Assembly: GCA_003213955.1 (NCBI GenBank)
Contig: QCMG01000013.1
Span: 1-41,291 of the forward strand
Length of the DNA stretch: 41,291 bases
Source: Prochlorococcus sp. AG-418-M08
GTDB taxonomy: Bacteria; Cyanobacteriota; Cyanobacteriia; PCC-6307; Cyanobiaceae
Direction: 5' to 3'
Position numbers and translations under genes: made by a program. Shown here in pieces: positions 1 to 41,291 of this stretch; positions within the stretch are counted from its first letter, which is position 1; each line of letters opens with the position of its first letter. A model generated the notes under the pieces. It worked only from the letters and a program-made list of their open reading frames with translations. It ran no database searches and was not told where the DNA came from.

Positions 1-22
1 TTTTATTAGCATGATGTTATAA
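1..22 (+). CDS. End of the gene starting at 40858, if circular
   Basis: If the right end is joined to base 1, the reading frame open at 41291 continues as Asp-Phe-Ile-Ser-Met-Met-Leu and stops at TAA 20-22, giving a protein of about 151 residues. A stop so soon could occur by chance in AT-rich DNA, so this supports circularity without proving it. Confidence 0.55.
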
Positions 23-51
23 TTCTAATGTATATCTATTAACCTTCTAAA

Positions 52-333
52 ATGAAACTTATTCCGATGGGTTCAAATATGAACCTTACAGTAATTAATT
101 CTGATACAGAATTATTCTTCTCTTATAAAACTTGTGTAGCTGGTAAAATTAAAGGCCAATACTATAGAACTAATAGATGGTATAGCCAAACAACAACAAG
201 ACATATAAATAAATATTTAGGAAAATTAAAATATATAGAAGTTGAACCTAGTTTTTTTGAATCAATAACAGATAATAATTATATAGATGTTACACCAGTT
301 AAAAAAGAACCTTTAGCAATAATAGGAAATTAA
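52..333 (+). CDS. Small phage protein of unknown function (FSYKT / TTTRHI motifs)
   Basis: A 93-residue protein with the pattern FFSYKTCVAG (about residues 22-31) followed by a Trp/Ser/Thr segment ending TTTRHINKYL. I recognise this as a small protein family common in phages of aquatic bacteria (I believe DUF8033, from memory), with no known function. Hydrophobic strands near the N-terminus suggest a compact beta-rich fold. The start follows an AACCTTC stretch rather than a purine-rich ribosome site, as also happens before the gene at 39988. It is followed one base later by the gene at 335, so they are probably co-transcribed. Confidence 0.7.
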   Translation: MKLIPMGSNMNLTVINSDTELFFSYKTCVAGKIKGQYYRTNRWYSQTTTRHINKYLGKLKYIEVEPSFFESITDNNYIDVTPVKKEPLAIIGN

Positions 334-334
334 C

Positions 335-502
335 ATGAAATTTAGCGAAAAATATTACAAGGACTTAAATTTAAGTCCTTATCAACATTATATAAATAAT
401 GTTTGGTTTATTAATACACTTGATAAACTCAAAGATACTGGAAAATTATTTATTCCAGATTTAAACAAAACATTTAATAAATTTGGGGATGAGATAAAAT
501 GA
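335..502 (+). CDS. Small conserved phage protein (DLNKTF motif)
   Basis: A 55-residue protein beginning MKFSEKYYKDLNLSPYQ and carrying a C-terminal PDLNKTFNKF segment. Small phage proteins with a DLNKTF motif are familiar to me, but the function is unknown. It starts one base after the upstream stop and ends in an ATGA overlap with the next gene, which supports translational coupling. A perfect 22-bp palindrome lies inside it at 359-380. Confidence 0.7.
   Translation: MKFSEKYYKDLNLSPYQHYINNVWFINTLDKLKDTGKLFIPDLNKTFNKFGDEIK
359..380. repeat. Perfect 22-bp palindrome inside a small gene
   Basis: AAGGACTTAAA is followed directly by its reverse complement TTTAAGTCCTT with no spacer. It encodes KDLNLSP of the gene at 335. 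It could bind a dimeric regulator, be a recombination or replication site, or follow from coding. It shares AAGTCC with the repeats around the small terminase gene. Confidence 0.6.
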
Positions 503-717
503 ATTTCAACAATAACCAATTAACAACTATTAAAAAATTAATAGATGATAGAATATATTTTTTAAAAGAAAATATCTTTTATTGTCAGAATGATATAGAT
601 TATTATTCAACTAAAGAAACAGAAAAAGAAGCTAATAAAAAAGCAATAGCAGAAGCAATAAAAGAAAAAAATAATTTATTAGATTTAAAAAATAACATTT
701 TAAAAAATCATGAATAA
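499..717 (+). CDS. Hypothetical coiled-coil protein
   Basis: A 72-residue protein rich in Lys, Glu and Asn. The C-terminal half (about 35-70, with EKEANKKAIAEAIKEKNNLL) shows heptad-like spacing expected of a single long helix or coiled coil. It overlaps the previous stop by ATGA and the following gene by 8 bases, in the tightly packed left-end operon. No homology recognised. Confidence 0.6.
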   Translation: MNFNNNQLTTIKKLIDDRIYFLKENIFYCQNDIDYYSTKETEKEANKKAIAEAIKEKNNLLDLKNNILKNHE

Positions 718-865
718 AAAAATTAAAGTATCAATTAACGATTATTGGGATTATTTTTGGCAACAATTTAATTCAGAATACTATGAATGTAGTCAGGGTT
801 ATGCTGATTATGATGAATGTTATAAAAGAACAAAAATATTAGTTGACTCTCAGATTGAATGTTAA
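710..865 (+). CDS. Hypothetical small protein, aromatic and Cys-containing
   Basis: A 51-residue frame overlapping both neighbours. It is unusually rich in Tyr and Trp (NDYWDYFWQQF, then ECSQGYADYDECYKR) and has three cysteines. Support comes from the overlap pattern and from filling an otherwise empty stretch; no family is recognised. Confidence 0.5.
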   Translation: MNKKIKVSINDYWDYFWQQFNSEYYECSQGYADYDECYKRTKILVDSQIEC

Positions 866-984
866 ATAAAAAAGAGAAAAGAGAATATTTTTTATTATGT
901 GATTTAATTTTAAAAAACATAAAATTAAGTGCTGAAGAAAATAATAGATTTATTTTTTTAAATTTGAAAGAAAAATATAATTAA
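859..984 (+). CDS. Hypothetical 41-residue protein
   Basis: Begins MLNKKEKREYFLLCDLILKN and overlaps the end of the previous gene by 7 bases. Probably helical. It is the last gene before the promoter-like sequence at 992-1022. No family recognised; a chance frame is possible. Confidence 0.4.
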   Translation: MLNKKEKREYFLLCDLILKNIKLSAEENNRFIFLNLKEKYN

Positions 985-991
985 CTGAATG

Positions 992-1022
992 GTTTACAAT
1001 AGTAAACATTTATGTATATAAT
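992..1022 (+). promoter_or_regulatory. Sigma70-like promoter with inverted-repeat operator
   Basis: TTTACA (993-998) and TATAAT (1017-1022) are separated by 18 bases. The -35 box lies inside a perfect inverted repeat, GTTTAC-AATA-GTAAAC (992-1007), a likely repressor site. A similar arrangement precedes the ERF gene at 7607. It would drive the operon starting at 1046. Confidence 0.65.
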
Positions 1023-1045
1023 ATTTGTATATCATATAAATTCTT

Positions 1046-1213
1046 ATGAAACTTTCCAAAAAACAAAAACCCATGAATGGGTTAATTTTTCAATCAATCA
1101 TGGGAGAATATCTTATTGATTGTAATGAATACATGGAGAACATCAACATTCAAAAAGCTGTAGCTATGAATGATGAAGTTATGCTTAGAAAAATTCTTGA
1201 ATGTGAGTATTGA
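1046..1213 (+). CDS. Hypothetical 55-residue protein
   Basis: First gene after the promoter at 992-1022. The sequence starts MKLSKKQKPMNGLIFQSIMG and ends in a helical, Met-rich segment. It overlaps the next gene region (TTG/ATG at 1210/1216). No family recognised. Confidence 0.55.
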   Translation: MKLSKKQKPMNGLIFQSIMGEYLIDCNEYMENINIQKAVAMNDEVMLRKILECEY

Positions 1214-1215
1214 TT

Positions 1216-1395
1216 ATGTTATACGAAACTTACGAAAAAATTTGTAAAAGGCATAAAGTTAAGCCTACTCAAGTTATTGCTGATGGCAATATTGCTGAGA
1301 TTTTAAAAAGAGATCAAAGTAAGCATCTTGAATATCATGAAACACTTTTAGATGAATATTTAAAAGTTTATTATTACAATGGTAAACCATCATGA
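1216..1395 (+). CDS. Hypothetical 59-residue protein
   Basis: Starts MLYETYEKICKRHKVKPTQV. The segment KRHKVKPTQVIADGNIAEIL could be a small helix-turn-helix-like region, but this is weak. ATG at 1216 is preferred over the in-frame TTG at 1210 because it is a standard start just after the upstream stop. It ends with an ATGA overlap with the next gene. Confidence 0.55.
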   Translation: MLYETYEKICKRHKVKPTQVIADGNIAEILKRDQSKHLEYHETLLDEYLKVYYYNGKPS

Positions 1396-1736
1396 ATAAA
1401 ACATTTATAAAGCATAATGATGCTGGTCATGGATGGTTAGAAGTCAGTTATAAAGACGTAACTGACTTAAATATTCAGAATGAAATTTCTGAATATTCAT
1501 ACATAAATACAACTATTGAATCAATTTTCTTGGAAGAAGATTGCGATTTAACTTTATTTTATAATGCTTATAAAGCTAAATATGATAAAGAATTAAAATT
1601 TCAAGTTATTGAAAAATTTGAAATACATCCAATAAGAAATTTACCTAGTTATACAAGTTGGCAATTTAACCTTTATTGGAATCCATTAAAGGGAAAAGAG
1701 TTAAGTGATTATTTAGGGAGAATGAGTAATGGGTAG
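1392..1736 (+). CDS. Conserved phage protein of unknown function (HNDAGHGWLEV)
   Basis: A 114-residue protein opening MNKTFIKHNDAGHGWLEVSY, followed by an acidic EEDCDLTLF segment. Proteins with an N-terminal H-D-A/P-G-H-x-W-L pattern are frequent small hypotheticals in phage and plasmid genomes; the function is not known to me. The usual family length is about 90-110 residues, so this copy looks complete. It is coupled to its neighbours by ATGA at 1392 and an 8-base overlap at 1729. Confidence 0.7.
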   Translation: MNKTFIKHNDAGHGWLEVSYKDVTDLNIQNEISEYSYINTTIESIFLEEDCDLTLFYNAYKAKYDKELKFQVIEKFEIHPIRNLPSYTSWQFNLYWNPLKGKELSDYLGRMSNG

Positions 1737-1884
1737 AAAAATGACTAAATTGGATAACACAAATAAGTTATTCTTACATACACTTGGGAATCAAGTAGGT
1801 AGAGCAAAAATTCAAAGAAATAGAGATATTAAAAAAAATAGATTTATTAACACTATTAAAAGTATTAAAAACAATGGAAACTAA
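1729..1884 (+). CDS. Hypothetical basic protein
   Basis: A 51-residue, strongly basic protein (MGRKMTKLDN start, then a Lys/Arg/Asn-rich C-terminal half). It overlaps the upstream gene by 8 bases and the downstream gene by 11. The charge would suit nucleic acid binding, but no fold is recognisable. Confidence 0.45.
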   Translation: MGRKMTKLDNTNKLFLHTLGNQVGRAKIQRNRDIKKNRFINTIKSIKNNGN

Positions 1885-2068
1885 AAAACAAAAAATAGCA
1901 TTAATAAATACTTTGCTTAAGTATTATGATGCACCAAATAATGAAGTCTCTAACAGACTAATGAGAGATATTGAACACTTCATTATTGGTCTAACTATAG
2001 ATAGTTGGAATAATTGTAATGACATAGCTGAAAGACTTTATTTAAAAGGGAAAAGAAGCTATGAATAA
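1874..2068 (+). CDS. Hypothetical 64-residue protein
   Basis: Starts METKKQKIALINTLLKYYDA and is probably all-helical. It overlaps neighbours on both sides, the downstream gene by 8 bases, typical of the operon. No family recognised. Confidence 0.5.
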   Translation: METKKQKIALINTLLKYYDAPNNEVSNRLMRDIEHFIIGLTIDSWNNCNDIAERLYLKGKRSYE

Positions 2069-2741
2069 ATTAGAATCAACAATACCTTTTGATGGTTTTT
2101 ATGAATCATTTATTAGTGCTGATATAGAACATCAAATAGGTCAACAAATAGAATGGGATTGTGATATATATGACTTAAATGAATCTGAAGAAGAAATTTT
2201 ATATAATAATTATTTAACTGTTAATACATCATATTTTTATAATCAAATTGCTGAACATTATACAGATTTATATATAGATGCACTTAATGAAAGATTAGAA
2301 GGATTTACATTAAATGCTAAATTTAGTCTTTTAACAAGTCCTAGAGAATATAACTTTGAAACAGATAGAATATTTATAGATATTGAAAGAGATCATGCAA
2401 TAGATTTTATAAAATATATAATTAAAAACTACAAAAAAGAATTAGAAAATAAGATTAAAGAAAGATTTACAAGTAGATCAGGTTTTTGGTCACACTATAA
2501 AAATGGATTAGATTTATGGACTAAAGATTATTCAGAATGGGATCATAACCAAATTGGTACTTGTTTTGAATTATTTGATTTTGATGAATTACATTTTTAT
2601 GAATCATTATCTGAAACAATAATATTTAACTTAGGAAATACGTTAGGGAAAGATGGTATAGATTTATTAGATAAGAAACAAAAAGAGATAGATAAAAAAG
2701 AATTAATAAATAAACAACAACTAAAACTAAATTTTAATTAA
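2061..2741 (+). CDS. Conserved phage protein of unknown function (SPREYNFETDRIF)
   Basis: At 226 residues this is the largest left-end gene. It opens with IPFDGFYESFISADIEHQI and contains SPREYNFETDRIF at about 94-106. I recognise this combination as a family of uncharacterised phage and plasmid proteins, often encoded near antirestriction or early genes; no biochemical role is known to me. The overall composition is acidic and the C-terminus (about 200-226) is Lys/Gln-rich and probably helical. The start is preceded by a purine-rich GGGAAAAGAAG stretch. Confidence 0.7.
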   Translation: MNKLESTIPFDGFYESFISADIEHQIGQQIEWDCDIYDLNESEEEILYNNYLTVNTSYFYNQIAEHYTDLYIDALNERLEGFTLNAKFSLLTSPREYNFETDRIFIDIERDHAIDFIKYIIKNYKKELENKIKERFTSRSGFWSHYKNGLDLWTKDYSEWDHNQIGTCFELFDFDELHFYESLSETIIFNLGNTLGKDGIDLLDKKQKEIDKKELINKQQLKLNFN

Positions 2742-2743
2742 TT

Positions 2744-2857
2744 ATGAAACATAAAAAAACCTATGAATCAGTTAACAAAAAAACTGGTAATAGAGAAATT
2801 AAATTTTTTTGTGATATTACAAAAACTTGGCAAACATTAGAAATTAAAAAATTATGA
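2744..2857 (+). CDS. Hypothetical 37-residue protein
   Basis: Starts 2 bases after the upstream stop and ends in an ATGA overlap with the gene at 2854. The segment KTGNREIKFFCDITKTWQ suggests a small beta hairpin. Gene spacing is the main evidence. Confidence 0.45.
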   Translation: MKHKKTYESVNKKTGNREIKFFCDITKTWQTLEIKKL

Positions 2858-2958
2858 AAATTAAAAATGATGAGCAAGCATATCTTCATGCTGTAGTTCT
2901 TTCTATAACTGCACCAACTGAAGAAGAAAAAGAAATTATGGAGAAGAATAATGCTTGA
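2854..2958 (+). CDS. Hypothetical 34-residue protein
   Basis: MKIKNDEQAYLHAVVLSITA, then an acidic tail. ATGA overlap upstream and an 8-base overlap with the next gene support translation within the operon. No family recognised. Confidence 0.45.
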   Translation: MKIKNDEQAYLHAVVLSITAPTEEEKEIMEKNNA

Positions 2959-3286
2959 TAAAGATAACTGGGAAGAAAATAAAGTTGAAGCTAAAGAGTT
3001 AGCTCAAGAATTTATTTATGATGAAAAAAGAAAAAGTGAGTGTATTAAATATTTCATAGGTCATTTTAAAATTAGTCAGGCTACTGCTTATAGATGGTAT
3101 GACAAGATTTATAATGAACTATCTATACCTAGTATTGATAAAGCTAATAAGTTAGCTGAATATAAAGCTCAAGTAGAGCAACAAATAGAAACATCAATGA
3201 AAGATATAGAAAAATTACCAATAGGAGAAAAGATAGAATTATTTTCAAAAATAACAAAACTTAAAAAAGAACTTAGAAAGTTATGA
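2951..3286 (+). CDS. Putative helix-turn-helix protein
   Basis: A 111-residue protein. Residues about 30-52 (SECIKYFIGHFKISQATAYR, then WYDKI) fit a homeodomain-like helix-turn-helix in which ISQATAYRWYDKI would be the recognition helix. The remainder (about 60-111) is a long charged helix, likely for dimerisation. It may be a small DNA-binding regulator; terminase small subunits can look similar, but a better candidate for that role is at 39239. It is the last gene of this run, followed by the gene-free stretch at 3287-3436. Confidence 0.55.
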   Translation: MLDKDNWEENKVEAKELAQEFIYDEKRKSECIKYFIGHFKISQATAYRWYDKIYNELSIPSIDKANKLAEYKAQVEQQIETSMKDIEKLPIGEKIELFSKITKLKKELRKL

Positions 3287-3436
3287 GAAATTCCCATGAG
3301 AATCACTAATTAATTAGCTGGCATTACTAGCGTCTTGAAAAGTATAGTTTTTAATTTCTTTGAGATTAAAAATGGTAGACCTCAAAGTATGTAAGTCCAG
3401 TACTTTCCAAATACGAAAATTCGGTAACGAAAAATT
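3287..3436 (+). other. Gene-free stretch with potential RNA structure
   Basis: In this densely packed region 150 bases have no convincing frame. A hairpin TTTTTAAT (3348-3355) / ATTAAAAA (3365-3372) is nested inside a weaker pairing of GAAAAGTA (3337-3344) with TACTTTCC (3401-3408). It may be a leader or processing site for the acidic genes that follow. No -35/-10 pair stands out. Confidence 0.4.
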
Positions 3437-3670
3437 ATGTCTAAGTATTTTAAATTAACTGTATCGTCAATGACAATGCACGATTTATACATCAAAGCAC
3501 CTGATGATATAAGTGAAGATGATATTCATTCAAATTTTAGAAAATTTGATGGTGGTATGTTCACTACTGATGATGATGGAGATTGGGAATATTCCAGTAC
3601 TGAAGAAATAGATGAAGAAGATTTTAAAGAAGAAAGTTGTAAATGTAATTGGGAGGATAGATACCAATGA
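3437..3670 (+). CDS. Acidic small protein, possible DNA mimic or inhibitor
   Basis: A 77-residue protein with about 22 Asp/Glu against 8 Lys/Arg. The N-terminal strand-like part (MSKYFKLTVSSMTMHDLYIK) is followed by acidic runs around TTDDDGDWEY and EEIDEEDFKEE, and by a Cys pair in CKC. First of three consecutive acidic genes. Many phage counter-defence proteins (for example Ocr) are acidic DNA mimics, but the composition alone does not establish that role. Confidence 0.6.
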   Translation: MSKYFKLTVSSMTMHDLYIKAPDDISEDDIHSNFRKFDGGMFTTDDDGDWEYSSTEEIDEEDFKEESCKCNWEDRYQ

Positions 3671-3849
3671 CTAAAAAATATCATGTACTTATGTCTGAGA
3701 TACATTCAGTTTGGTACTTAGTTGAAGCTAAAAATGAAAAAGAAGCTATCAATAAAGTTTCTTGTGGAGATTACATTGAAGCTGAAGATGAAGGTTGCGA
3801 AATGGGTGGTCAAGATTTTTGTGAAATAGAGGAGTATGAAGATGATTAA
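3667..3849 (+). CDS. Acidic small protein with DpnD/PcfM-like pattern
   Basis: A 60-residue protein, about 17 acidic to 5 Lys. The pattern KKYHVLMSEI...WYLVEAKNEKEAINKV resembles small beta-alpha proteins of the DpnD/PcfM type, in which a strand ending in VEA is followed by a helix starting NEKEA. The C-terminal third is acidic with three cysteines. It has a good ribosome site (GGGAGG about 10 bases upstream) and ATGA overlap with the previous gene. Function unknown. Confidence 0.6.
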   Translation: MTKKYHVLMSEIHSVWYLVEAKNEKEAINKVSCGDYIEAEDEGCEMGGQDFCEIEEYEDD

Positions 3850-4150
3850 TAACCCATTACCAGATCAAGTTATGCAAGAAAATGATGAATATTATTTATC
3901 TGAACAATTTTATGAACATTGTAGAGATAAAGCTATAGAAATAGCTGTAAAATCTAATTTATTACCAGAATTGATTGATGATTTTATAGAATATTTTACT
4001 GATATTTGTTCTGAATCAGATGAAGGTTTTAGTTTGATAAATGATAAAAGTTTAATTGATGATTGGTGGGAAGAAAATTCAGATATGTATGAAAATCCAT
4101 CACCTTATGAAGATTATGAACCTACAGATTATGAAATAATGACTAATTAA
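3842..4150 (+). CDS. Strongly acidic protein, possible DNA mimic
   Basis: About 102 residues with roughly 28 Asp/Glu and about 4-5 Lys/Arg, net charge near -23. Mostly helical pattern with aromatic residues spaced among acidic ones (DDWWEEN, YEDYEPTDYE). ATG 3842 is preferred over ATG 3836 because GGAG at 3831-3834 is then at normal spacing (7 bases). It closes the rightward unit next to the opposing RHH gene at 4151. A role as an inhibitor of a DNA-binding host protein is an inference from charge and position only. Confidence 0.6.
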   Translation: MINNPLPDQVMQENDEYYLSEQFYEHCRDKAIEIAVKSNLLPELIDDFIEYFTDICSESDEGFSLINDKSLIDDWWEENSDMYENPSPYEDYEPTDYEIMTN

Positions 4151-4294
4151 TTATTTTTTAGTTTTATCTAAAAAATCATGTATAGCTTCTCTAATTAAAA
4201 AACCTATTGAAAGTCCTGCTTTTGATAGGTCTTTTAATTGTTCATATTCATCTTCATCAACAGAAACACTAATTCTTTTTAAATTTTTACTCAT
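4151..4294 (-). CDS. CopG-like ribbon-helix-helix repressor, 47 residues
   Basis: The minus strand encodes a 47-residue protein starting MSKNLKRISVSVDEDEYEQL and continuing with KDLSKAG, then SIGFLIREAIHDFL. This is the classic RHH layout: an N-terminal DNA-contacting strand (RISVSV), helix 1 (DEYEQLKDLSK), a short turn, and helix 2 (IGFLIREAIHDFL). RHH proteins of this size act as dimers and usually repress their own or adjacent promoters. It is transcribed away from the AT-rich control region at 4295-4588, so the TGACA inverted repeat there is a candidate operator. It is shorter than any other RHH protein in the window. Confidence 0.8.
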   Translation of the reverse strand: MSKNLKRISVSVDEDEYEQLKDLSKAGLSIGFLIREAIHDFLDKTKK

Positions 4295-4588
4295 AATTAA
4301 TAATATTTATATATCAATATACTATCAGATTGATGCCAAAACAATTATGAATGGAATTTTTTAAGAAAAAGAAAAGAACCAAAAGAAAAAGAATATAATT
4401 AAATAAATAAATATTATAAAAACTATATATGTATTAATTATATATATATATATATATATATTATATATTATATATTTAATAATAATAATGAATGGGTTTT
4501 TTCATATTTTAATTATACAGCATTAGTAACAACCTCTTGACACATATAATGTCATGCTACAATAATAAATAATAGTTAGTCTGTATGA
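4295..4588. other. AT-rich intergenic control region
   Basis: About 294 bases between the divergent genes at 4151 (minus) and 4589 (plus). It contains an uninterrupted TA-dinucleotide run (4441-4461 and beyond), A-rich tracts, and an ATGAA/TTCAT inverted pair near 4489-4504. The rightward promoter is at 4537-4563. The low melting stability would suit a regulatory or replication-initiation region, but I see no iterated protein-binding sites beyond the promoter palindrome. Confidence 0.6.
4537..4563 (+). promoter_or_regulatory. Promoter with TGACA...TGTCA operator
   Basis: Consensus -35 TTGACA (4537-4542), 15-base spacer, and an extended -10 TGC-TACAAT (4555-4563). An inverted repeat TGACA (4538-4542) / TGTCA (4550-4554) with 7 bases between covers the -35 box and spacer, a position that would block polymerase. 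Likely drives the recombination operon from 4589. Confidence 0.65.
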
Positions 4589-5116
4589 ATGGCAAAAACT
4601 AAAATTACAATGTTCTTAGATCCAGAGCTAATTGAATGGCTTGATCTGAACAGAGATGAAGAAACTTCTAGGTCTGCCTATCTTAGGATCTTGATTAGAA
4701 AAGATATGAAAAGTAAATCCAGAAGAAAAACTGCACCTGTAGCAACTACAAATGATAAGTTTAGTTCTCCTGTGATAACAGCAGATTTAATTCCTGATGA
4801 TTTAAAGGATTATGCTGATTTGTTAATTGAATGGTGGACTATAAGAAAGCAAAAAGGTGGATCATGCACTACAAGCGTTGCTAACCGCATCTTTAAAACT
4901 CTCAGGTCATTTCCATCACAAGACAGGAAAGAAGCTCTTGAGAAAGCAATTACAAGTGGCTGGAAAGACATCTACCCACTTAAGAAGGGTTACAAACCAG
5001 AAGAACCTAAAAATCATCCAAATCAGAAAGTATTCAAAGCTAGTGAAGTTGTACTTCCACCAACACTTGCTGAATTGAATGAAAATAATGCTAATAAGTT
5101 TATGGAGGACTTCTAA
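4589..5116 (+). CDS. RHH-domain protein with conserved C-terminal domain
   Basis: A 175-residue protein. Residues about 3-42 form an RHH domain (KITMFLDPELIEWLDL, then SRSAYLRILIRKDM). A Lys/Arg/Ser linker (43-60) leads to a C-terminal domain (about 70-150) with YADLLIEWWTIRKQKGGSCT and a helical stretch with SQDRKEALEKAITSGWKDIY. The C-terminal pattern resembles small domains that follow HTH or RHH modules in phage regulators and replication proteins; no specific name can be assigned. First gene of its operon, directly after a repressible promoter, so autoregulation is plausible. The stop overlaps the next ATG. Confidence 0.7.
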   Translation: MAKTKITMFLDPELIEWLDLNRDEETSRSAYLRILIRKDMKSKSRRKTAPVATTNDKFSSPVITADLIPDDLKDYADLLIEWWTIRKQKGGSCTTSVANRIFKTLRSFPSQDRKEALEKAITSGWKDIYPLKKGYKPEEPKNHPNQKVFKASEVVLPPTLAELNENNANKFMEDF

Positions 5117-5349
5117 TGGATAAGAATGAAAGACTTACTTGCACACCATATACAAAGCAAGATTATGAGATGGTGCAATTATTATCTGATTTATCAGGCA
5201 ATACTTTGTCCTCTGTTGTAGGTCAAGCATTACATGAATGGTTAAAAGATAATTTCACTAATGAAATTGAAAGACACCAAAAGGTAGAACACTTACTTAA
5301 TGAAACAGGCATACCAAACCATTTACATGATTTTGGAGGAGATCAATGA
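5116..5349 (+). CDS. Putative RHH-family protein
   Basis: A 77-residue protein. RLTCTPYTKQDYEMVQLLSD followed by TLSSVVGQALHEWL (about 30-43) fits strand, helix 1 and helix 2 of an RHH fold, though the strand is less typical than in the 4151 and 4589 proteins. A strong ribosome site (GGAGG) lies about 8 bases upstream. It shares TAATG with the upstream gene and overlaps the downstream one by ATGA. Possibly an accessory regulator of this operon. Confidence 0.6.
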   Translation: MDKNERLTCTPYTKQDYEMVQLLSDLSGNTLSSVVGQALHEWLKDNFTNEIERHQKVEHLLNETGIPNHLHDFGGDQ

Positions 5350-5540
5350 TTACTAACGGAGCAGGTACTACCGAAAGACAAAATGAATGGACAGTTTTCT
5401 CTGTAATGAATGATTATTTATCAGATGGTAAGTTATCAAGACGTAAAAGAGCATTTATGAAAATCAATTATCTACCTATGGTTAGAAAAGAACTTATAGA
5501 TTTTAATCAAGAATTATATAACTACTTAGGAGAAAAATAA
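5346..5540 (+). CDS. Hypothetical 64-residue protein
   Basis: Begins MITNGAGTTERQNEWTVF and ends in a helical segment. GGAGGAG lies just upstream of the start, and it overlaps both neighbours. No family recognised; position within the recombination operon suggests early expression. Confidence 0.6.
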   Translation: MITNGAGTTERQNEWTVFSVMNDYLSDGKLSRRKRAFMKINYLPMVRKELIDFNQELYNYLGEK

Positions 5541-5794
5541 TGCAAAAACTATTTGATATTTCTGTCATCAAAACTTTGAAAGATGGTATTACAAAAGGTA
5601 GATGGAGTCTTGAAGATTTAGATGAGCCACCCCCAGGTTGGAAAGAAGTAGTAAATAACTGCAAAGGCAACCCTGCTTTCCCTCAAGGTTATAAAGGTGT
5701 CAAATATCAGAATCTTGCTAGGGTTGAAGAACCCAAACCACCAGAGGAGAAAGTAGAACTTACCAATCCCAAAGACCTTCCACCAGATTTCTAA
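5540..5794 (+). CDS. Conserved small phage protein (LEDLDEPPPGW)
   Basis: An 84-residue protein: LFDISVIKTLKDGITKGRWS, then LEDLDEPPPGW at about 24-34 and PQGYKGVKYQNLAR, with a Pro/Glu-rich tail. I recognise this as a recurrent small hypothetical directly preceding RecB/Cas4-like nucleases in related phages. Function unknown; the conserved neighbour suggests a partner of the nuclease. Good AGGAG ribosome site and 1-base overlap with the gene downstream. Confidence 0.65.
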   Translation: MQKLFDISVIKTLKDGITKGRWSLEDLDEPPPGWKEVVNNCKGNPAFPQGYKGVKYQNLARVEEPKPPEEKVELTNPKDLPPDF

Positions 5795-6486
5795 TGAAAA
5801 CTATCGAATTATTGAAACCACTTCCTATCAACAGAGATGAGGAAACACATAAGTATCTCAATTTAGAGACAAACCAATGGTTATCTTATTCAACTACTGA
5901 AGTTTGTAATGAACTTACAGAAGAAGCCAAAGAAAATATTGAAGCCTACAGGTACATCTGGCAGCCGAGAGGAGAAACAGTACATGAATGTTTACAGGAG
6001 AAGATGCTTGGCAGTACAGAAATAGATCCAAAAGACTATGGAGAATGGGTTGAACCATTACTAAGCCATGAACTATTTACACATTTTGAACCAATGGCAG
6101 TTGAACTTATGATGTCAATACCTGATAAGTCAGTTGGAGGACAACTTGATTTACTTGGTTATGACACTAAGACTAAACAAGTTAGATTGATTGATTTAAA
6201 AACTAAAGGTAGTTCCAAATACGACATTAGGAAAAGAGGTAAAGATGGAATGATTCATTTGGAAGATATTGATATGTATTGGAAAGAACCTTATTTAACT
6301 GATAAACAATTAGGTTGTTACGTTGAGATGTTGAGATTAAATTACAACTTAGTACCAGATGTATGTAATACGATCTGGGCTTATGAAGGTAGATGTATCT
6401 TGAATAATGAGCAGCCTACTGAAAGATGTGAAGCTGCATGGCAAGAAGCATGGACTAAATTTGAAGCAAAACAGGAGTTATTTTAA
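5794..6486 (+). CDS. PD-(D/E)XK exonuclease, RecB/Cas4-like
   Basis: A 230-residue nuclease-like protein. Visible motifs in order: an early His (GETVHECLQ, H64), Asp in GGQLDLLG (D119), the D-x-K pair in LIDLKTK (D134, K136), and the Q-x-x-x-Y helix motif in DKQLGCYVEM (Q172, Y176). This is the standard metal-dependent active site of RecB-type and lambda Exo-type nucleases, which degrade DNA ends to expose single strands. With the ERF annealing protein at 7607 it probably forms a two-component recombination system. No iron-sulphur cysteine cluster of the Cas4/AddB type is apparent. Confidence 0.8.
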   Translation: MKTIELLKPLPINRDEETHKYLNLETNQWLSYSTTEVCNELTEEAKENIEAYRYIWQPRGETVHECLQEKMLGSTEIDPKDYGEWVEPLLSHELFTHFEPMAVELMMSIPDKSVGGQLDLLGYDTKTKQVRLIDLKTKGSSKYDIRKRGKDGMIHLEDIDMYWKEPYLTDKQLGCYVEMLRLNYNLVPDVCNTIWAYEGRCILNNEQPTERCEAAWQEAWTKFEAKQELF

Positions 6487-6765
6487 ATGCCACAATTTCC
6501 AAGTGATCCATACGAAGGTCAGGTCTTTTATGATCCTGATGCAAAAACAACTTATGAGTTCTGGATTCCAGCAGAAGATGATTATTTTTGTAAGAAGTTA
6601 GGTATTAAACCCAAATGGGTAGTAAAAAGTTATGAAAGTGAATGTGTTACTGCTTTATTTTCTAAAAATCCCAAGAATAAATACATGGCTTATAACAAGT
6701 TGATAGATCAGTTTGGTTATACCGAAGATCAGATTACAGACCTTATGGAAGAACTTAAGCAATGA
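6487..6765 (+). CDS. Hypothetical 92-residue protein
   Basis: Starts MPQFPSDPYEGQVFYDPDAK immediately after the nuclease stop. The opening, with P-x-x-G-Q-x-F, looks like a small beta-rich motif common to phage proteins of unknown function, followed by an acidic helical C-terminus (YTEDQITDLMEELKQ). Its stop overlaps the next ATG. It may work with the nuclease, but this rests on position alone. Confidence 0.6.
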   Translation: MPQFPSDPYEGQVFYDPDAKTTYEFWIPAEDDYFCKKLGIKPKWVVKSYESECVTALFSKNPKNKYMAYNKLIDQFGYTEDQITDLMEELKQ

Positions 6766-6848
6766 CAAGACAACAAAGGATTGAAGCTGCTGAGAAGCGA
6801 ATCCAGGAACTTAAAAAACTTATTGATGAATGGACTAAAAAACTATGA
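6762..6848 (+). CDS. 28-residue helical microprotein
   Basis: Encodes a single amphipathic helix (QQRIEAAEKRIQELKKLIDE). It overlaps both neighbours through ATGA, a configuration unlikely by chance at both ends. Very short coiled-coil genes of this kind recur in phage early operons. Function unknown. Confidence 0.55.
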   Translation: MTRQQRIEAAEKRIQELKKLIDEWTKKL

Positions 6849-7051
6849 GATATATACTTGATGTCTCAGGACATGACCTAAAACTAATTAGAGCTTCTAT
6901 TGTTAATTTTCAGAGATCATTAGAACTTTCAAATCATGCAGAATTTGATAACTTAATTGACGATCTTGATGAATGTTTTTTAAGAATATCAAGAATAAAA
7001 AAGGAACAGCTTAAAAATAAAGTAATGAGGAAATGGGGTCGTAAAAAATGA
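6845..7051 (+). CDS. Hypothetical helical protein, 68 residues
   Basis: Starts MRYILDVSGHDLKLIRASIV; two helices predicted, ending in a basic tail (RKWGRKK). ATGA overlaps on both sides. No family recognised. Confidence 0.55.
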   Translation: MRYILDVSGHDLKLIRASIVNFQRSLELSNHAEFDNLIDDLDECFLRISRIKKEQLKNKVMRKWGRKK

Positions 7052-7218
7052 AATGTTTTTACAAAGAACTAAGTCAGAGAAAAAAGTATTTAATCACAGA
7101 ATTAAATAATCAAATTGCAAGTATTGAATGGCTATGGTTTCAAAAAGAAATATCAGATCAAGAATATAAAGTGCAGTTTGATGATTTGGAAAGACGTATA
7201 GAGGAACTACAAGGATGA
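7048..7218 (+). CDS. Hypothetical coiled-coil protein, 56 residues
   Basis: Starts MKCFYKELSQRKKYLITELN and ends FDDLERRIEELQG; heptad-like helices throughout. It lies exactly between two neighbours with ATGA overlaps, so it is likely translated. Function unknown. Confidence 0.55.
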   Translation: MKCFYKELSQRKKYLITELNNQIASIEWLWFQKEISDQEYKVQFDDLERRIEELQG

Positions 7219-7550
7219 GTAATCCTCAGAAACGAAAAGGAGATAAAGCTGAAAGAGAAGCAGCAGACCTTTTAACAGAAGTTACAGGCTTTGAATGTAA
7301 ACGTAATCTTGCAGCAGGGATTCCAGATGACGTTGGAGACATATATGGCATACCAAATTGCGTAGTACAGGTGGCAGACTATAAAGACAAATCCAGGGCT
7401 TGCCTTGTTAAGCCTAGAGAAGTAGAAACACAGAGAGAAAATGCAGGAGTGGACTTCGTTGCAAGCATGGTCAGGTTCAGAGGTGGACAATGGAGGATTG
7501 TGTTAACACCAGAACAATTCAATACTTTGTTACAGGCAGCATTGCAATAA
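7215..7550 (+). CDS. Resolvase-like PD-(D/E)XK protein, degenerate motif
   Basis: A 111-residue protein with the layout of Hjc/VRR-type Holliday junction resolvases: a basic N-terminus with E14 (KGDKAEREAADLL), Asp in PDDVGDIYG (D42) and a following strand VVQVADYKD. In active relatives that strand carries E-x-K; here the corresponding positions read Q-V-A, so catalytic residues appear altered or shifted. The C-terminal half (FVASMVRFRGGQWRIVLTPE) matches phage members of the group. It closes the operon before the ERF promoter. It may be a resolvase with an unusual active site or a structure-binding protein. Confidence 0.65.
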   Translation: MSNPQKRKGDKAEREAADLLTEVTGFECKRNLAAGIPDDVGDIYGIPNCVVQVADYKDKSRACLVKPREVETQRENAGVDFVASMVRFRGGQWRIVLTPEQFNTLLQAALQ

Positions 7551-7581
7551 GTTTACATTCTTGTAAATAATAATGTAATAT
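7551..7581 (+). promoter_or_regulatory. Promoter of the ERF operon with inverted repeat
   Basis: TTTACA (7552-7557) and TAATAT (7576-7581) are 18 bases apart. GTTTAC (7551-7556) faces GTAAAT (7563-7568) as an imperfect inverted repeat, and a further GTAAAC lies at 7591-7596 before the start. It resembles the promoter at 992-1022, so both could answer to one regulator. Confidence 0.55.
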
Positions 7582-7606
7582 AAAACAACAGTAAACTTTT
7601 TACTTT

Positions 7607-8302
7607 ATGACCACAGAAAAACCTAAGTCTTTAGCAGATGCTCTCAGGTTATTCCAACTTAAAGTCAAAGCTGCACCTAAAAGTGGCTTTACTAAATTTC
7701 CAAACCCAAGAGAGTACTCAAAGCTAGAAGATGTCTTACAGATTGTGCAATATGCACATGAACTTGGTATCTCTCATACTCAAACTGGTAAGTACATTAT
7801 TACTGAACAAGGGGATGTTATTGATTTATTAATAACAACTTTGCATTTTGGTAATGAAAAACTTGAAAGTGTTGATAGATTACCACCACTTCCTACTGGT
7901 AAAAACACTAGCCAAGAAGATGGCATTAGAAGAACGTATTTAAAAAAATATGCACTATCAGCTATTTATGGTATAGGTTCTGATGACGATGATGATGCTA
8001 ACTCATTAACACCTGCTCCAGAAAAAGAAAAAGGTACAAGATCAACACCGACCAAACCAAAACAGAAACTTGCTCCTGTATCTGAAAAAGCTAAGACTAA
8101 TCCTCCGATAACTACAGATGCTAGAAATGCTATTATGGATAGCCTTAAGAAATTAAATGCTTCTAATCCTGATAAGGCAAAAGAAATTGGAGAGGCTTTC
8201 AAGAAAGAATTTAATGTTCCTAAAGTTGTAGGCAACATTACTGAAGCTAGGCATGGAGAGTTCTTGGCTCTTGCTATCTCAAAAGTAGAGGAGAGTCTAT
8301 GA
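7607..8302 (+). CDS. erf: ERF-family single-strand annealing protein
   Basis: A 231-residue protein matching ERF annealing proteins. The N-terminal half contains the conserved region YSKLEDVLQIVQYAHELGIS and a central RRTYLKKYALSAIYGIG segment followed by an acidic SDDDDDAN stretch, the usual ERF arrangement (R...Y..KYAL...G...DDD). A Pro/Lys-rich linker (about 133-165) precedes a helical C-terminal domain. ERF proteins bind single-stranded DNA as rings and anneal complementary strands. It probably works with the exonuclease at 5794 and the SSB-like protein at 8511. It has its own promoter and no clear ribosome site. Confidence 0.82.
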   Translation: MTTEKPKSLADALRLFQLKVKAAPKSGFTKFPNPREYSKLEDVLQIVQYAHELGISHTQTGKYIITEQGDVIDLLITTLHFGNEKLESVDRLPPLPTGKNTSQEDGIRRTYLKKYALSAIYGIGSDDDDDANSLTPAPEKEKGTRSTPTKPKQKLAPVSEKAKTNPPITTDARNAIMDSLKKLNASNPDKAKEIGEAFKKEFNVPKVVGNITEARHGEFLALAISKVEESL

Positions 8303-8508
8303 CCCCAGACGAAGTTAACAATGCAAAGGAAGAGGTTTTAAAAGAACTTCTCCTTCGCAAAAAACAGCAGAAAAAAGATTGGAACAGAAATGTTCTAAGC
8401 GTCAGGACTAATGACGAACTCGCTGCTAAAATAAAGGTTTACTGCGATAAAAACAAAATCTCTTTAAACCAATTTTTAAATACATTACTAACCACTTTTT
8501 TTAAATAA
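8299..8508 (+). CDS. RHH-family small protein
   Basis: A 69-residue protein. A charged helix (about 1-30) precedes an RHH-like unit: strand NVLSVRT, helix DELAAKIKVYCDKN, and helix SLNQFLNTLLTTFF. GAGGAGA lies a few bases upstream of the start. It overlaps the ERF stop by ATGA and is followed closely by the SSB-like gene, so it could regulate or accompany the recombination genes. Confidence 0.65.
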   Translation: MTPDEVNNAKEEVLKELLLRKKQQKKDWNRNVLSVRTNDELAAKIKVYCDKNKISLNQFLNTLLTTFFK

Positions 8509-8510
8509 TT

Positions 8511-8822
8511 ATGGCTGACTTTAATCCAGCACTTCCATTGCCTATCAAATGGTCTATAGGCGATGATCGTTTTAACGAAGGGCAACAGGTCTTGAGTTTA
8601 ACAATTCCTGTTGACTCTGTTACTCATTTAATAGATCATTTACAAAACCTAGTAGATCAAAAAGCTAAAGATGGAGAAGTTTACGACTTTAACAAAAAAG
8701 AGAAAGTTAAAACAAAATGTGTTCAAATTTACTCTAAAGCGATGGATGGACAGTTCGGAGTCTTTGGCAATATTAATCCACAAAAGCTTGAACGAGAGGT
8801 AAATGAAGAGTTACCTTTCTAA
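8511..8822 (+). CDS. SSB-like protein with acidic C-terminal tip
   Basis: A 103-residue protein with no recognisable OB-fold name, but its last residues EELPF mirror the acidic D-D-x-P-F tip by which bacterial SSB recruits partners. The N-terminal part (PALPLPIKWSIGDDRFNEG) and the strand-rich middle (VQIYSKAMDGQFGVFGNIN) fit a small beta protein. The position after ERF and an RHH gene in a recombination operon supports a single-stranded DNA-binding role. That is an inference; the sequence alone does not show DNA-contacting residues. Confidence 0.5.
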   Translation: MADFNPALPLPIKWSIGDDRFNEGQQVLSLTIPVDSVTHLIDHLQNLVDQKAKDGEVYDFNKKEKVKTKCVQIYSKAMDGQFGVFGNINPQKLEREVNEELPF

Positions 8823-8931
8823 GCCTAAAGATGAATATTTAGTTAAAGATCCTAACTTAAATATTCATTTTAAAATTGTTAATGGTGTACGCTACTGGCT
8901 TACACCTCCTCCTTTCAATTATAAAAAATGA
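8803..8931 (+). CDS. Hypothetical 42-residue protein
   Basis: MKSYLSKPKDEYLVKDPNLN start, then a strand-rich segment ending in a Pro-rich LTPPPFN. It overlaps the SSB-like gene by 20 bases and the next gene by ATGA. The overlap pattern is the main support. Confidence 0.5.
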   Translation: MKSYLSKPKDEYLVKDPNLNIHFKIVNGVRYWLTPPPFNYKK

Positions 8932-9212
8932 CACCAGTAAAAAAATCTATAGCTAAGTTACGCAAGCTTAAAGAAATAAGACGTAAAAACTTAGAAAAGA
9001 ATTTTATAGATATTCAAATGAAAGGAATGGATCATTATGTCTTTATTAAAGAAAATGGTAAAGCACAGGTGGTTTACAAGGATGGACAATGGGTTGCAGA
9101 ACATATAAGAACTGCAATTCTTAAATTTAATTATGAAATCGACAAGATAGATAAATTACTTATCAAAGATTTTACTGATGAAGAGATCAGGGAATATGAA
9201 AAAACTTCTTAA
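8928..9212 (+). CDS. Hypothetical basic protein, 94 residues
   Basis: Starts with a very basic helix (KKSIAKLRKLKEIRRKNLEK), followed by a strand-rich centre (HYVFIKENGKAQVVYKDGQW) and an acidic C-terminal helix. The charge distribution could suit nucleic acid binding. Its 3' end overlaps the convergent gene at 9187 by 26 bases. No family recognised. Confidence 0.55.
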   Translation: MTPVKKSIAKLRKLKEIRRKNLEKNFIDIQMKGMDHYVFIKENGKAQVVYKDGQWVAEHIRTAILKFNYEIDKIDKLLIKDFTDEEIREYEKTS

Positions 9213-9462
9213 TAGGATTTCTTGGCTTTTCTTTTCTTAGTTCTTTTACAACCAGGTTTGCTTCAAGTTCTATCAATCTACCTAACATAGATGCTAAGAA
9301 CATATCTTGCTCTAATTTATGCCTTACGAGATGAGTACAATACCTTTTAATATCAATCACATTATCACTTGCCATAATTTCTCTACAACGCATTTCAACA
9401 TCTAATTTCATTTCTAAAGGTGCTGGCTCAATGTCGATATTGAGAAATTTTTTGATGTCCAT
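9187..9462 (-). CDS. Conserved small phage protein (CREIM...LVRH...LGRLIELEA)
   Basis: A 91-residue protein: MDIKKFLNIDIEPAPLEMKL, then CREIMASDNVIDIKRYCTHL and a helix ASMLGRLIELEA. I recognise this pattern from uncharacterised proteins of cyanophages and related marine phages. Function unknown. Read leftward as the second gene of a two-gene minus-strand unit; it starts one base after the stop of the gene at 9464. It ends inside the 3' end of the rightward gene at 8928. Confidence 0.65.
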   Translation of the reverse strand: MDIKKFLNIDIEPAPLEMKLDVEMRCREIMASDNVIDIKRYCTHLVRHKLEQDMFLASMLGRLIELEANLVVKELRKEKPRNPIKKFFHIP

Positions 9463-9463
9463 G

Positions 9464-9619
9464 TTAGGGAAAGAGTTGTTTTTCTAAAATTTCAACTGCT
9501 TTATCGTCTAAGGTATTTGTAGTTTGTTTTGCTATTGATTTCAATAAATCTACGACTAATCTTTTAACAGCAGTTGTTGTTAAAAAGGTCATTAAGATTG
9601 GTTTTAGAATTTTATACAT
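9464..9619 (-). CDS. Small conserved phage protein (NTLDDKAVEI)
   Basis: A 51-residue minus-strand frame: an N-terminal hydrophobic segment (MYKILKPILMTFLTTT), a helix (RLVVDLLKSIAKQ), and NTLDDKAVEILEKQLF. I have seen similar short proteins beside the 9187-type gene in marine phages. Membrane association is possible. The divergent intergenic space at 9620-9686, with CTAG-AATG-CTAG, probably carries its promoter and that of the gene at 9687. Confidence 0.6.
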   Translation of the reverse strand: MYKILKPILMTFLTTTAVKRLVVDLLKSIAKQTTNTLDDKAVEILEKQLFP

Positions 9620-9686
9620 GGAATAAATATGTGTTACTTCCCAAACATAGCTAGAATGCTAGTATTAGACAAGAATCTTAACTTTT

Positions 9687-9944
9687 ATGGCTGAAGAGAA
9701 AGAAGAAAAAGAAGGTGCTGATTGGGGTGATCTATTTGGTCACGCTATTAGATTTTTAATTTTGACCTGGAGTTTGTCGATGATGACTTTAGGGTACATG
9801 GGAAGGGTAAGAATTGATGGAGCGTTTACTGCTGGCTTAGTAAGTGGAGTGCTAGGTAGCTATGGAATCTCTGTTGGAAACAAGAAAAATGGCAATTCTC
9901 CTAAAATAGTGGATAATAGTAAAAACAAGGTAGGTATCAAATGA
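9687..9944 (+). CDS. Holin-like membrane protein
   Basis: An 85-residue protein. A charged N-terminus (MAEEKEEKEGADWGDLF) is followed by a transmembrane segment (about 21-40, IRFLILTWSLSMMTLGYMG) and a second hydrophobic Gly-rich segment (about 46-62), then a polar tail. Size, two membrane segments and charged ends fit a small holin, which would permeabilise the inner membrane for lysis. No endolysin gene is adjacent, so holin is a reasoned guess. It opens the unit containing the three exported proteins and overlaps the next gene by ATGA. Confidence 0.5.
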   Translation: MAEEKEEKEGADWGDLFGHAIRFLILTWSLSMMTLGYMGRVRIDGAFTAGLVSGVLGSYGISVGNKKNGNSPKIVDNSKNKVGIK

Positions 9945-10456
9945 AAAAACTATTTGCTTTACTTCTATTCTTACCATCTGCTGCGTTTGCTGATATAAAA
10001 CAAGAGTTTGTTACTTCTGCACAAATTTCTATTGACTCTCCTTATGTAATTACAAATGCTGCTCCTAACAGCTACAGCATAAGCGGAAATAATATAACTA
10101 CTTCTACAGGATCAGGAGACTCTCAAGTTACGAATGGAATTGGTGGTCTTAACTTAGCAAGCATTACCAACGGACTAGCTGGAGTTACAGCTACTAATAC
10201 CTCTGTTACAACAGCAGGTTCAGCCTTTAGTTTTAGTGAAAGTTATCAAGCTGGAGATGCTACGCAATCTGCAATCACTCCATCTAGCGGAATAGCAACT
10301 CTTCCTGTTCTTGGTGGACAAACAACAGTAATTTCTGGAGGCACAGCAGGAAGTTTAGCTTTAACATCTGTTTCATCAGGAATCCATACCTGTACTGCTG
10401 GAGGATCTGGTACGAGTTGTATAGGTTCAACAACAGTTCGTATTACGATTGACTAG
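9941..10456 (+). CDS. Exported Ser/Thr/Gly-rich protein 1
   Basis: A 171-residue protein with a clear signal peptide: basic start, hydrophobic core, and cleavage likely after AFA (MKKLFALLLFLPSAAFA-D). The mature part is low-complexity, rich in Ser, Thr, Gly and Ala, with a repeated glycine-and-serine theme (SISGNNITTSTGSGDS) and a beta-rich character. I recognise this type from picocyanobacterial phages, where its function is not known. It would be exported by the host Sec system. It is the first of three overlapping genes. Confidence 0.65.
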   Translation: MKKLFALLLFLPSAAFADIKQEFVTSAQISIDSPYVITNAAPNSYSISGNNITTSTGSGDSQVTNGIGGLNLASITNGLAGVTATNTSVTTAGSAFSFSESYQAGDATQSAITPSSGIATLPVLGGQTTVISGGTAGSLALTSVSSGIHTCTAGGSGTSCIGSTTVRITID

Positions 10457-10886
10457 ACTTTTTTGGTTAATTTTATTAGCATTACCTTGTAGGACATTAG
10501 CTGTTCCTGTTGTACCACAATTTCGTTCGGGTAGTTCTCAGACTAGCTCGACTACTGAATCAGTAATAAATGAAACCATCACAAGTCATCAATATCGCAC
10601 AGGATATTCTTATTCTGCATCAGGACATAACATTGAAAGTGCCGATACAAATAGCTATATCAACCCTACAGCTACAACTCTTACAGAACAAACAGTTGGA
10701 GGGGTAAGTTTTAGTTGGACTTCACCAAACTTAGAAGCTGTACCAAGATGGAAGATAACAACTCCAGGTTCAGCTTTTTCTCTCCAAGAAACTCTAATCA
10801 CCCCAGGGTTAGACACAGTAACTACAATAACAAGAACAATAAATTCAAGTACAACAACAGAAACTACAACTACGTTTGGACAATAG
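10449..10886 (+). CDS. Exported Ser/Thr-rich protein 2
   Basis: A 145-residue protein starting at TTG, which overlaps the previous stop; no ATG exists at a suitable place. Signal peptide MTRLFWLILLALPCRTLA with cleavage likely after TLA. The mature protein carries YRTGYSYSASGHNI (about 50-63), a W-K-I-T-x-P-G-S-A-F segment (about 100-110), and a Thr-rich C-terminus (STTTETTTTFGQ). This matches a cyanophage family of secreted proteins of unknown role. Translation is probably coupled to the upstream gene. Confidence 0.6.
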   Translation: MTRLFWLILLALPCRTLAVPVVPQFRSGSSQTSSTTESVINETITSHQYRTGYSYSASGHNIESADTNSYINPTATTLTEQTVGGVSFSWTSPNLEAVPRWKITTPGSAFSLQETLITPGLDTVTTITRTINSSTTTETTTTFGQ

Positions 10887-11470
10887 TTTTATTACTTTGT
10901 CCTACAAAAGTTTTTGCTAATACAACAGTTGCAAGTCCTAGCTCTAATGCTCAAGGTGTTGTAAATAATAATGCAACGATGATAACTCCATCAGCAATGC
11001 CTTCTTTCAGAATGAGTCAAGGTATAGTCTGTGCTTCTCCTAGTCTTACAATTACTCCCTATGTAACAGACGCTCACACATTTTCATTACCCAGAGAAAC
11101 TGTTACCAGACAAAATATTTATGATGAAACTACTGGAGCGATCAAATATGTGCAGGAAACTCCTAGATTTGAAAAAGAAAATTTTAACTTAAATTATGGT
11201 ATATCTGCTCAAATAAATATTCCATTAGGAAAATCTCCTGCTCTTTGCCATGAAGCGACCCAAGTAAATATACAAGCTCAAAAGTTATTGATAAAGAAAA
11301 CTAAAATGGAGATTAGTCTTTATCGTTTGGAGATGTGTGCAAAACAGGCAAAGTTAGGTGTTACTTTCAAGCCTAATACTCCTAGTGCTATTACCTGTGA
11401 AGATATTGTTGTTAATATTCCACCAAATCAAGTTATCCCACATACACACGAGTTAAAGACAAAAAAATAA
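10883..11470 (+). CDS. Exported protein 3, start codon uncertain
   Basis: The frame encodes a signal-like stretch VLLLCPTKVFA-NTTVASP, then a mature domain with SFRMSQGIVCASPSLTITPY, a central charged part and a C-terminal helix with Cys residues (EICRLEMCAKQ-like region around the last 60 residues). An ATA at 10883 overlaps the previous TAG in the way ATGA normally would, and would begin the signal peptide; ATGs in frame at 10715 or 10748 would add a long extension unlike an exported protein and overlap the previous gene by over 130 bases. Translation by an ATA start or by reading on from the upstream gene is possible. Confidence 0.55.
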   Translation: MVLLLCPTKVFANTTVASPSSNAQGVVNNNATMITPSAMPSFRMSQGIVCASPSLTITPYVTDAHTFSLPRETVTRQNIYDETTGAIKYVQETPRFEKENFNLNYGISAQINIPLGKSPALCHEATQVNIQAQKLLIKKTKMEISLYRLEMCAKQAKLGVTFKPNTPSAITCEDIVVNIPPNQVIPHTHELKTKK

Positions 11471-11477
11471 CCCCACA

Positions 11478-11718
11478 TTGACTAATACAGAGCGGTGGCT
11501 GTTTTATCAGCACGATGTAAAAGTTGTAAGGTTAAAAACATTAGTCCTGGGCTCACTACCTACTCGTTGGAGTAGAGGCTGTCAGGTAAGCAATGCTTGT
11601 ATATCACATTAGCATCAATTTAGGCAGTAGACAAGCACGGGTATTAACTTGCCTACCTAGACACCCTATCCTTTGCCATGTTGAATAAGGTAAATCTATT
11701 TTACAACAAGACATAAAA
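11478..11718 (+). ncRNA. Candidate structured non-coding RNA
   Basis: This gene-free stretch is less AT-rich than its surroundings and has several possible helices: CTACTC-GTTG-GAGTAG (11560-11575), AGGTAAG (11584-11590) with CTTGCCT (11648-11654), and inside it TGCTTGT (11594-11600) with ACAAGCA (11631-11637). A weak promoter TTGACT (11478-11483), 18 bases, TTTTAT (11502-11507) precedes it, and the hairpin at 11719-11754 ends it. No known RNA family was recognised. It could instead be a 3' untranslated region of the exported-protein unit. Confidence 0.4.
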
Positions 11719-11754
11719 AAATAGGTAAGACCCTTCCAAACATCTTACCTATTT
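11719..11754 (-). terminator. 12-bp hairpin terminator between convergent units
   Basis: AAATAGGTAAGA (11719-11730) and TCTTACCTATTT (11743-11754) pair perfectly around a 12-base loop; ACAAG/CTTGT (11706-11710, 11755-11759) may add to it. On the minus strand the stem is followed by a T run, so it best terminates the leftward RHH/ParB-like unit. It may also stop rightward transcription. Confidence 0.8.
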
Positions 11755-11805
11755 CTTGTGTTGCAATGGGATTCTTGGATGAATCACATTTAGTATAGCA
11801 GTAAA

Positions 11806-12069
11806 TCAGAAAATAGAACTTGCATCAGCTACTATTGGTTCTTCTTTAATACCTGCTGCTTGTTGTGCAGCCATGTATTTTTCATACTCTTCATACTCTA
11901 TTGCCTCAAAGTATTTTTCTTTAAGAGCATCTTCAGCTTCAGCAAAGTAGGCTTGTAAAGCTTGTCTTACGATTGAAGAGATAGATGTACCAGGCTTGGC
12001 ATGATACTTCAATAATCTATGCTGATGTTTGGTTATCTGAACTGTTAATCGTGATAGATTTTCATTCAT
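11806..12069 (-). CDS. RHH-family protein with acidic extension
   Basis: An 87-residue protein. Residues about 5-43 fit an RHH unit: strand LSRLTVQIT, helix KHQHRLLKYHAKPG, and helix SISSIVRQALQAYFAEA. The C-terminal half is acidic and helical (ALKEKYFEAIEYEEYEKYMA). Last gene of the leftward unit that also contains the ParB-like protein. It might regulate that unit or act with the ParB-like protein as a partition-like DNA-binding partner; neither is shown. Confidence 0.7.
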   Translation of the reverse strand: MNENLSRLTVQITKHQHRLLKYHAKPGTSISSIVRQALQAYFAEAEDALKEKYFEAIEYEEYEKYMAAQQAAGIKEEPIVADASSIF

Positions 12070-12099
12070 TGGAAATAAGTGGTTAAAAACATTGTAGTA

Positions 12100-13032
12100 T
12101 CAATTTGATGTCATAGTCATTATCTTATTGGTTGAAGGCAATTCAATAAAATCTCTGAAAGGATCATCTTTTGGAGTTCTTATATATTGAACATCTAAAC
12201 CAACCATAAAATGATGGGCTGCTCTAACAGTAAGAGCAAAGGCATCAGCACTACTCCAGTAAGACCTTTTTAAAGCAGCATCACAGGACTTGTTAAAGAT
12301 AATCTGTGCTGCTCTATCACATGGTTTAATATCTCTATCAATACCATCAATAGGACTAGCCATACCAGTAGTGACAATATTTAACCAATGCAATGCTCTT
12401 TCTTTGGGAGACATCGAATGATCGTATTTTTTATTTTTTCCAGATTGATTATTATAAGTCATTTCAGCATAAATTTTTAATGCTGCTCCCAGAAAAAATG
12501 ATCTGACTCTACTGGTATTGGTAGGACATACTTTACTCATTAGATAAAGAAACTGATTATGTTTTAAATAAGTTTCCGAAACTAAAGCGTCATGGCATGG
12601 TCTTGCATACTGTTCAGTACCAGTAGTTTGACCAATGTTAGCCATTGCGTGTCTTATGGTTGCACAATCTCTTCTGCTAATCCTGACACCACTAATAGTA
12701 ATACGATCAGACATACACCTAGACTTGCCAACATCCATTATTTGTTTGGATTTAGTAGGCATATTTTTAACAACAAGGAAGGGTTGTGTCATTCCTGTTT
12801 GAACAACAGCAAGTAATCTATGCTGACCATTAACCAATATGCCATCTGTATCAAAACAAATGGCAGAATCAGATAAGATGAAACGACTATTTTTCATCTC
12901 TCGTTTTAACTCTTCAAGATTATTTCTACTAATCTTGCGATTATTTTCAAAGTTTTTCTCCAGATAAAACTGTGCTTTTTCTGGAGTAATAAATTCAAGA
13001 CAATAATCTATTTTTTCATAAATAGAAGTCAT
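12100..13032 (-). CDS. ParB-like phage protein
   Basis: A 310-residue protein. The N-terminal third matches the ParB/sulfiredoxin-like fold seen in phages: ITPEKAQFYLEKNFENNRKI, a helix ELKREMKNSRF, strands with ICFDTDGILVNGQHRLLAVV, and NGQHR (68-72), which is the family's characteristic nucleotide/DNA-processing loop. This group is widespread in marine phages, without known function; some members may be nucleases or chaperone-like. The remainder is helical and unrecognised. No ParA ATPase is found, so genuine plasmid partition is not supported. Confidence 0.7.
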   Translation of the reverse strand: MTSIYEKIDYCLEFITPEKAQFYLEKNFENNRKISRNNLEELKREMKNSRFILSDSAICFDTDGILVNGQHRLLAVVQTGMTQPFLVVKNMPTKSKQIMDVGKSRCMSDRITISGVRISRRDCATIRHAMANIGQTTGTEQYARPCHDALVSETYLKHNQFLYLMSKVCPTNTSRVRSFFLGAALKIYAEMTYNNQSGKNKKYDHSMSPKERALHWLNIVTTGMASPIDGIDRDIKPCDRAAQIIFNKSCDAALKRSYWSSADAFALTVRAAHHFMVGLDVQYIRTPKDDPFRDFIELPSTNKIMTMTSN

Positions 13033-13037
13033 ACTGC

Positions 13038-13415
13038 TTAATTACCATTATTGAGAAGAGCATCTTTAAGTTGTCTATTAAACTCAGCGTTTTGCTCTGG
13101 GGTTGCCATCTTTGGCTTTTTTTGCGAATCTTCGTGAGCACGAATCATCTCATAATCTTTTTCAAGTTGTTTAATTCTTGCAAAAATAATGTTGCCAATT
13201 TTTTTTAACATTGTGTCATGTTCAATGCCTAAAGTATTGATAGAAAGTTCAAAAGAATTTAAAAATTTATGCCCTGACATTGAATATTCATCAACGCTAT
13301 TTCGATCTGATTTATAAAATAAATGAACTTTATCGTTCAAAATATCATTGTCAAAGTAAAATTCATCATTATCTTCAAGATGATGGCTTGTTTTGTTTTG
13401 CATGGAAAGTTTCAT
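13038..13415 (-). CDS. Hypothetical 125-residue protein
   Basis: Starts MKLSMQNKTSHHLEDNDEFY with an acidic N-terminus. The middle may form strands, and the C-terminal half (IGNIIFARIKQLEKDYEMIR) is a long helix with a Lys/Gln-rich end. First gene of the leftward unit controlled by the sequence at 13468-13500. No family recognised. Confidence 0.55.
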   Translation of the reverse strand: MKLSMQNKTSHHLEDNDEFYFDNDILNDKVHLFYKSDRNSVDEYSMSGHKFLNSFELSINTLGIEHDTMLKKIGNIIFARIKQLEKDYEMIRAHEDSQKKPKMATPEQNAEFNRQLKDALLNNGN

Positions 13416-13467
13416 AAAACCCCGTAAATGTTATTGCTTTCATAGTTTATCACTAAAACGTCATCAC

Positions 13468-13500
13468 TTTATATATGTTTTAAAATCGTAACAATGTTAC
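13468..13500 (-). promoter_or_regulatory. Possible leftward promoter with 13-bp palindrome
   Basis: A perfect inverted repeat GTAAC-AAT-GTTAC (13488-13500) covers a possible -35 (TTGTTA on the minus strand, 13494-13489). TATAAA (13473-13468) is a plausible -10, with a rather short 15-base spacer. The palindrome also covers the stop of the gene at 13497. It would control the ParB-like/RHH unit. Confidence 0.45.
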
Positions 13501-14129
13501 TTTTTCTTTTTTGTTAGCTTGGTAATTACTTGTTTTACGATAGGGCGGACAAGTTGAAGTACAAGCGGTGCAGAAGCACCAACCAAAGCAAGGCTAAAAA
13601 CCCCAACAAACTGTGGAGCAGACGGAATGAATTGTTCTTTCCACTCAACTGCTTCATAGAGAGTTATACATTCACTTCCATCTTGCCCTCTTTCATGCCC
13701 AATAACACGTTCTAACTTTTTATCGTTACGAAAATCTCCAACTCTCTGGTCATTTTTACCAGGACAGGGAGGAAAAGGTGGTGGAGGGTCTGGTGGTAAA
13801 TCAGGAATTTTTGGCTGTTCTGTTTCTGGTAAAGGAGGTGGTTCATTTTCTATAGGAACTTCCTCAGTTATTATTAAATTTTCTGGAGAATAATCAAGCG
13901 GTATAAAACTAGGAAACGGAAAATCACAGGTAGTATACACACCATTAGGATCTTCTAATAACAAATTACGATTACCAGTATTTTTTATATCTCTGTGTTG
14001 ATAAGTGCAACCAGGAACATCAATCTCAGGTGGTTTTGCTACTTGAATATAATGTGGACTATATATTTCTGGAACGTCTGGAATATAAATCTCAGGAATA
14101 CTTATCTCAGGTATCTCAATCGAAGGCAT
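13497..14129 (-). CDS. Proline-rich membrane-anchored phage protein
   Basis: A 210-residue protein. The N-terminus is repetitive (PSIEIPEISIPEIYIPDVPE), the centre is Pro-rich (PPLPETEQ...PDLPPDPPPPFPP), followed by a segment with Cys (PGKNDQRVGDF, GSECITLYEAVEWKE), a hydrophobic helix (about 172-195, FVGVFSLALVGASAPLVLQL) and a basic tail ending in a Lys run. I recognise this architecture from cyanophages, where it lies after the tail fibre genes; its role is unknown. The C-terminal anchor with a long extended N-terminal arm suggests a membrane or virion-associated protein. Confidence 0.65.
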   Translation of the reverse strand: MPSIEIPEISIPEIYIPDVPEIYSPHYIQVAKPPEIDVPGCTYQHRDIKNTGNRNLLLEDPNGVYTTCDFPFPSFIPLDYSPENLIITEEVPIENEPPPLPETEQPKIPDLPPDPPPPFPPCPGKNDQRVGDFRNDKKLERVIGHERGQDGSECITLYEAVEWKEQFIPSAPQFVGVFSLALVGASAPLVLQLVRPIVKQVITKLTKKKK

Positions 14130-14283
14130 CTCTTCTTCTGTAAACCTCTACATAAGACTCACATTTAGGACAAGAAAAATTACTAACCATTGAATATTCT
14201 TGGTATAGAACAGGTTGAAAATCCTCTTCTATGTCAGCATCTCCGCCCCAAATCAATTCAGTTTTACAATGCCAACAGTTCAT
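14116..14283 (-). CDS. Zinc-ribbon microprotein
   Basis: A 55-residue minus-strand frame with CWHC at residues 3-6 (MNCWHCKTEL) and CPKC at about 38-41 (FSCPKCESYVEVYRRR): two C-x-x-C knuckles about 32 residues apart, typical of a zinc ribbon. Both ends overlap neighbours (ATGA at 14280-14283 and 14 bases at the other end), supporting translation. Zinc ribbons of this kind often bind nucleic acid or proteins; no specific function is known. Confidence 0.7.
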   Translation of the reverse strand: MNCWHCKTELIWGGDADIEEDFQPVLYQEYSMVSNFSCPKCESYVEVYRRRDAFD

Positions 14284-14498
14284 TTAATAATTGGCATGGA
14301 TGGACCAGTGACTTTAGGTAATCCTTTTTCTAAAACTTTAGGCATCATGCTCTGCACGTTTCCAAGTATCTCATTCATAACCTGAGACTTAAAATTTTCT
14401 GAAGTTACATACTTGTAACCTAAGTACGCTCCACCACTCATGGAAGCTACCATAAGAAAAGAAACAATACTTAGAATATTTGCAATTTTTTGAAACAT
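14280..14498 (-). CDS. Small membrane protein
   Basis: A 72-residue protein with one transmembrane segment near the N-terminus (about 6-26, ANILSIVSFLMVASMSGGAY), followed by a helical region and a Pro/Gly-rich C-terminus (GLPKVTGPSMPIIK). Its start codon shares CATG with the start of the rightward gene at 14497. Membrane topology would suit a lysis accessory or spanin-like role, but no motif supports either. Confidence 0.6.
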   Translation of the reverse strand: MFQKIANILSIVSFLMVASMSGGAYLGYKYVTSENFKSQVMNEILGNVQSMMPKVLEKGLPKVTGPSMPIIK

Positions 14499-14628
14499 GA
14501 TAAAAGAAGTTTTTGCAAAAGCATTAGTACCTGTAACTATTATAACCTTCGCAGGAATCTGTGCATTAGCACCTTTATATGTGACTATGAGCCTGGTAAC
14601 AAGGCAGATGCAGGATAAATCTAATTAA
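14497..14628 (+). CDS. Counter-oriented small membrane protein
   Basis: A 43-residue rightward gene within the leftward late block. It starts MIKEVFAKALVPVTIITFAG and has one hydrophobic stretch (about 9-31) with a positive and polar C-terminus. Its start codon overlaps the start of the leftward gene at 14498 through CATG, and its stop overlaps the leftward stop at 14625 through TTAA, so it occupies the gap exactly. The reverse strand of this interval has no comparable frame. Similar short membrane proteins occur in cyanophages. Role unknown. Confidence 0.6.
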   Translation: MIKEVFAKALVPVTIITFAGICALAPLYVTMSLVTRQMQDKSN

Positions 14629-14849
14629 CTTTTTGCTTTTTTAGCATCAGAAGGTTTGATCTCTTCTTTTTGATTTTCTGTTGATAATAATTGTGCCTGT
14701 GCATCTTTCACACCAATTATTGCACCTTGATACCTGTCCTCATTTTTACAGGCAATATCATAAGCATTTTTTGCTTCTTCTTTTTGTTTTTGTATCATTA
14801 CGAGTTGTTCCTCGTATTTTTTAATAAGTGCGTCTAGTGGATTTGTCAT
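14625..14849 (-). CDS. Coiled-coil protein, 74 residues
   Basis: Starts MTNPLDALIKKYEEQLVMIQ; continuous heptad-like helix through residue about 60, with a Lys/Ser-rich tail. Similar short coiled-coil proteins are seen after tail fibre genes in cyanophages, possibly fibre-associated or accessory. It overlaps the fibre gene upstream by ATGA and ends at the TTAA shared with the counter-oriented gene. Confidence 0.6.
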   Translation of the reverse strand: MTNPLDALIKKYEEQLVMIQKQKEEAKNAYDIACKNEDRYQGAIIGVKDAQAQLLSTENQKEEIKPSDAKKAKS

Positions 14850-15418
14850 GCTCCTACCTCTATCAAAAATATATAGCTAGTATTTCCAACACTATTATTC
14901 TTATTATAAAAAGCATATGTTGCATTACTCATTTTTGCATATTGACATTTATATGTATAAGTTGTTGATGCAGAAGTACCAGTATCATAAAAGTTCATAG
15001 TAGGTAGTAAAAATTTAGTATGTCTATGTCCACTTACATTACCTTCAAAAGCACCAAAAAAAGCTTCTCTTAATTGCGTTGAATCTCTTAGTAAATTAAA
15101 TTTTCCATAAGAGTTTTGTCCATTATCCGCTTCTGCTCCTAGAGCAAGATTTGTTATAACGAAAACCCCTGCATGAGAACTAGATGTTGTAATATTAGCT
15201 GTTAAACCTGTATCGGCATAAGTTCCTGATGTACTTTGAGCCTGAGTGTTATTGCTACCTTGAACAATTTGAAGAATTTTTCCACCACCAAAACCAGTTG
15301 CTGTTCCAGAGCAAGTTACATTTGCAGGGAATGTAGCGTTACCAGAATTATCAAGAGTAATGGCATCAGAAGAAGCTCCTGTATGCCTAATACTGTTTAC
15401 AATTAATCTACTGGTCAT
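14846..15418 (-). CDS. Short tail fibre, N-module A (copy 1)
   Basis: A 190-residue fibre-type protein. N-terminal module (about 1-45): TSRLIVNSIRHTGASSDAIT, a segment with SGNATFPANVTCSGTATGFG, nearly the same as that of the gene at 16903. After the GGGKILQIVQ hinge comes a beta-rich receptor-type domain containing YADTGLTANITTSS and a conserved ending YIFLIEVGA. The family resemblance to the neighbouring fibres suggests trimeric fibres attached by a shared N-terminus with exchangeable tips. Confidence 0.75.
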   Translation of the reverse strand: MTSRLIVNSIRHTGASSDAITLDNSGNATFPANVTCSGTATGFGGGKILQIVQGSNNTQAQSTSGTYADTGLTANITTSSSHAGVFVITNLALGAEADNGQNSYGKFNLLRDSTQLREAFFGAFEGNVSGHRHTKFLLPTMNFYDTGTSASTTYTYKCQYAKMSNATYAFYNKNNSVGNTSYIFLIEVGA

Positions 15419-16035
15419 GCTCCTATCTCCAAAAGTGTCATATAAGAAGCTGTACCATCATTACTTACACCAGTTAATGCACTATTGTTACCATAAGCTG
15501 CACCTATCATGGTTTTGTATGTGGTCGCAGAAGTTGTGCTTGGACTATCCAAGTATGTTGTATTAAACTCTCCTTGTATTTCTACATAAGTTGCTCCTGT
15601 AATATTTAAATGAATCTTATAAGGGTCAGACCCATTGATGTCATTTGTAAGTTTAGTAGAGCCTCTATACAAGGTAATTGACCCTCCTAAAGATGAACTT
15701 GATCTTCTTACTATATAATGTTGAGTAACAAAAACTAAAACTTTACTGCCTGTGGCTGAAGGTGTAATTGTTGCTGATAATCCAGAATCAGCAAAAGTAG
15801 TTCCATAAACAAATGTTGCTGAAGTACTGGATGCAGTAACAGCTTGAAGAACTTTACCGCCAGCTACACTTGCAAACGATAAATTTCCTGATCCATCACT
15901 AACAAGAGCTTGGTTGGCACTCCCATCGCTTTGAGGGAGCTTAAACTCAACTTCACTAGCTGATGGTGCAGAAGTTGGAACTGCTATTGAAACAGAATTA
16001 CCACCAGAATGTACTAATTTAATCTTTCCTGTCAT
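15415..16035 (-). CDS. Short tail fibre, N-module B (copy 1)
   Basis: A 206-residue protein. N-module (about 1-55): KIKLVHSGGNSVSIAVPTSA, FKLPQSDGSANQALVSDGSG. The same module begins the gene at 17496. The C-terminal domain is of the same class as in genes 14846 and 16032 (TFADSGLSATITPSATGSKV; YLDSPSTTSATTYK; ending LLEIGA). Likely virion surface fibre or tip protein. Overlaps both neighbours by ATGA. Confidence 0.75.
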   Translation of the reverse strand: MTGKIKLVHSGGNSVSIAVPTSAPSASEVEFKLPQSDGSANQALVSDGSGNLSFASVAGGKVLQAVTASSTSATFVYGTTFADSGLSATITPSATGSKVLVFVTQHYIVRRSSSSLGGSITLYRGSTKLTNDINGSDPYKIHLNITGATYVEIQGEFNTTYLDSPSTTSATTYKTMIGAAYGNNSALTGVSNDGTASYMTLLEIGA

Positions 16036-16607
16036 GCAGCTATCTCCATTAAAGTAAAAGTTGACGTAGATAAATAATCAGATGTCCTTGTTGAATAACT
16101 ACAATTGACGTAAGGATGAGATGCACCATTACTTTTTACTTGTAATTTATAAGTAGTAGCACTTGTGGTACTAGGAGAATCAAGATACATAAAAGAGCTA
16201 TGTTCACTACTGTCTCCTCCACTACCATTGTTATATATACGCATTGCACTATCTGAACTTGTTGGATTTCCTATTGCAGTTGAACCTCTTAATATCTGTG
16301 CATAAAGAGCATAATTATTTTTATTAAATACAAAATCCACCATAACTAAAACTTTGCTAGTAGTAGCTGAAGGTGTAATTGTTGCCGATAAACCAGTTAT
16401 GTCAGTATAACTTGTTCCAGTCACTTCTTGACCATCAGTTTTAGTTGATTGAATAACTTGAAGAATTTTACCACCAACACCACTTGCTAGTTTTGTGGCA
16501 GTAACAGCATTTGAGGCAAGCGTGTCCGCATCTACTGTTCCATCAGGTAAGCCGCCAACTGCAAGTCCTGTAATTACTCCTGTTTGTCCGTTGATTGATA
16601 CTGGCAT
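16032..16607 (-). CDS. Short tail fibre, N-module C (copy 1)
   Basis: A 191-residue protein. N-module (about 1-45): SINGQTGVITGLAVGGLPDG followed by DADTLASNAVTATKLASG, also found at 18541. The C-terminal domain matches 15415 and 14846 in class (ITGLSATITPSATTSKVLVM; MYLDSPSTTSATTYKLQV; ending TLMEIAA). The VTATKLA element is typical of trimeric fibre stalks in T4-like and cyanophage fibres. Confidence 0.75.
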   Translation of the reverse strand: MPVSINGQTGVITGLAVGGLPDGTVDADTLASNAVTATKLASGVGGKILQVIQSTKTDGQEVTGTSYTDITGLSATITPSATTSKVLVMVDFVFNKNNYALYAQILRGSTAIGNPTSSDSAMRIYNNGSGGDSSEHSSFMYLDSPSTTSATTYKLQVKSNGASHPYVNCSYSTRTSDYLSTSTFTLMEIAA

Positions 16608-16903
16608 TAGACTATAGTAAACACCGATCCAGAGGGTATAGTTAAAGTATAGGTCGCCATTGAGAATGGTCCAGCAGCTAAACCATTTTTATTATTACCG
16701 ATTGTAATATTCCCTGTTGCTGCTACAGGATTTTGAAATATACCATCAGTTTCTCCTCCAGCCGATATTGCATTTGTAGAGGCAGCAGTTATTCTTCCCT
16801 GGGCATCAACTGTAATAGCTGGTATTGCGGTAGCCGAACCATAACTCCCTGCACTAACAGAGGTATCAGCAAGTCCAGCAGCTTGAGCTTTAGTTAATCC
16901 CAT
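16607..16903 (-). CDS. Short fibre protein, N-module D, without a large tip domain
   Basis: A 98-residue protein. ATG 16903 is chosen over an upstream start at 16972 because it begins exactly at the preceding gene's stop (TAATG), and MGLTKAQAAGLADTSVSAGS is the usual start of such fibre modules. The body has the AIPAITVDAQGRITAASTNA repeat of T4-like fibres, then a short strand-rich tip ending TIPSGSVFTIV, similar to the C-terminus of the long fibre at 19158 (TIPSGSRYVIV). It lies between the two C-B-A sets. Confidence 0.7.
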   Translation of the reverse strand: MGLTKAQAAGLADTSVSAGSYGSATAIPAITVDAQGRITAASTNAISAGGETDGIFQNPVAATGNITIGNNKNGLAAGPFSMATYTLTIPSGSVFTIV

Positions 16904-17496
16904 TATCCTGAGTACTCCGTAAGTGTTAAGGTAGCGATTGTTGTATAGCTTGAATCTCGATGAACATAACACGCATTATTACCTGAGTAAATATATCTTC
17001 TACGAAATTCAACTGAATACGTTATTGCTGCTGTGCTGTTATAAGTTGTGTCCCACACATCAAATGTAACTGGATATTTCGCAATACCACTCCAATCTGA
17101 ATATTCCATAAGACCTAAAACAGTAGCTGTACCACCGATAGTTCTAGTAATTTGTAGTTGTGCTTCTATTCCTTTTCCTCCACTCGCACCATTGGTACTC
17201 AAAGAATCCATCCATACAACAAGATTTGCTGACGCTTTAATTTTGTTACTTGCTGAAGTCGGAGTAATAGCTTTAGTTAATCCTGTCGCTGCAAAAGTTG
17301 TACTTGTACTAGCTACTTGGGTTGGAGGAGATAATTGATGTACTTGAGTTTGAACAGCAACTCCACCACCAAATCCAGAAGCAGTACCAGAGCAAGTTAC
17401 GTTAGCAGGGAAAGTTGCATTTCCTGATCCATCTAAAGTAATCGCATCTGCTGAAGCAGAAGTGGATCGTATAGAGTTGGTTATAAGTCTGCTCAT
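16903..17496 (-). CDS. Short tail fibre, N-module A (copy 2)
   Basis: A 197-residue protein. N-module RLITNSIRSTSASADAITLD, close to that of 14846, including NATFPANVTCSG. The tip domain is a divergent member of the same class (TFAATGLTKAITPTSASNKI; ending TLTLTEYSG). This pairing of the same N-module with a different tip is evidence of module exchange or divergence after duplication. Confidence 0.75.
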   Translation of the reverse strand: MSRLITNSIRSTSASADAITLDGSGNATFPANVTCSGTASGFGGGVAVQTQVHQLSPPTQVASTSTTFAATGLTKAITPTSASNKIKASANLVVWMDSLSTNGASGGKGIEAQLQITRTIGGTATVLGLMEYSDWSGIAKYPVTFDVWDTTYNSTAAITYSVEFRRRYIYSGNNACYVHRDSSYTTIATLTLTEYSG

Positions 17497-18137
17497 TATG
17501 TGTCTCCTAATCTCATAAAAATAAATTGTGTTAAATAACCATCACCATATAAATAACTACTACCAGAAACTCCCGAAACAGTAAATTTTACTTTTACGTT
17601 ACTTGTATCTGTTACATCTATAAATGAAAAACTGGTTGCTTGGTTTGATTGTATTGTACCAGAACCAGAACCAGTGGCACCATTAGCAGCCCTCCCATGC
17701 TTAGTATAAGAACTATTATTAATAGTTACCATTGTATCGACAAAAACTGAATCAGCATTATGTATCTCAGCGTGAGCCTTACAAATTACTAACCATTTTC
17801 CTGTGTTTGGAAAAGAAAAAATACCGCTAGACTCGGTCATACCAGTACCAATTTGTGAAGCACCACCAGTAATATTATATCTTTCTAACTTGGCTGATTC
17901 TATGTCACCATTACCTTTAGTACTGAGCATATTCCAGATGTCAAATTCTGTAATTCCCGGAACTACAGTTGCGATAGTTGCAAAAGCTAAATTACCAGAT
18001 CCATCAGTTTTCATGTACTGACCAGCAGATCCATCAGATTGAGGAAGTTTAAAAGTTGTATCAGATGAAGGGTTGTTAGTTGGAGCAGATAATATAACTC
18101 CATTTCCACCACTATGTAATAACTTTATCTGACTCAT
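17496..18137 (-). CDS. Short tail fibre, N-module B (copy 2), C1q/TNF-like tip
   Basis: A 213-residue protein. N-module QIKLLHSGGNGVILSAPTNN and FKLPQSDGSAGQYMKTDGSG as in 15415. The tip is different: the segment SSGIFSFPNTGKWLVICKAH and the ending LYGDGYLTQFIFMRLGDT fit a C1q/TNF-like jelly-roll, in which an F-x-x-G-x-W/Y strand pattern is characteristic. Such domains form trimers and are common phage receptor-binding tips. Confidence 0.75.
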   Translation of the reverse strand: MSQIKLLHSGGNGVILSAPTNNPSSDTTFKLPQSDGSAGQYMKTDGSGNLAFATIATVVPGITEFDIWNMLSTKGNGDIESAKLERYNITGGASQIGTGMTESSGIFSFPNTGKWLVICKAHAEIHNADSVFVDTMVTINNSSYTKHGRAANGATGSGSGTIQSNQATSFSFIDVTDTSNVKVKFTVSGVSGSSYLYGDGYLTQFIFMRLGDT

Positions 18138-18139
18138 AT

Positions 18140-18499
18140 TTAACTAGGTTCTGTTGGGAAAGTAACAGATGACATACTTAATGTACCATCTGAATTTAAA
18201 GTTGGCGATGCACTAGCTGGTAAATCTCTTAATGCCTGACGATATGTTTTCCAATCATCTGCAAGTGTTAAATCAGAACTAGCTCTCCAATCGGTAGCAG
18301 CTAATTTTCTATTTCTTTCATCTCTTAAAAGTTTCATGGGTTCTGCATTATTTAACCTTGTAACTTCTGCATCTATCGCAGATTCAGTTGGTTTGGTAGA
18401 ACTGTCAACCCAATTTAAGCCAGAATAGTCTGTACCTGTCCAAGTCCATTCTGCACCTGGTTTTAAACTAATTAAAGCATCAATGTTCTTGTAAATCAT
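18140..18499 (-). CDS. Tail fibre/tail assembly chaperone-like protein
   Basis: A 119-residue protein. The C-terminal half carries LLRDERNRKLAATDWRASSD, then DDWKTYRQALRDLPA, the hallmark of the phage tail assembly chaperone domain I know as PF16778 (R-x-E-R-N...L..TDW...W..YRQALRDLP). The N-terminal part (AEWTWTGTDYSGLNW) is the usual preceding segment. Such genes usually sit beside fibre genes and help fibre assembly or attachment. Here it interrupts the fibre array between the copy-2 C and B genes. Confidence 0.8.
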   Translation of the reverse strand: MIYKNIDALISLKPGAEWTWTGTDYSGLNWVDSSTKPTESAIDAEVTRLNNAEPMKLLRDERNRKLAATDWRASSDLTLADDWKTYRQALRDLPASASPTLNSDGTLSMSSVTFPTEPS

Positions 18500-18540
18500 A
18501 ATTTTAAAACAGCTATACCATTATTATATATGTCATTAAT

Positions 18541-19146
18541 TTATGTGTCTCCCAACTTCATAAATAATATGCTTGTATAGTTTGAATCAGCATCATAAGA
18601 AAGGTAACTGCTAGTAGAATTACTTTCAGCATTAGTTCTAAGTTTTAATCTAAATGTACTTACATCAGTTACGTCTAGTATAACTGCACCCATACAACCA
18701 GATAAATGACCAGTACTACTGATTCTGCTTCCAACAGAAGAACTATTAGTACAACAATGATTCCAATTACTACCTGAGTCTGTACTTTGTTCTAGAAAAA
18801 ATTGATTATACCTTTCATCAACATTGTGTACGTTATACAAAATTACGTCAACTCGCCAATATCCTGTAGAAGAAAATGTAAAAATTCCAGAAGATTCACT
18901 GACATTTCCATTAAGACTTGCTCTTGAATTATTAGAAGGTCTATACCACCCAGTTACAGGGTTAGCATCGCCTCCATTAGATGAATTTAAAGCATATTGG
19001 TCCGCAACAGTTAAACCACCAAGACCAGAGGATTTAGCACTTGTAACCGCATTATTAGCCAACATATCAGTATCTACAATTCCATCAGGCAACCCTCCAG
19101 TAGTTATTCCTGATATAGTTCCATTTCCATTAATTACAATTGGCAT
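18541..19146 (-). CDS. Short tail fibre, N-module C (copy 2), C1q/TNF-like tip
   Basis: A 201-residue protein. N-module PIVINGNGTISGITTGGLPD and DTDMLANNAVTSAK, as in 16032. The tip is of the jelly-roll class of 17496 (SSGIFTFSSTGYWRVDVILY; ending TSILFMKLGDT), with four Cys. The shared ending FMxLGDT in 18541 and 17496 suggests one tip lineage joined to two different stalk modules. Confidence 0.75.
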   Translation of the reverse strand: MPIVINGNGTISGITTGGLPDGIVDTDMLANNAVTSAKSSGLGGLTVADQYALNSSNGGDANPVTGWYRPSNNSRASLNGNVSESSGIFTFSSTGYWRVDVILYNVHNVDERYNQFFLEQSTDSGSNWNHCCTNSSSVGSRISSTGHLSGCMGAVILDVTDVSTFRLKLRTNAESNSTSSYLSYDADSNYTSILFMKLGDT

Positions 19147-19157
19147 AATTTTACCTC

Positions 19158-21386
19158 CTAGACAATAACATAGCGTGAACCTGAGGGAATGGTAACTGTT
19201 ACCCCACTTGCTATTGTTATATCCCCTGCACTAACTCCTGACTTGTTTGTAGTCATAGTGTAATTATTTGAAATTGTTAGCGAGTTTTCTGTGATACAAC
19301 CATCAGCAACTTGTGATGAAACTCCTGTAAGACCAGATCCATCTCCTGCATAAGCTGTTGCTGTTAATGTGCCTGTAACAGTAGCTCCAGTATTTGAGGT
19401 TTCGAATTTTTTAGAGTTATTAAAAAATAACTCTACTGCTCCGTCATTATTAAAAATAGCAAAATTCTCATCACCAGCTTCCGATCTTATAGTGACATCG
19501 TTACCATCAAGGTATAAGCCACCTGTTGTATTTGCAATTCTAAAAAACCCAGTATTATTGAGTAAAAATGAGTTAGAACCACTATGATAAATCTCTAAAT
19601 CATTCCCTGCTCCAAATCTAATTTTTTGGTTATCAACAAGGTCAACATTCGTAGCCAGATCCGTTCCAACAATAGTTCCATCAACTATCTTTGCACTTGT
19701 TACTGTATTATCGCCTGGTGTACCAATCGCAATCGTAGCTCCCATATTAATAATGAAATATGTAGCACCACTAGGAGGAGCAGAATCAAAGATAATATCT
19801 GTACCGCTAACAACATAGCCCTCTGTCATGTCTCCTTGACCAGTTCCGTCATTTGGTTGTTGCATTACACCATTTATTGACACTCTTAATATTTCTGCAT
19901 TTGTTGGGGTTACTGCTGTGCTTGTTCCTTTAGTAACTAACTTAAATCTGTAAGCAGATCCGTTAAATGTTGCAGAACCACCCCCCGTTCCAGAAGATGA
20001 TGCAATATCTAATAAATCTGCTGTTCCTGTAGCTGCTGCACCACCAATCTCACCCCAAGCACTTCCGTCATATCCTTCAAATTCCGTTGTTTGACTATTG
20101 AATCTAAACATACCAGCAGAGGGAGAGCCTGGTCTTTGAGCAGTTGTACCAGAAGCAACATCAATAGCTCCTGTTCCTGTCATCAAAATATTGTCACTAA
20201 CAGTAAACGTGCCAGTAACGTCCATATTTCCAGTAACACTTAAACTGGATAGCAAAGTTCCTGTAGCTGTTGCAGAGTTTGTTGCTATTCCATTTCCCAT
20301 CAGGGAATGACTTGAGCATTGATAATGAATTACTATTGGTGTCGTATCGCCTACAACGATCTGTGTATATGCACCACTAGAACCAGCAGTTCCGTTTGTT
20401 GTTACGTTACTTGTATAAGCTGTAGTCTTATTAGACTCAAGATAAAAACGCAAAGGATGACCACTATTAGTATTATCTGATTGGTCAAACTTATAGGTAC
20501 GACCTGGTGTAAGAGTTAAAAATGGTGCTTCTTTACCATCAATTACATAGCCATTACTAGATCCACTTCCGTTATATCTATGTGCTGCTGTTTTAGTTGC
20601 TACTGTAACTGTAAAAGTTTTTACCGATCCAGTATAGGTAGCCTGAGTAGAAGCAAATCCTCTTATATTGCCATCATTACTGAGAGTTAATGTTCCTGTA
20701 AAACTAGGATCTGCATTTTGACCAGGTGCTACCCAACTAAGAACTCCAGAGCCATCACTAGATAAGACATATCCACTAACTCCTGTATCAGCAGAAGGTA
20801 AAGTCCAAACTACATTTGATGAAACTGTAGCTGGAGATTTAAAACCTACATAATGTGATGAATCAGAATCTAAATATCTAAATTCTTTTTGACCAGAAAC
20901 AGAAATATGCTCACTACTCGTCCATGAATCTGTGGCATTTACCCAGTTAAATGTCTTATCTGTAGCACCCTTAAGAGTTAATCCACCTCCATCAGCAGTT
21001 GTATCAGATGGTGTTGTAACTTTACCAAGAGTAATATTTTTATCTTCAACATCAAGATTGGTGGTGTTGATTGTAGTTGTCGTTCCGCCAACTGTTAAAT
21101 CTCCAACGATATTTACAAGACCAGCAGAATTGATTGTCATTCTGCCACTTCCACCTGTACTGAAGGTTAAGGTATCTGATCCTCCACTTATTCCTGTATT
21201 TGGATCGGAATTAAAACTAAATGATGGCAAGGAAGCAGATCCATCAGGTGCTTTACTTAATAAATTTGCGTATGTAATTTTATTGTTTGAACCTGTACCA
21301 CCACCACTAACATCAACGATAGGCAATATATCGGTGCTTGCTGGTGCGGTTAACGCTGTTAATTCTGATATTTTTTTATTTGTCAT
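19158..21386 (-). CDS. Long tail fibre protein
   Basis: A 742-residue structural protein. It begins TNKKISELTALTAPASTDIL, typical of fibre shaft proteins in cyanophages, then DPNTGISGGSDTLTFSTGGS and a repeated GDLTVGGTTTTINTTNLDVE block resembling T4-like shaft modules. Central parts hold a TGTADLLDIASSSGTGGGSA region and later NDLEIYHSGSNSFLLNNTGF, KKFETSNTGATVTGTLTATA. It ends with TIPSGSRYVIV. Alternating beta-strand and Gly/Ser/Thr composition fits a trimeric fibre. It lies immediately downstream of the collar gene. Confidence 0.8.
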   Translation of the reverse strand: MTNKKISELTALTAPASTDILPIVDVSGGGTGSNNKITYANLLSKAPDGSASLPSFSFNSDPNTGISGGSDTLTFSTGGSGRMTINSAGLVNIVGDLTVGGTTTTINTTNLDVEDKNITLGKVTTPSDTTADGGGLTLKGATDKTFNWVNATDSWTSSEHISVSGQKEFRYLDSDSSHYVGFKSPATVSSNVVWTLPSADTGVSGYVLSSDGSGVLSWVAPGQNADPSFTGTLTLSNDGNIRGFASTQATYTGSVKTFTVTVATKTAAHRYNGSGSSNGYVIDGKEAPFLTLTPGRTYKFDQSDNTNSGHPLRFYLESNKTTAYTSNVTTNGTAGSSGAYTQIVVGDTTPIVIHYQCSSHSLMGNGIATNSATATGTLLSSLSVTGNMDVTGTFTVSDNILMTGTGAIDVASGTTAQRPGSPSAGMFRFNSQTTEFEGYDGSAWGEIGGAAATGTADLLDIASSSGTGGGSATFNGSAYRFKLVTKGTSTAVTPTNAEILRVSINGVMQQPNDGTGQGDMTEGYVVSGTDIIFDSAPPSGATYFIINMGATIAIGTPGDNTVTSAKIVDGTIVGTDLATNVDLVDNQKIRFGAGNDLEIYHSGSNSFLLNNTGFFRIANTTGGLYLDGNDVTIRSEAGDENFAIFNNDGAVELFFNNSKKFETSNTGATVTGTLTATAYAGDGSGLTGVSSQVADGCITENSLTISNNYTMTTNKSGVSAGDITIASGVTVTIPSGSRYVIV

Positions 21387-21388
21387 AA

Positions 21389-22303
21389 TTAGAATTTAAT
21401 TACATACATAAGAGCATAGTTTTTAACACGAACTTCCGTTCCACCATCATTTTGTATTGAAATACCTGTTGTTGCACTTTGAATAATTGAACTATTTGTT
21501 CCTGTGGCATCATTTCTAAATGTTAATGCTCCAGAACTTCCTCCAAAGTTACCACCCCAATTACCAGCAGTATGATTGTGACCAGAATCATTTATTGAGT
21601 GATTGTGAGATTTGTTTTGATCTGATTGACTAGAAGCAAATGATCTTCCACTATCAACACCAGCACTATTATCCCAACCTCTTACAAATTGTCCTCGAAG
21701 ATCAGGAAGATTAAATGTTGAAGAACCATCTCCCACTCCCCATGTTGTTGATATTGCACTAAATAAACTTGCATAAGTTGATCTGCTGACAGCAGCACCA
21801 TTGCACTCTAAATAACCTGTTGGAACTGTAGAAGTCGCAAAACTAAATACTGACCCTGCTGGAACTCCAGCAGCAATTTCTCCCCATGCAGATCCGTTAT
21901 AACCTTCAAATTGCGTAATCGTAGTGTTGAATCTTATATCTCCAGTAGCAGGGGTTGGTCGTTGTGCAGTAGTTCCTGTCGGTAACTGTAAAGAACCAGT
22001 ACCAGACATTACAATATCGCCACCAGAAGTTACAGTTCCAGAAAATGTAGGAGATGCTTTTGTTGCAAGTCCTAGATTATTTGCATCTGTTAAATCTCCT
22101 AGTGTTAACCAACCATTATTAGCAGAATTTCTTATTTTTAATAAATTATTAGCAGTATCAGCCCAGATTTTATAAGCAACAGTAGTAGAAGGTGCAGAAG
22201 AACCACTATTAGATGATTGAATATCTCCAAGACAAACATTCAAATCTGCTCTAAAACTACTGCCTACAGCATTGGCTATGTCAAAATCGTGACCATTACT
22301 CAT
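21389..22303 (-). CDS. Tail collar-domain fibre protein
   Basis: A 304-residue protein. N-terminus NGHDFDIANAVGSSFRADLN, a capsule-attachment-like region found at the start of many phage fibres. In the C-terminal half: GSVFSFATSTVPTGYLECNG, SAISTTWGVGDGSSTFNLPD, LRGQFVRGWD, and the HNHSIN...HNH boxes near about 237-246, the signature of the phage tail collar domain (PF07484) with a metal-coordinating HxH tip as in T4 short fibres. Likely a receptor-binding or baseplate-proximal fibre. It directly follows the J-like gene. Confidence 0.85.
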   Translation of the reverse strand: MSNGHDFDIANAVGSSFRADLNVCLGDIQSSNSGSSAPSTTVAYKIWADTANNLLKIRNSANNGWLTLGDLTDANNLGLATKASPTFSGTVTSGGDIVMSGTGSLQLPTGTTAQRPTPATGDIRFNTTITQFEGYNGSAWGEIAAGVPAGSVFSFATSTVPTGYLECNGAAVSRSTYASLFSAISTTWGVGDGSSTFNLPDLRGQFVRGWDNSAGVDSGRSFASSQSDQNKSHNHSINDSGHNHTAGNWGGNFGGSSGALTFRNDATGTNSSIIQSATTGISIQNDGGTEVRVKNYALMYVIKF

Positions 22304-25300
22304 TTATGTGACCTCCTTTCCAAAACCTGATGCAGCCCATACAAAGGATCTTGCAACTGCGGAACTACCATTTTTAAACGTCACTTGAAATCCTGTCCTA
22401 CTTATATTAGCAAGTTCAAAGAAATCACCTGTTTGTTGAGTTGTTGGAGTCACTACTACAGTTGGTGCTTGTTTAAATGTTTTTGTGAAAGTTACAGTAT
22501 ATTGTGACGATCCAGTAGTAACTGGAGTCGAGATAGATTCTGTCCTTCCTTGTAATTCTAGTGTAGCTCCTAATTCAGTTACAGCTATATTTTGGTTTGT
22601 GTCACTACTTGTTAATATTGCCTTAAATTGAAATCCTCTACCAGTTATCAATACGTTACTAAATTCTTTGTAATCACTCCAAGTAGGAGATCCTGATGGG
22701 TTGTCGTTAGTTGACCTTACATAGACAGCAGCATTACATTTTGTAGCTTCTGTCAGCCCACCAACAGCATCAATATATCCCCAAGTATCAATTAAATCAG
22801 TTCTAGAGTCCCATAAACTATTTAAAACAAAATTACTTGCTTTTAAAATTTTTCTTAAGTTAACATCATAAACTTCTGTTAAATCTATAGAGTTAGCAAA
22901 AATATATTCTCCTGATGTTGCGGTTGCATTACTGGTAACTGTGAGTTTTAGAGCATCTATAGAAGCATCATAAATTGTATCGGTTTTAGACCCTGTAAAG
23001 TTTGCAGTATGTTCATCAACACTTCCTACAACAAGTCTTTCTGATGGTGCAGGGAGGTTAGTTGTAACTCTTGTATTGTTCCAATCGCTATCACTAGAAC
23101 CAGGTGCAGGACTTTCTCTACCACCATCATCTTCAAACTTGATTAAATAAGTACCAGAAAGTAAAGGAACTATTTTTTGTGTCTGGTTTCCAGCAGCAGC
23201 TACCACAATTTCCTGTGAATCTTTCCATTGTGCTCCTGTTGTAAGAGAAGAATGTCTGATAAGAGTCTTTCCTCCTAACAACACATCAAGTTCTGTGGCA
23301 CGATTCCAACTTAATATTGCACTTGATTCATCTATGGGTAATAAGCTGACACCACTTACATTAGTTGGCAAAGCAGTTTTTCCTGCTGCTACAAAAGGAT
23401 TTAATGAGTTGGGTAGTGTTGATCTTAGACCAGAAGCACTAACGCTATAAACTTCAATCGTGTAATTACCAGCAATCGTATCTAATATTTCATAACTCTT
23501 AGCACCTTCAACAGAACGAGAAGTATAGTTACCCTGCTCATATCTCCATCTGACATAAACATTATCAGTAGAGGTAGTCCAACTTACAATAATTTTTACT
23601 CTTGCAATACCAGTATTTTCATAAATAACTTCTTCTGCTGTAATGCCAGTTGGAGAAGCAGGAGGTATATCTAAATTAGTAATGTCTCTTGTTGTAAGAG
23701 CAATTCCGCTTTCAATATGATTATATTTTCCAGAATTATATTGACTTGCTGTAATAACATTATTAGTTCTGTTTTCTTCGCTGATGGTTAAAACTCTCCA
23801 AGTAGATGTAAGTATGTCTGTTGTCTGATAAATCCAAACACTATTGACATTAGGAGCAGAAGTAAAAGCACTTGATACTGTTATGACATCTCCTGATATA
23901 CCGCTTACAGGTTTATTTTCTACTGACCCATCAGAAAGAACAACGGATAAAGTCGAACCAACAGAAAAAGATAATCCATTTGAATCATCTACAGTTATAT
24001 CAGTAGTTGTAGCAGCACTTATCCGACCACCTCTACGTTCTCCTGATCTTACAGGATCAGCTATTTCTATGATTTGTCCAGGTCTGACAATAACTCCTGC
24101 ATCTATTGAAGTAGAAAATGTAACCACTTCTCTTTCCACATTTTCCATGTAGAGCAACCATTTTGCCAAACGATTCGCTTGCCCTCTACTCGTACAGGCA
24201 AAGGCATCTATATTCTTTACAACACTTCCATATCTAGCTTGGTTTGCAGTATCTATAACTTCTTCATAATTAACATCTCTAAGTTCTAAATCCAAATATT
24301 TAGCAACTACAACTGTAGGTCTAGTTCTTTGAGATGTATTTTGGTAAGTAAAACCTGGTGGCATTACATTAGCTAAAGTAAACAAATAACTGGAATCTTT
24401 TGGAGAATCCTGTGTAATAGTCAAACTACCAGTTTCGTAATATGGCATAGCTCTAAAGACAGAACACATCTGATTTATTACGTTATAAGCCTCCTGTTGA
24501 TTTTGGATCGCTACATTACAACTAAATCTAGGTTCTGTTGTGCCAGCACCAGTACCATCATCTACCTGTGCAGAACAATAAACTGATGCTGCATAAAAAC
24601 TAAACTTATCTAAACCTGATTCCTGTAAATGATCTCCCAGCCCGTACCTAGAGCTACTGAGCAAATCGTATAAGCACCAAGCAGGATCATTTGTATATTG
24701 AGCAGCACCAAGCGTTCCATTAAATACTCCTGCATAAGATAAGCTGCCATCAGAATTAACAGTAGCGTTATGAGGAATTTTTACTTTTATACCTTTTACT
24801 AAATATTTTCTAGTAGGAATAGATGTAAATTGTTCAGCATCAACTTTTAATCCTACTAATGCACTATTCGCATAAGTTCTTTGGTCATATTTAATTTCTA
24901 CATAACTGTTAAATTGAATTTCATTAGCTAATTTACTGGAAGCACTATCAGCAGTAATTCTGGTAACTTTAATATTGACAGGAAAAGCACCATCTAAATT
25001 TATTAAATAATCTCTTTGGTAAACATCAGGAGTTCTACCCGTGATAGTTCCTGCATTACCAGAAACAACAGTTGAATATGACCCACCACTATACTGAACA
25101 GCTATCTGTAACTCAACTTTTGTGCCAAAAATATCTCCTTTATCACTTAAAGATTGTAAAGCTGGAACAGTAATAGTTACTGAAACTGCATCAACATCTG
25201 AATCAGTAATCTGAACAACTTTAGGTGTTGCCTGTGGAACTGTAGAAAATCCTGTGGCTTTTGTAGTTTCTACATTTTTTGTTATTGGAATATTAGTTTG

Positions 25301-25555
25301 ACTAGAAGTACCAGTTCTAGCTTCAAAAGTTACATCTTTAAAATTAAAAGTACCATCAGTAGCCTGTAAGGGTGTGTTGTTTAAAAATATAGACTTTGCA
25401 CCATCTACTAATCCCTCTATTTCTCCTTCGCCAATTAAATCTAATACTTTAGCAAATTGTTTAGAATCTAAATTATCTTTAGCTTCGGTAGGAGTACCAC
25501 CGCCTCCTCCGCCACCTTTTCCTCCTCCGCCACCAGAACCTATAACTTTACTCAT
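22304..25555 (-). CDS. Tip attachment protein J-like
   Basis: A 1083-residue protein in the J position of lambda-like tails. The N-terminus has a Gly-rich stretch (residues about 7-21) then FAKVLDLIGEGEIEGLVDGA, the conserved start of central tail fibre proteins. The middle (about 355-500) holds the Phage-tail_3 type core (QEAYNVINQMCSVFRAMPYY; TSRGQANRLAKWLLYMENVE). One or two fibronectin type III-like domains follow (about 640-790), then a C-terminal beta region. J-type proteins form the tail tip and contact the receptor. Neighbours I- and K-like genes support the call. Confidence 0.85.
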   Translation of the reverse strand: MSKVIGSGGGGGKGGGGGGGTPTEAKDNLDSKQFAKVLDLIGEGEIEGLVDGAKSIFLNNTPLQATDGTFNFKDVTFEARTGTSSQTNIPITKNVETTKATGFSTVPQATPKVVQITDSDVDAVSVTITVPALQSLSDKGDIFGTKVELQIAVQYSGGSYSTVVSGNAGTITGRTPDVYQRDYLINLDGAFPVNIKVTRITADSASSKLANEIQFNSYVEIKYDQRTYANSALVGLKVDAEQFTSIPTRKYLVKGIKVKIPHNATVNSDGSLSYAGVFNGTLGAAQYTNDPAWCLYDLLSSSRYGLGDHLQESGLDKFSFYAASVYCSAQVDDGTGAGTTEPRFSCNVAIQNQQEAYNVINQMCSVFRAMPYYETGSLTITQDSPKDSSYLFTLANVMPPGFTYQNTSQRTRPTVVVAKYLDLELRDVNYEEVIDTANQARYGSVVKNIDAFACTSRGQANRLAKWLLYMENVEREVVTFSTSIDAGVIVRPGQIIEIADPVRSGERRGGRISAATTTDITVDDSNGLSFSVGSTLSVVLSDGSVENKPVSGISGDVITVSSAFTSAPNVNSVWIYQTTDILTSTWRVLTISEENRTNNVITASQYNSGKYNHIESGIALTTRDITNLDIPPASPTGITAEEVIYENTGIARVKIIVSWTTSTDNVYVRWRYEQGNYTSRSVEGAKSYEILDTIAGNYTIEVYSVSASGLRSTLPNSLNPFVAAGKTALPTNVSGVSLLPIDESSAILSWNRATELDVLLGGKTLIRHSSLTTGAQWKDSQEIVVAAAGNQTQKIVPLLSGTYLIKFEDDGGRESPAPGSSDSDWNNTRVTTNLPAPSERLVVGSVDEHTANFTGSKTDTIYDASIDALKLTVTSNATATSGEYIFANSIDLTEVYDVNLRKILKASNFVLNSLWDSRTDLIDTWGYIDAVGGLTEATKCNAAVYVRSTNDNPSGSPTWSDYKEFSNVLITGRGFQFKAILTSSDTNQNIAVTELGATLELQGRTESISTPVTTGSSQYTVTFTKTFKQAPTVVVTPTTQQTGDFFELANISRTGFQVTFKNGSSAVARSFVWAASGFGKEVT

Positions 25556-26175
25556 ACTTCCACCTGTGCAGTTTCAATACCAGCAGATATTACTACTGAT
25601 CCAGTTAAAACTTCGCCATAAATAACAGGAACAGCTACACCAGCACGACTTGTATTTTGTATGCCACTAAAATTAAATGAATTTCTAGGATCTTGTTCTC
25701 TTTCCGAGACAGTAGGAACAGGAGTAAGCATGGTAGCAATTCCTTGCAATACTAAAGAAGCCCCAACATATACAGCAGCTTGAGCAGCAACAGCACCATA
25801 AGATCCTACGCCAGCAATAGTACCTGTTTGAAATGTTAAACCACTAGCTCCAAGACTTGCACCACCTGTTAAAAAAGCAGCACCAATTAACGCTGCTCCA
25901 AATAATACCCTACCTAAACCCCTGCCACCTTCTCCTCCAACTACAGGAATAATCTTTATATCCTCCTGTCCATTTGGATAATGCAATTCTTTTTCTTCTA
26001 ACTCCCAATCATTAATGGCAACTTTATAGTATCTATCTGCCATGTGTTTTTCTAACTGTGGAAAGTTAACCATTAAAAATCTTATTGCCTGTGCAGCATT
26101 ATGTACTTCAGCTTCAAAAGTCTTTTGACCCAGAAACTTTGCTAGTTCTCCGTATAGCTTAATTTTACGCAGCAT
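25552..26175 (-). CDS. Tail assembly protein I-like
   Basis: A 207-residue protein. N-terminal ubiquitin-like region ([20 protein letters not shown], then [13 protein letters not shown]), a Gly-rich hydrophobic hinge (about 87-145) and a C-terminal segment with [20 protein letters not shown], exactly the lambda tail assembly protein I pattern. It is needed for tail tip assembly in lambda. Overlaps the K-like gene by 11 bases and the J-like gene by 4. Confidence 0.82.
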
Positions 26176-26866
26176 AACGAATCCTTTTACCTATACATTT
26201 TAACAGCCATTCATCTAATAGATCACGACTTGATAACCTATTTTGTAAATGATGTAAAACTGTTTGCTGTCCTAAGTAAACACCAATATGATTTAATCCG
26301 CTACTACCTATTGACATTAATAATAAATCTCCATACCTTAAATCTTCTGTTGGTAACAATTCTCTAAATCCTGTTTTTGCAAAACAATCAGCAAACATTG
26401 GATTTTTTATAAATTCTTCTGATGATTTTGGTCTAATCCAATCTATAAGTTCTATTCCTAGTTCTTCTTTATACCAATCTCTACATAAACTCCAACAATC
26501 AGTAACACCCCAGACCCATTTCCTACCAATTATAGGAGCTTTATAACCGCAAGGTTCGCAATAACCCCATTGTTTTAAATTAGGTTGAACAATCCACCAT
26601 TTTAAATCTGACTTTTCACACGCTACTCTATCTGCTTCACTTGGATTAGGACTTGTAACAGGATGACTATGGACAACAGCAACTATCTCTCCTTGATCTT
26701 CCGCTTCTACCCAACAATCTGCATCAATAATGAATTGATCTGTGGGTTCAAAAGCTAAATTTTTACAAGGAAAATATACTTCTTTACCTTTTTTAACTAA
26801 CAAAAGACCACAAGACTCTCTTGGATCTTCTTGTACTGCGTGTTCAAGTGCATCATCTTGCCACAT
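26165..26866 (-). CDS. Tail tip K-like protein: JAMM + NlpC/P60
   Basis: A 233-residue fusion, as in lambda K. Residues about 1-115: JAB/MPN domain with the JAMM metal site: E17 (PRESCG), H66-S-H68-P and S76...D79 ([17 protein letters not shown]). Residues about 116-233: NlpC/P60 peptidase with catalytic Cys C124 (TDCWSL) and His H193 (LNHIGVYLG). Together these fit a tail-tip hydrolase cutting isopeptide or peptidoglycan stem-peptide bonds during entry. It is the only peptidoglycan hydrolase recognised in the window. Confidence 0.85.
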
Positions 26867-27492
26867 TATGAGAAAAACGTACCAATGCCAGGGAAGTCTG
26901 CTGGTAATACTTGTCTTTTTGGTAATCTAACACCATCTATATCATAAGTAGCAGCTAATTCAAATTCAATTATGTCTCTATTTTCTGTAGATTTTCGATC
27001 AATTATAAAAATTTGCTCATCAAAAGTGGCAGTAGGATCTGGAGTACCAAATGGATTTATACCTTGATCCATGTCTATTGCAAAACCATCTTCTAATAAT
27101 AAGTTTGAACCATTTTCTAAAAGAATTTGACCACCTGTAAAGTTTGCATTATCAACATATCTAGCTAAAGTTCTTACTCTTGTAACTTTTGCTCCTTCTA
27201 ATCCTTGAGGAAGTGTAAGTAATATTGTTGTAAAAGTTCCTAAAATATTAGATATTCTTAATCTTGGTCTAGGAGTTTGTTTGCCATTAAATTCAAAGCC
27301 TTCAGCTTCTATCGGCATTTTTGTATATTCAATATTATTAAAGATTAAATTATTATTTCCATTAGTATTCGTTCCATTATGAAAATAATACTTTGTATTA
27401 GATCCATGAATAGCGGTAATTAATTCAAGCTGAAAAAGCTCAACAATACTACTAGGATTTATTTTCTGTAGTTCTGATACAGGAGTAGTCAT
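26866..27492 (-). CDS. Minor tail protein L-like, lacking C-terminal cysteines
   Basis: A 208-residue protein of the lambda L family: [58 protein letters not shown], and an [19 protein letters not shown] ending. Typical members continue with four cysteines that bind an iron-sulphur cluster; this one ends at [12 protein letters not shown] and contains no Cys. It may fold without the cluster. The position between M-like and K-like genes supports identity. Confidence 0.8.
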
Positions 27493-27833
27493 TAAGGTTC
27501 AAATACTTGTTGGAACGTCATGTTTAAACTTGCTCTGTTTACAAAAGGTATTCTTTTTGTCCATTGAAGGCATATCCATTTATAAGCAACAGCACTACCA
27601 GGAGGTTGCCAATCAAAAGAAGCACCATCATCTGATCTCGCTTCAAGGAAGGTTTCTATCGTATCAGATTCGCTTTCGCTAACATCAAAAGTTAAAGACC
27701 AAACATAGGGTCTTGTATTCAATCCAAACTTAATTCTATGCTGGTAGCCATCATTAAATTGCGTGGCTCGTATTTGTGAAGATGTTGTTTTTTGAGCATT
27801 ATACGAAGGATTTATAGAAGGAAAAGTAGCCAT
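27492..27833 (-). CDS. Minor tail protein M-like
   Basis: A 113-residue protein with TFPSINPSYNAQKTTSSQIR, FNDGYQHRIKFGLNTRPYVW, and a GASFDWQPPGSAVAYKWICL end, the lambda M pattern (PF05939). M-like proteins form part of the tail tip. One-base overlaps with both the tape measure and L-like genes. Confidence 0.85.
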   Translation of the reverse strand: MATFPSINPSYNAQKTTSSQIRATQFNDGYQHRIKFGLNTRPYVWSLTFDVSESESDTIETFLEARSDDGASFDWQPPGSAVAYKWICLQWTKRIPFVNRASLNMTFQQVFEP

Positions 27834-30217
27834 TATCCTAGTAAACCTCCTGGTCTTTTCTGTTTAACTAATTCTGATTGTATAGCAACAGAAATTAATT
27901 GACCAAGTTCTCTACCCTGTTGTTCATCTCCTTCAACAGAAGAACCAGAAGCATCTACGTTTACTACGATATTTGTTGAACCGCCAAGCATTTCGTTAGG
28001 TGTAATCATTCCTGATACTCCTGGGCTAAACATTTCTGGACCACGTTCTCCAACAATATAACTACCTCCTGCCATTACAGGACCACCATTTGCTCTTACT
28101 CCAACTGTCCTATCAGTAAATCGACTTGGAGTTTTTACATCATATAAACTTTGTCCTTTTTTAACTCCATAAGGATTCGGTATAAATATATTGCTTAATA
28201 AACCCAGTAAACCTTGTTGTAACTGATTAGCCATCATTTTTGCAGCAGTATCTAAGAAATGATCTGCAATACGATTCAGCATATTTCTAAACGCATCTGA
28301 TACAGACATTGTTCCTTTTATAATTCCCTTAAATGACTCTTCAAATGAATTTGCCATTGTTTCTGATAACGTCATAACCATGTATATTGGATTTGCTAAT
28401 TTTTTCATTTCATCTTGTAAATCTTTTACTTTATCTTCAATAGCAGAAAAAGCTAAAGCTCCTGATTGTCCAAATTTGCCTTGAGCTTCATTAACAAGAC
28501 CAAGCATTTGTCTTATTTGTTCTAACGCTTCTTTAAAATCTTTCATTCTCTGATTTCTGCCTTCCTCAAATTCTTTTTGTAGTTTATTTGCTCTATTTTC
28601 TCCATATCTTGATGGATCGCCACCCCCTCTAAATAACAACTCTTCAGCAAGATCTCTAGCTCTATCTCTAAATTTTATTTGTTTTGCTTGAGCTACAGCA
28701 ATATCATTTTCTGCTTTTGCTCTAGCCTCTGCTAACGCTAATTCAATAGTTGCACTATCAGTAATTAAATTTTGATTTAATAATTGTGTAGCAACTTCAT
28801 TGCCTATTTTTGTTCTAGCTTCAAAAATTTGATTAGCTAATTGAGCCTGTCTATTTGCACTAGCTACACTATCAAAAGCTCCAGCATCAGCACCAAAAAT
28901 TTCTGTTAAAGATTTAGCAATACTTCCAGAACCAAATTGTGCAAAAGCTCCTAATACACCAAACGCTTCTTCTTTTGTTATTCTTAAGCGTTTTGCAACT
29001 GCGTCTATATCTTCTGAAGTAAGTTGAGCACTACCACCTACATCTGAAAAACGAACATTTAGAACAGCTAATGATTGATTAAATTTATCATTTTTATCAA
29101 TAGCAGAACCTATTGCAGTACCAAGAATAGATAATGCAAAACCAAATTGACCACCTATAGCTCCACCAGCAAGTCCACCAAGTCCACCACCAACTGCTGC
29201 TGCTCCTGTCTGTCCAAACAATAAAGGAAACGCACCACCAATAATTGCACTACTAGCTGTGCTTCCCAATCTTCTTCTTCTTGCAGTTCTAGCAGCTAAC
29301 GCTTCACTTTCAGCAAGTTTTCGTGTTGCTTGTGCTTCTTTAATTTTTAACCTTACATTGTCTCTACCTATCTTTCTTGATTGATTTCTTTGTTTAACTT
29401 GATCTTTTAAATTTTTAGCACTTCGTTTCTCCATTTTTTCTAAAGCTGCACTTAAATCTTTTCTCTCTTGCAGACCTTTATTTAATCTTTTTTCAATATT
29501 TACACTTTTATTTTTTGCTTTTATATCTCTTTCTGTCATTTCTGCTAATTTACTTGTTAAAGCAAATCTTTCTTTTATTATTCTTTCTGACCTGCCCTCA
29601 ATACTTACACTCTGACCAAATAAACTCCTTCCAGGCTCTATTGATGACCTCGGTGGTAGTGGAGATCTAGGAGGTAATGGAGAAGATAAAGCAATATCTG
29701 ATCTAGGAGGTAATCTTGAAAATAAATTAGAAGAAACTGCTTGTCCAGGTCCAATCGGACCGCTATAAGCAGTTGCACCTCTAATTGATCTACTAAAAGC
29801 AGCAAAAGAATTACCAGCAGCAGGATTTAATGGCTGTACTGGTCTGCGTTGTCTTAATTGCTGATTTCTTCTTATAGATTTTTCAGTAGGAGACATTTTA
29901 GTTCCTATTTTTAATAATTGATTACCTTTTTCTAACTCTTTATTTAATTGTTTTTGTGCAGCAACCAGTTCTTTTGCAGCTTTTTTTTGATTAGATGTAC
30001 CTATAGCAGCTTCATTAAAATTTTTTTTTGCTTCACTTACAGCTTTACTTAAACTATTAAAACTTCTAACTACTAAATCATTATTTTTACCTAATAACTT
30101 CATATTTATAGCTACTACCTTACTTATCTCTTCTGTCTCTTTTATTTTTTTATTAAATGCCTTTAACCTCTCCGCACCTTTTAAAGCAACAGCAATATCA
30201 ATATTATAATTAGCCAC
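27833..30217 (-). CDS. Tail tape measure protein
   Basis: A 794-residue protein. The N-terminal third is coiled-coil-rich and basic (NYNIDIAVALKGAERLKAFN). A hydrophobic Gly/Ala stretch (about 316-370) has GGALGGLAGGAIGG-type composition as in the membrane-inserting part of tape measures. Later helices are charged, and the C-terminus has GGPVMAGGSYIVGERGPEMF, diagnostic of tape measure C-termini. By the rule of about 0.15 nm per residue, a tail of about 120 nm is expected. The preceding tail chaperone overlap supports the call. Confidence 0.88.
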   Translation of the reverse strand: MANYNIDIAVALKGAERLKAFNKKIKETEEISKVVAINMKLLGKNNDLVVRSFNSLSKAVSEAKKNFNEAAIGTSNQKKAAKELVAAQKQLNKELEKGNQLLKIGTKMSPTEKSIRRNQQLRQRRPVQPLNPAAGNSFAAFSRSIRGATAYSGPIGPGQAVSSNLFSRLPPRSDIALSSPLPPRSPLPPRSSIEPGRSLFGQSVSIEGRSERIIKERFALTSKLAEMTERDIKAKNKSVNIEKRLNKGLQERKDLSAALEKMEKRSAKNLKDQVKQRNQSRKIGRDNVRLKIKEAQATRKLAESEALAARTARRRRLGSTASSAIIGGAFPLLFGQTGAAAVGGGLGGLAGGAIGGQFGFALSILGTAIGSAIDKNDKFNQSLAVLNVRFSDVGGSAQLTSEDIDAVAKRLRITKEEAFGVLGAFAQFGSGSIAKSLTEIFGADAGAFDSVASANRQAQLANQIFEARTKIGNEVATQLLNQNLITDSATIELALAEARAKAENDIAVAQAKQIKFRDRARDLAEELLFRGGGDPSRYGENRANKLQKEFEEGRNQRMKDFKEALEQIRQMLGLVNEAQGKFGQSGALAFSAIEDKVKDLQDEMKKLANPIYMVMTLSETMANSFEESFKGIIKGTMSVSDAFRNMLNRIADHFLDTAAKMMANQLQQGLLGLLSNIFIPNPYGVKKGQSLYDVKTPSRFTDRTVGVRANGGPVMAGGSYIVGERGPEMFSPGVSGMITPNEMLGGSTNIVVNVDASGSSVEGDEQQGRELGQLISVAIQSELVKQKRPGGLLG

Positions 30218-30248
30218 TTGCTATAAAAATTAAAACATTTTCTCTATA

Positions 30249-30440
30249 TTACCTCTTTTTACCTCTTAAAGCACTAGATCGTTGTGCTTGTTCTTTTTGT
30301 TTTTCATATTCTTCATGCTCAATCTCTGCATAAGCAGCCCAACCTATCATCTCTTCAACAGTAAGAGTCTGACATAACTCAGCCACAGTTTTATGTAATT
30401 CTTTTGCTAGAGAAAATAAAAACCGCCAATCTTTATTAGC
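30249..30440 (-). CDS. Tail chaperone T-like domain, reached by frameshift
   Basis: A 63-residue minus-strand frame (ANKDWRFLFSLAKELHKTVA, then TVEEMIGWAAYAEIEHEEYE) with no start codon of its own. It matches the T part of lambda-type G-GT tail assembly chaperones (…W-A-A-Y...E-x-E-E...). It must be expressed as a fusion to the G-like gene at 30436. Its frame contains a TAA just upstream, so the shift must happen within the two codons AAA AGC. The GT fusion probably recruits tail tube protein to the tape measure. Confidence 0.75.
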   Translation of the reverse strand, partial: ANKDWRFLFSLAKELHKTVAELCQTLTVEEMIGWAAYAEIEHEEYEKQKEQAQRSSALRGKKR

Positions 30441-30446
30441 TTTTTA
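30436..30446 (-). promoter_or_regulatory. Putative frameshift site of the G/T chaperone
   Basis: On the minus strand the sequence is TT-TAAAAAGC, zero-frame codons TTA AAA AGC TAA. The T frame needs a +1 (or -2) shift: Lys-tRNA on AAA can re-pair on the next AAA of the A5 run, followed by GCT. A canonical -1 heptamer TTTAAAA overlaps it, but the -1 frame ends after about 11 codons. Loss of one A by polymerase slippage, or a sequencing indel, would also fuse the frames. Confidence 0.6.
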
Positions 30447-30786
30447 AATCGGCTTTAGCCTGTTTTACCTCCTTATCAGCACCAGCATTAATCATTGCTA
30501 ATTGTATTTCCTCAAGAATAGTAAGTTCAACCTCTCTTCTAAGAGATGCTTTATCTCCATCTTGAAAGATTCTTTTACCATCTTCATCTAATGCTTTTTC
30601 AATCATCATCTGTAAAGCGTAATCATTAACATCATCTGATGCTTTTTTCTGTATTGCTTCTCTTTCTGCAATAGTTAAAGGATGCCAATAAACAGTAAGA
30701 ATAATCTCATCATCTTGTTTAATGTCATGTTTATAAAGTTGAGAGACTCCAAACTTGTTTTTTAAAAGATCAACTGCTCTAGTCAT
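30436..30786 (-). CDS. Tail assembly chaperone G-like protein
   Basis: A 116-residue protein, MTRAVDLLKNKFGVSQLYKH with EREAIQKKASDDVNDYALQM and a helical C-terminus. Position directly before the tape measure gene, acidic/helical composition and the overlap with a T-like frame fit lambda G. It ends LKS-stop; its last codons overlap the shift site. Confidence 0.75.
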   Translation of the reverse strand: MTRAVDLLKNKFGVSQLYKHDIKQDDEIILTVYWHPLTIAEREAIQKKASDDVNDYALQMMIEKALDEDGKRIFQDGDKASLRREVELTILEEIQLAMINAGADKEVKQAKADLKS

Positions 30787-30812
30787 GTTAATGTATAGCT
30801 ATTAACACTATA

Positions 30813-31241
30813 CTAGGCATTGGCAGTAAATTGACAAGATATTAAGCCTAAGAAATGTGAAGAATCATTTAATTCAATAGGAGCAGGACCAACAATATCT
30901 AATACTCTAGGATCACAACTAAACGTATCACTATAACTAGAATCATTAACAGAAGTAAGCCCATCAATAACAGCTTCTCCTATCGCAGAAAGAGTTGCAC
31001 TACCTTTTCCTCTAGGAACATAAATATTACATTGAATAACACCAGAATAAAAGTCTTGCGATGCTCCCTGTGTTTGTGTTGTTGCCTGTGCGAAATCAAC
31101 TGACATAATAATATATTTTTTAGTTTTGCCAGGAGTCTTATAAACCATGTTGTCATAAACCATTTCAACAGTATTATCTGCTGCTGCAACTGCATCTGTT
31201 ACTGCCTTTTCAAAAGCTGCTCTGGTGTTAACTAAAGTCAT
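30813..31241 (-). CDS. Tail terminator-like protein
   Basis: A 142-residue protein: VNTRAAFEKAVTDAVAAADN, a strand-rich centre (GVIQCNIYVPRGKGSATLSA) and a C-terminal FLGLISCQFTANA. This fits the DUF4128/gpU-type tail terminator fold, which caps the tail tube. It lies between head-tail joining genes and the tail chaperone, the normal place for this gene. Confidence 0.7.
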   Translation of the reverse strand: MTLVNTRAAFEKAVTDAVAAADNTVEMVYDNMVYKTPGKTKKYIIMSVDFAQATTQTQGASQDFYSGVIQCNIYVPRGKGSATLSAIGEAVIDGLTSVNDSSYSDTFSCDPRVLDIVGPAPIELNDSSHFLGLISCQFTANA

Positions 31242-31777
31242 AGATTAGTGTAATCAACAAATTCTCTTTCTGGATCAGCAAATTGTCCAATACCACCTTG
31301 ACCACCTTTAAACTGTTTAGCTCCAATGCCAATTTTAGGTTTCTTCTCTGTAAATATTGCATTTACGAGTGGTCTAATTCTTTCTTGAATATATTGAGGA
31401 ATCTGACTTCTTCTAGAAGCTAAAGCACTAGCAGCATATTCTGATCTATTTCCTATATAAACTTTAGAAAAAAGTTTAAAATTAAATTTTATTTTATTTA
31501 CAAATCTAGGTTCAACAAATGCTTGTGGAGATTCCTTTCCTTCATATGAAGGTTCTATTTCACTCCAGGGAGCATAATTTTCTCTTGCCTGATTTGGTCT
31601 GGGTCTTTGTGTGCTAGCTGTCCAACTTGAAGCAAAGAAGCCAGTATCAATAGGACTTATTGGATCTTCTTCTCTCGATAAATCAAGCAATGCTCCCCGT
31701 ATAAAGTTATTAAAATCCGCTTCTAAATTTTTATTTAGATCAGAACTTGCATTTTCAATATTTCCTCCTTTAGCCAT
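31238..31777 (-). CDS. Head-tail joining / minor tail Z-like protein
   Basis: A 179-residue protein with SPIDTGFFASSWTASTQRPR and LFSKVYIGNRSEYAASALAS. The DTG...SW and VYIGN-x-x-EYA pattern resembles HK97 gp10 and lambda Z-like proteins that adapt the tail to the head. Overlaps neighbours by ATGA and TAATG type spacing. Exact name not certain. Confidence 0.65.
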   Translation of the reverse strand: MAKGGNIENASSDLNKNLEADFNNFIRGALLDLSREEDPISPIDTGFFASSWTASTQRPRPNQARENYAPWSEIEPSYEGKESPQAFVEPRFVNKIKFNFKLFSKVYIGNRSEYAASALASRRSQIPQYIQERIRPLVNAIFTEKKPKIGIGAKQFKGGQGGIGQFADPEREFVDYTNL

Positions 31778-32160
31778 TAGAACCTCACTAATAAAGTAAA
31801 CAGATAAGTCTGTCCACCCTGTCTTGTATCTATATTAACTATCTGTCCTACTCTTGTAGATCCAGCATAAGTTAATGTAACTTCGTCTTGAAAGTCAGGT
31901 TGACTATCTCCAATAAGATCAGGTGTTATATAAACTTTTGCTTCTCTTCTTTCTCTACCATCATCTTCTCTAGAAATTACAAATTCAACAGGAGCTTTGA
32001 TACTATAAGTCGTATCGCTTGTAGAATATGCACCTGTAGCTGTGTTGTAACTGCCAGATGCTTTTCTTGTATAGACAATAGAAGAATCAAAAGAATTTCC
32101 TAAGTCAGAAACAATCTGTTTAGCTACATTCTTTAATAATGAATCTAGTTGACCTGCCAT
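31777..32160 (-). CDS. Head closure / stopper-like protein
   Basis: A 127-residue beta-rich protein with IVYTRKASGSYNTATGAYST and AKVYITPDLIGDSQPDFQDE, ending in a strand FTLLVRF. Composition, length and position between the adaptor and gp10-like genes fit a head-closure (FII/stopper) protein. It may be oligomeric in the connector. Motifs are not strong enough for a specific family name. Confidence 0.6.
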   Translation of the reverse strand: MAGQLDSLLKNVAKQIVSDLGNSFDSSIVYTRKASGSYNTATGAYSTSDTTYSIKAPVEFVISREDDGRERREAKVYITPDLIGDSQPDFQDEVTLTYAGSTRVGQIVNIDTRQGGQTYLFTLLVRF

Positions 32161-32690
32161 TATCCTCTAACCACTCTCATTTGAAAACTTCCTGCTCCAC
32201 CTAGCATATATGCTCCAAGATAACTTTGTAACCACGGGTAAACATCTAAAATATTATTAACAGAACCAGTTCCCTGACTATCAGTATTATATTTAACCTG
32301 TATATCTCCTAGCTTTACTTCACTAAAGTTTCCATCCTTACCAGTAGTACCAGTAATAGCATCTGTATCATTTGCCAATGCTCTAGCTAATTCATATTGT
32401 GCATATTTAATATTATTTGGAATTGTAGAACAAGCTAATTCAACACCATCTACCTGATAATTATTTCTAGGAAATCTTAAAGCCTGTCCATCATCGCATC
32501 TATCTCCATAAAATACAAAGCTATCAATCCATCTAGTTGCCGATATTAATGCTCTATTTTTTTGGTCATCTGTTTTACTTGTCCAAGTTGAAGAATCTGG
32601 AACTGTCTCAAAATAACTATTAGCTTCTGCCAATGTGACATAGCTGTTAGCATTTTCTCCTTTTACAGTTGCATTTATGGTAGCTGCCAC
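32160..32690 (-). CDS. Head-tail adaptor, DnaT-like superfamily
   Basis: A 176-residue protein: GENANSYVTLAEANSYFETV, then RALISATRWIDSFVFYGDRC and LRFPRNN, followed by IPNNIKYAQYELARALAN. This is the typical phage DnaT-like/head-tail connector family in which two helices and the FPR segment are conserved. Often the first protein after the capsid gene; here the terminator at 32728 lies between them. Confidence 0.75.
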   Translation of the reverse strand: MAATINATVKGENANSYVTLAEANSYFETVPDSSTWTSKTDDQKNRALISATRWIDSFVFYGDRCDDGQALRFPRNNYQVDGVELACSTIPNNIKYAQYELARALANDTDAITGTTGKDGNFSEVKLGDIQVKYNTDSQGTGSVNNILDVYPWLQSYLGAYMLGGAGSFQMRVVRG

Positions 32691-32727
32691 GATCTATAAA
32701 GTAATTTAGTTTTATTGTAGCGTAAAG

Positions 32728-32756
32728 AAAAAACCCCACCAATAATTGATGAGGTT
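32728..32756 (-). terminator. Terminator after the major capsid gene
   Basis: On the minus strand AACCTCATC (32756-32748) pairs with GGTGGGGTT (32740-32732), with two G-U pairs and a 7-base loop, followed by a T run. It would partly end the capsid transcript and lower expression of the connector and tail genes relative to the capsid. Confidence 0.8.
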
Positions 32757-32787
32757 CTTTACTGCTTTGCTTTGTAACTTAATACTA

Positions 32788-33879
32788 CTAAGGATTAGTA
32801 CCTGTATCAAGTGGGGAGTTAACAATAAGTTCAACTATAGGAATTAAATCAGCATCGTATGTAATTCCCCAGTTATTATCGTTAGCTAACTGTGCGTTAG
32901 TTGGGTTATCTGTGGCAGATGTCCACTTAGTTCCCATAACGTGATAAGCACTATGGTAATCAACAGACATAACATCTTGCTTAGATAAGATGTTTCTATC
33001 TGATTCAATACCTAGAGGAGATTGCTCACCTTCAAGAATTGTTCCTGACTTAATTAAGTAGCAACGGAACTCTTTTTGATGACCTGTTGTACCAGGAGCA
33101 ACTGTATTAACTTGAGAGTCAATAACAACATTCATTCCTGCAAACTGACCGATTGATGTTTCAGTAACACCAACACCACCACCACCCCATTGGATGCCAG
33201 TTCCAGTTGATAATGCAGAAGTAGAGAAAGTTAACATACCAACCTGATATAGGTAGTAAGCAACAGTTGGGTGAATTACTAGAGTATCTAGCTCTTCGCC
33301 TCTTTCTCCAAGAAGGTTTCTTGCTCTTGCAACTGTAGAAGCTGTTAAGAAGTTTGCTTCAGCAGCACCAGAAGCAGCACCTACACTTAAATCAAGTGCG
33401 TTTGCACCTAATGGTCCAAAAGTAGATCCAAACAAACCATCTAACAAGCTAAATAGTCTTGCAGAGTTTAGCTTGTTGATAGCATCTGCAATCTGGTTTC
33501 TGATGTGACCCATTGGATCTTCACCAGCAGCCAATACAGCCACATCATCAACAGCATACGCAAAACCTCTATGACAGATAGTTGCGATCTGTGTTCCTGT
33601 ACCAATCTTTTGTGGTGTCAAATAACCAGAGTTACTTGTACCCCAAGTTGCTGTACCATCTAAAATTTCCTCAGTTGGAGCGATTGGGTTAAACTCTGGA
33701 ACTTGGATTCTTGTTCCACCTTCTGATGCGTCAAGAAGTGCGTTACGCACAACAGCACCAGATTTAATAAATGCACTACGTTCTTTAATTGCTTCAGAAA
33801 CGTATGTGCTGAGATTATTTCTTTTAACGATGTCCGCTAGTAGGACACCGCCAGAATAATTCTGAAACGGAGCAGCCAT
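32788..33879 (-). CDS. Major capsid protein
   Basis: A 363-residue protein. N-terminus AAPFQNYSGGVLLADIVKRN, then GGTRIQVPEFNPI, a long helix region DPMGHIRNQIADAINKLNSA, LLGERGEELDTLVIHPTVAY, and a C-terminal DVMSVDYHSAYHVMGTKWTS. This fits the major capsid family with HK97 fold that I know as PF20036-type. It is preceded by a scaffold-like gene and followed by a terminator, as expected for a highly expressed capsid gene. The leader carries repeated hairpins (33913-33981). There is no clear ribosome site. Confidence 0.85.
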   Translation of the reverse strand: MAAPFQNYSGGVLLADIVKRNNLSTYVSEAIKERSAFIKSGAVVRNALLDASEGGTRIQVPEFNPIAPTEEILDGTATWGTSNSGYLTPQKIGTGTQIATICHRGFAYAVDDVAVLAAGEDPMGHIRNQIADAINKLNSARLFSLLDGLFGSTFGPLGANALDLSVGAASGAAEANFLTASTVARARNLLGERGEELDTLVIHPTVAYYLYQVGMLTFSTSALSTGTGIQWGGGGVGVTETSIGQFAGMNVVIDSQVNTVAPGTTGHQKEFRCYLIKSGTILEGEQSPLGIESDRNILSKQDVMSVDYHSAYHVMGTKWTSATDNPTNAQLANDNNWGITYDADLIPIVELIVNSPLDTGTNP

Positions 33880-33912
33880 GAGAGCTAAATTAAAAAATAA
33901 ATTTTACGTTTC

Positions 33913-33981
33913 CAAGTCACGGACTTGGGTAACACTTTTCAAGCCACAGACTTGATAGTAAATTCTTAAATCACGGATCTC
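33913..33981 (-). repeat. Three hairpin repeats, 27-bp period, in the capsid leader
   Basis: On the minus strand three related 15-mers start exactly 27 bases apart (plus-strand 33913, 33940, 33967). The clearest reads CAAGTCCGTGACTTG, the second CAAGTCTGTGGCTTG; the third is degenerate. Each can form a short stem-loop with GTG in the loop. The same motif surrounds the GTG start of the small terminase gene (39232-39246). They may be binding sites for a regulator, on DNA or RNA. Confidence 0.65.
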
Positions 33982-34002
33982 AGAAAGTACTTTTTTTAGA
34001 TG

Positions 34003-34722
34003 TTATTGAGCCTCTTGTTTCAGCACGGCTGCAAGTTGAGGGTCTTGTTCTGATAATAGCATTTGTTGAGTGAGGTTGCCCGTTTTCCAGGGATTTACCT
34101 GACCTGTTCCAGTATTTGCAACTGGGCTTGGTTTTGCTCCCATTCCTGCTGCACTACTAGGTTTAAAATGATGTTCCCAACCACTACCAGGGTTTTTAAG
34201 ACTTGTAAGATAATTACCTAAATCTTGTTCTACTCCACCATTAAGAACAACTACTTTACCTTCAGCATTTTTTTGTAACTTTCCTTGCAACAATGACAAA
34301 GTTTGCTCTGCGTTTATTGCACCAATATTACTAATCGCTGCTAATGCCTCAGTTTTAGTGCTTGCAGCTTCATTAGAACTTTTCAGATCTTGTATCTGTT
34401 GTTTTAAACTGTTTACTTCATTCTGCATTTCTTGGTTTGTTTTATTAGCCTCTTCCCATAAAGGTTTATACATTCCCTGATCTTCTAATGCTTTATTTCT
34501 ATCGTCATAATATTGACCTATTTTACTTTTAGCATTTTTAAATTTTTGTTCTGCTTCTTCAGCAGCTTTACGCTGTTGTTCTGCTAATTGCTCTGCTTTT
34601 GCAGCACGATCATTTGCTTCCTTTAACTGTTGACCCAAATCATTTACAGGTGGATTTGGCATAGTAACTTCTGGTGCAGAAGTTTCTGGTGTTTGCTCAA
34701 TTACTTTTTCTTCGATTGCCAT
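34003..34722 (-). CDS. Scaffold-like coiled-coil protein
   Basis: A 239-residue protein: acidic N-terminus (EEKVIEQTPETSAPEVTMPN), a long coiled coil (about 27-120, QQLKEANDRAAKAEQLAEQQ...), and a C-terminus rich in Gly, Pro and Gln (NPWKTGNLTQQMLLSEQDPQ). This is the usual layout of phage scaffolding proteins, with a position between portal and major capsid genes. It would guide procapsid assembly. No protease domain is visible. Confidence 0.7.
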   Translation of the reverse strand: MAIEEKVIEQTPETSAPEVTMPNPPVNDLGQQLKEANDRAAKAEQLAEQQRKAAEEAEQKFKNAKSKIGQYYDDRNKALEDQGMYKPLWEEANKTNQEMQNEVNSLKQQIQDLKSSNEAASTKTEALAAISNIGAINAEQTLSLLQGKLQKNAEGKVVVLNGGVEQDLGNYLTSLKNPGSGWEHHFKPSSAAGMGAKPSPVANTGTGQVNPWKTGNLTQQMLLSEQDPQLAAVLKQEAQ

Positions 34723-34725
34723 TAA

Positions 34726-34899
34726 TTATTCAGATAGAGGATTAGTAGTTTTCTTTTTAGTAACTTTTTTCTTAGTTACTTTTGGTTTGGGAGCAGGAGA
34801 AACTTTGGGTTCAACTGGTGCAGTTGAATGTATTAGTTCTACCTCTTCCCATTTGTAAGAACCATCGGATTGAAGTACCCGATCTAGGGATTTAGACAT
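34726..34899 (-). CDS. Small basic protein, Lys-rich C-terminus
   Basis: A 57-residue minus-strand frame: MSKSLDRVLQSDGSYKWEEV, then a Pro/Lys-rich tail (PKVSPAPKPK, VTKKKVTKKKTT). It fills the gap between portal and scaffold. The tail resembles AT-hook or histone-tail composition, so DNA binding is possible. No family recognised. Confidence 0.5.
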   Translation of the reverse strand: MSKSLDRVLQSDGSYKWEEVELIHSTAPVEPKVSPAPKPKVTKKKVTKKKTTNPLSE

Positions 34900-34933
34900 A
34901 AAAGTGTATGTACTTATATATCATCTTATCAAA

Positions 34934-36376
34934 TTATTCAGATTTAGCCTCATTTGATGAAGGTAATACTTCACCTTGAACTAAAATATCTCTAAATTCT
35001 TCTCTATCAATGACTTGTTGATCGAATAATGATGTTAATGCTGTAATATCTTGTCCAATTAATCTTTCAATATCAAAATCTCTACTAATCTTTACTTCTG
35101 GTGGTTCAATACCTACATATTGAGCAGATAAATTAAATGCTTTCTGTAATTTCTGTTCTAATTCCATAGAAACCATAGCAAGCATAGAATTTGTATCAAC
35201 ACGATCTAATCTTCTAGCATCAGCAGATTCAGCTACAAATTTTTGTTGTGACAAAGTACTAATACCAAGAGTAGCCATTTGCATCTGCAATTCTTTTATT
35301 TCTGCGGATTGAGCTTCAAATGCACTACTAGCAGGTTCTACATAATAAACTTTATTACCTGGTTGAGTTGCCATTGCATAATTAACGGATATAGCTAAAT
35401 CTTTGGTTTGATCGTCATATCCTTCCATTACTAGCATTGGTTGAGATGCAACGTGCAAACTATGTATTAAGTCAGCTTGTCTTTGAAAATGTGCAAGATT
35501 TAAGTAAGCAATATCTAATAAAGGTGGTTTGCTAACTAAATTATCTGTTTTGCCAGAATAAATAGTAACTAATGGTATTTCTCCAAGAGAAAAACTACCA
35601 GATTCTACCTGTCTATAATCTTTATCTGCTGAACCTACTTCAAAATCTCCTGCTGTGCTGCCATCAGCAACATCATACATTTCTTCAATTTGTTCTTTTT
35701 TGCGAAATACTCTATAACTTCCTGGTTCGATTACTCTTATCTGGTCAAATACCTTTTCTCCAAACTGACCACTAGGTAATACCGCTTTCTCTGCTATTCT
35801 TGCCTGTATTAAATTTCCATAATTAGATTCTCTATCTAATCTCCAACCATATAAATTTGTAGGATCTACTTCAATCCAATATGGTCTGCGATTTTGTTGC
35901 CTTTCTTCTGCAAGTGTTAATGCACCAGAAGGTGCAGGATAATCAACAAGTATATGACTTTGACCATAAGTAAGAGAACACATTAATATTCTTCTTGCAT
36001 ATTCATCTAAATCCGAACCACAGCCATCAACATTCATCTTAAACATTTCTGTCCAGTATGGATCTCCTATTAATGTAATAGGTTTTCTTAAAACAAGACC
36101 TGCTGCTGCTCTAATTAATCTTTGTGTAAATGGACTAAATACTGCTCTGTTTACTCTTGCGAGATACGCTTCATAATCTTCTCTTGGTTCTAAAGGTAAA
36201 AATGCTTCGCTATTTGTTCTTAAATAATCTGTTCCTTCGCTAACAGCTTTCATTATTTCCCAACCCTTCATCATGTCTAAAACTGCTCTAGTTCTAGTAA
36301 AAGGACTATCAACTCCACCTACTGAAGTAGATGAAACAATGTTGGTTCGTATTGGACCTGGGATTGCATAAGTCAT
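34934..36376 (-). CDS. Portal protein, DUF4055-like
   Basis: A 480-residue protein. The N-terminal half holds WEIMKAVSEGTDYLRTNSEA, FLPLEPREDYEAYLARVNRA and FTQRLIRAAAGLVLRKPITL, the pattern of the DUF4055 portal family. Later segments DIAYLNLAHFQRQADLIHSL and a C-terminal DFDIERLIGQDITALTSLFD are typical of portals. It forms the dodecameric ring through which DNA enters the head. Overlaps the DUF6321-like gene by ATGA. The position after terminase and before scaffold fits. Confidence 0.82.
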   Translation of the reverse strand: MTYAIPGPIRTNIVSSTSVGGVDSPFTRTRAVLDMMKGWEIMKAVSEGTDYLRTNSEAFLPLEPREDYEAYLARVNRAVFSPFTQRLIRAAAGLVLRKPITLIGDPYWTEMFKMNVDGCGSDLDEYARRILMCSLTYGQSHILVDYPAPSGALTLAEERQQNRRPYWIEVDPTNLYGWRLDRESNYGNLIQARIAEKAVLPSGQFGEKVFDQIRVIEPGSYRVFRKKEQIEEMYDVADGSTAGDFEVGSADKDYRQVESGSFSLGEIPLVTIYSGKTDNLVSKPPLLDIAYLNLAHFQRQADLIHSLHVASQPMLVMEGYDDQTKDLAISVNYAMATQPGNKVYYVEPASSAFEAQSAEIKELQMQMATLGISTLSQQKFVAESADARRLDRVDTNSMLAMVSMELEQKLQKAFNLSAQYVGIEPPEVKISRDFDIERLIGQDITALTSLFDQQVIDREEFRDILVQGEVLPSSNEAKSE

Positions 36377-36645
36377 TTACGACACCTCCATTTTTTTAAT
36401 GCTAAAGCTTTTCTAGTAGGTTTACCATTTTTTTCCATTGGTCCAGGCATCCCAGACATTCTTGCACAAAAAGATTTACGTCTTTTGGCTGCTTTACTAC
36501 CTGGTTTTACCTTACCTGTAACTGGAGCTTTTAAATTACTGCCAGTAGCACGATTATATTTAGCCCTACCTTTCGCAGTTAATCCACCAGATTTAGATTT
36601 CTCTCCTCTACCTACACTTAAATTTACCTGTTTACGTTTAGCCAT
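36373..36645 (-). CDS. Basic phage protein, DUF6321-like
   Basis: A 90-residue, strongly basic protein: SGGLTAKGRAKYNRATGSNL, then KVKPGSKAAKRRKSFCARMS and KPTRKALALKKWRCRK. I recognise this small protein family (I believe DUF6321, from memory) as common beside portal or terminase genes. Charge and context suggest DNA binding in the head, but this is unproven. Confidence 0.65.
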   Translation of the reverse strand: MAKRKQVNLSVGRGEKSKSGGLTAKGRAKYNRATGSNLKAPVTGKVKPGSKAAKRRKSFCARMSGMPGPMEKNGKPTRKALALKKWRCRK

Positions 36646-36803
36646 TATTTTCCTACCTTTTTCATGGTCATATTATGAGCTTCAGTAAAAGTTTTACCTT
36701 TTAACATAAGTCTTTTCATTTCTTCCATGTGCTTTCTAGTGTGCGTATTTTTCTTCTTATGCCTAGCTAGTGCATCTTCCTGTCTTTTAGTAAGTTCTTT
36801 CAT
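36645..36803 (-). CDS. Small basic helical protein (KRLMLKGKTFTEAH)
   Basis: A 52-residue minus-strand frame: MKELTKRQEDALARHKKKNT, then EEMKRLMLKGKTFTEAHNMT. I recognise this pattern from small proteins beside phage structural genes. Overlaps the previous gene by ATGA (36800-36803) and the next by TAATG. Net charge about +10. Function unknown. Confidence 0.6.
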   Translation of the reverse strand: MKELTKRQEDALARHKKKNTHTRKHMEEMKRLMLKGKTFTEAHNMTMKKVGK

Positions 36804-36922
36804 TTCTTCTTCCTCTTTTTCTTGGACTTTAACTTTTTAAAATCAGCACCAGTAATCTTATCCCGTGGCGGAGCAACCCTAGCGAGTTTACGCTGTTTTG
36901 CTGAATAAGATTTTTTAGGCAT
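36800..36922 (-). CDS. Very basic 40-residue protein
   Basis: MPKKSYSAKQRKLARVAPPR then a Lys-rich tail, net charge about +16 in 40 residues. It starts at the stop of the tail tube gene and ends in an ATGA overlap. Part of a run of tiny basic proteins in the head module. Function unknown. Confidence 0.55.
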   Translation of the reverse strand: MPKKSYSAKQRKLARVAPPRDKITGADFKKLKSKKKRKKK

Positions 36923-37338
36923 TAGATAGCAGAAGTAATAGCACCAGTAGTTACAAAACTAACTGATACTGTAGAAATATCTCCAACAGTAGAACTAAAA
37001 GAAGTTCCTGTAATAATTCCGTTAAAACTAAGTTTTTTAGTGCCTGATGTATCTAAGAAAAGGTTAAATGCAGCATCACCAGCATCTTCTGTTGTTAATA
37101 CATCACTAATAATTTCAGCAGTATCATCTCCAGATGTAGCTGTATAAAGAAGATCAACAGTTCCAGAACCAGAAATTAAACTACCAACAAAACTTCTTGA
37201 TGTCGCACCATGAGAAGTAGTCTCTAATGTGTCCTTTGTTGTATCTAAAGTCCAAGCTGTTGTAGAAGCTATAGCTCCAACTGATCCAGTTCCGTTATCA
37301 AATGATACAGAGCCTTCTTCACCACGAAAAAATGCCAT
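36922..37338 (-). CDS. Tail tube (major tail) protein
   Basis: A 138-residue beta-rich protein: AFFRGEEGSVSFDNGTGSVG, TTAWTLDTTKDTLETTSHGA and a C-terminal VSFVTTGAITSAI. The pattern with a conserved ETTSHGATSRSFVGSLISGS segment fits small phage tail tube proteins of the HK97 type, which polymerise around the tape measure. It lies in the head module, a non-canonical place compared with lambda, and has its own promoter (37358-37387). Confidence 0.75.
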   Translation of the reverse strand: MAFFRGEEGSVSFDNGTGSVGAIASTTAWTLDTTKDTLETTSHGATSRSFVGSLISGSGTVDLLYTATSGDDTAEIISDVLTTEDAGDAAFNLFLDTSGTKKLSFNGIITGTSFSSTVGDISTVSVSFVTTGAITSAI

Positions 37339-37357
37339 GATTTCAAGAAAAATTTAC

Positions 37358-37387
37358 TTATAACAATATATTACCTTGAAACTGCAA
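37358..37387 (-). promoter_or_regulatory. Promoter before the tail tube gene
   Basis: On the minus strand TTGCAG (37387-37382) and TTATAA (37363-37358) are 18 bases apart, ending about 20 bases before the tail tube start. An extra promoter would fit the high copy number of tube protein. Confidence 0.5.
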
Positions 37388-37396
37388 CTTTCACAG

Positions 37397-37651
37397 CTAT
37401 TTCTTCTTCTTTTTACGTCTATGTTGATAACTTATCTTTTTACTACCAGTTTTTTCTCTTTTAAACCTAGCTTTTTCACTCGCTGACATTTCTGAAGCTG
37501 TCTTAGGTGTCTTACTTGATACACGTTTACTGGGTCTGCAAGCTGGATAACCTCGTTTTTCGCCCTTAGAACGACCACAGGGTTTACCTGTCTTTACATC
37601 AACCCATTTTTCTTTAAACCAACGGGTTAAACCGCCACTACTTCTTGCCAC
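37397..37651 (-). CDS. Basic phage protein (WFKEKWVDVKTGKPCGR)
   Basis: An 84-residue protein if translated from GTG 37651: MARSSGGLTRWFKEKWVDVK, then TGKPCGRSKGEKRGYPACRP, a TPKTASEMSAS segment and a Lys-rich tail. Its start overlaps the stop of the preceding gene by 14 bases. The longer upstream extension lies over that gene and is judged untranslated. I recognise the core from phage and giant virus proteins of unknown function. Two Cys with CGR/CRP could bind metal. Confidence 0.65.
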   Translation of the reverse strand: MARSSGGLTRWFKEKWVDVKTGKPCGRSKGEKRGYPACRPSKRVSSKTPKTASEMSASEKARFKREKTGSKKISYQHRRKKKKK

Positions 37652-37805
37652 TTTTTTTAGTTCCTTTGCGATAAGTACCACCACGTTTTTTATACTCTCG
37701 TACAAGCCACGCATTAGCATAAGCAGAAGGATAAACAGCAAACTTACGTTTAGCTTCTGACTTTACTCTTGAGTATAAAGCTTTATTTACAGGAACATTC
37801 GCCAC
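37638..37805 (-). CDS. Small basic phage protein (VYPSAYANAWLVREYKK)
   Basis: A 55-residue protein from GTG 37805: MANVPVNKALYSRVKSEAKR, then VYPSAYANAWLVREYKKRGG. GGGAGG lies about 7 bases before the GTG, a good ribosome site that decides the start. The pattern is known to me from small phage and giant virus proteins. Function unknown. Part of the basic-protein cluster between terminase and tail tube. Confidence 0.65.
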   Translation of the reverse strand: MANVPVNKALYSRVKSEAKRKFAVYPSAYANAWLVREYKKRGGTYRKGTKKSGKK

Positions 37806-37860
37806 GTTTTTTACCTCCCTTCTTTTTCTTCTTCTTTTTCTTAGTAGTCGAATGGTACAT
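37783..37860 (-). CDS. Possible 25-residue poly-lysine leader peptide
   Basis: MYHSTTKKK..., with eight Lys in a row, then GGKKRGECSCK. It overlaps the following GTG gene and contains that gene's ribosome site. It could be a translated leader or simply a chance frame around an A-rich ribosome site. Confidence 0.3.
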   Translation of the reverse strand: MYHSTTKKKKKKKKGGKKRGECSCK

Positions 37861-37877
37861 AGTAAGAATTAGGTATC

Positions 37878-39134
37878 TTAATATATTCTAAACGAAGTTT
37901 GACCTAGTGTCTCTGGTTTTGCCAAATTAAATTGCTGTAGACAAAGATAACCAAAAGCATCAAAAGCATGGTCAACTCCTAAATTCTTATTAGGTAAACC
38001 AGTATTCGGTGCATAAGTTAGTGTTCTAAGTGATTTTATTAACTCTTTACATCTTGGATGTATAAATGTTCTCTGATCTCCATTTGCATCAAGTAATGCA
38101 GTATTAACAGCAGTAATCTTATCTCTAATTTTCCAGGGAGATTTTGGACTTAAAACAGTAAAACCATTACGTCTAAGGATAGTATGATCAGTAACACCAA
38201 CTCCACTTGTTTTTCTTGCACTACCCGTAGGATCAGGACAGGCAATAACTCTTCGATCAACTCCATACCTTCTAACAACCTCTTCTGCGAAATCCCAAGT
38301 GGTAGCACCACCTGTTAGCATGATCTCATCAAACACATAGAGGTTATTGTCATGCTTATATGCACAAATTCCAGCCATCGGATCTACGTTAAAGTCCAAT
38401 CCTATTAACAAAGGAAGCATATTTAGATCCTGTACTTCCTTGTCAATATTGTCATCACTAAAACTAACCGCTACCAAACCAGTAAGATTCTCAAAACTAG
38501 CCTCAAATTCCTGTCTAAATGTCCTTGCATCTAACTGCCCTCTAGCTGCTTCGACTTCTTCTGCTGCTACATTACCCCCTTGAATAGTAGTAAAACTCCA
38601 CCTCTGCCAATCATCCCACTCCTGTTCTCCGCAATAACACCACATATCATAAAACCAACTGGCAGTACCATCAGGAGTAGAAATAAACAAAGCCCATCCC
38701 TGTTTATCAGCTAAAGCAGGTCTTATAACTTCAGCCCATACATCTCTATCCATAAATGCAGCCTCATCTAAAACAACACCAGCTAAACTTCTTCCCCTCA
38801 ATGCCATCGCATTTTCTGTTCCTTTCAACTCAATAGTCGATCCATTTATCAATTCCAACCTTAAATCTGTTTCATTTTTACTCTGAACCCACACCTTTGG
38901 CACTAATTTCTTCAACTCCTTCCACGCAATATCCTTTGCCATCCTATAAGTAGGAGCACAATAGAAATATACCTCGCCAGGTCGATTGATAGCTCCTCTG
39001 AGCAGTTCGATACAGGATAAATATGATTTACCAAACCTTCTTCCTGCAACCAACACCCGAAATCTTTTATCACAATTAAATACCTCCCCCTGTGCATACC
39101 TTAAGCTAATTTCTGGTTTGTTTTTTACCGCCAT
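37878..39134 (-). CDS. terL: Terminase large subunit
   Basis: A 418-residue packaging motor. ATPase: Walker A-like GRRFGKS (31-37), Walker B VVLDEA (120-125, catalytic E124) and the coupling motif FISTP (150-154). Nuclease: D247 (GLDFNVDPM), D301 (CPDPTG) and D388/D392 (GVDHAFDAFGYL) match the RNase H-like acidic triad of terminase nucleases. Full length for the family. It cuts and pumps phage DNA into the head through the portal. Read leftward at the head of the late block; the small subunit gene diverges from it. Confidence 0.92.
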   Translation of the reverse strand: MAVKNKPEISLRYAQGEVFNCDKRFRVLVAGRRFGKSYLSCIELLRGAINRPGEVYFYCAPTYRMAKDIAWKELKKLVPKVWVQSKNETDLRLELINGSTIELKGTENAMALRGRSLAGVVLDEAAFMDRDVWAEVIRPALADKQGWALFISTPDGTASWFYDMWCYCGEQEWDDWQRWSFTTIQGGNVAAEEVEAARGQLDARTFRQEFEASFENLTGLVAVSFSDDNIDKEVQDLNMLPLLIGLDFNVDPMAGICAYKHDNNLYVFDEIMLTGGATTWDFAEEVVRRYGVDRRVIACPDPTGSARKTSGVGVTDHTILRRNGFTVLSPKSPWKIRDKITAVNTALLDANGDQRTFIHPRCKELIKSLRTLTYAPNTGLPNKNLGVDHAFDAFGYLCLQQFNLAKPETLGQTSFRIY

Positions 39135-39151
39135 ACCCTAAAAAATAACAC

Positions 39152-39174
39152 AAATCCGAATAAGTACCCCCTAT
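39152..39174. repeat. 23-bp repeat copy upstream of terminase genes
   Basis: An element beginning AAATCCGAATAAGTACCCCC matches the element at 39717-39739 at 18 of 23 positions. The copies flank the small terminase gene. The intergenic space between the divergent terminase genes (39135-39238) presumably also carries promoters for both; TATAAA-like sequences are present but no clear pair could be assigned. Confidence 0.5.
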
Positions 39175-39238
39175 TTATAGCCTATTCCTACATTTTTAGG
39201 TTATAGTTCCAGTAACAACCCTTTACAAGATCAAGTCC

Positions 39239-39673
39239 GTGGCTTCTTCTACATTTCCAGAGAACATTAACAATAATCCAATAGCTAAACCAGAAAGAAA
39301 AAGAGTCCGTTCAGCTTTCTCCGATGTCCTAAAGCGTTCTCAAAGACTTTATGCTCGTCAACTAGAAGGAAAAACAACAAGACAGCTAGTTCTAGAACAC
39401 GCTTCAATCGAAGGAGTTTCAGAAACTACAGGTTGGGAAGATTGGAATAGAGTGAAAGTTTGGAATAATGAAGATTGGGAAAAAGATAGAGAGAATCTTC
39501 TACCACGCTTACAAGCCATGAGAATACGTTTATTCAATAAAGCAGTTAAAAAGGGTCAGCTACAGACAGCAGCACAGATTCTAGACTCTCTAGGCAAGGT
39601 TATAGGTGAATCCATAGAGACAGTTAATATCCAAGCTCCAGAATTATCTATTCGTGTAGAACCAAAAAATTAA
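39239..39673 (+). CDS. terS: Terminase small subunit-like protein
   Basis: A 144-residue protein from a GTG start. N-terminal arm, then a DNA-binding type region with KTTRQLVLEHASIEGVSETT, GWEDWNRVKVWN, and a C-terminal AAQILDSLGKVIGESIETVN oligomerisation-like helix. This layout fits small terminases, which recognise the packaging site. It diverges from the large subunit, unlike most phages. The GTG lies inside the loop of a CAAGTCCGTGGCTTC element also found before the capsid gene, and no ribosome site is seen. Confidence 0.7.
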   Translation: MASSTFPENINNNPIAKPERKRVRSAFSDVLKRSQRLYARQLEGKTTRQLVLEHASIEGVSETTGWEDWNRVKVWNNEDWEKDRENLLPRLQAMRIRLFNKAVKKGQLQTAAQILDSLGKVIGESIETVNIQAPELSIRVEPKN

Positions 39674-39687
39674 CGGATATATATTTA

Positions 39688-39781
39688 AGTTCCCCATGGC
39701 CTTTTCCTAGCAAAAAAAGTCCGAAATAGTTCCCCATATAAAAAGTCCGAAAAAGTCAGAATAAAATATTGTAAGTCCGAA
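39688..39781. repeat. Direct repeats AAGTCCGAA and AGTTCCCCAT
   Basis: In the gene-free stretch 39674-39987, AAGTCCGAA occurs at 39717, 39743 and 39773, with a variant AAGTCAGAA at 39753, and AGTTCCCCAT occurs twice, 40 bases apart (39688 and 39728). The second 23-bp element (39717-39739) combines both motifs. Candidate packaging-site or regulator-binding repeats next to the small terminase gene. The rest of the stretch holds the promoter at 39825. Confidence 0.55.
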
Positions 39782-39824
39782 TAGGTTAGTAATTAAAAAA
39801 TATATTAATAGTCTGATTAAGTCC

Positions 39825-39852
39825 TTTATTGTTTACTATTATTTGATATAAT
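39825..39852 (+). promoter_or_regulatory. Extended -10 promoter
   Basis: TTTATT (39825-39830), 16-base spacer, and an extended -10 TGA-TATAAT (39844-39852). GTTTACT (39831) overlaps the spacer and recalls the GTTTAC half-sites of the other promoters. It would transcribe the RHH gene at 39988 and the small genes behind it. Confidence 0.55.
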
Positions 39853-39987
39853 GGAATAGGTTTAGTATGACTTTAAAATTATGATTAAATCTTTTTCCTG
39901 ATGTAGCAATACTTAAGGGAACTAAAGCAAATCTATTTTATAGAATCACTAAACCAATAAAAACAAAAATTATTAATTAACCTTCCA

Positions 39988-40173
39988 ATGCCTAAACAAT
40001 TAAAAACCAAAAACAACAATAGAGAATCCTTACAAATTAAGGTAACTATTAAACCAGAATTAGCTGTTCTTTTAGATGCTGCTATTGCATTAAAAAATCC
40101 TGATTTATCAAGATCAGCATTTTGTAAAATGTGTCTTACTAAAGAATTAAGAACAATTACTTTAGGAGAATAA
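39988..40173 (+). CDS. RHH-family small protein
   Basis: A 61-residue protein: strand SLQIKVTI, helix KPELAVLLDAAIAL, turn KNPD, helix SRSAFCKMCLTKEL. This matches an RHH dimer unit. It follows a promoter and an AACCTTCC leader like that of the gene at 52. Likely a transcriptional regulator of this right-end/left-end unit. Confidence 0.7.
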   Translation: MPKQLKTKNNNRESLQIKVTIKPELAVLLDAAIALKNPDLSRSAFCKMCLTKELRTITLGE

Positions 40174-40177
40174 ATTT

Positions 40178-40228
40178 ATGAAATTTATATTAATTCCTTA
40201 TTTATTTTTATTCTTAATTCTTATTTAA
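40178..40228 (+). CDS. Possible 16-residue hydrophobic microprotein
   Basis: MKFILIPYLFLFLILI, preceded by GGAGA eight bases upstream of ATG. It would insert in the membrane. It lies between the RHH gene and the next gene, which starts 4 bases after its stop. It could equally be a chance frame in AT-rich DNA. Confidence 0.3.
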   Translation: MKFILIPYLFLFLILI

Positions 40229-40232
40229 AATT

Positions 40233-40454
40233 ATGGCTATTCCAGTAATTCAAGGTTTAACAAACAATGAAAAAACCTTTTACTTATCCTTTAGAAAAAA
40301 ATTACTAGAGGATAAAAAAATTTATCAGCAAAGCATTAAAAGAGGTGAAACTCAATACAAAAAGAGTTTAACCGCAACTAATAAAAATTTAAAATTATTA
40401 GATGATGTTATGTTATTTCAGAAAAGTGAAGAGGATTTGAAAAAATGCCTATAG
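40233..40454 (+). CDS. Hypothetical helical protein, 73 residues
   Basis: MAIPVIQGLTNNEKTFYLSF, then Lys/Gln-rich helices. Overlaps the next gene by 10 bases. No family recognised. Confidence 0.5.
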   Translation: MAIPVIQGLTNNEKTFYLSFRKKLLEDKKIYQQSIKRGETQYKKSLTATNKNLKLLDDVMLFQKSEEDLKKCL

Positions 40455-40768
40455 AAATTATTAAAAATAGAAAAGATAAAATCATTCTTGGTTTTATTTT
40501 TGTTTCTGCTGGTTCAACTTGGTATTCATCATCAACAGAAGCTCCAGAACTAATTGCACTTAAAGCAGTTAAAGAGTGTAAAAGATCATGGAGACATCTT
40601 TTTAAATGGAAACCAGAATCTAAGTTTTATGTTCATTTTTATGATATTTCCAACTGCAAATATGGTTGGTCAATGGATGATTCGGGATTACATCCAATAT
40701 TAAAAAATGGACATTCAATAAGTAAAAGAAAAATTAAATGTTTAAACACTTTAATTATTTATGTTTGA
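40445..40768 (+). CDS. Hypothetical 107-residue protein
   Basis: MPIEIIKNRKDKIILGFIFV, strand-rich in the first half, then a basic helix (KECKRSWRHLFKWKPESKFY) and aromatic-rich strands (VHFYDISNCKYGWSM). Possibly a small alpha/beta protein. Its stop is immediately followed by a strong terminator. No family recognised. Confidence 0.55.
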   Translation: MPIEIIKNRKDKIILGFIFVSAGSTWYSSSTEAPELIALKAVKECKRSWRHLFKWKPESKFYVHFYDISNCKYGWSMDDSGLHPILKNGHSISKRKIKCLNTLIIYV

Positions 40769-40817
40769 TTAATCCTTTTAGGGTAGTTTCAAAACTACCT
40801 TAAAAAGATTAATTTTT
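40769..40817 (+). terminator. Long hairpin terminator
   Basis: TTAATC-C-TTTTAG-GGTAGTT (40769-40788) pairs with its complement ending in GATTAA (40793-40812) around a TCAA loop, with one mismatch and one G-U pair, followed by TTTTT (40813-40817). It ends the unit from 39988. Confidence 0.88.
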
Positions 40818-40857
40818 ATAATTAATCTATTTAAAAAACCTTTCAACAAATTTAATT

Positions 40858-41291
40858 ATGACTAAATCAATTACAGCTCCAGAAGTAGAAACATTTAAGT
40901 TTTCTGCTGTCACTAATTATGAAATTACTAATAAAGATTTAATTGATCTTTTGATTACTGCGGGTCAAGGTATTTCATATTGGGGAGAAGTTTATGTGAA
41001 CTTTGAACCTAATAAACCATACGAAAAAGGATATTTGAAAATTGAAAGAGAAGGCGGTATTTATATTAATACTAATAATATAAATTATCATTCTTGTTTA
41101 TTTTGCTTAGATTATAATTGCTTTGAAATTAACGAAAAACCAGAAATAATAAATACTAAATCAATAAAAGATTTTATTGATACTATAAAAAATATTATTG
41201 AAAATCCTAATACAAAAGGAAGTTTAAGAAATTCAATTATAGATAGTTTAGCTTCAAAAGAATACGGATATTTAGATGCTGCGGATATGGA
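40858..41291 (+). CDS. Hypothetical protein cut by the window edge
   Basis: A frame of 144 codons open at the right edge: MTKSITAPEVETFKFSAVTN, a KDLIDLLITAGQGISYWGEV segment, strands, and a C-terminal helix TIKNIIENPNTKGSLRNSII with LASKEYGYLDAADMD at the edge. Phage proteins of this type often end in a D-A-x-x-x-D-x-I/V helix, and joining to base 1 supplies FISMML and a stop. Function unknown. Confidence 0.6.
   Translation, partial: MTKSITAPEVETFKFSAVTNYEITNKDLIDLLITAGQGISYWGEVYVNFEPNKPYEKGYLKIEREGGIYINTNNINYHSCLFCLDYNCFEINEKPEIINTKSIKDFIDTIKNIIENPNTKGSLRNSIIDSLASKEYGYLDAADM

Follow-up and report, generated by a model that had tools for sequence, protein, structure and literature searches.

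Layout of the array

The window, i.e. the whole stretch of 41,291 nt that was analysed, contains ORFs for a run of minus-strand fibre genes that is read in transcription order as C1, a chaperone, B1, A1, D, C2, B2 and A2. These genes and their neighbours are as follows:

19158..21386, minus strand: long tail fibre of 742 aa, the last ~50 residues of which are D1 (D HMM; phrog tail fibre matches)
18541..19146, minus strand: C1, C anchor and q-class tip, predicted to be C1q/TNF-like, with an LGDT end (HMMs, AF2, Foldseek)
18140..18499, minus strand: X, tail fibre assembly chaperone, Phage_tail_APC (PF16778, E 2.5e-12; phrog_4912, E 8.6e-13)
17496..18137, minus strand: B1, unit-1 type B anchor and q-class tip (HMMs)
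16903..17496, minus strand: A1, unit-1 type A anchor and divergent i-class tip (HMMs)
16607..16903, minus strand: D2, stand-alone D protein of 98 aa, without a recognised head domain (D HMM)
16032..16607, minus strand: C2, unit-2 type C anchor and i-class tip (HMMs)
15415..16035, minus strand: B2, unit-2 type B anchor and i-class tip (AF2 model; structural matches)
14846..15418, minus strand: A2, unit-2 type A anchor and i-class tip (HMMs)
13497..14129, minus strand: P, proline-rich protein 3' of the arrays (phrog_570, function unknown, E 6.6e-39)

The order of N-terminal modules that had been proposed from the letters of the DNA, C, B, A, D, C, B, A, was borne out by ORFs on the minus strand, and the seven named modules do lie in the interval, although an eighth gene had been missed, the chaperone at 18140-18499 between C1 and B1, which reaches 46.9 bits against Phage_tail_APC (PF16778; curated cut-off 26.6). 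Where up to seven distinct short fibres had been counted, six genes bear heads; the seventh, D2, starts at the ATG at 16903 and its 98 aa hold no recognised head domain, so that the number of heads is six and not seven. The six head-bearing genes carry position-specific N-termini, through which their products may be assembled, and would act in receptor binding. As the D sequence, detected by its HMM, also closes the 742-aa fibre that precedes the array at its C-terminus, the repeated unit has four parts, D-C-B-A. Most adjoining array genes of the window abut or overlap by 1-4 nt. When the exits from A were counted, the next recognised unit was D in 26 cases, C in 20, P in 33 and another in 4. 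By eye, gp42 of P-SSP7 and gene 24 of SS120-1 resemble P.

Elsewhere, the window encodes an Erf-like protein (7607-8302); no terminal repeat was found among its direct repeats of at least 40 nt, nor any tRNA within it. The host of this virus is probably an ocean cyanobacterium. The genome to which the window belongs encodes PsaA and PsaB, and its relatives point to Prochlorococcus as the likely host.

Anchors and their order across phages

The C, B and A anchors are short, position-specific N-terminal stretches of about 35-55 residues, joined to the head at a nearly fixed point, and profile HMMs tell the three types apart, with 7 ORFs matching two anchor HMMs. B-like and C-like stretches were also found inside long D-bearing fibres (B with D in 64 ORFs, C with D in 25), and the B and C modules are therefore not exclusive to short fibres. 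The claim that the two C-B-A sets are paralogous in their N-modules held on alignment, the mean identity between first and second anchors of the same contig being 58% for both C (n=19) and A (n=13) and 50% for B (n=15). In the window, A1 and A2 are 75% identical as DNA across 109 nt of the anchor region, and the A2 anchor, of the unit-2 type, is common to L012, L014 and L030. Once 109 arrays had been thinned to 89, median pairwise identities were 42% for D, 66% for C, 48% for B and 47% for A, compared to 25-27% for the tips.

The order of the modules was followed over 145 contigs obtained by searches with C1, B1, B2, A1 and A2 and from 6 named phage loci, a set that is enriched for array genes and mutually related and to which the C1 search contributed 80 of 240 confirmed stretches; C2 as a query against genome contigs found no relative. 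As many of these contigs are cut short, an array that looks single may be part of a double one. Scoring as C also those proteins that lack a C HMM match but have a C-like start motif, C-B-A opened 109 of the 113 complete D-headed segments, and the first fibre after D was C in 149 of 154. This order exceeds chance, as one sixth would start with C-B-A under random order, although the nominal p is not to be taken literally because the contigs are related.

A further set was chosen solely by a 17-nt DNA border (see below), which gave at least 116 loci, 98 of them without a 150-mer shared with the earlier set and 93 after removal of duplicates. Among the matches listed for these 93 contigs, C-B-A opened all 35 complete segments, and the first fibre after 88 D modules was C in 55 cases, a tip without a recognised anchor in 25, B in 6 and nothing in 2. 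The D-C-B-A order is common to siphoviruses related to the window and to T7-like cyanopodoviruses (gp36-39 of P-SSP7), and SS120-1 has it too. The layout is thus apparently common to marine viruses of at least two body types, the virion type being judged solely from the similarity of flanking genes; L162 has weak matches to P-SSP7 and carries two D-headed sets. The chaperone genes X sit at varying places in the arrays.

Exchange of tips between anchors

The exchange of tips proposed for this locus is borne out by largely incongruent trees of tips and N-modules, by near-identical tips on unrelated anchors and by DNA breakpoints near the joint. Among 100 tip pairs at least 90% identical, 17 sit on different anchor letters, and the 83 that keep the letter do so partly via common descent; in the extreme exchanged pair the tips are 97.7% identical and the anchors 25%. 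A tree of 213 i tips required 84 changes of anchor letter, compared to 85-108 in 200 shuffles. Tip class is not random on the anchor trees, where it changed 27 times for C (57-75 in shuffles), 36 for B (41-52) and 15 for A (34-47), and A tips partly follow A anchors (r 0.42 in the 89 arrays).

In nine exchanged pairs, the match starts within 42 nt of the HMM-defined end of the anchor; six of these stretches stop within 10 nt of the end of the gene and three continue into the next gene. Comparison with related genomes placed the B1 and B2 tips on the B-type anchor of the other unit: the B1 tip is carried, at 93% identity, by a unit-2 type anchor in L014, and the B2 tip, at 99%, by a unit-1 type anchor in L177, the B gene of which is chimeric. 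L177 also carries a tip 99% identical to that of C1. In the set, C1, B1 and B2 are the sole window tips with relatives at 88% or more, the best matches of A1, C2 and A2 reaching 35, 44 and 51%. These genes show the conserved N-terminus and the variable C-terminus recombining at the joint that define modular receptor-binding proteins, and the comparisons strongly support that heads have moved from one position to another and from phage to phage, as pieces of DNA that start close to the joint and end around the stop codon.

DNA borders and a putative built-in ribosome-binding site

The starts of the three i tips of the second unit in the window share a short stretch of DNA:

16456..16472, minus strand: 5' border of the C2 i tip, GGTAAAATTCTTCAAGT, exact 17 nt at the tip start
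15842..15858, minus strand: 5' border of the B2 i tip, 2 mismatches
15267..15283, minus strand: 5' border of the A2 i tip, 2 mismatches

Judged by codon usage, the ends of i tips are conserved as DNA, with this border at the 5' side and, at the 3' side, a putative ribosome-binding site for the next gene. The border is conserved at synonymous sites, its codons being far from background and those of the internal ITPS and LDSP motifs near it (exact joint motif in 80 of 170 tips, end motif in 111 of 170), and among the matches listed for the 93 border-chosen contigs 112 of its 114 occurrences were in frame within i-tip genes. The terminal Glu codon of i tips is GAG in 156 of 162 cases, compared to 332 of 1812 elsewhere. 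The q tips likewise appear to encode the ribosome-binding site of the next gene at their 3' end, the Gly codon of LGDT being GGA in 59 of 60 cases (3523 of 9402 for comparison). A Shine-Dalgarno (SD) core precedes the next ATG in 156 of 175 i tips and 66 of 80 q tips, compared to 599 of 7960 random windows, and in just 35 of 72 cases for o-class heads. The core is also present where no coupled ATG follows (21 of 26 i tips, 6 of 7 q tips).

At the single motif checked in q tips, ADQ[WY] (n=19-20), no comparable 5' border was found, the Ala codon alone being biased (0.52 bits); three serine codons of internal motifs are also biased there (0.35-0.59 bits). When the border was sought as a pair with restricted spacing, 5 of 182 loci matched.

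Classes and predicted fold of the tips

The tips of C2, B2 and A2 form one class that takes in A1 as a divergent member, as had been proposed: an HMM started from A1 converged on 247 ORFs, compared to 251 for the ITPS class. That there are two tip classes stands as far as sequence goes; that they are different kinds of fold was not supported, as the modelled member of each looks TNF/C1q-like. Both main classes are predicted to be TNF/C1q-like jelly rolls on models of one protein of each, built from alignments capped at 45 relatives each.

The AF2 model of B2 (pLDDT 81.7) was compared by Z scores (VIA) and resembled the TNF-like lectins PLTL (127 residues aligned at rmsd 2.1, Z 13.7) and BC2L-C (Z 13.2); 161 chains reached Z 8, and other viral jelly rolls scored about 8.6. 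With Foldseek alone, the top match of this model was Pgp3 (E 4.0e-6, TMq 0.41). The C1 model (pLDDT 81.0, its anchor 53-59 in the monomer) was compared by Foldseek, the best PDB match being 3qbq_A of the RANK-RANKL complex (E 3.2e-7, TMt 0.75), with C1ql1 at E 7.4e-6. In Pfam, neither B2 nor C1 matched any family at E 0.01 or better, and nothing better than E 0.08 was obtained for the six tip-bearing proteins of the window. TNF (E 1.9e-4) and BclA_C were each found in 1 of the 46 members of the C/q alignment and in none of the 46 members of the B/i alignment. The claim made for the tips is therefore one of likeness in fold, not of Pfam membership. Known relatives of TNF/C1q-like folds form trimers, and the heads of the array are probably homotrimeric and lectin-like.

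A probable host-recognition array of two D-C-B-A units

The reading that we favour, with a probability of roughly two in three, is that of a host-recognition array of two D-C-B-A units, in which position-specific adaptors carry exchangeable lectin-like heads, probably trimeric. By sequence, C, B and A each consist of a position-specific anchor and a head from a shared pool; each fibre gene product would form a homotrimer. D would serve as the dock for the three anchors, and as many as six lectin-like heads could be displayed together by the phage. Host range may change through swapping of cassettes, perhaps aided by the phage's own Erf-like annealing protein; proteins of the Erf type tolerate short or imperfect homology. 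As the 3' end of an i or q cassette encodes the Shine-Dalgarno sequence of the next gene, a swap should keep the downstream fibre translated.

The fixed C-B-A order could also be inherited rather than required. Tips would then change places when homologous recombination occurs in the conserved anchor DNA on either side of them, that of their own gene and that of the next, with the fibres binding the tail independently and with no docking hierarchy. The tight packing of the window genes, the varying places of the chaperone genes and the three exchanged stretches that run into the next gene all agree with this, and recombination would preserve the order without selection, because each tip lies between two conserved anchors. 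However, tips also jump between anchor letters whose anchors have little in common, podo- and siphoviruses with different tails share the block, and the anchors of units 1 and 2 stay mostly distinct, which suggests separate docking places. We regard a merely inherited order as unlikely, though it is the strongest of the alternatives.

In C1q, the A, B and C chains form a mixed trimer. Similarly, C, B and A could make up one heterotrimeric fibre instead of three homotrimers, as would fit three chains in a fixed order, as a rule one of each per unit, with heads whose known relatives form trimers. This is improbable: single arrays mix unrelated tip classes (e.g. q on C, i on B and o on A in L069 and L108), heads of different classes are unlikely to co-trimerise, and tips swap singly.

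Regarding the doubling of D-C-B-A, sequence comparisons show that it is old. Across 23 double arrays, the closest gene of another contig belonged to the same unit for 44 of 46 D, 39 of 40 C, 36 of 39 B and 36 of 37 A; median identity was 92% among D1 and 81% among D2, compared to 38% between D1 and D2. First and second anchors were no more alike within a contig (C 58.2%, B 50.3%, A 57.9%) than across contigs (57.6, 51.9 and 57.2%, respectively). Second-unit B anchors have a median identity of 48% to each other and of 48% to first-unit B anchors, and B anchors of the unit-1 type turn up in a second unit or in a single array of the unit-2 type (L030, L164). The sequence-only reading was right on the kind of event, a cassette duplication, but the unit is D-C-B-A and the event was not recent in the window phage. 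A recent in-place tandem duplication of C-B-A followed by local replacement of tips, despite the paralogy of anchors within one genome, is therefore highly improbable and was rejected, since same-contig anchors are no closer than those of different contigs and genes cluster by unit over the 23 contigs, with D belonging to the unit.

The favoured array of docked adaptors may tentatively be extended to an addressed socket-and-plug system across marine phages, to which we give rather less than an even chance: D would be a hub with ordered docking sites, the anchors addresses and the heads communal cartridges, each head bringing both the DNA border at which it enters and the signal that starts the gene behind it, and a change of slot would thus spare the operon. 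Siphoviruses like that of the window would hold two hubs and six slots.

Relation to known systems and biological meaning

The closest counterpart is the T7-like Prochlorococcus podovirus P-SSP7, in which gp36 ends in D and gp37, gp38 and gp39 have i tips on anchors of the types C, B and A, the order being that of the window, gp37/gp38 and gp38/gp39 overlapping; it differs in having a single unit and a different virion. Its record labels gp36-39 and gp41 as tail fiber proteins, and gp36-38 are not named in the accessible part of its structural paper (PMC5345008). The structure of a relative, P-SCSP1u, has been solved, with the distal fibres unresolved (PMC10575957, accessible part).

The following comparisons likewise refer to the accessible parts of the papers cited. 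The branched complexes of CBA120 and of RaK2/phiK64-1 also give each phage several receptor-binding proteins, which here are putative, deduced from genes; in them, N-terminal domains drive assembly, C-terminal regions recognise the host, and domains are swapped (PMC10253068). The branches of those complexes are tailspikes that degrade polysaccharides, and CBA120 has docking domains like T4 gp10 (PMC10253068), whereas the array of the window has short anchors, putative lectin-like heads and the D-C-B-A order. Metaviromic islands hold the same kinds of genes, with tail fibre, C1q-like, XkdW and carbohydrate-binding genes among the commonest identifiable in variable regions of marine phages, but that work covers genes and read coverage, not anchors, order or cassettes (PMC3909814). 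The cyanophage Pam3 has a fibre with a TNF-like domain, gp24, and a dedicated chaperone, gp25, but this single fibre has a helical bundle at its N-terminus and a tip rich in glycine, and no array is described (PMC9608196). In the Alteromonas phages A5 and V22, a fibre and chaperone module is common to morphologically distinct phages, but with a single fibre instead of an ordered array (PMC10579305). No description of the D-C-B-A order or of the tip cassette was found in what was accessible of a mostly non-subscription literature, including PMC4646655, which is weak evidence of novelty.

For P-SSP7, which infects Prochlorococcus MED4, the model predicts three docked lectin-like fibres, gp37-39, a description of which was not found in the accessible parts of PMC5345008 and PMC10575957. 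More generally, the array would provide the variable recognition region of a set of marine phages with a testable anatomy of fixed parts, swapped parts and breakpoints, which would also explain why downstream fibres could remain translated. Since sequence suffices to identify heads and slots, environmental data could tie head repertoires to host receptors.

Organization of the fibre array and of the phage contig

Eight genes lie within 14846-19146, all on the minus strand, where C, B and A are short fibre genes named by their N-terminal anchor, D is the recognised domain heading each set and X is a tail fibre assembly chaperone gene.

Fibre genes of the window in transcription order
19158-21386, minus strand, 742-aa fibre upstream of C1; last ~50 residues match the D HMM of D2
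18541-19146, minus strand, C1
18140-18499, minus strand, X, chaperone (Phage_tail_APC protein)
17496-18137, minus strand, B1
16903-17496, minus strand, A1
16607-16903, minus strand, D2, 98 aa (D HMM)
16032-16607, minus strand, C2
15415-16035, minus strand, B2
14846-15418, minus strand, A2

Array junctions are overlaps of 1-4 nt or a 2-nt gap, the sole exception being C1/X (41 nt). With tips (C-terminal heads) of the ITPS type (i) or the C1q/TNF-like type ending in LGDT (q), and a downstream gene for a proline-rich protein (P), the layout is D-Cq-X-Bq-Ai-D-Ci-Bi-Ai-P.

The remainder of the window reads as a siphovirus, and encodes terminase, portal, major head protein, a 1083-aa lambda J-like central fibre and a long protein (27833-30217) for which several partial matches carry tape measure annotation. 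The contig corresponds to IMG/VR 2716884409_000001 and is contig 13 of a nearly complete 1.66-Mb cyanobacterial assembly. As PsaA and PsaB are present in this assembly, the host would be a cyanobacterium, most likely Prochlorococcus judging from assembly size, provided that phage and assembly belong together. The presence of a 41-kb siphovirus contig there may reflect infection of the sampled cell, co-binning or a prophage.

Order of the anchors across contigs

For comparison, 177 sequences were merged into 145 contigs, virion type was assigned from flanking genes, HMMs were built for anchors A, B and C, domain D, tip classes i and q, X and P, and layouts were recorded for the 129 contigs with at least three units. 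The first fibre after D was C in 149 of 154 D-headed segments (B in 3, none in 2). The order C, B, A, D, C, B, A described in the sequence-only reading was present in the window, and 109 of the 113 segments with all three anchors started C-B-A (C-B-B in 3, C-A-B in 1). P-SSP7 is arranged gp36(D)-gp37(C)-gp38(B)-gp39(A), and SS120-1 is likewise D-C-B-A. Double arrays numbered 19 in near siphoviruses (against 9 single and 1 partial) and 6 where virion type was unknown (against 36 single and 18 partial or none); all arrays of far siphoviruses (17) and of T7-like podoviruses (39) were single.

As an anchor-independent test, the 17-nt DNA border at the i-tip start was searched in viral contigs, giving 93 new contigs among the matches listed. 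In these same matches all 35 complete segments were C-B-A, and the 88 D-headed segments began with C (55), B (6), nothing (2) or a tip on an unrecognised N-terminus (25). The D-C-B-A order is real, and is common to podo- and siphoviruses as typed by flanking genes. One contig (L283, 556-13875) carried three D domains, two X genes and i tips on other N-termini of SELRV/SEIRV type, plus a normal D-C-B-A block.

A gp40-like small gene lies next to most arrays (P-SSP7 gp40 is L001 7778-8068). In the 101 contigs that combine D, a C-position unit and A, the gp40-like gene occurs without X in 59 and together with X in 28, whereas 4 have X alone and 10 have neither; the gp40-like protein may be an alternative chaperone.

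D and anchors were better conserved than tips (median identity 42-66% vs 25-27%) and D correlated more with anchors (0.21-0.45) than with tips (0.06-0.11), which fits D and anchors being one structural set but is no demonstration of docking. The fibres are putative homotrimers and would dock on D. Over residues 64-206, the B2 model (pLDDT 81.7) matched two lectins of TNF-like fold, PLTL (Z 13.7) and BC2L-C (Z 13.2); Foldseek alone ranked Pgp3 top with a low TM-score. The C1 model (pLDDT 81.0) matched TNF-family ligands and C1q-like domains. Anchors were poorly resolved in both monomer models.

Age of the doubling

Across 23 double arrays, median identity was 92% for D1-D1, 81% for D2-D2 and 38% for D1-D2, and the nearest neighbour in another contig belonged to the same unit for D in 44/46, C in 39/40, B in 36/39 and A in 36/37 cases. 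First- and second-set anchors from the same contig were no closer than those from different contigs. The genes thus retain a unit identity. Anchor trees required 5 (C), 5 (B) and 3 (A) unit-label changes vs shuffle means of 15.5, 16.1 and 11.8. The B anchors were weakest, those of unit 2 being equally distant from each other and from unit 1 (medians 48 and 48%), and a few anchors had crossed between units (L030, L164). The cassette duplication proposed earlier holds in that the sets are paralogous, but the repeated unit is D-C-B-A and, from the same-unit grouping, the doubling is old.

Exchange of tips

The i, q and other tips were all found on each of the three anchors. When tip and anchor phylogenies were compared, the tree of 213 i tips had 84 anchor-letter changes (85-108 in 200 shuffles) and that of 88 q tips had 21 (24-33); as these fall just below the shuffles, tips keep only a weak, though not zero, memory of their anchor. 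Against complete freedom, tip class was clustered on the anchor trees, least for B, and A tips correlated with A anchors (r 0.42).

Tip exchange was nevertheless borne out: 17 of 100 tip pairs at least 90% identical between different contigs sat on different anchor letters (pairs not independent), as in L146 A and L148 B (97.7% tip, 25% anchor identity), and the window's B1 and B2 tips recur on anchors of the other unit. The B1 tip (93%) is on a B2-type anchor in L014; the B2 tip (99%) is flanked in L177 by B1-type and A1-type anchors.

Ten pairs were aligned as DNA. In the nine exchanged pairs, the match starts at most 42 nt from the HMM-defined anchor end; it stops at most 10 nt from the gene end in six i-tip exchanges, and continues into the next gene in the B2/L177 pair and in both q-tip exchanges. 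C1/L177 served as the control and shows an uninterrupted match, to either side as well. The C1 gene region of L177, a close relative, is 96% identical in DNA to the window. L177 is without unit 2 and has other genes at that place (3260-5357), including those for proteins of 66 aa (with a D2-like MGLT start), 169 aa and 346 aa (glycine-rich). L177 also has, upstream of P, a pair of genes (5584-6589; 186 and 152 aa) that are iron-dependent-oxygenase-like by eye only; such a pair is absent from the corresponding place in the window.

Cassette ends

The i-tip consensus DNA starts with GGTAAAATTCTTCAAGT and ends with ATGGAGGTAGCAGCATGA, the TGA of the end overlapping the next ATG. The terminal Glu codon of i tips was GAG in 156/162 cases vs 332/1812 elsewhere, and the Gly codon of the q-tip LGDT was GGA in 59/60 vs 3523/9402. 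For 170 i tips less than 80% alike, border codons of the joint (n=80) and of the end (n=111) lay 0.1-0.9 and 0.5-1.2 bits away from background, respectively, as against 0.01-0.31 bits for internal ITPS, LDSP and TTYK codons.

A Shine-Dalgarno core preceded the next ATG in 156/175 i, 66/80 q and 35/72 other tips (599/7960 random windows), and was found in 21/26, 6/7 and 13/38, respectively, where no next ATG was coupled. The 3' signal is explained as the ribosome-binding site for the next gene, and the data fit, without proving, that heads retain this signal wherever inserted. Of the 114 border places in the 93 new contigs (among the matches listed), 112 lay in frame within a recognised i-tip gene, on B (48), C (25), A (15) and other (24) N-termini. 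The 5' border would most simply be a recombination joint, and the Erf-like single-strand annealing protein of the window (7607-8302; phrog_2324, E 7.6e-17) may drive the exchange of tips.

Head swapping among modular fibres is well known. Marine variable regions holding C1q and fibre genes are already described in PMC3909814. Within the literature searched, three aspects appear to be new: the ordered D-C-B-A anchor code common to podo- and siphoviruses, the old doubling of this code, and the movement between slots of head cassettes that bring along the start signal of the next gene.
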